A stretch of 26,221 nucleotides of DNA from a virus: the IMG/VR virus record IMGVR_UViG_3300006916_000322, positions 1 to 26,221 of that record. One strand, given 5' to 3'. Below the pieces are notes generated by a model. That model was not told the origin of the DNA. It did no database searches and worked only from the letters and a program-made list of their open reading frames with translations. The translations under genes and the position numbers were made by a program. Shown here piece by piece: positions 1-26,221 of the stretch (positions within the stretch are counted from its first letter, which is position 1; each line of letters starts with the position of its first letter).

Positions 1-1
1 T

Positions 2-310
2 CTATTAAGTATCAATGGAAATGAGCAGTATCGTGATAGTAATCACAGTACTCTTGCTCCTATTGGTGCAAAAGTTCTTACGGCATGGGCAAGCAATTCT
101 TTCGATCCTCTTGGCGTTTCTGGTCAACGTCATAATTGGGGTTCTGGAATTCCAGCTACAATGACAGGCACTAACTTCAATAACACGTTTGGCGGAACTG
201 CTACTGCTGATGATGCTATTGGAACTGATGCCGTCCCTGGAGAATTGACTTACATGTATGGTGCAATTCTTGCAAATACTGGTGAGTACCAGCCAAGAAC
301 TTTGACTTAA
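2..310 (+). CDS. 3' end of an unidentified, possibly structural, phage protein (partial)
   Basis: An open frame runs from the left edge to a TAA at 308-310, giving the last 102 residues of a protein that begins outside the window. The visible part is rich in Gly, Thr, Asn and Ala with scattered aromatics and no charged clusters, as in beta-rich virion proteins. It ends with the residues EYQPRTLT. I do not recognise a family. It is followed directly by a strong intrinsic terminator, so it closes an upstream transcription unit. A structural role is inferred only from composition and from its position before the lysis/replication genes. Confidence 0.6.
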   Translation, partial: LLSINGNEQYRDSNHSTLAPIGAKVLTAWASNSFDPLGVSGQRHNWGSGIPATMTGTNFNNTFGGTATADDAIGTDAVPGELTYMYGAILANTGEYQPRTLT

Positions 311-336
311 TAGTAATCTAATGCAATCATGGATAG

Positions 337-371
337 AGCCACATTAGAAATTCTGGTGTGGCTTTATTCTT
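337..371 (+). terminator. Rho-independent terminator after the gene ending at 310
   Basis: The arm at 337-348 pairs with the arm at 352-363 around a 3-nt loop (AAT) to form a 12-bp stem. Seven outer pairs (AGCCACA/TGTGGCT) are perfect, two middle pairs are T-G wobbles and three inner pairs are perfect. A T-rich run (TTATTCTT) follows at 364-371. It lies 26 nt beyond the stop of the upstream gene and before the next ribosome-binding site. Confidence 0.85.
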
Positions 372-378
372 GTGAGGA
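372..378 (+). promoter_or_regulatory. Ribosome-binding site supporting a GTG start at 388
   Basis: A GAGGAG-like Shine-Dalgarno sequence lies at about 373-378, roughly 9 nt before the GTG at 388. It supports GTG as the initiator of the small membrane-protein gene. The terminator sits immediately upstream, so transcription of this gene needs read-through or a promoter that I could not identify in the 77-nt gap. Confidence 0.6.
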
Positions 379-387
379 GCTTTTATA

Positions 388-786
388 GTGTCCGATGAAA
401 AAATAGAAATCTCTAAATTTAATTTCTGGCTTATTACTACTTTACTTAGTGGGCTTGTTTTAGGTATTGGTGCATGGGCAACTTCTATTAATTCACAGAT
501 GGTACAAAGTCAAGTTGCTATGGCTGAAGTAAAGGGCATGGTATCTTCTATTGATTCTAGATTAAAAGAAAATCTAGAAGCTACAAATAGAATACATAAA
601 ATAGAATCAGATCTTAGAGCTTTAACAGTTTCTGTATCAATAAATACAGAAGATTTACATTCAAGGCGTGGTATTAGATTCAATATGCCTGATTATGATA
701 AATATGTCAGACCTGTTCAAGAGGACTTGTTAAAACGTATTACTAAAATAGAATCACAAATAGAGTCTCGTTATGAAAAAAATTAG
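388..786 (+). CDS. Small membrane-anchored protein, holin/spanin-like candidate
   Basis: 132 aa from a GTG start. After a short charged N-terminus, one hydrophobic segment (about residues 13-32) predicts a single membrane span. The rest is polar and heptad-like (residues 35-80 and 105-130) and would form a coiled coil outside or inside the membrane. The conserved-looking stretch MPDYDKYVRPVQEDLLKRI precedes the C-terminal helix. The size and 'one span plus coiled coil' plan fit phage holin-accessory or inner-membrane spanin proteins, but no diagnostic motif is present. The gene overlaps the next by 14 nt and is followed by other envelope-directed genes, which suggests a lysis or host-envelope module. 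The function is inference only. Confidence 0.65.
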   Translation: MSDEKIEISKFNFWLITTLLSGLVLGIGAWATSINSQMVQSQVAMAEVKGMVSSIDSRLKENLEATNRIHKIESDLRALTVSVSINTEDLHSRRGIRFNMPDYDKYVRPVQEDLLKRITKIESQIESRYEKN

Positions 787-1309
787 CTTATTATTAATAT
801 GTTTGATTTTTTTCTCGTGTTGGTATTCTATAAAATTAATATATCAAATACAAAATAATCTTATAGACACTAACTATGCGGTTTTAGGTAATATTAATAA
901 TATAGAAAGACTTGGCGTTCTAACTAATGAAATCAAGGAAGAACAGATTAAAAGAACCAGAAATGTATATACTGTGCCATTTTTAATTGATGAGATATTA
1001 AAAAAAAAATTATTTTTAAATGGAATAATATTGTGTGACAAAAATGGTAAAATTATTGGAATAACACCAGGAGCTAAAGAATTATTAGGATTTAGTAAAG
1101 AAGACCCAGAAAATTCACTAAAAAGCATATTTGATATAATCCCTATTGAGCATAGGGAAAGTCATAAAGAATATCTATTAAATGAAAAGACACATAGTAG
1201 TCCGTTAATGAAGGCGACTATTGGAATAGAAAATAGACGGGTTGAGGTATCCTTTCACTTTTTAAGTACTGAAGAAACTTATATAGTTCACTTAAGAGAG
1301 GTGTCTTAA
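773..1309 (+). CDS. Membrane-anchored PAS-domain protein
   Basis: 178 aa. Residues 4-24 are a hydrophobic N-terminal segment (signal anchor, or a lipoprotein-like signal with Cys at 10 and 16). Residues 25-70 are polar and helical. Residues 82-175 read as a PAS domain: the opening strand GIILCDKNGKIIGITPGA, the helix AKELLGFSKED, the IFDIIP-x-EHR turn, and the closing strands RVEVSFHFL and YIVHLREV. PAS domains sense ligands or redox state and mediate dimerisation. No kinase, cyclase or other output domain is attached. The gene overlaps its upstream neighbour by 14 nt and ends 1 nt before the next start, so it is co-translated with envelope proteins. A membrane-tethered PAS protein without an output domain is unusual in a phage; it may modulate a host signalling protein. 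The PAS call is from pattern recognition. Confidence 0.7.
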   Translation: MKKISLLLICLIFFSCWYSIKLIYQIQNNLIDTNYAVLGNINNIERLGVLTNEIKEEQIKRTRNVYTVPFLIDEILKKKLFLNGIILCDKNGKIIGITPGAKELLGFSKEDPENSLKSIFDIIPIEHRESHKEYLLNEKTHSSPLMKATIGIENRRVEVSFHFLSTEETYIVHLREVS

Positions 1310-1310
1310 T

Positions 1311-1931
1311 ATGGTGTTTATCCCCTATGAAGAGGCTAAAAATATCATAAAAGAAGGAGATATACTTCTATTTAAAGGAACTGGCTTTATAGGATTTCTT
1401 ATCAAAAGATATACTGATGGAGAGCATAGTCATGTAGCTATGGCTCATCTAGATGGAGATACTTGGGAGTGTGTTGAGTTTAGAGAGTTTATCGGTGGAA
1501 GGTCTGTCTCATTAAGAAGTCAAGTTTCAAACAATCCTACTACGATTGACGTATTTAGACCTTTAAATAATATTTCTTATGAAGATTTAAATGAAAATAA
1601 TGAGATAATTATTGTAAATAAAAGATACACTGAAGAAGTGGCAAAAAATACTGTCAAAGATATTATAAAATGGACTGGGCAATCATATGGATGGATAAAT
1701 ATTTTTACAATGATTGTTCGCTTCATTCCGTTTGCTAAACTTTTATTAAAACAAGATACTGATGATGATGAGTTATCTCATGCAAAAGTTTGTTCAACCG
1801 CAGTAACTATAGCACTAAGAAAGAATTATATGGACCCTGTGCCTTATTTAGCAGATGATAGAGTTTCACCGGCTGATTTGGCAAGAAGTCCTTTGTTACA
1901 GTACCTTTTCACTATTGAAAAGGATTTTTAA
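1311..1931 (+). CDS. Permuted NlpC/P60 (YiiX-like) papain-fold hydrolase
   Basis: 206 aa. The N-terminal motif KEGDILLFKGTGFIGFLIKR, then HSHVAM (His39/His41), and a C-terminal KVCSTAVTIAL (Cys161) follow the order His then Cys seen in circularly permuted NlpC/P60 enzymes of the YiiX type. Known members are thiol peptidases, amidases or acyltransferases acting on peptidoglycan peptides or lipids. No signal peptide is visible. The hydrophobic stretch at about 128-147 could contact membrane. It lies 1 nt after the PAS gene and 14 nt before a secreted protease gene, which supports a role at the host envelope, for example in lysis or wall remodelling. The catalytic assignment is by motif order; the substrate is unknown. 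Confidence 0.75.
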   Translation: MVFIPYEEAKNIIKEGDILLFKGTGFIGFLIKRYTDGEHSHVAMAHLDGDTWECVEFREFIGGRSVSLRSQVSNNPTTIDVFRPLNNISYEDLNENNEIIIVNKRYTEEVAKNTVKDIIKWTGQSYGWINIFTMIVRFIPFAKLLLKQDTDDDELSHAKVCSTAVTIALRKNYMDPVPYLADDRVSPADLARSPLLQYLFTIEKDF

Positions 1932-1945
1932 ACCGGGGGTGTAAG

Positions 1946-3721
1946 ATGAAAAAGTTGCTATCAATATTAATTCTATTTTTAGCTTCTTCTTCCAATGGAA
2001 TGGCGGTTGAGCAAGACGATAGAGTTCTAAACCTTAATGGCTGTACAGGATTCCTTGTTGATGGGAATTATCTTGTTTCGGCAAAACACTGTCTTGAATT
2101 ATTAGGTCAAAAAATTACTTTAAACAGGACTAGTGGAATTACCGCAGACCTAGTTTATGTAAGTAATTCAAAAGACGGACCTATTGTCTATTATATAAAA
2201 GGTAAAAGATATAATTCCTTTAGTGTTGCCAGCGAAGTTCCTCCTACTGGCAGTTCAGTATACTCTATTGGTTTTCCAGGCGGAAACTACGCGGTTATTA
2301 CGGGGAAAATGGTTGGTACATTAGACCCGTCAAGGTCTGAGAACGTAGTTAGTATGAGGGTTAATCCAGGCCATTCTGGCGGGCCTTTATTCTCTCAAGA
2401 TGGCGAAGTTATTGGAGTTGCTTTATCTGTTGCTTATGATCTAGATGTTAATAGCTCAAACTTTGCTTCTTGGTCTTCTGTGAAAAAGGCAATGCTTGAA
2501 GCAAAACGTGCTACTGGAGATAATAGTGTTCCTAAATTTAATAAGGAACTAGTTATCTTTAGTTATGTAGGTTGTGAGCCATGCGATAACCTTAATAACG
2601 AACTTGACTATGCAGAGCTTAACCGTAATGGAATTAAAGTTACTAAAGTAGTTTTAGATAAAGATAAATGGTCTAATGAGGCTTTAGTATCTGAATACAA
2701 GGCTGTAAATGGTGAGAATATTGAAAGTTTTCCGACTATGTGGCTTAGAGGATCTACTCAGGTAAAAGTTGGATACAAAAAAGGTACAAAACTTTCTGTA
2801 TTTGGTTGGATTATAAATGGATTTAAAAACATTGGTAGATTTTTATTCGGAGATAATCTTCAAGGAGAAATTGAAGACGAGCCTGAATTTTCAACTCCAA
2901 TGCCAGTGCCAACACCATCACCAGACGATAATGTTCCTACTCCAGATAATCTTGAGGAGCCTCCTGTTGAACCTCAGACATATACTGAAGAGATTGATTG
3001 GGAAAATGTCTCTATAGTTATTGCAGCTAAAAAACAAGATATAGGATATACTAGAGGCAAAGCTTTAGAAATTGCTCTAAAAGCAATCAAAGGCCCAATT
3101 CAGAGAGCTAATGATGAATACTTTGAAGGTAAAGCAAATATTATTTTCGTGGACGAGCGTACACAGCCTCAAAAATATCAGTCACTTTTGGACGCAGCCG
3201 GTGTTGACTTTGAACGTTTTTATGTTATAGCACTTGTAAAAAAGCAAAGTCTTGGATTAAAGGGATTGATTGCTTCAAAAGTAGAGTCTTCCATACTGAA
3301 AAAACTTCCAGAAGGCATCCCATTGGAAGTTATATTTGAGAGAGTACATTCGGATTCTTATTTTGCTATAACTAAATCATTAACAGTATCTGACACACCT
3401 GTTGAGGTTTTGGCAGAAGGCTCAATTAAAGATGATATCATTAATTCTCTTAAGGGTCAAATTGATGAAGTCAAAAAAGACCTTACGAATATTAATGTGC
3501 CTGATGATGCGACTATTGCTGATAAAGTAAAGGCTAATATTCTGCCAGCCGTATTAGAAGCTGCAAAATCTAAGGATGAAGATGGAACTGAAAGAACTTG
3601 GGTCATGCGTCTTATGGCTGGAGCTATGGCTTTATTTGGTGTAGGCAAGGGGGTTAGTGGCTTTAGAGGGTGGATTGCTGGTAGAGCTATGGCAAAAGCC
3701 CAAGAAATGATGCAGTCTTAA
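1946..3721 (+). CDS. Secreted trypsin-like serine protease fused to a thioredoxin-like domain
   Basis: 591 aa. Residues 1-20 form a signal peptide (KK, hydrophobic core, probable cleavage after GMA). Residues about 26-185 are a chymotrypsin/trypsin-fold protease with His48 (SAKHC), a candidate Asp77 (SKDGP) and Ser144 (NPGHSGGPL). Residues about 200-285 look like a thioredoxin fold with C210-EP-C213 and the candidate cis-proline P263 (SFPTMW). A Pro/Glu/Thr-rich linker spans about 310-347. The C-terminal third (348-550) is not recognised, and a hydrophobic tail (about 551-580) could insert in a membrane. A GGGGGT-like ribosome-binding site precedes the ATG. Secreted protease plus redox domain is an uncommon phage architecture. 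It would act outside the cytoplasm on envelope or extracellular proteins, or process virion proteins. Another possibility is capture from a host surface protein. Confidence 0.8.
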   Translation: MKKLLSILILFLASSSNGMAVEQDDRVLNLNGCTGFLVDGNYLVSAKHCLELLGQKITLNRTSGITADLVYVSNSKDGPIVYYIKGKRYNSFSVASEVPPTGSSVYSIGFPGGNYAVITGKMVGTLDPSRSENVVSMRVNPGHSGGPLFSQDGEVIGVALSVAYDLDVNSSNFASWSSVKKAMLEAKRATGDNSVPKFNKELVIFSYVGCEPCDNLNNELDYAELNRNGIKVTKVVLDKDKWSNEALVSEYKAVNGENIESFPTMWLRGSTQVKVGYKKGTKLSVFGWIINGFKNIGRFLFGDNLQGEIEDEPEFSTPMPVPTPSPDDNVPTPDNLEEPPVEPQTYTEEIDWENVSIVIAAKKQDIGYTRGKALEIALKAIKGPIQRANDEYFEGKANIIFVDERTQPQKYQSLLDAAGVDFERFYVIALVKKQSLGLKGLIASKVESSILKKLPEGIPLEVIFERVHSDSYFAITKSLTVSDTPVEVLAEGSIKDDIINSLKGQIDEVKKDLTNINVPDDATIADKVKANILPAVLEAAKSKDEDGTERTWVMRLMAGAMALFGVGKGVSGFRGWIAGRAMAKAQEMMQS

Positions 3722-3722
3722 T

Positions 3723-3971
3723 ATGATAGCTTTATTAGCATCAATAGGTATTGGCGGCTCACTTGGCACTATAATAGCAATTTTAGAAAACCCAGCAACG
3801 GGTATTATTTTAAAATTTGCAAAAAAAGCCGTAATTGCACTTTCTCAGGGAAAACACCTTTCTGAGGCTGAAAAACAGTTCATAAAAGACTATAATCATC
3901 AAGAGGTAATGGTCTACGGACACGATTTTTCAGATCAGCTAAAAATCGCAAATTTAATGCGAATCCACTAA
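3723..3971 (+). CDS. Small hydrophobic protein of unknown function
   Basis: 82 aa, starting 1 nt after the protease stop. The N-terminal half is hydrophobic and glycine-rich (residues 1-25, with a second weaker segment near 27-42), so one or two membrane-associated helices are likely. The C-terminal half is charged (SEAEKQFIKDYNHQEVMVYG). I do not recognise the family. Its tight coupling to the secreted protease suggests a shared envelope function, such as a membrane partner of the protease's hydrophobic tail, but there is no motif evidence. Confidence 0.6.
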   Translation: MIALLASIGIGGSLGTIIAILENPATGIILKFAKKAVIALSQGKHLSEAEKQFIKDYNHQEVMVYGHDFSDQLKIANLMRIH

Positions 3972-3985
3972 AAACGGGAAAATAG

Positions 3986-4498
3986 ATGCGACCTTCTAAG
4001 GATAGAGACTTTATGGCATCGGCTTTTCATTATGCATTTCGTTCACACGATTTGCAATCAAAAGTCGGTGCTGTAATTGTAAATAGAGATAAAAGAGAAG
4101 TCGGTAGAGGACGAAATGGTTTTCCTTCTGATATTAATAACAACAAACTTCCTACTACACGACCAGAAAAATATCCTTTTATGGTACATGCTGAAATAAA
4201 TGCTTTGGCTAATATGATTATCAAGCCAGAAAAAGCATCCATATATGTCACCCGTATGCCTTGCTGTAATTGTGCAAAAGCTTTGTGGCAGAATAATATT
4301 CGTGAATGGAATGTTCCAACTCAGTGTATGGACTTTTCTTCAGAAAAACCTTCTATAAAATTCTATAGTGAGGATGACAATGCCTTATTAGATTTACTGA
4401 TTTCTAATGGATTAATAGTTAATTTTCATGATTTTAACATGGATGATCTATCTGAAGTTGTAGAAGCCAACAAACAGTATTTTAACTATCTAGACTAA
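3986..4498 (+). CDS. Deoxycytidylate (dCMP) deaminase family protein
   Basis: 170 aa, a usual length for phage dCMP deaminases. The zinc-dependent deaminase signature is complete: His68-Ala-Glu70 (HAEINAL) and the PCCNC motif with Cys93 and Cys96 as the likely remaining zinc ligands. The N-terminal part (KDRDFMASAFHYAFRSHDLQ, then SKVGAVIVN) matches the start of ComEB/dCMP deaminase proteins. The enzyme converts dCMP to dUMP, the precursor for dTMP synthesis. It is followed 9 nt later by ribonucleotide reductase and then dUTPase, which also yields dUMP, so the three form a deoxynucleotide-supply module. I see no thymidylate synthase in the window. Confidence 0.9.
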   Translation: MRPSKDRDFMASAFHYAFRSHDLQSKVGAVIVNRDKREVGRGRNGFPSDINNNKLPTTRPEKYPFMVHAEINALANMIIKPEKASIYVTRMPCCNCAKALWQNNIREWNVPTQCMDFSSEKPSIKFYSEDDNALLDLLISNGLIVNFHDFNMDDLSEVVEANKQYFNYLD

Positions 4499-4507
4499 AG
4501 AAAATAA

Positions 4508-6937
4508 ATGTATACATACGAAGAATCACTCAGAGATAGTATCGAATATTTCAATAACGACGAATTAGCAGGGAAGGTATTTGTCGATAAATATGCTTTG
4601 AGAAATAAGGGGAATGATTTATTTCATGAGAATACTCCTAAAGATATGCATCGTAGAATATCTGTAAATATTGCACGTATTCAAAAAAGAAAATATACAT
4701 CTCCTTTGTCAGAAGAACAAATTTTTAATCTTATTGATAGATTTAAATATATTGTTCCTCAAGGCTCTCCGATGTATGGAATTGGAAATCCCAACTACGT
4801 ATCAATCGGTAACTGCTTTGTATTAGATCCTCCAGAAGATACATATAACTCAATACTGGCTACTGATGAACAATTAGTTCAAATTAGTAAACGTCGTGGC
4901 GGGGTTGGTATAGATCTTTCTAAATTACGTCCAGTTGGGGCTTCTACTAATAATTCTTCTAGAACAAGTACCGGCGTACCGTCATTTATGGAGAGATATT
5001 CTAACTCAATCCGGGAAGTAGGTCAGTCGGGCCGGAGGGGTGCTCTCATGCTATCCCTATCAGTGCATCATCCGGACGTAGAAAAGTTCGCAACTATTAA
5101 AAAGGATAAGACCAAAGTAACTGGTGCCAATATATCCGTTAGGCTTACTGATGAATTCTTGCAAGCTGTAAGAAACGATGAAGAGTATACACAGTATTGG
5201 CCTTTGACAGGTAAGGCACAGATTAAAAGGAATGTATCAGCAAGAGATGTTTGGCATACTTTAATTTCTTCAGCACATGATATGGCAGAACCCGGACTGT
5301 TGTTCTGGGACAACATTATTAAAGAGAGTCCAGCCGATTGTTATGAAAACTTTAAATCTGTTAGTACAAATCCTTGTGCTGAACTTCCTCTTTCATCTAT
5401 GGACGCATGTCGCCTATTATGCTTGAACCTTCTATCATATGTGATTAATCCATATACAGAAGAGGCAAAATTTGACCTCAAATTATTTTTTGAACATTCT
5501 AAAATAGCTGCCCGTATGATGGATGACATTGTTGATTTAGAGGAAGAGTGCATTAATAGAATTCTTAAAAAAATTGATAGTGATCCAGACCCTGAAGAAA
5601 TTAAATCTCGTGAACGATCAATTTGGACACGAATTCTTGAAAGCTGTGTTTCTGGTCGTCGTTGTGGTTTGGGGATTACCGCTCTAGGCGATACGTTAGC
5701 CGCTCTAGGCATGGAATATGGTTCTGATGAATCTATTGAAAAAGCAGAAGAGATCTATAAGGCACTTAAATTAGGCTCTTATACCGCATCTGTGGAAATG
5801 GCTGAAGAACTGGGGACATTTGAAGGATGGGATTATGAAAAAGAAAAATCCTGTCCTTTCTTAAAACGTTTCAAAAAAGACGTTTTAGAATATGAAGGTG
5901 AAATCCTAGTAAAAGGTAAAGAGCTATATGAAAGGATGAAGAAATCTGGAAGGCGGAATATAGCATTATTGACTATTGCTCCAACAGGCAGTGTTTCTAC
6001 AATGACACGTACTACTTCTGGAGTAGAACCAGCTTATCTTTTGGAATATACACGTAGAAAGAAGGGGAACCCAGGGGATAATAATTTCAGGGTTGATTTT
6101 ATTGATGCTAGTGGCGATAGCTGGATGGAGTTTAAAGTTTATCATCCGCAAGTTGAAGAGTGGATGAAAGTCACAGGCGAAACTGACGTAACAAAATCCC
6201 CTTGGTATGGCTGCTGTGCCCCAGATTTAGACTGGACTAAACGTGTTAAATTGCAAGCCGCTCTACAGAAACATTGTGACCACTCTATCAGTTCAACTGT
6301 TAATCTTCCGAATGAGGCGACAGTGGAGCAGGTTAAAGAGATATATGAAACAGCTTGGCTATCTGGATGCAAAGGTATTACAGTTTATCGTGATGGCTCT
6401 CGTACCGGAGTGTTAATATCGGATACCGCAAAAGATAACAGTGTTATTAAACGTCCTGATGATTTGCCTTGTGAAGTTCATCATATTAGTGTTAAAGGTG
6501 ATCCATATTTTGTTCTAATCGGACTTGTTAATGGTAAGCCTTACGAGGTGTTTGCCGGTCGTAATGGATGTATTGATTCCGGAATTAAGACGGGTGTCAT
6601 CCACAAAGTCAAACGGCCAAAATGCTATCGTGTTACTTTTGATGACGAATCTCAATTACAGCCAATCACCGCAGCTTGCTCTGACAATGAGGAAGCTTTG
6701 ACTAGAATGATTTCTATGTCTTTACGTCATGGGGCGGCTATTAATTATGTAGTTGATCAACTTCAAAAGACTCAAGGTTCTATGACTTCTTTAGCTAAGG
6801 CCATTGCTAGAGCATTAAAAAAACATGTACCCGAAGGCTCTAAGTCTTCCCAAAAATGCACAGCGTGTGGAGCCAATATGATTTTCCAGGAAGGCTGTAA
6901 TAAATGTGTTGGGTGTGGGGCAAGTAAATGCTCATAG
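4508..6937 (+). CDS. nrdJ: Class II (adenosylcobalamin-dependent) ribonucleotide reductase
   Basis: 809 aa. The N-terminal redox Cys is in GNCFVLDPP (Cys103). The radical-site signature N288-P-C290-A-E292 is intact. Motifs ISKRRGGVGIDLSKLRP and APTGSVSTMTRTTSGVEPAY are typical of the RNR barrel. The C-terminus carries a cysteine cluster (C784, C787, C797, C800, C803, C808) like the zinc-ribbon tail that re-reduces the active site in B12-dependent enzymes. No separate small subunit or radical activase gene accompanies it, consistent with class II. It reduces ribonucleotides to deoxyribonucleotides without needing oxygen, but requires cobalamin from the host. It lies between dCMP deaminase and dUTPase. 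The start ATG overlaps nothing and follows AAAGAAAATAA, so the ribosome-binding site is weak. Confidence 0.92.
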   Translation: MYTYEESLRDSIEYFNNDELAGKVFVDKYALRNKGNDLFHENTPKDMHRRISVNIARIQKRKYTSPLSEEQIFNLIDRFKYIVPQGSPMYGIGNPNYVSIGNCFVLDPPEDTYNSILATDEQLVQISKRRGGVGIDLSKLRPVGASTNNSSRTSTGVPSFMERYSNSIREVGQSGRRGALMLSLSVHHPDVEKFATIKKDKTKVTGANISVRLTDEFLQAVRNDEEYTQYWPLTGKAQIKRNVSARDVWHTLISSAHDMAEPGLLFWDNIIKESPADCYENFKSVSTNPCAELPLSSMDACRLLCLNLLSYVINPYTEEAKFDLKLFFEHSKIAARMMDDIVDLEEECINRILKKIDSDPDPEEIKSRERSIWTRILESCVSGRRCGLGITALGDTLAALGMEYGSDESIEKAEEIYKALKLGSYTASVEMAEELGTFEGWDYEKEKSCPFLKRFKKDVLEYEGEILVKGKELYERMKKSGRRNIALLTIAPTGSVSTMTRTTSGVEPAYLLEYTRRKKGNPGDNNFRVDFIDASGDSWMEFKVYHPQVEEWMKVTGETDVTKSPWYGCCAPDLDWTKRVKLQAALQKHCDHSISSTVNLPNEATVEQVKEIYETAWLSGCKGITVYRDGSRTGVLISDTAKDNSVIKRPDDLPCEVHHISVKGDPYFVLIGLVNGKPYEVFAGRNGCIDSGIKTGVIHKVKRPKCYRVTFDDESQLQPITAACSDNEEALTRMISMSLRHGAAINYVVDQLQKTQGSMTSLAKAIARALKKHVPEGSKSSQKCTACGANMIFQEGCNKCVGCGASKCS

Positions 6938-7119
6938 ACTATATTAGTAAATTTTTTTGTGAGCAATATATAAATTCATTATGGAAAGATATCACTTATC
7001 AAATAACTAATAAAAGTTTTGATAAGTTTACCACCGATCATATGAATGAGGAAGAAATATTAGAAAGTATGGAAGATATTTTTGCTGACAGTTTTTACTT
7101 AGGAGAAAAAATTGGGTAG
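6928..7119 (+). CDS. Small hypothetical acidic protein
   Basis: 63 aa. The ATG lies within the last codons of the ribonucleotide reductase gene (10-nt overlap), the common mode of translational coupling here. The protein has aromatic and hydrophobic residues in the N-terminal half (IDYISKFFCEQYIN) and a strongly acidic C-terminal half (NEEEILESMEDIFADSF). No family is recognised. Its reality is supported by tight packing: the next gene starts within its last 8 nt. Confidence 0.55.
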   Translation: MLIDYISKFFCEQYINSLWKDITYQITNKSFDKFTTDHMNEEEILESMEDIFADSFYLGEKIG

Positions 7120-7282
7120 TAAACCTTCCACACAGGACAAAATAGTTGGCCTTATTCTTTTATCAGCCCTTTTTTCTATTATGATTTGGGTTGGATTTAC
7201 TGCACAGAAGAAGATGTTAGGGATTTACGATCTTGAAGATAGAGTTAGGTATTTAGAAGAAAAATTAAATAAAAGATCATAA
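7112..7282 (+). CDS. Small single-span membrane protein with TTG start
   Basis: 56 aa, read from TTG at 7112-7114 to TAA at 7280-7282. The start is chosen because a perfect AGGAG ribosome-binding site (7101-7105) lies 6 nt upstream, and the frame fills an otherwise empty gap. Residues about 10-31 (IVGLILLSALFSIMIWVGFT) form one membrane span. The tail (DLEDRVRYLEEKLNKRS) is a short coiled coil with heptad leucines. The 'span plus short coiled coil' design resembles small phage membrane accessory proteins, but no specific function is supported. It overlaps the preceding gene by 8 nt and ends 19 nt before dUTPase. Confidence 0.65.
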   Translation: MGSKPSTQDKIVGLILLSALFSIMIWVGFTAQKKMLGIYDLEDRVRYLEEKLNKRS

Positions 7283-7301
7283 TTTATTTAGGACTAATCG
7301 C

Positions 7302-7739
7302 ATGAAGATTTCTGTTAAACGCTTATCTCCTACAGCTATAATCCCAACGAAAAGCCATCCTACAGATGCTGGATACGATCTGTATGCGGATGAGGATGCT
7401 GAACTTTTACCCGGCGAAACAAGGCTGATCAAGACTGGAGTAGCTATTTCCGTACCAAAAGGTATGGTTGGGCTTTTATGGGATAGATCTTCTTTAGGAA
7501 GTCAGGGGTATCACCTTCATGGGGGTGTAATAGATCATGGATACACTGGAGATGTGAGTGTTGCATTATGCAATACAAATATTTCAGGACATCCAAGCCT
7601 TCCTAAAAAGAATATTAAAGCGGGAGATAGAATTGCTCAAATTATTTTTCAAGATGCCAAGCATTTTGAATTAGAAGAAACGCAGGAACTTGATGAAACA
7701 GGAAGATCTAAATCTGGTTTTGGAAGCAGTGGTAGATAA
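7302..7739 (+). CDS. dut: dUTPase (deoxyuridine 5'-triphosphate nucleotidohydrolase)
   Basis: 145 aa, the usual length for a trimeric dUTPase. All five conserved motifs are visible in order: DAGYDLYA (22-29), DRSSLG (61-66), GGVIDHGYTGDV (74-85, with Asp78 as likely catalytic base and Tyr81 for uracil recognition), GDRIAQIIF (108-116) and the C-terminal GFGSSGR (139-145). It hydrolyses dUTP to dUMP and pyrophosphate, preventing uracil incorporation and feeding dTMP synthesis together with the dCMP deaminase upstream. The catalytic residues appear complete. Confidence 0.95.
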   Translation: MKISVKRLSPTAIIPTKSHPTDAGYDLYADEDAELLPGETRLIKTGVAISVPKGMVGLLWDRSSLGSQGYHLHGGVIDHGYTGDVSVALCNTNISGHPSLPKKNIKAGDRIAQIIFQDAKHFELEETQELDETGRSKSGFGSSGR

Positions 7740-7761
7740 TTCCAATAAATAAGAGATTCAT

Positions 7762-8460
7762 ATGAGAAAAAGTAGACAGCATGATCACGATTCAGAAAAA
7801 CCTGCTCAACCTCAAAGAAAGTTAAAAAGAAGTTTTGAAGCTAAAGGGAAGAATCAAACGGAATATGTATTGTCTATAATTAAGAATGACATCACATTTT
7901 GTTCTGGACCTTCGGGAACCGGAAAATCATTTATTTCAGCAGGAATCGCTTCGCAGCATCTTTTAAAAGGCAAAACAGAAAAGCTAATTGTTACTAGACC
8001 TTTAGTGACCGCCGGAGCAAGTTTAGGTGCGGTTCCTGGAGATATCCAAGAGAAGGTAAGACCATACTTAAAACCTATGGAAGAAAATCTTCGATACTTT
8101 CTTGGAGATGAAAATTTTGATGAATTACTTGAACAAGATGTTATACGATTTGAGCCATTAGAGTTGATGAGAGGTGCTAGTTACCATAATTCTTATATGA
8201 TTCTAGATGAAGCACAAAATTGCACATTAAAACAGATTAAAATGTTTATTACTAGAATTGGGGAAAACAGTAAGGTTCTGATTAATGGAGACGTTGATCA
8301 AACAGATTTAAAAAGGGATAGTGGATTACATATTTGCGTATCTAAATTGTCTCAACTAAAAGGTGTAGGAGTATGCGAGTTAACAGATGATGACATTCAA
8401 AGAAATCCAATTATAAAGTCTGTTTTAATGGCCTTAAAAGATGAAAATATTTATGATTAG
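7762..8460 (+). CDS. PhoH-like P-loop ATPase
   Basis: 232 aa. After a basic, polar N-terminal region of about 30 residues comes the PhoH core: Walker A GPSGTGKS (49-56), TRPLVTAGASLGAVPGD (78-94), Walker B MILDEAQN (146-153; Asp149, Glu150), and the sensor-like LINGDVDQTD. These are the hallmarks of the PhoH/YbeZ family of ATPases, related to RNA helicase cores. PhoH genes are very common in marine phages; proposed roles in RNA metabolism or phosphate stress are not proven. It lacks the KH/PIN-type extensions of longer homologues. It overlaps the next ORF by 8-20 nt depending on the start used there. Confidence 0.9.
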   Translation: MRKSRQHDHDSEKPAQPQRKLKRSFEAKGKNQTEYVLSIIKNDITFCSGPSGTGKSFISAGIASQHLLKGKTEKLIVTRPLVTAGASLGAVPGDIQEKVRPYLKPMEENLRYFLGDENFDELLEQDVIRFEPLELMRGASYHNSYMILDEAQNCTLKQIKMFITRIGENSKVLINGDVDQTDLKRDSGLHICVSKLSQLKGVGVCELTDDDIQRNPIIKSVLMALKDENIYD

Positions 8461-8653
8461 AGACCAAGATAATAATCCTGTAAAAACATATAAAAATACT
8501 TGGTGCTATAAAACACTTGGAACTGCTAAATCGGCTGCAAAAAGTATTATCAAGCATAAAAATAAGAAACTTGATAAGAACTCAAAATTAAGTTTCCAGT
8601 ATTTAAAGATAATAGAGTGCGAATTAGTAATAAAAGAAACACATCCTCTATAA
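8441..8653 (+). CDS. Small basic hypothetical protein
   Basis: 70 aa if started at the ATG at 8441, or 66 aa from the in-frame ATG at 8453. Neither has a clear ribosome-binding site, and the gene overlaps the PhoH gene end. The protein is lysine-rich in the middle (KSAAKSIIKHKNKKLDKNSK), suggesting nucleic-acid contact. No family is recognised. It overlaps the following membrane-protein gene by 37 nt. Confidence 0.5.
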   Translation: MKIFMIRDQDNNPVKTYKNTWCYKTLGTAKSAAKSIIKHKNKKLDKNSKLSFQYLKIIECELVIKETHPL

Positions 8654-8952
8654 TACTTTTTAATCTAATGTGGTTGATTATCGGATTAATTTCTGCTGTG
8701 GATGTTTATTATGCTATAAAGTTTCAAAAGACTCTAAAATTAATGGAAGAGAATCCTATTGGACTATATCTAATAGAACTTTCCAATGGAGATATATCAT
8801 TATTCATGGGTTTAAAAGTTTCTGGTACTGTCTTAGTTTTAGGTTTTCTTCAAAATTACTTTTATCTAAGTGGCTGCAAAAAGAAAATAGTTAAAATAAC
8901 TTTTGGAGTTACCTTATTCCAATTATGGCTCCTTTACTATATGAGTAATTGA
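8617..8952 (+). CDS. Three-helix integral membrane protein
   Basis: 111 aa from GTG at 8617. Three hydrophobic segments (about residues 11-33, 61-83 and 90-109) predict an integral membrane protein. The loop ENPIGLYLIE between spans one and two, followed by GLKVSGTVLVLGFL, resembles small uncharacterised membrane proteins of the DUF5658 type; I give this only as a resemblance. An in-frame alternative is the ATG at 8668 (position 18), but that would cut into the first span. It ends immediately before the next gene's ATG (0-nt gap). Confidence 0.6.
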   Translation: MRISNKRNTSSIILFNLMWLIIGLISAVDVYYAIKFQKTLKLMEENPIGLYLIELSNGDISLFMGLKVSGTVLVLGFLQNYFYLSGCKKKIVKITFGVTLFQLWLLYYMSN

Positions 8953-9294
8953 ATGAGTTTATATGATTATTCCTGTAACTATTGTGGATTCTTATGGGAG
9001 AACGTCAGTCAATCTATTCACGACGCACCAAAGAAGCAATGTCCAAGATGTAAGAAAATGTGTCTCACAAGGTTAATTAGTCTAGGACTTCCCCCAATAG
9101 TAATAGGAGAAGCTACCACTTTAGGACAATTAGCAGATCGAAACACTAAGAAGATTGGTAAATACAAAACTTCAGAAGAAAAGGCTAAACATGAAGAAAT
9201 CATAGGTAAGGGTACAAAAGAAAGAATAGACTTAAATAAGAAGATTTCCAAAATGACGCCAGAACAAAAATTAAGGTACATTGAGAATGGATGA
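8953..9294 (+). CDS. FmdB-type zinc-ribbon protein
   Basis: 113 aa. The N-terminus LYDYSCNYCGFLWE is the typical opening of FmdB-family zinc ribbons, with Cys8/Cys11 and Cys30/Cys33 (CPRC) as four zinc ligands. The rest is a charged, probably helical region ending in KMTPEQKLRYIENG. FmdB-type ribbons in phages are small regulatory or adaptor proteins of unknown partner. It abuts the membrane-protein gene and overlaps the next gene by a few bases, so it belongs to the same polycistronic message. Confidence 0.8.
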   Translation: MSLYDYSCNYCGFLWENVSQSIHDAPKKQCPRCKKMCLTRLISLGLPPIVIGEATTLGQLADRNTKKIGKYKTSEEKAKHEEIIGKGTKERIDLNKKISKMTPEQKLRYIENG

Positions 9295-9604
9295 TTTTTT
9301 AAAGAACTCTATTACGTACAATGAAACTTATTTCAATAATGAAGGTAAAGAATGTGTAGATAATGACAAGTGTTATGCTAAGATGCTAGTCAAAACAATT
9401 GATGGAAGAGAAAGTATCACATATTCAATTATGTGTAAGATGAATCTTTTAGTAGATCCTTGGGGTGACGACTGCTCACAAAGAAGGGTGATAGAGAATA
9501 CCTTCAAAAAGGTAAGTGAAGATTGTTTTCGTCTTTATATCAGATACTTAAAGACTCGTGAACAACGATTTCTAACTATAGCAAAAAGGAAACAAAATGG
9601 CTGA
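9287..9604 (+). CDS. Hypothetical phage protein
   Basis: 105 aa from the ATG at 9287. A TTG two codons upstream (9281) is an alternative and would add two residues; I prefer the ATG. The protein is mixed alpha/beta in appearance, with four to five cysteines and a basic C-terminal helix (RLYIRYLKTREQRFLTIAKR). No family is recognised. It overlaps the zinc-ribbon gene by 8 nt and the next gene by 8 nt, which supports expression in this block. Confidence 0.55.
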   Translation: MDDFLKNSITYNETYFNNEGKECVDNDKCYAKMLVKTIDGRESITYSIMCKMNLLVDPWGDDCSQRRVIENTFKKVSEDCFRLYIRYLKTREQRFLTIAKRKQNG

Positions 9605-9938
9605 AGAAAAATCAAAAAGATATCGTATGACTAAACTTCAGAAATATTTTATTGATAATCATTTAGAATCTGATCCTAAATCTCTAGCTATTGAATTAGG
9701 TATTCCGGCAGATGTAATTGATCGTTACATGAAAAAATCGATTCGGGAAGGGAAATTAGTAAAAAAACCAGAAAAAGAAACCCCCGAGACTCCAACAGAT
9801 GACAAGTTGATGTCTAAGAACAAGAGATATGGGGCTGTGGCGATGACTGAAGCTGCCGCATCTAAGGCTGATAGTTCTAGAGGTGCTGGTCTAAAGAGTA
9901 AATATTACAATGACGCAATCACAACCATCAGAAAGTAA
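9597..9938 (+). CDS. Helix-turn-helix-like hypothetical protein
   Basis: 113 aa. The N-terminal 60 residues look like a small DNA-binding helical domain: LQKYFIDNHLESDPKSLAIE, then LGIPADVIDRYMKK, the 'helix-turn-recognition helix' pattern of HTH proteins. A Pro/Glu-rich linker (about 64-77) leads to a C-terminal segment containing RYGAVAMTEAAASKADSS, which looks like a peptide motif rather than a folded domain. It may bridge DNA or the replisome to another protein. It lies just upstream of the UvsX gene cluster and overlaps the following ORF by 29 nt. The role is unknown. Confidence 0.6.
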   Translation: MAEEKSKRYRMTKLQKYFIDNHLESDPKSLAIELGIPADVIDRYMKKSIREGKLVKKPEKETPETPTDDKLMSKNKRYGAVAMTEAAASKADSSRGAGLKSKYYNDAITTIRK

Positions 9939-10335
9939 GCCCTACAAATCTTTTTATGGTGAAATTTATGTCACAGAATCAGCACACTTAGCAGAGCTAA
10001 TATTTAAGAGACGCTCTGAACTTAACAATGAAGGCACATTGCCTAATTTTTTTTGGCGTATTCCAAAGTATAAAAAATCTTTTGGTCTACAAACTATGTA
10101 CGCCTCTAGATTGTTAAAGACTTATGATATTTCTGCTATAATTAAAGGGCTTAATAACAAGGCTGTTAAAAATGTCCTGTCTTTTTCCAATAAAAGGCTG
10201 ATACCATTTATAGATGAAGCACAAAGTCTAGTAAAAGACAAAGTCTTTGAAGATAAGACCCAGCAAGATAAGAGTAAATTAGAACCAAAAAAACCTTTTG
10301 GTAAGAAAAATCTTTGGAGTATACTGAATGAGTAA
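9910..10335 (+). CDS. Hypothetical protein upstream of uvsX
   Basis: 141 aa. The ATG lies inside the preceding gene (29-nt overlap) and the stop overlaps the UvsX gene start by 8 nt. The protein has an N-terminal segment (FYGEIYVTESAHLAELIFKR), a central helical part with many basic residues (ASRLLKTYDISAIIKGLNNK) and a lysine-rich tail (about 108-135). I do not recognise a family. Coupling to the recombinase suggests a recombination or DNA-binding accessory role, by position only. Confidence 0.55.
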   Translation: MTQSQPSESKPYKSFYGEIYVTESAHLAELIFKRRSELNNEGTLPNFFWRIPKYKKSFGLQTMYASRLLKTYDISAIIKGLNNKAVKNVLSFSNKRLIPFIDEAQSLVKDKVFEDKTQQDKSKLEPKKPFGKKNLWSILNE

Positions 10336-12403
10336 AGATTCTGATACAGCGGTAAAGAAAAGTCTTAAAAACTTTGAAAGAGACTTCATTAAAACAGGAC
10401 GGGAAGTTTTTGAGGAAAAATGCAGACTGAAAAGTCTGTCTATCTCTCCCTCATTGGATTTTGCATTGAATGGAGGTCTTCTAGAAGGTACTTGGGTTCA
10501 AATTGTTGGAAAAGCAAAAACCGGCAAGGCACAGCCTTTGGGGTCTATAGTTTATACACCGTCTGGTCCAGTTAAGATGAGGGATATAAAACAAGGAGAT
10601 AAGGTATGTACCCCAGATGGGAAAAGTGCCAAAATTTTAAAAATTTATCCACAAGGGGTTAAAGAAGTTTATAAAGTTACTTTTAATGATAATACTTCCG
10701 CCTTCTGTTGTAAGGACCATTTATGGAAAGTTGCTAAAAATAATGGTAAAAATGAATACGTTGTTTTATCTCTAGAGGAAATACTTAGAAAGGGTTTGAA
10801 ATATCACGATAGAAATAAGTGGAAAATTCAATTAACTGAACCTGTTAAGTTTAATAGGCGACAATTAGGGGTAAAACCTTACATCTTAGGATGTTTGATA
10901 GGCGATGGTGGACTAACACATGGAACACCTATGATTTCGTCAGCAGATGAAGAAATTTTAGATGAATTTAGAAGCTATTGTGATTCTATAGGAGCAAAGC
11001 TTATACATAGGTCTAATTATGATTATGCCATATCTTATGGTGCAGATCATAAAAAGAAAGAAAACCAACTAACTAAGGAATTAAGAAATCTAAAACTGAT
11101 GGGATGTAACTCTCATCAAAAGTTTATACCTGAAGACTATAAATATTCGGACTATTTGGATCGTTTAGATTTAGCCAGGGGTTTAATGGATACTGATGGT
11201 TTTAATGATAAAGGTAAGACTGGAGAATATACTACAGTATCTAAGCAATTATCTAAAGATGTAATGGAGCTTTTGCAGTCATTAGGTTACAAAGTAAAAA
11301 TCAAGATGAGAGAGACTAAATGTGATGGTAAAAGCTTTCTTTCTTATAGACTGCACATTGCCGGAAATGATATTTCTAATATTTTTTCTTTAACACGAAA
11401 GAAATTTGATAAAAAGAGGATTAAGCCCAAATTATTTCGTTCTATTAAAAGTGTGGAACAGGTTGCCAGTGAAGAGTGTCAATGTATCGAATTAGATAGT
11501 AAGGATCATCTATATCTAACCGACAATTTTATTGTCACTCATAACACCTCAACAATACTTCAAATTGCTGCCAATGCTCAAGCCGAAGGTAGAAATGTAG
11601 TATATCTAGATGCAGAGGGTAGAATAAAGAAGTATAACCTTTGCGGAGTAAAAGGTCTTGATCTGGATAAGATTCAGTTAATTCAATCAGATGGTAATAC
11701 AATATTAACTGCGGAAATGTTTTTAAATGCACTAGAGGAAAAGATAAAAGCTCCAGAAAATGAGGGTGCCTTATTTATCATAGATTCTCTTTCAAGTCTT
11801 ATTCCAGCTAAAGAATTAGAGGGATATGTTAGCGGGGATTTCCGACCAGGACTTCCAAAGATATTATCTAATTTTTGTAAGAGGATGGGACAAGTTGTAC
11901 CAAAAACGAAAGCTATAATTATAGGTATTCATCATTTGATCTCAACACAATCTTCAATGCCAGGGGCTAAACAATGGACTGCTGATGGCGGTGTTAAAAT
12001 AGGTTATCAATACGACACTATGATGCAAGTTTCTCACAGTAAAGACTGGATTGATGATAACGGGAATCGTATCGGTCAAGAGATTAACTGGAAGATTTTG
12101 ACTTCCTCACAAGGAACTGATAAAACTAACGCTATTAGTTATTTTAGATTTAATCACGGTCTGGATAACGTTGAAGAGATTGTTGCTCTTGGAGATGATT
12201 TTGGAATCTTCAACAAAAAAGGTGCATGGTATTATATGAACTTTTTGGAGAACTATAAGGAAGAAATAGGTGAACAGATGTTGTTAGATCTGCAAGAGAA
12301 AAAATATGGTTTTCAAGGTAAGGCTAAACTATGCAGCTTTTTAAACGATAATCCCTCAGTCGTTAAAGTTATTGAAAAAGAAATGAAGGAATTTTTAGTT
12401 TGA
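10328..12403 (+). CDS. uvsX: UvsX/RecA-like recombinase precursor with class 3-type intein
   Basis: 691-aa precursor. Residues 1-67 and 407-691 join to a 352-aa RecA/UvsX-type ATPase after removal of a 339-aa intein. The N-extein holds LSISPSLDFALNGGLLEGTW and the beginning of Walker A (GKAKTGK, 61-67). The C-extein resumes with Thr to complete GKT, then shows NVVYLDAEGR, a Walker B-like ALFIIDSLSSLIPA, and GGVKIGYQYDTMMQVSHS. The enzyme forms filaments on single-stranded DNA and drives strand exchange in recombination-dependent replication. It would be inactive until splicing, because the intein splits the ATP-binding loop. The start overlaps the previous gene by 8 nt; the stop overlaps the following TTG-started nuclease gene by 4 nt. 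Confidence 0.92.
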   Translation: MSKDSDTAVKKSLKNFERDFIKTGREVFEEKCRLKSLSISPSLDFALNGGLLEGTWVQIVGKAKTGKAQPLGSIVYTPSGPVKMRDIKQGDKVCTPDGKSAKILKIYPQGVKEVYKVTFNDNTSAFCCKDHLWKVAKNNGKNEYVVLSLEEILRKGLKYHDRNKWKIQLTEPVKFNRRQLGVKPYILGCLIGDGGLTHGTPMISSADEEILDEFRSYCDSIGAKLIHRSNYDYAISYGADHKKKENQLTKELRNLKLMGCNSHQKFIPEDYKYSDYLDRLDLARGLMDTDGFNDKGKTGEYTTVSKQLSKDVMELLQSLGYKVKIKMRETKCDGKSFLSYRLHIAGNDISNIFSLTRKKFDKKRIKPKLFRSIKSVEQVASEECQCIELDSKDHLYLTDNFIVTHNTSTILQIAANAQAEGRNVVYLDAEGRIKKYNLCGVKGLDLDKIQLIQSDGNTILTAEMFLNALEEKIKAPENEGALFIIDSLSSLIPAKELEGYVSGDFRPGLPKILSNFCKRMGQVVPKTKAIIIGIHHLISTQSSMPGAKQWTADGGVKIGYQYDTMMQVSHSKDWIDDNGNRIGQEINWKILTSSQGTDKTNAISYFRFNHGLDNVEEIVALGDDFGIFNKKGAWYYMNFLENYKEEIGEQMLLDLQEKKYGFQGKAKLCSFLNDNPSVVKVIEKEMKEFLV
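10529..11545 (+). other. Intein in UvsX Walker A motif, class 3-like, with LAGLIDADG endonuclease
   Basis: 339 residues (precursor residues 68-406). The first residue is Ala, not Cys/Ser/Thr (GKAKTGK | AQPLGS). The last residues are VTHN and the +1 residue is Thr. Block B reads KDHLW, giving His64 and Trp66 of the intein. Block F reads QCIELDSKDHLYLTDNFIV, with Cys319 at the F:4 position. Trp (B:12), Cys (F:4) and Thr (+1) are the defining triad of class 3 inteins, which start splicing from the block F cysteine. Two LAGLIDADG motifs are visible, LGCLIGDGG (120-128) and LARGLMDTDG (215-224), so a homing endonuclease is embedded and looks intact. Boundaries follow from the RecA alignment at the P-loop. 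Confidence 0.9.
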
Positions 12404-12816
12404 GAGTCATAGGATTTGACAAAAAAATTTACAATATAAATTTTTCAAAGTCTGCACATAAAAGCTTTAGAGAAAATAAGTCTGCCTATCATAATAAAGC
12501 TAGAAAATTAATCTCTGAGATATTTCCATTTGAAGTTGTTTATGAAGAAACTACTCTACCGGGATCTAGAACAAGAGCTACTGGTCTTCTTTACGCTGAC
12601 TTCATTATCCCCAAATTATCTATAATCATAGAAGTTCATGGGGAACAACATTATAAATTCAGCAAATTCTTTCATAAAACCAAAAAAGGCTTTCAAGAGC
12701 ATAAACGTAGAGACTTCAAAAAAATGGAATGGTGTTTGTTGAATGATATAACCATGATAGTACTACCCTTTGATAAGGAAGAAGAATGGGAGAGTCTACT
12801 GAAAAACTGGAAGTAG
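12400..12816 (+). CDS. Small Vsr-fold nuclease, PD-(D/E)XK or EDxHD type
   Basis: 138 aa from TTG at 12400, overlapping the UvsX stop by 4 nt. The core reads LLYADFIIPKLSIIIEVHGE with QHY following, a beta-hairpin with Asp and a terminal E-V-H, then FFHKTKKGFQEHKRRDFKKM with an RD pair. This set (a Glu in the first helix, Asp-Phe, x-His, Arg-Asp) matches the order in the EDxHD/Vsr-like nucleases that include the phage homing enzyme I-Bth0305I, and also resembles small PD-(D/E)XK enzymes. Position after the recombinase fits either a recombination/repair nuclease or a homing endonuclease tied to uvsX. I cannot decide between them. Confidence 0.65.
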   Translation: MRVIGFDKKIYNINFSKSAHKSFRENKSAYHNKARKLISEIFPFEVVYEETTLPGSRTRATGLLYADFIIPKLSIIIEVHGEQHYKFSKFFHKTKKGFQEHKRRDFKKMEWCLLNDITMIVLPFDKEEEWESLLKNWK

Positions 12817-13271
12817 AAAATATATTAGCAGAACTTGATTCTTTCTTGAATCAATATGAAATTGCTAATCATATTAATTTGTGCGAGTCGGACGCATCAG
12901 TGTACGAGTCTCTAAATTTTTCCACTAAACAACTTAAGGATTTGAGTAATGAAGAAGCTTTAACACATTCATATCTAATACAAACTTACATCTCTAAGCT
13001 CACTCACAAACAGAATAAGGAAACGGCTAGATTTGAATGGGCCTGTAATGCTTTTAATGATATGTATATACGATGTATGAATAATACAGAATTCCCAGAT
13101 TATACAAGTAACTTATCTAAGGAACAGATTATATGCGATAAATATCCAGTGGTCAATAAACTCAGAGAAATTATGCGTAAATCTAAAACGGTATGTACAC
13201 TATATACAAACAAAATTACACCATTGAATAAAACAGCCGAAATTCTTTATCAATTATCGAGGATCAAATGA
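12786..13271 (+). CDS. Helical hypothetical protein of the replication cluster
   Basis: 161 aa, overlapping the nuclease gene by 31 nt and the next gene by 4 nt (ATGA). The sequence is largely helical: an N-terminal LEVENILAELDSFLNQYEIA, a central helix EALTHSYLIQTYISKLTHKQ, and a C-terminal MRKSKTVCTLYTNKITPLNK. No catalytic motif is visible and no family is recognised. Its coupling on both sides to recombination and helicase genes suggests a replisome accessory or recombination-mediator role, by position only. Confidence 0.6.
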   Translation: MGESTEKLEVENILAELDSFLNQYEIANHINLCESDASVYESLNFSTKQLKDLSNEEALTHSYLIQTYISKLTHKQNKETARFEWACNAFNDMYIRCMNNTEFPDYTSNLSKEQIICDKYPVVNKLREIMRKSKTVCTLYTNKITPLNKTAEILYQLSRIK

Positions 13272-13750
13272 GGTTAACACAAGCTATCAATAAAATCAAA
13301 TTGGGGATACAAGAGGGTGATGAAGAATTAATTGAAGAGGGCTTTTTCCTTTTAACAGGTGAAAAAGTTTTATTCCCTGATGAAGATTATTCAGTACCAG
13401 ATAATAATAAGGAAAGTTTATCTGATACTCCAAAAGTAATACATAATAGTACTAACAGAGCAGACAGAGCAGACATAGAAGACTTCTCTATGTTTAAGAA
13501 CAAGAGAGAGCCAGAAAAGAAAAAATTCGTAAATAATTTTAACCCTGAATCTGTAGTAATAGAGAAAGAGCCTGATGAAGACCTTATTAATGATAAGGTA
13601 AAGCCAGTTCCAAGGACTCGTGCGGCGTTTAAGATGACAACTGTCTTCTGTCAAGATTGTCATAAGAACATTGAGATAAATCCACAATTCAAGAAAGAGC
13701 CTTATTACTGTGACTTCATCAAATGTGGACAAAAATGCCCAAATTCTTAG
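13268..13750 (+). CDS. Acidic linker protein with C-terminal zinc ribbon
   Basis: 160 aa. Residues 1-40 are helical and acidic (INKIKLGIQEGDEELIEEGF). Residues 40-115 are low-complexity and charged, probably disordered. Residues 124-157 carry a zinc-binding pattern: FCQDC (Cys128/131), YYCDFIKC (Cys148/153) and a further Cys157. The order helical arm, flexible linker, zinc ribbon suggests an adaptor that holds two partners or binds nucleic acid. It starts 4 nt within the previous gene and overlaps the helicase gene by 41 nt, so it is probably translated together with the helicase. No named family is recognised. Confidence 0.6.
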   Translation: MRLTQAINKIKLGIQEGDEELIEEGFFLLTGEKVLFPDEDYSVPDNNKESLSDTPKVIHNSTNRADRADIEDFSMFKNKREPEKKKFVNNFNPESVVIEKEPDEDLINDKVKPVPRTRAAFKMTTVFCQDCHKNIEINPQFKKEPYYCDFIKCGQKCPNS

Positions 13751-15212
13751 TAATGTAGCATCTGAAAAAGCTGTTATTTCTGGACTAATAAATCATGGTA
13801 TCAACGCATTTGTAGATATCCAGTCGATAGTAAAAGAGGATAGTTTTACTATTGATAATAATAAGGTGATATTTAAATGTGTGACTAAGGCTTTAGAAAC
13901 TTCCTCGTCTATCGACTTAACTTCAATTCTTTCTGCGGCAAAACAACTTGATCTAGATGAATATCTGAATAAACCAGATGTTTTAAAACATCTCCAGCAT
14001 CTGATGAGGTACGAAGTAAAGCTAGAGAATGTAAGAAATCACGGCTTAAAGATTCGTAAACTACAGTTTACTAGAGAACTGCAAAATTCTCTTAGACATA
14101 TTTATTTAGGTTTGAATGATGTTGATGGTGATCAGAGTGTCACAGAAATTCTTTCTATAGCTGAGAGTAGAATAGAAGAAATTGCATCAGAATATATTAG
14201 AGAGGATAGAAGTAATCCGCAGCTTATTGGGCATAATGTAATTGAATATGTCGAAAACTTGATGGATCAAGAAATTCGACCACCCGGAATCTCTACAGGT
14301 TTTCCAGCGTTCGACTTGGCTATTGGAGGCGGTCTTCGCAGGCAATGCGTTGATCTTATCGGAGCAAGGAGTAAGGCGGGAAAGTCAGTACTAGCCGATA
14401 ATGTGGCGGAATTTGTCACAAGTCTAGGAGATAATGGAATTCCCGTTCTTATGCTAGATACGGAAATGAGTGAGACTGATCATCAAAATAGATTGTTAGC
14501 ACTTCTCAGTAGAGTACCAATTAATAATATCTCAAGCAGTTCTTTTAAAACTGATGAAGCATCAGTTGACAATCTAAAGAGAGCCGCTAAAGATTTATCT
14601 GAAAGACCTTACCATTATATTAATGTTTCTGGTCGCCCATTTGATGAAATTCTTTCTGTGGCACGACGTTGGCTTTTAAAAGAAGTAGGCTATGACAAAA
14701 ATGGAAGAATGAATGATTGCCTTATTATTTATGATTATCTAAAGTTAATGTCATCAGACAGTCTAAATGGTAATATGGCAGAATTCCAAGCACTTGGTTT
14801 TCAAATTACTAAACTGCACAACTTTTGTGTTCAATACGATTGCCCCTGCCTGTCATTCGTACAGCTTAACCGTGACGGTATTACTAAAGAGACTGAAGAC
14901 GCTGTATCTGGGTCAGATAGACTTATTTGGCTTGCTACATCCTTTTCTATTTTCAAGACTAAGACAGACGAAGAATTTGCTCAAGATAAAGTTCTTTATG
15001 GAGATAAAGCCGGAAATCGAAAATTAATACCTGTGGTCAGTCGTCATGGACCTGGAATGGAAAGTGGCTATATTTGTATGCAAATGAATGGAGAAATAGC
15101 CGAGATCAAAGAGTTAGGGACATTAAGAGAAATCCAGAAAGAGAAAGAATTAAAGAATGATGGAGTCCCTGACAGAACCCCAGAAGAAAGCGATGAAGAG
15201 GCAGGCGACTGA
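13710..15212 (+). CDS. DnaB-type replicative helicase
   Basis: 500 aa, close to the usual 450-500 aa. The N-terminal part (NVASEKAVISGLINHG, 14-29, then helices to about 170) matches the DnaB N-terminal domain. The C-terminal RecA-like motor has GISTGFPAFDLAIGGGLRRQ, Walker A GARSKAGKS (218-226), MLDTEMSETD, a Walker B-like DCLIIYDYLKLM, and SFVQLNR. It would unwind the replication fork as a hexamer. No intein is present at its P-loop, unlike UvsX. The ATG lies 41 nt inside the preceding gene with no obvious ribosome-binding site; a GTG at 13725 is a possible alternative. The gene overlaps primase by 56 nt, a classic helicase-primase pair. Confidence 0.88.
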   Translation: MTSSNVDKNAQILSNVASEKAVISGLINHGINAFVDIQSIVKEDSFTIDNNKVIFKCVTKALETSSSIDLTSILSAAKQLDLDEYLNKPDVLKHLQHLMRYEVKLENVRNHGLKIRKLQFTRELQNSLRHIYLGLNDVDGDQSVTEILSIAESRIEEIASEYIREDRSNPQLIGHNVIEYVENLMDQEIRPPGISTGFPAFDLAIGGGLRRQCVDLIGARSKAGKSVLADNVAEFVTSLGDNGIPVLMLDTEMSETDHQNRLLALLSRVPINNISSSSFKTDEASVDNLKRAAKDLSERPYHYINVSGRPFDEILSVARRWLLKEVGYDKNGRMNDCLIIYDYLKLMSSDSLNGNMAEFQALGFQITKLHNFCVQYDCPCLSFVQLNRDGITKETEDAVSGSDRLIWLATSFSIFKTKTDEEFAQDKVLYGDKAGNRKLIPVVSRHGPGMESGYICMQMNGEIAEIKELGTLREIQKEKELKNDGVPDRTPEESDEEAGD

Positions 15213-16194
15213 TAAGATTCGAGAAATTATGGAATCTCTTGATCTTGAGGAATTTTATGAGTCTGAGAACAAAATGATAGGAAGATGCCCCGTTCATGAC
15301 GGGGATAATTCTACAGCGTTTAATATTAATATTGACCCCACCTCTGAATATTATGGAATTTGGTTTTGTAATTCTCATGGATGTCATGAAGATTGTGGAA
15401 ATGATGTCTTTGGTTTAATAAAAGGCATTTTAGAGCAAAAGAGTCAAAAAGAACAGACATTTATTGACGCTGTAAATTACTTGAAGAAGTTTGTATCTGG
15501 AAAAGTAGAAAGGCAGGATAATTTACAGTACAATCTTGAGGACTCTCGTATTGATAAGATTTTTCACAATGGGGCGATTAATAAGGTCATATGCACTAGG
15601 TCAGAGGTTATTAAAAGTTTAGAAATTCCATGCCCTTATTATTTAGCCAGAGGATTCTCTAAAGAGATATTAGAGGAATTTGATGTTGGATATTGTAATG
15701 TACTTGGAAAGCAGATGTATAATCGAACAGTCTTTCCAGTTTATGACAAATCATGCGTCAATGTAATTGGTGCTGTCGGTCGTGCCGTGTCCTCAAATTC
15801 TTCAAAATGGATAAACAGTAAAGGATTTAATACAGGAAATGCCCTCTATAATTACGGAAAAGCTTTTGATAGTCTAAAAAGATCTGGTGCCGCTGTACTT
15901 GTTGAAGGGCAGGGAGACGTACTGAAATTATGGCAATCTGGAATTACTAATTGCGTGGGGCTATTTACATGCAAAATAAGTGATCGTCAGACTATACTGT
16001 TAGAAGAAGCTTCCGTGGGCACACTTTATTTAGCTTTGGATAATGACGAGCCGGGGAGAAAAGGTAGAGAAGAAATTAAGGAGAAGTTTGGAAAAATATT
16101 TGATATAAAAGACATAAAATTCGACCATCATGATACTGGAGACATGACACCACAAGAAATTATTGAAATAATAAAACCTCAGATTATTAGGTAG
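15157..16194 (+). CDS. DnaG-type DNA primase
   Basis: 345 aa, shorter than cellular DnaG (about 580-600 aa) as usual for phage primases. Residues 40-85 form a CHC2-like zinc site: CPVHDG (Cys44, His47) and WFCNSHGCHEDCGNDVFGLI (Cys71, Cys76, Cys80). Residues 155-235 match the DnaG N-terminal catalytic core (YYLARGFSKEILEEFDVGYC). The TOPRIM domain follows: AAVLVEGQGDVLKLW (Glu250) and LALDNDEPGRKG (Asp295, Asp297). A C-terminal helicase-binding domain is missing, so interaction with the helicase may use another surface. The gene begins within the helicase gene. ATG codons at 15157 and 15160 are both possible. Confidence 0.88.
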   Translation: MMESLTEPQKKAMKRQATDKIREIMESLDLEEFYESENKMIGRCPVHDGDNSTAFNINIDPTSEYYGIWFCNSHGCHEDCGNDVFGLIKGILEQKSQKEQTFIDAVNYLKKFVSGKVERQDNLQYNLEDSRIDKIFHNGAINKVICTRSEVIKSLEIPCPYYLARGFSKEILEEFDVGYCNVLGKQMYNRTVFPVYDKSCVNVIGAVGRAVSSNSSKWINSKGFNTGNALYNYGKAFDSLKRSGAAVLVEGQGDVLKLWQSGITNCVGLFTCKISDRQTILLEEASVGTLYLALDNDEPGRKGREEIKEKFGKIFDIKDIKFDHHDTGDMTPQEIIEIIKPQIIR

Positions 16195-16197
16195 TTT

Positions 16198-16398
16198 ATG
16201 AGAAAAATAAACCGAGTAAAAATAAATAGATCTATAGAAAATCTTATGACTGCATGTAACGGAACTATCAATCAAAACAATGAGATAGCTCCGCAGACAT
16301 CTATAGTAATAGAAGTATATAAAGTTTTTAGAGGTCTTAGATATTTAAACAATATAGAAATTTCTTCAGAAAATAAATACGAAAGCGAAAAAGTATAA
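16198..16398 (+). CDS. Small hypothetical protein, probably frameshifted before its true end
   Basis: 66 aa as read, starting 3 nt after the primase stop. The stop at 16396-16398 lies next to an AAAAA run (16388-16392). If one A is skipped there, the frame continues as KYNDIKRFYSYIYDNVQND and on to a TAA at 16502-16504, just 1 nt before the next gene's ATG. The joined protein of about 101 aa reads smoothly and fills a 107-nt gap that has no other start codon in that frame. Either a base is lost or gained in the assembly, or the phage uses a +1 frameshift. The protein family is not recognised. Confidence 0.5.
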   Translation: MRKINRVKINRSIENLMTACNGTINQNNEIAPQTSIVIEVYKVFRGLRYLNNIEISSENKYESEKV

Positions 16399-16505
16399 CG
16401 ATATCAAAAGATTTTATAGCTATATTTACGATAACGTTCAAAACGATTTAACCGTTATGAAGAGAAAACAAGAAAAATTTCATACACTTTTTAGAGAAAA
16501 ATAAT

Positions 16506-17357
16506 ATGACAACAATTGTAGCGTTGGCAGGAGCTAAGGTTTCGGGAAAGTCTACTACGGTAAATTATCTACACGGTTACGAAATGAAACGTCATGGGTT
16601 TATTAAACACTTCGATATTTCTCCAGAGGGGAAGTTGATAGTTAATGCTATTTATAGAGACGAAGACAATAGACCTTTCGAATCTGCTGGTATTTTTGAT
16701 TTAGACCAAAAAAATCAAGAGTTTATAGAATATGCATCTAACTCATTTTGGCCGTTTGTTAGGGGCTTTAGTTTTGCAGAACCATTAAAAGAGTTATGTG
16801 TAAATCTATTTGGATTAGAACCAGAAAAAGTATACGGTACTGATGAACAGAAGAACTCACTAACAAAACTTAAATGGGTAGATATGCCAGGTGTTATCAT
16901 TTATGATAGCGACGATATGTGTGACGAAGTATATTCTGTACTAGAGGAAGAAGGAATTGCTGAAAACTTTTATTTCAAATATTTACCAAGTGATGAAGAA
17001 CAGTTCATGACTGGTAGAGAATTCATGCAATATCTTGGTACAGACATATTAAGAAAAATATATAGTAAAATCTGGACGGATTATTGTTTAAATAATATCA
17101 AGAATACTTCTCCAGATCTAGCCTTAATATCTGACTGCCGTTTTGAGAATGAGATTAATGCTATCCAATCAAATGGTGGAAAGGTTATCTATCTAACAAG
17201 AAATGGAAAGCCTGGAAGTCACTCAAGCGAACAGGCTGGTTCTTACATAGAACTTTATGATGCAATAATCGATAATTCCAATATGACAATTACTGAACAG
17301 AATGAAGCTGTTAAAGAGAAATTGTGCGAATGGGGAATTTTACCTAGAAGTCTTTAA
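16506..17357 (+). CDS. Deoxynucleoside monophosphate kinase, T4 gp1-like
   Basis: 283 aa. The P-loop GAKVSGKST (9-17) opens the protein. FAEPLKELCVNLFGLEPEKV, the segment TGREFMQYLGTDILRK, and SDCRFENEINAIQSNGGKVI are characteristic of the phage dNMP kinase family. It phosphorylates dNMPs (in T4: dTMP, dGMP and hydroxymethyl-dCMP) to diphosphates. With dCMP deaminase, ribonucleotide reductase and dUTPase in the same window, it completes most of a dNTP supply route. A 45-60 residue insert after the P-loop region (about 29-75) is somewhat longer than I expect for the family. Confidence 0.85.
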   Translation: MTTIVALAGAKVSGKSTTVNYLHGYEMKRHGFIKHFDISPEGKLIVNAIYRDEDNRPFESAGIFDLDQKNQEFIEYASNSFWPFVRGFSFAEPLKELCVNLFGLEPEKVYGTDEQKNSLTKLKWVDMPGVIIYDSDDMCDEVYSVLEEEGIAENFYFKYLPSDEEQFMTGREFMQYLGTDILRKIYSKIWTDYCLNNIKNTSPDLALISDCRFENEINAIQSNGGKVIYLTRNGKPGSHSSEQAGSYIELYDAIIDNSNMTITEQNEAVKEKLCEWGILPRSL

Positions 17358-17368
17358 GAAAGCTAAAT

Positions 17369-18421
17369 ATGCTAGTCTGCTATCACCGTAGTTCCTCAAT
17401 CGGAACACTTAGTTTCTGTGAACAAAAATATTTCTTAACTTATAATTTAGGAATGAAGGATAAGCAGAATCTTAAAGCTACTATGGGAACAATAGTACAT
17501 AAGTGTATGGAGACGTTGGGAAATATTGTAATAGCCAAACGAGAAGGAAAAAGGAAGGTTAAAGACGAAATTTTTAATCATACTTTTAAGCAGCTAGAAG
17601 ATCTAGAATTTATCAGTAAAATGTGTTATGATTACTATTCTAAGCATGTTCCTGAACTGTCTGAAAAATTCACACCAAGGGTGTACCAGCAGTGCCACGA
17701 TTGGTTTTTGAAGGCTTTGGCCTACAAGAATGGCGAAATGGACCCGAGAAACCAGGATATCTTTGCGGTAGAGCAGTTTTTCGATATTGAAATCAAGAAA
17801 CCTTGGGCGAAATATCGATATGATGTTGACGGAGAGATTATAGAAGGAAATCTTTCGATTAAGGGAACTGTTGACGTTATAGTAAAACATGACGAAAATT
17901 ACTTTCAAATCCTCGATTTTAAAACTGGAAAACGAATAGATTGGGCTACTGGTGAAATAAAGACGCAAGAAAAGCTGGAAAAAGATGTTCAGCTTCTTTT
18001 ATATTATTATGCTCTTAAGAACACATTTCCTGATTATGAATTTTATGTTTCGATTTATTACATAAATGACTCAAAGATTGACGGAGTTGATGTGCCTGGT
18101 GGATTGTTTGATATCTGTTTTGATGAGTCAGACTATGAAAAAGCCGAAAATATACTTAGACAAAAGTTCGAATACATAAAGTCAGTTAGACAGCCTAGAC
18201 TATTGTCTGATGATAATACTCATTGGAAATGTCAATATCTGTGCAAATTTTCTGAAGAATGGGATGATTCTGGGAAGTCCACTTGCCAATTCATGCGAGA
18301 CGAGGTAAAATCCAAGGGGCTATTAGATGTCGTGGCTGAATATGGAGATATTTCAAAAATATCAAAATATGGCTCAGGCGGGGGGGTATTGTCAGAAGAA
18401 GATAAAAAAGGAGATGTTTAG
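17369..18421 (+). CDS. RecB/Cas4-like PD-(D/E)XK nuclease with a probable Fe-S cluster
   Basis: 350 aa. The nuclease core is complete: GTIVHKCMET (His44), KGTVDVIV (Asp169), ILDFKTGKR (Asp183, Lys185) and DVQLLLYYYAL (Gln208). Four cysteines bracket it: Cys17 (LSFCEQKYFL) near the N-terminus, and Cys288, Cys292 and Cys306 near the C-terminus (KCQYLC, then STCQF). This split 1+3 pattern is the iron-sulfur staple of AddB-, Cas4- and related exonucleases, although the spacing here differs from the usual one. It probably resects or degrades DNA during recombination-dependent replication. A GG-rich segment follows in the tail (YGSGGGVLSEEDKK). The stop overlaps the next GTG by 1 nt. Confidence 0.85.
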   Translation: MLVCYHRSSSIGTLSFCEQKYFLTYNLGMKDKQNLKATMGTIVHKCMETLGNIVIAKREGKRKVKDEIFNHTFKQLEDLEFISKMCYDYYSKHVPELSEKFTPRVYQQCHDWFLKALAYKNGEMDPRNQDIFAVEQFFDIEIKKPWAKYRYDVDGEIIEGNLSIKGTVDVIVKHDENYFQILDFKTGKRIDWATGEIKTQEKLEKDVQLLLYYYALKNTFPDYEFYVSIYYINDSKIDGVDVPGGLFDICFDESDYEKAENILRQKFEYIKSVRQPRLLSDDNTHWKCQYLCKFSEEWDDSGKSTCQFMRDEVKSKGLLDVVAEYGDISKISKYGSGGGVLSEEDKKGDV

Positions 18422-18582
18422 TGGATGTAGATAGAATAATATTAAACATTGAAATTAATTTATATAAGTCTTTAGTAAAACAATATGGTTTTGCTTTAGC
18501 TGTTTATTCTGACAATGCTTTTGACTGGGGGATAATAAATGAGACAATTGAAAGATCAGAATACAAAATGGTTTCCAACTAG
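18421..18582 (+). CDS. Small hypothetical protein between nuclease and polymerase
   Basis: 53 aa from GTG at 18421 to TAG at 18580-18582. A GGAG sequence near 18410-18413 lies about 7 nt upstream of the GTG and supports the start. The start overlaps the nuclease stop by 1 nt, and the 3' end overlaps the polymerase gene by 44 nt. The protein reads RIILNIEINLYKSLVKQYGF in its first half, probably one amphipathic helix. No family is recognised. Confidence 0.5.
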   Translation: MDVDRIILNIEINLYKSLVKQYGFALAVYSDNAFDWGIINETIERSEYKMVSN

Positions 18583-19984
18583 AGTAACTTCACATTACTC
18601 ACTATTACAGTCAACATTAACACCTAAAGTTTTAGTATCTACTGCTAAATCTTTTGGGTATAATTCTGTAGCACTTACAGATTACGCATCTGTTTCAGGT
18701 GCTGTTCAATTTATAAAGGCTTGTAAAAAGGAAGAGATCAAAGGGATTATCGGATGCGAGATCCCCGTAGAAAATTATGGAGGAACTATAATTGTTCTTT
18801 GCAAGAATAAAGAAGCATGGGTTAAGCTATTAAAAATTGTTTCTATATGCAATAAGCATGAGGGATTGATATTCCCGTCAGAATCTCTGTCTATTATAGA
18901 CGGGGATTTTTTTGTTATTGACGGATATATTGGAAGCCGATTATTTTATCATATTGTTGAAGACCCAGCATGTATTCATAAGGCTGAGACTGAAGAAGAA
19001 GCAGTCTCTTGTCTAGATAATACAAACCAGGATTTAGTTATTCAGAAGATTAATGACTACATTAATTTATTTGGGGAAAACTATTTCTTAGAGCTTAATA
19101 GAATCAATGGAAAAGAGTTCCCATCTTCTAACGCAGTGTCTGATTATCTATCTCAGATTGCTACAGACATGAATTTTTCTAACTTGGTTGCTGGTTGCCC
19201 AATTAATTACGCCAAGCCTGAAGACGCGGTAGACCATCGTCTTTTACTATCATCTAAGATGAAGGTGACCAGTAGTAATGCGGAGAAGGGGCTACTTAAA
19301 GAAGATTTTTACAAATTTACAAAATTCTTCAAGAGTAACCTTTATTGTTTTCCAGACCAAGAGAATATAAAAAAACTCTATGAACCTAATCTGATTGAAA
19401 ATGTGGGCAAGATTGATGAACAATGTGAGTCCTATGATATTCTTTCTGCCCCACTATTACCAGTGTTTGATTGTCCCGGTGGTTTAAGCCAGATCGAATA
19501 CCTTAAACAGCTATGCCGTGAGGGTTGGAAAAACAAATTAATACCACAAGGTGTTGTAAAAACAGAAGAGAAGAGTATTGAGTATAGAGATAGAGTATTA
19601 AGCGAACTTAAAATCATTGAAGAAGCTAATCTTGCTGGCTACTTTCTTATCGTAGCAGACTATGTAAATAAATTCAGGGATAATGGACGATTAATCGGTC
19701 CTGGAAGAGGGTGTTTCTTACCAGATACAAGAATCAAGATGGATGATGGAATCTATACCCCCATTGCTTCAATTGAAATTGGAGACAAGGTTATAGATGC
19801 TTATGGAAAGCCTCAAGAGGTATATGACAAACTAGAATATGATGTAGATGAAGACATTATTGAGTTAGAATTTGAAAATGGAAAAATTGTCAGATGTACT
19901 CAAGATCATAAATTTTTAACGAATAACAGAGGTTGGGTAGAAGCTAAAGATCTAAATAATGAAGACGATGTGGTCGAGGTATAA
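18539..19984 (+). CDS. dnaE: DNA polymerase III alpha, fragment A (N-terminal) fused to split-intein N-half
   Basis: 481 aa. Residues 1-391 are the DnaE N-terminus: a PHP domain (about 15-260), then the start of the palm (LGPVL-type region, VLSELKIIEEANLAGYFLIV and GRLIGPGRG). Residues 392-481 are an intein N-half, starting CFLPDTRIK right after GPGRG. The PHP metal site is degraded: only HYSLL (His19) and TDYAS (Asp48-Tyr49) remain where active PHP domains have HxH and TDH. PHP-linked nuclease activity is therefore unlikely; a separate DEDDh exonuclease is encoded at 21991. The protein is expected to be ligated to fragment B by trans-splicing. The start follows a GGGGG run at 18527-18531. 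Confidence 0.92.
   Translation: MRQLKDQNTKWFPTRVTSHYSLLQSTLTPKVLVSTAKSFGYNSVALTDYASVSGAVQFIKACKKEEIKGIIGCEIPVENYGGTIIVLCKNKEAWVKLLKIVSICNKHEGLIFPSESLSIIDGDFFVIDGYIGSRLFYHIVEDPACIHKAETEEEAVSCLDNTNQDLVIQKINDYINLFGENYFLELNRINGKEFPSSNAVSDYLSQIATDMNFSNLVAGCPINYAKPEDAVDHRLLLSSKMKVTSSNAEKGLLKEDFYKFTKFFKSNLYCFPDQENIKKLYEPNLIENVGKIDEQCESYDILSAPLLPVFDCPGGLSQIEYLKQLCREGWKNKLIPQGVVKTEEKSIEYRDRVLSELKIIEEANLAGYFLIVADYVNKFRDNGRLIGPGRGCFLPDTRIKMDDGIYTPIASIEIGDKVIDAYGKPQEVYDKLEYDVDEDIIELEFENGKIVRCTQDHKFLTNNRGWVEAKDLNNEDDVVEV
19712..19981 (+). other. Split intein N-half (IntN) of DnaE site GPGRG|SAAGSL
   Basis: 90 residues. Block A is CFLPDTRIKMDDG with the nucleophile Cys1. Block B is VRCTQDHKFLTNNRG with the TxxH signature. 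The sequence then ends after KDLNNEDDVVEV with a stop codon, so blocks F and G are missing. They are found on the separate gene at 21047 (C-half). The extein junction is exact against DnaE: GPGRG before, SAAGSL after. Length and composition fit natural split-intein N-halves (about 90-105 aa), not a truncation artefact. Confidence 0.92.
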
Positions 19985-19996
19985 AAAGAACCTCGA
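19974..19996 (+). other. Hairpin enclosing the stop codon of fragment A
   Basis: TCGAGGT (19974-19980) pairs perfectly with ACCTCGA (19990-19996), leaving a 9-nt loop that contains the TAA stop at 19982-19984. Two further G-T pairs could extend the stem. No long T-run follows, so it is a weak terminator at best. It may stabilise the mRNA end or affect termination of translation. Confidence 0.45.
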
Positions 19997-20023
19997 TTGG
20001 GACTTTTGGGTGTATAGGATGAT

Positions 20024-20239
20024 ATGATGAGAACTAAGAGACTATATCAAATAATTTACAGGCATGAACAGTATATTCAACCTATGTCTAAATTAATTAG
20101 TAGTTGTTTTATTACACTCTACAGAGAAGATGTAGTTAGTCTAAATTTGCCTAGATTAATTAGGACTCATTCATGGCTCAGTCTTGTCTCTTGTGAAGAC
20201 GAGTATTTTTTCATAGAAGAAGTCAAATATGAAGAGTGA
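20024..20239 (+). CDS. Small hypothetical ORF inside the split DnaE locus
   Basis: 71 aa from ATG at 20024 (or 20027), with AGGA at 20016-20019 as a ribosome-binding site. The protein has basic N-terminal residues (RTKRLYQIIYRHEQYIQPM), a hydrophobic centre and an acidic end (EDEYFFIEEVKYEE). No motif is recognised. It lies entirely between the two intein halves, next to the endonuclease gene, and might be a co-mobile small protein or the remnant of another gene. The stop lies 2 nt before the endonuclease ATG. Confidence 0.45.
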   Translation: MMRTKRLYQIIYRHEQYIQPMSKLISSCFITLYREDVVSLNLPRLIRTHSWLSLVSCEDEYFFIEEVKYEE

Positions 20240-20241
20240 TT

Positions 20242-21063
20242 ATGAAAACCATTACATTGAAAGAGTTAAAAGACTTAAATTATAGTCCAAAAGGTGTCTC
20301 TAATTACAAATTAATAGAAGGAGAATGTTCCAAGTGTAATCAAAATTTTGAGTATTCAAATGTAAAAAAATTTTTACGAAATAGAAAATCAAATCAAAAC
20401 AAAGACGAATGGGATACTTGTGCTAAGTGCTATCTGAAACTTAAGACTATTGAAGATTCAAAATGGATGGAAGCTAACAGACAGGCTCAATTAATAGCTC
20501 AAAATAGACCAGAACAAAAGAAAAGAAACGCAGAAGGCGTTTCTAAAAGTTGGGACCAAGAGAGAAAATCAAAAGCTTCAGATTTTTTAAAAAAAAGATG
20601 GGAAAACGAAGAGGGGTTTGCTGAGAAGGCTCTTAAAAATTTCGAATGGACTCAAACAAATGATGAGAGGCATAATGAGATTCTAAAAAGGTCTCTAGGA
20701 GCTGGTGGGCTTAAAGGAGAGTATCAGGGGATCAGATACGATAGTGCTGTTGAATTATCTTTTTTATTGTGGTGTGAGAATAAAAATATTCCCATAAAAA
20801 GATATGATTTAGCTCCTATCTCTTATTTGGCAGAAGATGGTAAAACAAGATTGTATTTTCCAGATTTCATTATTTACCACAATCAGATTATAGAGATCAA
20901 AGGTTTAGGGGTGTATTATCAAAAAAATTATCAGAGAAATTTGTTAAAAATAGACGCTGCACAAAAATTCTGTCAAAATTATAAAGTAATATTTAGTGAC
21001 GATGAGTGCTTGAAGAAATTCTATAAAAAAGCTAGAAAGTTACATCATGAAACTAAAAAATAA
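20242..21063 (+). CDS. Free-standing Vsr-like/PD-(D/E)XK homing endonuclease candidate
   Basis: 273 aa from ATG at 20242 (a GTG two codons earlier is possible). Residues 29-63 carry a CSKC/CAKC zinc finger. Residues 85-130 are a Lys/Glu-rich helical region with NUMOD3-like appearance (NAEGVSKSWDQERKSKASDF). Residues 163-225 hold the nuclease core: YDSAVELSFLLWC (Glu171), YFPDFIIYH (Asp208), and QIIEIKG (Glu218, Lys220). Environmental phage 'fractured genes' carry free-standing endonucleases of a Vsr-related type in exactly this place, between intein halves, which supports the homing role. The 3' end overlaps the C-half gene by 17 nt. Confidence 0.8.
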   Translation: MKTITLKELKDLNYSPKGVSNYKLIEGECSKCNQNFEYSNVKKFLRNRKSNQNKDEWDTCAKCYLKLKTIEDSKWMEANRQAQLIAQNRPEQKKRNAEGVSKSWDQERKSKASDFLKKRWENEEGFAEKALKNFEWTQTNDERHNEILKRSLGAGGLKGEYQGIRYDSAVELSFLLWCENKNIPIKRYDLAPISYLAEDGKTRLYFPDFIIYHNQIIEIKGLGVYYQKNYQRNLLKIDAAQKFCQNYKVIFSDDECLKKFYKKARKLHHETKK

Positions 21064-21151
21064 GAAACTGACTAAACATACTGGTAAAGTATATGATCTT
21101 TCTGTGACAAATTCTCACACGTATAATGTTGAAAGCTTAGGTGTTCATAAT
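21047..21151 (+). other. Split intein C-half (IntC) of DnaE site GPGRG|SAAGSL
   Basis: 35 residues. Block F is KVYDLSVTNSHTYNVESLG and block G is VHN followed by Ser+1. The terminal His-Asn pair and Ser+1 are intact, so splicing should be active. 35 aa is the standard C-half length of split inteins. It is separated from its N-half by 1.06 kb carrying two ORFs. Confidence 0.92.
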
Positions 21152-21835
21152 TCAGCCGCAGGCAGTTTAGTCTCTTATTTAGTTGGTATTACTCTGATTG
21201 ACCCTATTCCTTACGGCCTTCTATTTTCAAGATTTTATAACTCAGCACGTATTGGCTCATTACCCGATATTGATGTTGACTTCCCGCCAGATTTGCGTGA
21301 AGAGGTCATTAATTATCTTAGAGAAAAATATGGTCACGATAAAGTTTGTCAGATGGTGACTTTTGGACGGTTGCAAGGTCGTGGAGCACTAAAAGAAGTA
21401 TTAAGGATTAATGAGTCATGTTCGTTCGAAGAGATGAACATGATTACGAACAAGATACCACTAGAGTCACTTCTTTCTGATAAGCTGGAAGAAATGGAAA
21501 AACCTTCAGTAATTAAATGGTGCTTAGAAAATGACCCAGACGCTCTAAGAGAGTATTGCGTAGAAGTTGATGGTGAGCTTTCTGGTGATTATGCAAAACA
21601 ATTTGAACAAGCATTAAGAATTGAGGGGATATTTAAATCTCAAGGCAAACATGCTGCTGGAGTGGTTGTTTCATCTGTTACATTAGAACAGTTCTGCCCA
21701 ATGGTTAAACCAACCAAGGGGGAAGATCCTGTAGCTGGATTTGAAATGAGCGATTTAGAAGCGGCTGGCGGTGTTAAGCTCGACATATTGGGTGTAAATT
21801 TATTACGTAAAATAGAAATGACATGTCATGTGTGA
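21047..21835 (+). CDS. dnaE: DNA polymerase III alpha, fragment B (catalytic core), with split-intein C-half
   Basis: 262 aa. Residues 1-35 are the intein C-half; residues 36-262 continue DnaE from SAAGSLVSYLVGITLIDPIP. The catalytic motif LPDIDVDF gives Asp76 and Asp78. The third catalytic Asp is Asp246 in GGVKLDILG. FGRLQGRGALKEVL and GKHAAGVVVSS are further DnaE signatures. All three catalytic aspartates lie on this one 262-aa gene product. The protein ends at LLRKIEMTCHV in a linker of the polymerase, with no intein at that end. It therefore joins fragment A covalently by trans-splicing but must contact fragment C non-covalently. Confidence 0.92.
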   Translation: MKLKNKKLTKHTGKVYDLSVTNSHTYNVESLGVHNSAAGSLVSYLVGITLIDPIPYGLLFSRFYNSARIGSLPDIDVDFPPDLREEVINYLREKYGHDKVCQMVTFGRLQGRGALKEVLRINESCSFEEMNMITNKIPLESLLSDKLEEMEKPSVIKWCLENDPDALREYCVEVDGELSGDYAKQFEQALRIEGIFKSQGKHAAGVVVSSVTLEQFCPMVKPTKGEDPVAGFEMSDLEAAGGVKLDILGVNLLRKIEMTCHV

Positions 21836-22001
21836 TGTAGAAAAAGTAATGGATGATATTTTTTTTGATATATGGTACGATTCGGCTGATCAATTAGATA
21901 ATGAAGAATTAAGGAAAATAGAAAATATTATTTACGATAATATTAACAGCCTAAATATAATTATGCAAAACTTTTATTTTAGAGAATTTTATGATATATA
22001 A
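21828..22001 (+). CDS. Small acidic hypothetical protein in the DnaE B/C break
   Basis: 57 aa from ATG at 21828 to TAA at 21999-22001. The gene overlaps the fragment B stop by 8 nt and the exonuclease start by 11 nt, filling an otherwise empty gap. The protein is acidic at its start (MCDVEKVMDDIFFDIWYDSA) and rich in Ile, Asn and Asp, probably helical. No family is recognised. Confidence 0.5.
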   Translation: MCDVEKVMDDIFFDIWYDSADQLDNEELRKIENIIYDNINSLNIIMQNFYFREFYDI

Positions 22002-22671
22002 TACATATTGTGTGTACGATTTAGAGACTACATCACCCTCACCAAAAACTACACAAATAGTGCAAATTGCTGCCAAGATGGTCAATAGCAGAACTTTAAG
22101 TATAATTCCGGGGTCAGAATTTCAGTCATTAGTTCAACCTAGTTTTGATCCAGAATTTTGTAAGCTTCATAGATTAGATTTACTTCAGCCGGGGGCTATA
22201 GCAGTACATGGTAAAACTGAAGCAATGCTTAGAACGGCACCCACACTAAAAGCCGTTTGGTCAAATTTCTGTGAGTATGTGAAGTCTTACAATTACAAAG
22301 GGACTAATTGGACAGCACCAATTCGAGTTGGATATAATAATAAAGGGTTCGATGATATCATTGTTGAAAGGGTTATGTGTGACTCACCTTGGGAATATGG
22401 ACCATCTTCTAAAGATAAAAGCAGACAGGATTTATTTAACAAATACTCATCAATTGACGTATATGATATTATGTTACTGATGTTTGAAAATGATAAATCT
22501 GTTAATAAGTTAGGGGCCGATGCTTTAGTACGTGGACATATGGGTTATTCGAAAAAGAATGCTCACGATGCTATGGCTGACGTAGATATGACGGCGGAAT
22601 TATTCTGTACGGTACAGCGTTCTATTCGGGCATTTGCAAAGACTAAGAATTTTAAAGGAATGTTTAACTAG
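21991..22671 (+). CDS. DnaQ-like DEDDh 3'-5' exonuclease
   Basis: 226 aa. The DEDDh motifs are complete: YDLETTS (Asp10, Glu12), GYNNKGFDD (Asp121) and AHDAMADVDM (His192, Asp197). These are the metal ligands and general base of RNase T/DnaQ/ExoI-type exonucleases. The gene lies directly inside the break between DnaE fragments B and C, and the PHP domain of the polymerase is degraded, so it is a strong candidate for the polymerase proofreading subunit. An alternative is a general single-strand exonuclease (ExoI-like, as hinted by the HRLDLLQPGAIAVHG region). Confidence 0.85.
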   Translation: MIYNTYCVYDLETTSPSPKTTQIVQIAAKMVNSRTLSIIPGSEFQSLVQPSFDPEFCKLHRLDLLQPGAIAVHGKTEAMLRTAPTLKAVWSNFCEYVKSYNYKGTNWTAPIRVGYNNKGFDDIIVERVMCDSPWEYGPSSKDKSRQDLFNKYSSIDVYDIMLLMFENDKSVNKLGADALVRGHMGYSKKNAHDAMADVDMTAELFCTVQRSIRAFAKTKNFKGMFN

Positions 22672-22690
22672 TTATAAAAAGAAAGTAATA

Positions 22691-23398
22691 ATGGAAATTC
22701 CCCAACTTTTTCGTGAGTCACGTTATGGTATGCCAAGTGCAGACCAAATTTTACCTAATAGGAACTATTTAATTGGATACTCTTATTTATTCCGACAGCC
22801 TCGCTGGGCGATGCAGGTAATCGATGGATCGGCATCTGATGTATCTGTAGACCGTCAGGACTGCTTCAGACCTGATTTAAGAATCCCCGAAACCTTCAGA
22901 GCTACATTATCTGACTATGCGGGTTCTGGTTACGATAGGGGGCATCTTGTTCCATCTGCCGATAGCAACGAGACACGTCTAGAAAACAGCGAAACATTCT
23001 TACTCTCTAACATGAGTCCTCAAGCCCCAGACATGAATCGTCGATCTTGGAGAATTCTAGAGTCAGCAGTTAGAAAGATTGCACAAAAACCTGAAGTAGT
23101 AGAGGTCTATGCTATTAGCGGACCTGTTTTTGATTTATCAAAACCATTTACTAAAATAGGTGATGATGTTATTGTCCCGCATGAGTTTTTCAAGACTGTT
23201 TTAGTTGAAGATAATAAAGGTAAGATTGATTTTTGTTCATTCCTTTTACCTAATGAAAAAACAAATACTACTTATAAAGACCACGTTGTTTCTGTTAAAT
23301 ATTTAGAGTTTAGAACCGGACTGCTTTTATGGGATCGTCTAAAAGGGAGTTCAATAGAAAAGGCAAAAACAAAGAAAACTATCCGTAAAGGAATATAA
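22691..23398 (+). CDS. DNA/RNA non-specific endonuclease (NUC1/Serratia-type beta-beta-alpha-metal)
   Basis: 235 aa from ATG at 22691. An upstream in-frame ATG at 22634 would add 19 residues overlapping the exonuclease gene and is less likely. The family signature YDRGHLVPSAD is present (Asp82-Arg-Gly-His85, with His85 as general base). The following SNMSPQAPDMNR has the metal-binding Asn116. No signal peptide is visible, so the enzyme is probably cytoplasmic: host DNA breakdown, recombination, or mobility are all possible. It is the last gene in the insert separating DnaE fragments B and C, 16 nt before fragment C. Confidence 0.88.
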   Translation: MEIPQLFRESRYGMPSADQILPNRNYLIGYSYLFRQPRWAMQVIDGSASDVSVDRQDCFRPDLRIPETFRATLSDYAGSGYDRGHLVPSADSNETRLENSETFLLSNMSPQAPDMNRRSWRILESAVRKIAQKPEVVEVYAISGPVFDLSKPFTKIGDDVIVPHEFFKTVLVEDNKGKIDFCSFLLPNEKTNTTYKDHVVSVKYLEFRTGLLLWDRLKGSSIEKAKTKKTIRKGI

Positions 23399-23414
23399 AA
23401 GAAAGATTCAATAA

Positions 23415-25010
23415 GTGAATAATCTAGATATCACTAAAATACCTTTAGACGATCAAAAAACTTGGGACTTAATTTGCTCTGGTAACACTAAAGGTGTGTT
23501 TCAGCTAGAAACTAACTTAGGTAAGCATTGGTGTAAAGAGTGTAAGCCAAGAAGCATAGAAGAGTTATCAGATGTTATTAGTGCTATTCGGCCTGGATGT
23601 ATTTCCGGAGATTCGTTAATAACAATTAAAAATAGAACTTATGATACAAGATCTAATACATACGCTAAGAAGACAATCAGGGAATTATGCAATAATGCAC
23701 ATAAAGTAACCAGTCTGTTATCTCTTGATACTTCGTCTAAGAAAATTATAGACAACGGCATTGAAGATATTTTTTATAGTGGTGAGAAAGAATGTTTTGA
23801 GGTTTTAATAACAAATTATTCAAAGGGGAAGAAAAGACTACAGGTTAAGAAAAAATGGCATGATCTGGAGTGTACGGCAGAGCATAAAATGTTGACATCT
23901 GATTTAAATTGGGTTTCTTTAAAGGATTTGAAACCTGGTCAAAGAATAGCATGTCTGAAAAAAGCTAGTAACAAGACTAGAATGTCTAATACTATTAGTA
24001 ATAGACATGTAAAAGATGGGCCTAGAATGCCTAATGTAGATGGTACTAGATATTTTGCTGAAATATGTTATAAAAACTATATAGAAGAATGTGTTATATG
24101 TGATTGGGATGAAACAAGTTTAGATACACATCATATTGAAGGAAATAGACATACCAACAATAAACCAGAAAATTTAGCTTACTTATGCCCTAATTGTCAT
24201 AGAATGCATAATATGTCTTTAATAAGTACAGATGAAATACTGACAAAAAGAAAGGAAAAAGAACTGCCAAAATTTGAAGGTGTTGAATGGGTCACTTATT
24301 TAGGTAAGAAATCTGTTGGGGTAAAAGACACTTATGATATTACTATGAAGTCTCCTAATAATAATTTTATAGCTGGTAATTTTATTGTACACAATTCATT
24401 AAAGGCAAAACAAGATGGAAAGTCCATGACTCAGCACTATGCTGATAGAAAATCTAGTAAAGAAGAAATGGACAGTCTATACGGACCAATTGACCATATA
24501 GTCGCTAGTACTCAGTCAATTATCCTCTATCAAGAGCAGTCAATGAAGATTGCTCAGGTGATGGCGGGCTTCTCGGAACAACAATCAGATACTCTGAGAA
24601 AATCAATCGGTAAAAAAAATGCGTCCCTGATGGCAGAGGTAAAGGTTCAATTTTTAGAAGGATGTGAGCAGCAAGGACACTCAAAAGAGGACTCCGAGCG
24701 AATCTTTGAGATTATCGAAAAAAGTTCTAGATATAGTTTTAATAAATGTCTTGCCTTGGATACATTAGTTGAACTGGAAAACGGCGATATGATTACAATT
24801 GAAGATGTATCTATTGGAGATAAGGTAAAAACTCCGGATGGTTATGCCGTCGTAAAGAATAAATACAATAATGGCATCCAAGACGTGTTCCGAGTTAATA
24901 TTGGATGCAAAGAAATCAAGTGTACTATTACCCATAAATTTTTAAGTAAAGACGGGAAAATTCTCCCATTATGGTCCTTTCTATTTACCGGACAACCCAT
25001 ACATGAATGA
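23415..25010 (+). CDS. dnaE: DNA polymerase III alpha, fragment C, with HNH intein and a second IntN
   Basis: 531 aa from GTG at 23415, directly after an in-frame TAA. Residues 1-61 continue DnaE: LDITKIPLDDQKTWDLICSG, GVFQLET and SAIRPG. Residues 62-327 are a complete intein. Residues 328-444 are DnaE again (SLKAKQDGKSM, STQSIILYQEQSMKIAQVM, SRYSFNK). Residues 445-531 are a split-intein N-half and then a stop. After cis-splicing and trans-splicing, the fragment would supply fingers-region sequence. The SHA-containing remainder of DnaE is missing from the window. GTG follows a GAAAG-like ribosome-binding site at 23401-23405. Confidence 0.9.
   Translation: MNNLDITKIPLDDQKTWDLICSGNTKGVFQLETNLGKHWCKECKPRSIEELSDVISAIRPGCISGDSLITIKNRTYDTRSNTYAKKTIRELCNNAHKVTSLLSLDTSSKKIIDNGIEDIFYSGEKECFEVLITNYSKGKKRLQVKKKWHDLECTAEHKMLTSDLNWVSLKDLKPGQRIACLKKASNKTRMSNTISNRHVKDGPRMPNVDGTRYFAEICYKNYIEECVICDWDETSLDTHHIEGNRHTNNKPENLAYLCPNCHRMHNMSLISTDEILTKRKEKELPKFEGVEWVTYLGKKSVGVKDTYDITMKSPNNNFIAGNFIVHNSLKAKQDGKSMTQHYADRKSSKEEMDSLYGPIDHIVASTQSIILYQEQSMKIAQVMAGFSEQQSDTLRKSIGKKNASLMAEVKVQFLEGCEQQGHSKEDSERIFEIIEKSSRYSFNKCLALDTLVELENGDMITIEDVSIGDKVKTPDGYAVVKNKYNNGIQDVFRVNIGCKEIKCTITHKFLSKDGKILPLWSFLFTGQPIHE
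23598..24395 (+). other. Full-length intein in DnaE site RPG|SLKAKQ with HNH endonuclease
   Basis: 266 residues (62-327 of the precursor). Block A starts CISGDSLITI, block B is LECTAEHKML (TAEH), block F is DTYDITMKSPNNNFIAGN, and block G is VHN with Ser+1. The insert between B and F is an HNH nuclease with two CxxC pairs: ECVICDWDETSLDTHHIEG (Cys226, Cys229, His239/His240) and LCPNCHRMHN (Cys258, Cys261, His262). All splice-junction residues are intact, so it should cis-splice. The HNH type differs from the LAGLIDADG intein in UvsX and from the Vsr-like enzyme at 20242. Confidence 0.9.
24747..25007 (+). other. Second split intein N-half (IntN), DnaE site YSFNK|SHA-type
   Basis: 87 residues after YSFNK, beginning CLALDTLVELENGDMITIED. 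Block B is IKCTITHKFLSKDG (TITH). It ends with KILPLWSFLFTGQPIHE and a stop; blocks F and G are absent. The insertion point lies four residues beyond the site of cyanobacterial split DnaE inteins (Y|CFNKSH). No matching C-half occurs in the remaining 1.2 kb. I expect a downstream gene starting with a roughly 35-aa C-half followed by SHA/SHS-type DnaE sequence. Confidence 0.88.
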
Positions 25011-25173
25011 ATTTATAGAAGATCAATATTGGAAAGATTTTAATAATGGCAAGAATCTAGATAAGTACGGAATAAAAACGATAAAAGTTATCATGTTAGA
25101 TAGGTGGCAGTCACAAGACCCATCCTTTTTTGCATTCAAAAATAGAGAAGAATTATTAAGAGTTGGTAAATGA
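25003..25173 (+). CDS. Small hypothetical protein after DnaE fragment C
   Basis: 56 aa from ATG at 25003 to TGA at 25171-25173. It overlaps the fragment C stop by 8 nt and the next gene by 4 nt (ATGA), a typical coupling pattern here. The sequence has WKDFNNGKNLDKYGIKTIKV and a C-terminal helix. No intein C-half motif (block F, HN end) is present, so it is not the missing partner. No family is recognised. Confidence 0.5.
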   Translation: MNEFIEDQYWKDFNNGKNLDKYGIKTIKVIMLDRWQSQDPSFFAFKNREELLRVGK

Positions 25174-25592
25174 CTAATAATGCTTATTCAAAGATCAATA
25201 ATGTTGACCCTAGCCACATAATGGAATGGTTCTACTTCAGTGTCTGTGAGGCTGGTGGTGATGGTGCAGCGGTCATCTGTTGTGGAAACCCAAAAGAAAC
25301 CTCTGAATACTTCATTCAATGGTGGAAGAAGCGATATTTACCACAAATGAAGAAGAACGGATATAAAAAAGATGAATTCTGGCATCCCGTAGAAGAATAT
25401 ACTGGACAAAATGGAGAACTTATATTAAACTATCATGATGGCAACGAGAACTTTATGTTCTGTGATCAGGTTGTTGATCTTGGTCATGGTGATGTTAGTT
25501 TTATTGTTGAATCGGACTGTAAGACTCTTGATGGGAAATTTACATGCCGGAAAGTTATAAAGTTAGATATGTACGATAATTGGAATAAATAG
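25170..25592 (+). CDS. Hypothetical phage protein
   Basis: 140 aa. The sequence contains HIMEWFYFSVCEAGGDGAAV, then aromatic-rich and basic stretches (FIQWWKKRYLPQMKKNGYKK) and a C-terminal HGDVSFIVESDCKTLDGKFT. It looks like a small globular alpha/beta protein, with five cysteines and no recognised motif. ATGA overlap with the previous gene supports the start. Its function is unknown. Confidence 0.55.
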   Translation: MTNNAYSKINNVDPSHIMEWFYFSVCEAGGDGAAVICCGNPKETSEYFIQWWKKRYLPQMKKNGYKKDEFWHPVEEYTGQNGELILNYHDGNENFMFCDQVVDLGHGDVSFIVESDCKTLDGKFTCRKVIKLDMYDNWNK

Positions 25593-25703
25593 GGGGGAAA
25601 AATTAGAGCTAGAGTAACTAATAGCATCAACATGAGTAACTACAGACTATAAAAATTGAACTTGACATAAGCCGTACTAAACGTCTTTTTTTGGATTTAG
25701 ATT
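25593..25703 (+). other. Intergenic gap with a repeated 9-mer and a T-tract
   Basis: This is the largest gap besides 311-387. It contains GAGTAACTA twice (25612-25620 and 25634-25642), 22 nt apart, then TTGACA at 25662-25667 and a run of seven T at 25686-25692. No -10 box sits at 16-18 nt from the TTGACA, and no strong hairpin precedes the T-run. It may hold control sequences for the next gene. I see no gene, tRNA or clear terminator. Confidence 0.4.
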
Positions 25704-26221
25704 ATGAATATTTTTGTACTTTCTTATGACCCCGTAGAAGCAGCCCAGTCGCAAGTCAACCGTCATAATATAAAGATGATTTTGGAAAGTGCCCAGCTAC
25801 TTTGCACTGCTCACCATATGTGTCCAAAATACGAACTGCCTATCAAGTTCTATCGTAAAACACACCACAATCACCCGTGTGCCATATGGACTCGTGAGTC
25901 GTCTGATAATTATAAATGGCTCTGCAAGCACGCTATCGCTCTATGTGATGAATATACTTACCGTTACGATAAGACACACGCATCACGAGGAATTATTGAG
26001 TGGTGTTACGATCATATTCCTGACTTACCAGATATTGGTCCAACCTCTGTTAGACTTGCTATGCCGGATGAATACAAAAATGATGATCCGGTAGAATCTT
26101 ATAGAAATTATTATTACTATGATAAAGGTAAAAATATTCAATGCGAGTGGAAACGTAGAAATCCACCAGACTGGTGGAACAGAATGTTAGCACTTGACGA
26201 ACTTACAAAACAAGCACAAGA
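25704..26221 (+). CDS. Conserved phage protein of unknown function (partial, runs off the window)
   Basis: At least 172 aa, from ATG at 25704 to the window end without a stop. The reading is typical of a widespread phage family with the opening MNIFVLSYDPVEAAQSQVNR, the segments KMILESAQLLCTAHH, HPCAIWTRESSDNYKWLCKH and EYTYRYDKTH, and the end-segment AMPDEYKNDDPVESYRNYYY. The conserved His, Trp, Tyr and Arg residues suggest an enzyme or nucleotide-binding protein. I recall such proteins mostly as 'hypothetical', so I give no function. The initiator is preceded by a 111-nt gap. Confidence 0.75.
   Translation, partial: MNIFVLSYDPVEAAQSQVNRHNIKMILESAQLLCTAHHMCPKYELPIKFYRKTHHNHPCAIWTRESSDNYKWLCKHAIALCDEYTYRYDKTHASRGIIEWCYDHIPDLPDIGPTSVRLAMPDEYKNDDPVESYRNYYYYDKGKNIQCEWKRRNPPDWWNRMLALDELTKQAQ

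What the first reader, a model, noticed from the sequence alone, without database searches (positions are those of the whole stretch)
18539..25010. A DNA polymerase III alpha spread over at least four polypeptides
DnaE sequence runs in order across fragments A, B and C, with conserved motifs GPGRG, PDIDxD, KLDILG, IPLDD, FQLE, RPG and YSFNK. A-B is joined by one split intein, B-C has no intein, and C ends in a second split-intein half whose partner is not here. A replicative polymerase needing two trans-splicing events, one cis-splicing event and one non-covalent junction would be unusual. All three catalytic aspartates sit on the small fragment B.
Basis: partly seen in the sequence, partly recalled or inferred. 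Interest (0 to 1): 0.93.

Follow-up and report, generated by a model that had tools for sequence, protein, structure and literature searches.

The report
Phage DNA polymerase in four pieces
An uncultured phage encodes its only recognised DNA-copying enzyme as four separate proteins, apparently to be stitched by two split inteins into two subunits, and nearly all relatives examined carry the same two-subunit polymerase with a proofreading-type exonuclease gene between the halves.

Summary
The window (a 26-kb phage contig) carries DnaE in three ORFs: A (18539-19984, ends in an intein N-half), B (21047-21835, starts with a C-half, holds the catalytic Asp motifs) and C (23415-25010, cis intein with HNH motif, ends in a second N-half). 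A 142-kb contig, 99.85% identical over 15 kb, carries the predicted fourth piece D (intein C-half + SHAVSYAY...). Two other contigs share the arrangement; sister alleles show an empty A|B site and a split intein without its nuclease ORF. No PolA, PolB or second DnaE was found in 15 long contigs. The intein-less B|C break is a clade trait: 143 of 144 related records that span it are split near the palm/fingers boundary, each with an exonuclease gene between; 80 of 80 cellular DnaEs are continuous there, as are 58 of 60 sampled named-phage rows (two partial). Best reading: a two-subunit Pol III alpha with its exonuclease, fractured further here by split inteins. Splicing and assembly are inferred. 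Components have precedents (cyanobacterial DnaE, fractured phage genes, T4-like gp43A/B, minimal split Pol III of jumbo phages); the palm|fingers split around an exonuclease was not found in the papers searched.

The parts
18539..19711 (+). DnaE fragment A extein: PHP domain and start of the palm, ends GPGRG (391 aa)
   Evidence: Pfam PHP E 5e-20, DNA_pol3_alpha E 9e-12; continuous with B in the empty-site allele L005
19712..19984 (+). Split intein 1, N-half (90 aa) and stop
   Evidence: Intein_splicing E 8e-7, below the curated cut-off; absent from L005; 12 synonymous vs 4 non-synonymous codon differences between window and L012
20024..20239 (+). Small ORF (71 aa) between the intein halves, no known family
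   Evidence: 0 Pfam families; no match in L005 or L012
20236..21063 (+). TnsA-like nuclease ORF between the intein halves, candidate homing endonuclease
   Evidence: TnsA-like_N E 2e-6, just over cut-off; PHROGs are mixed: unknown function E 1.5e-8, 'head closure' E 6.6e-7, endonuclease E 4e-4; no match in the empty-site allele L005, only the last 16 codons in L012
21047..21151 (+). Split intein 1, C-half (35 aa, ends VHN)
   Evidence: direct reading; the VHN|SAAGS junction fits the uninterrupted GPGRG|SAAGS of L005
21152..21835 (+). DnaE fragment B extein: palm/thumb with the Asp motifs (PDIDVD 21263-21280, Asp of KLDILG at 21782) and stop
   Evidence: DNA_pol3_alpha E 2e-48; these Asp columns are invariant in 15 relatives aligned
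21991..22671 (+). DnaQ/ExoI-like exonuclease gene between the two polymerase halves
   Evidence: RNase_T E 3e-13; PHROG 'DNA polymerase exonuclease subunit' E 9e-24; a homologue lies between the halves in 143 of 143 split records
22634..23398 (+). DNA/RNA non-specific endonuclease (NucA type) gene between exonuclease and fragment C; likely start ATG 22691
   Evidence: Endonuclease_NS E 1e-41; also in L003, L004, L005
23415..23597 (+). DnaE fragment C, first extein part (start of fingers, ends IRPG)
   Evidence: homologous start of dnaE-C in relatives
23598..24395 (+). cis intein (266 aa) with HNH motif at the RPG site
   Evidence: Intein_splicing E 1.5e-11, over cut-off; HNH E 0.004-0.006, below cut-off; similar inteins at the same site in L028 and L030, another at that site in L027
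24396..24746 (+). DnaE fragment C, second extein part (fingers, ends YSFNK)
   Evidence: DNA_pol3_finger E 4e-40
24747..25010 (+). Split intein 2, N-half (87 aa) and stop; its C-half plus DnaE fragment D lies outside the window (L019 1661-2776)
   Evidence: 36% identical over 85 aa to the L031 N-half at the same site

Best explanation
The locus encodes the phage's own replicative C-family polymerase. In this clade alpha is two subunits, split at the palm/fingers boundary: alpha-N (PHP, palm, thumb, all catalytic Asp) and alpha-C (fingers, helix-hairpin-helix, OB fold), with a DnaQ/ExoI-like exonuclease gene between them, so the three proteins are probably made together and assemble as a polymerase-proofreader complex through the native palm-fingers contact. 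In this species mobile elements broke both genes again: alpha-N is made as A + B joined by trans-splicing of split intein 1 (candidate homing nuclease gene between its halves), and alpha-C as C + D joined by trans-splicing of split intein 2, with a cis intein leaving C. Shown: gene order, reading frames, intein motifs, homologous sites, fragment D, one dnaE per contig, conservation. Inferred: splicing, non-covalent assembly, use as replicase.
For: Pieces follow DnaE in order. The empty-site allele L005 gives the predicted spliced junction GPGRG|SAAGS in one 618-aa ORF; L012 stays split after loss of the nuclease ORF. 143 of 144 records are split at B|C with the exonuclease between, 0 exonuclease fusions; the start of dnaE-C lies inside the exonuclease gene in 104 of 143 (most upstream ATG) or 98 of 143 (nearest ATG). 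80 of 80 cellular DnaEs continuous; 60 of 60 evenly sampled named-phage rows match in one piece, 58 over at least 80% of a B-C-spanning query. Both L041 halves fold confidently alone (pLDDT 86.3, 88.9) and align to E. coli alpha 2hnh 4-571 (Z 25.3, rmsd 3.8, 484 aligned) and 581-910 (Z 17.3, rmsd 3.3, 322 aligned). dN/dS window vs L005: 0.23 (A), 0.13 (B), 0 (exonuclease); IntN1 vs L012 0.095. One dnaE locus in 15 of 15 contigs, PolA and PolB in 0 of 15.
Against: No splicing, expression or activity data. IntN1 matches the Pfam intein model only below its cut-off; the C-halves gave no Pfam intein match; IntC2 has Ser, not His, before the final Asn (same in L030 and L031). IntC1 differs from L012 by one synonymous and one non-synonymous codon, too few to tell. 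C and D sit at opposite ends of one linear contig without end overlap: their distance is at least 4.95 kb if the ends join, about 137 kb as assembled. L053 has B and C in one ORF, with its OB part split off and the exonuclease in that gap, so the B|C break is not absolute. Contigs may be incomplete, so another polymerase could be missed.
Confidence: 0.82

Rival explanations
1. The dnaE pieces are a decaying gene; the phage copies its DNA with the host polymerase and the fragments are remnants.
For: The PHP motif looks eroded in the window and in L041 compared with L007 (by eye). Many insertions lie in one gene.
Against: Asp motifs invariant in the 15 alpha-N sequences aligned and many invariant columns in 14 alpha-C sequences; low dN/dS on A, B and exonuclease; no stop inside the pieces; the same B|C split in 143 of 144 records; no PolA, PolB or second DnaE found.
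Confidence: 0.06
2. B and C are joined at RNA level (intron, trans-spliced intron) or by recoding, so alpha is one chain after all.
For: An interrupted B with a LAGLIDADG ORF in L008 looks intron-like, so introns may occur in this gene.
Against: No Rfam match in window 17000-26221 at E up to 5 nor at gathering score in 7 related loci. The spacer holds the exonuclease gene in 143 of 143 split records. In all 23 loci printed B ends in a stop soon after the palm, and C often starts inside the exonuclease gene.
Confidence: 0.05
3. The breaks are assembly or frameshift errors.
For: Metagenome contigs; C and D are at opposite ends of one contig.
Against: Three contigs agree at 99.85-99.90% over at least 14 kb; breaks coincide with intein motifs; the B|C break recurs in 143 records; L030 and L031 show a C|D split with both halves on one contig.
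Confidence: 0.02
4. The intein halves no longer splice; all four chains assemble non-covalently with intein stubs attached.
For: The clade already seems to work with a non-covalent B|C junction; IntC2 lacks the usual penultimate His.
Against: Junction residues are intact (Cys1, Asn-Ser at both C-halves); IntN1 shows 12 synonymous to 4 non-synonymous codon changes; GPGRG is, from recalled DnaE structure, at the active site, where a 90-aa stub would be expected to obstruct.
Confidence: 0.05

Closest known systems
Cyanobacterial split DnaE inteins (described in PMC7765530, passages seen)
   Same: DnaE encoded by two separate genes and joined through a split intein.
   Different: There one split intein (site recalled as Y|CFN); here two split inteins at GPGRG|S and SFNK|S plus a cis intein, in a phage, on top of an intein-less split.
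Fractured genes with split inteins and a free endonuclease gene (Dassa et al. 2009, gkp095; paper not held, recalled; cited in PMC6892783 and PMC10448857)
   Same: Intein halves on two ORFs with a nuclease-like gene between them, as in A|B here and C|D of L030/L031 (weak DUF559/Vsr-like ORFs).
   Different: Here two fractures in one protein, an allele without the nuclease ORF that is still split (L012), and a C-D spacer in which 10 ORFs scanned gave no homing-type nuclease.
Split PolB of Pseudomonas phage MIJ3 (PMC6892783, passages seen)
   Different: Family B, one break.
Minimal split Pol III alpha of group 2.2 jumbo phages (PMC7824862, passages and section 3.4.1 read)
   Same: Phage Pol III alpha in two proteins, no intein mentioned.
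   Different: That one is a minimal core from distantly located genes beside a PolB; this one keeps PHP, fingers, HhH and OB, has adjacent genes around an exonuclease gene, and no PolB was found.
T4-like gp43A/gp43B and NrdA genes-in-pieces (PMC2988022, passages seen)
   Same: Phage enzymes split into separate chains that still work; 43A and 43B of phage 25 co-purify and have polymerase activity.
   Different: Family B polymerase; not described there as an arrangement around an exonuclease gene.
Named phages with the same intein sites or other DnaE breaks: Lactococcus 949, Bacillus phage G, Rhodococcus Weasels2
   Same: Inteins at GPGRG (949, G) and at SFNK|SH (Weasels2); DnaE in several CDS in G and Weasels2.
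   Different: There both intein halves lie in one ORF; Weasels2 is cut at PHP/palm, G inside the palm; B and C are in one ORF in 949 and Weasels2, and C of G was not looked for outside the 12-kb stretch fetched.

Membership tests
C-family DNA polymerase, DnaE type | PHP, palm with catalytic Asp, fingers, HhH, OB fold | tested here: met
   Pfam on window pieces and L041 (OB of L041 below cut-off, OB of L053 over it); invariant Asp columns; structure match to E. coli and Taq alpha. Piece D: HhH over cut-off and DnaE PHROG up to 1055/1190
C-family DNA polymerase, DnaE type | polymerase activity | not testable with these tools
   no assay
Split inteins / fractured genes | N-half with Cys1 and C-half ending Asn before a nucleophile, at an extein site that is uninterrupted in relatives | tested here: met
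   A|B: L005 uninterrupted at GPGRG|SAAGS; 156 of 160 records have A and B in one ORF. C|D: 133 of 135 records with C2 and D have both in one ORF, the two others being L030 and L031 (the window and L003 lack D on the stretch counted)
Split inteins / fractured genes | nuclease gene between the halves | tested here: inconclusive
   A|B: TnsA-like ORF, homing not shown. C|D of this species: 10 ORFs of the known spacer scanned, none a homing-type nuclease; spacer incomplete and the smaller ORFs not scanned
Split inteins / fractured genes | trans-splicing takes place | not testable with these tools
   needs expression
Cyanobacterial split DnaE intein | insertion at the cyanobacterial extein site | not tested
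   site known only from recall (Y|CFN); here GPGRG|S and SFNK|S
Minimal split Pol III alpha of jumbo phages | lacks the other Pol III domains | tested here: not met
   PHP and HhH present over cut-off, OB by Pfam in L053 and by structure in L041
Minimal split Pol III alpha of jumbo phages | accompanied by family B polymerase | tested here: not met
   PF00136 in 0 of 15 contigs (contigs may be incomplete)
T4-like split gp43 | family B polymerase | tested here: not met
   C-family by Pfam and structure

The most novel reading that the evidence does not exclude
A large uncultured phage lineage replicates with an obligate heterodimeric Pol III alpha (alpha-N/alpha-C split at the palm-fingers joint) whose genes enclose their own proofreading exonuclease. 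In one species this replicase is built from four chains through two natural split inteins plus one cis intein, so genome replication depends on several post-translational joinings.
Probability: 0.65. Interest if true: 0.85.

Novelty: new variant of a known kind. Interest (0 to 1): 0.76.

Why it matters
The DnaE-type replicases used as controls here are one chain across this joint; broken DnaE genes known from cyanobacteria are joined by trans-splicing. A phage clade that keeps palm and fingers on different chains suggests that this joint can be non-covalent in a replicase and offers a natural two-part Pol III for structure, fidelity and split-enzyme work. The fractured species gives two natural split inteins in one protein, plus empty-site, nuclease-plus and nuclease-minus alleles of one site, which makes the homing cycle of fractured genes directly testable. 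Read gene by gene, each piece would look like a truncated polymerase.

Tried and rejected
Intron between B and C: Rfam scan of window 17000-26221 at E up to 5 and of 7 related loci at gathering score gave nothing. Fusion of exonuclease and alpha-C by frameshifting: considered because the frames overlap; not conserved, since 18-21 of 143 records have more than 60 nt between them. Other polymerase: PF00476, PF00136 and a second DnaE searched in 15 contigs, none. Closing the C-D gap: a pattern from the end of the 142-kb contig matched only that contig; fragment D as query found only that contig. Cellular origin: the genome-contig scan gave DnaE at 27-40% identity in the 80 loci kept. Nearest solved relative of the exonuclease by single sequence: none at E up to 0.01.

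Is the A|B split intein already in named phages? Two PHROG profiles point that way: phrog_13169 matches A plus IntN1 up to its last positions, and phrog_21652 matches IntC1 plus B from its first positions, so some phage or prophage behind PHROGs may have the same split. In the named-phage collection I found inteins at that site only in Lactococcus 949 and P1048 and Bacillus phage G, with N- and C-half matches under one annotated gene (listings capped at 20-40 rows). One search reports 12 records that cover at least 80% of IntC1 plus the start of B, none of them among the 30 rows shown; the follow-up with IntC1 plus 13 extein residues showed no others with a DnaE label.

Position of L053: in one tree the single-chain label needs one change (61/80); in another L053 is nested (93/90) but a tree holding all split rows together is not rejected (AU p 0.117). 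So whether L053 is ancestral or re-joined is open. The clade test is not used: I had mislabelled one named phage (L116) as split. In one search the NUC row used a wrong frame and is discarded. In one search the overlap count 71 of 87 includes L053 by artefact; one search replaces it. In one search the L030 N-half was cut wrongly by the script (1 residue) and is not used.

Rows dropped before counts: loci that repeat a contig or fetch the same stretch again (L001, L002, L013-L026, L073, L105, L106, L198, L199, L204, L206, L247, L249, L264) and records without both B and C1 (160 records kept, 144 with both). Counts are of records, not independent lineages; 20 clade rows (19 split plus L053, the window's lineage not among them) remain after thinning at 68% identity. 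The searches kept only the best 80 of 103, 80 of 573 and 80 of 586 relatives.

Not in print: searches of an open-licence library (listings seen, passages of seven papers seen and one section of one of them read) showed no description of a palm|fingers split DnaE around an exonuclease gene; most subscription papers are not held.
Full report
What was checked. The window is a 26,221-base virus record. The ORFs of the finding are real and in the stated order. Fragment A (18539-19984) has a PHP domain and the first 65 positions of the DNA_pol3_alpha profile, then GPGRG and 90 residues of intein. Fragment B (21047-21835) starts with a 35-residue intein C-half (...LGVHN) and continues SAAGS... through positions 66-260 of the same profile, including PDIDVD and KLDILG. 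Fragment C (23415-25010) has IPLDD and FQLE, is interrupted after IRPG by a 266-residue cis intein with an HNH motif (weak Pfam match), resumes with the fingers domain to YSFNK and ends in an 87-residue intein N-half. The Asp columns of PDIDxD and KxD are invariant in the 15 relatives I aligned; that these include the three catalytic aspartates is recalled knowledge of DnaE.

The missing fourth piece. A search with B found ten related viral loci. One, L003, lies at the end of a 142,148-base contig and is 99.85% identical to the window over 15 kb. The opposite end of that contig encodes a 371-aa protein: 36 residues of intein C-half (...GIPTSN), then SHAVSYAY and the C-terminal third of DnaE with a helix-hairpin-helix domain. 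The contig ends do not overlap. If they join, C and D are at least 4.95 kb apart; as assembled, about 137 kb. Genes after D (an SSB-like and a sigma-like ORF, by eye) resemble those after dnaE-C in L041, which favours joining.

Three alleles of the first break. In L003 and L004 the A|B break is as in the window. In L012 the nuclease ORF is gone except for its last 16 codons, yet the stop codon after the N-half and the separate start of the C-half remain, so the intein is still split. In L005 there is no intein: A and B run on as one 618-aa ORF through GPGRG|SAAGS, which is the product that splicing of A and B should give. IntN1 differs between the window and L012 by 12 synonymous and 4 non-synonymous codons (dN/dS 0.095): small numbers, but in the direction of selection for function; IntC1 (one and one) is uninformative. 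The ORF between the halves matches TnsA-like nucleases (E 2e-6), with mixed PHROG labels; that it is a homing nuclease is inferred from its position and its absence in L005.

The second split intein and the cis intein. L030 and L031, other phages of the clade, are split at exactly the same C|D site, with a weakly DUF559/Vsr-like ORF between the halves and the C-half fused to SHG or SHA. Their C-halves are 52% and 39% identical to IntC2 of this species, and the L031 N-half 36% to IntN2. Inteins sit at the RPG site in L027, L028 and L030 as well; those of L028 and L030 match the window's by BLAST. Named phages carry inteins at the same two sites: Lactococcus 949 and Bacillus phage G at GPGRG, Rhodococcus Weasels2 at SFNK|SH. 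Two PHROG profiles suggest that the split form at GPGRG may also exist in a known phage or prophage; I did not find it in the named-phage collection. Each intein site alone is therefore not new.

The break without intein is a clade trait. Using profiles of A, B, exonuclease, C and D, the loci were laid out. Of 144 distinct records with both B and the start of C, 143 have them in different ORFs, and in 143 of those 143 the exonuclease gene lies between; the exonuclease is never fused to either side. After thinning at 68% identity 19 split rows and L053 form a clade with 100/100 support. The one exception, L053, has A-B-C in one ORF, but its OB-fold part is a separate ORF and the exonuclease lies in that gap. 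Controls: B and C are in one ORF in 80 of 80 cellular DnaEs. Among 1,344 named-phage records matching a B-C-spanning query, 1,280 cover at least 80% of it in one place; in an even sample of 60 rows all are single pieces, 58 of them covering at least 80%. Of ten named-phage regions fetched from hits, eight are annotated and each of these has one dnaE CDS; in all ten B and C fall in one ORF. Phage G and Weasels2, fetched later, are broken at other points. No close named relative appeared: the best listed row for B is 39.2% identical, and the exonuclease matches only six Bacteroides phages at 26-28%.

Where the break falls. AlphaFold models of the two L041 halves are confident (mean pLDDT 86.3 and 88.9). 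Alpha-N aligns to E. coli alpha (2hnh) residues 4-571, Z 25.3, rmsd 3.8 over 484 residues; alpha-C to residues 581-910, Z 17.3, rmsd 3.3 over 322, and to Taq alpha (3e0d) 639-1121, Z 21.1, rmsd 3.5 over 429. So little is missing at the junction and the cut lies between palm and fingers (domain limits recalled). In 104 of 143 split records (98 with the most cautious ATG; 7 without ATG) the start codon of dnaE-C lies inside the exonuclease gene, which suggests translational coupling.

How it most likely works. Alpha-N brings PHP, palm and thumb with the metal ligands, alpha-C the fingers, HhH and OB fold; they meet through the contact that links palm and fingers in the one-chain enzyme. The neighbouring exonuclease (RNase_T family; PHROG 'DNA polymerase exonuclease subunit') is the likely proofreader, by analogy with epsilon. 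In the species of the window, split intein 1 must join A to B inside the GPGRGS motif, the cis intein must leave C, and split intein 2 must join C to D. The 15 long contigs examined have dnaE at one place and no PolA or PolB match, so the assembled enzyme is the only candidate phage replicase recognised; use of the host polymerase cannot be excluded. Splicing, association and activity are inferred.

What is known. Cyanobacterial DnaE split by one intein, a PolB split by a putative split intein in phage MIJ3, T4-like gp43A/B and NrdA genes-in-pieces that keep function as separate chains, and a minimal two-protein Pol III alpha beside a PolB in some jumbo phages are the nearest precedents. The last fails on two tested features: this polymerase keeps PHP, HhH and OB and no PolB was found. 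Eight literature searches showed no description of a palm|fingers split around an exonuclease gene; the library holds open-licence papers only.

Verdict. New variant of a known kind.

Noticed in passing
window 10328-12403: RecA-like protein interrupted at the Walker A motif (GKA...HNT) by a cis intein with a LAGLIDADG domain.
   Followed up: no
L053 6450-12003: dnaE in one ORF through palm and fingers, but the OB-fold part is a separate ORF (11494-12003) and the exonuclease (10128-10826) lies in that gap: a second, different DnaE break around the same exonuclease.
   Followed up: partly
L007 10710-10952, L041 6638-6856, L053 9025-9267, L019 2773-3045: Small ORF family of about 70-90 aa next to dnaE; between dnaE-N and the exonuclease in 96 of 142 records (L007, L031, L041 and L053 are themselves seeds of the profile, L003 and L004 were not in that count).
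   Followed up: partly
L008 8892-10570: dnaE-N interrupted inside B, with a LAGLIDADG ORF (9100-9780) in the gap; no Rfam intron found.
   Followed up: partly
L005 10754-11440: The intein-free allele has a 228-aa ORF between dnaE-N and the exonuclease that resembles, by eye, an ORF at the same place in L031 (5869-6663); looks like an HNH-type endonuclease.
   Followed up: no
L277 3940-7912 (Bacillus phage G): DnaE in pieces: gp329 with cis intein at GPGRG and only the start of B, then an annotated homing endonuclease, then gp331 with more of the palm.
   Followed up: partly
L278 2250-6003 (Rhodococcus phage Weasels2): DnaE in two overlapping CDS cut between PHP and palm, with a cis intein at SFNK|SHS.
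   Followed up: partly
PHROGs phrog_13169 and phrog_21652 (no window place; matched by window 18539-19981 and 21047-21832): Profiles that match A plus IntN1 to their end, and IntC1 plus B from their start: a possible known phage or prophage with the same A|B split intein, not found among named phages.
   Followed up: partly
window 18539-18700, L041 4258, L007 8801: PHP metal-binding motif looks intact in L007 (LHSHTHYSLLDG) and eroded in the window (VTSHYSLLQS) and L041 (LNVKTHFSLQRG), by eye.
   Followed up: no
L020 4798-5148, L019 1087-1455: YopX-type proteins in the C-D spacer, with several small neighbouring ORFs starting MSSDE.
   Followed up: no
window 25704-26221: Protein with a weak match to pyrimidine dimer DNA glycosylase, E 0.003, below cut-off.
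   Followed up: no
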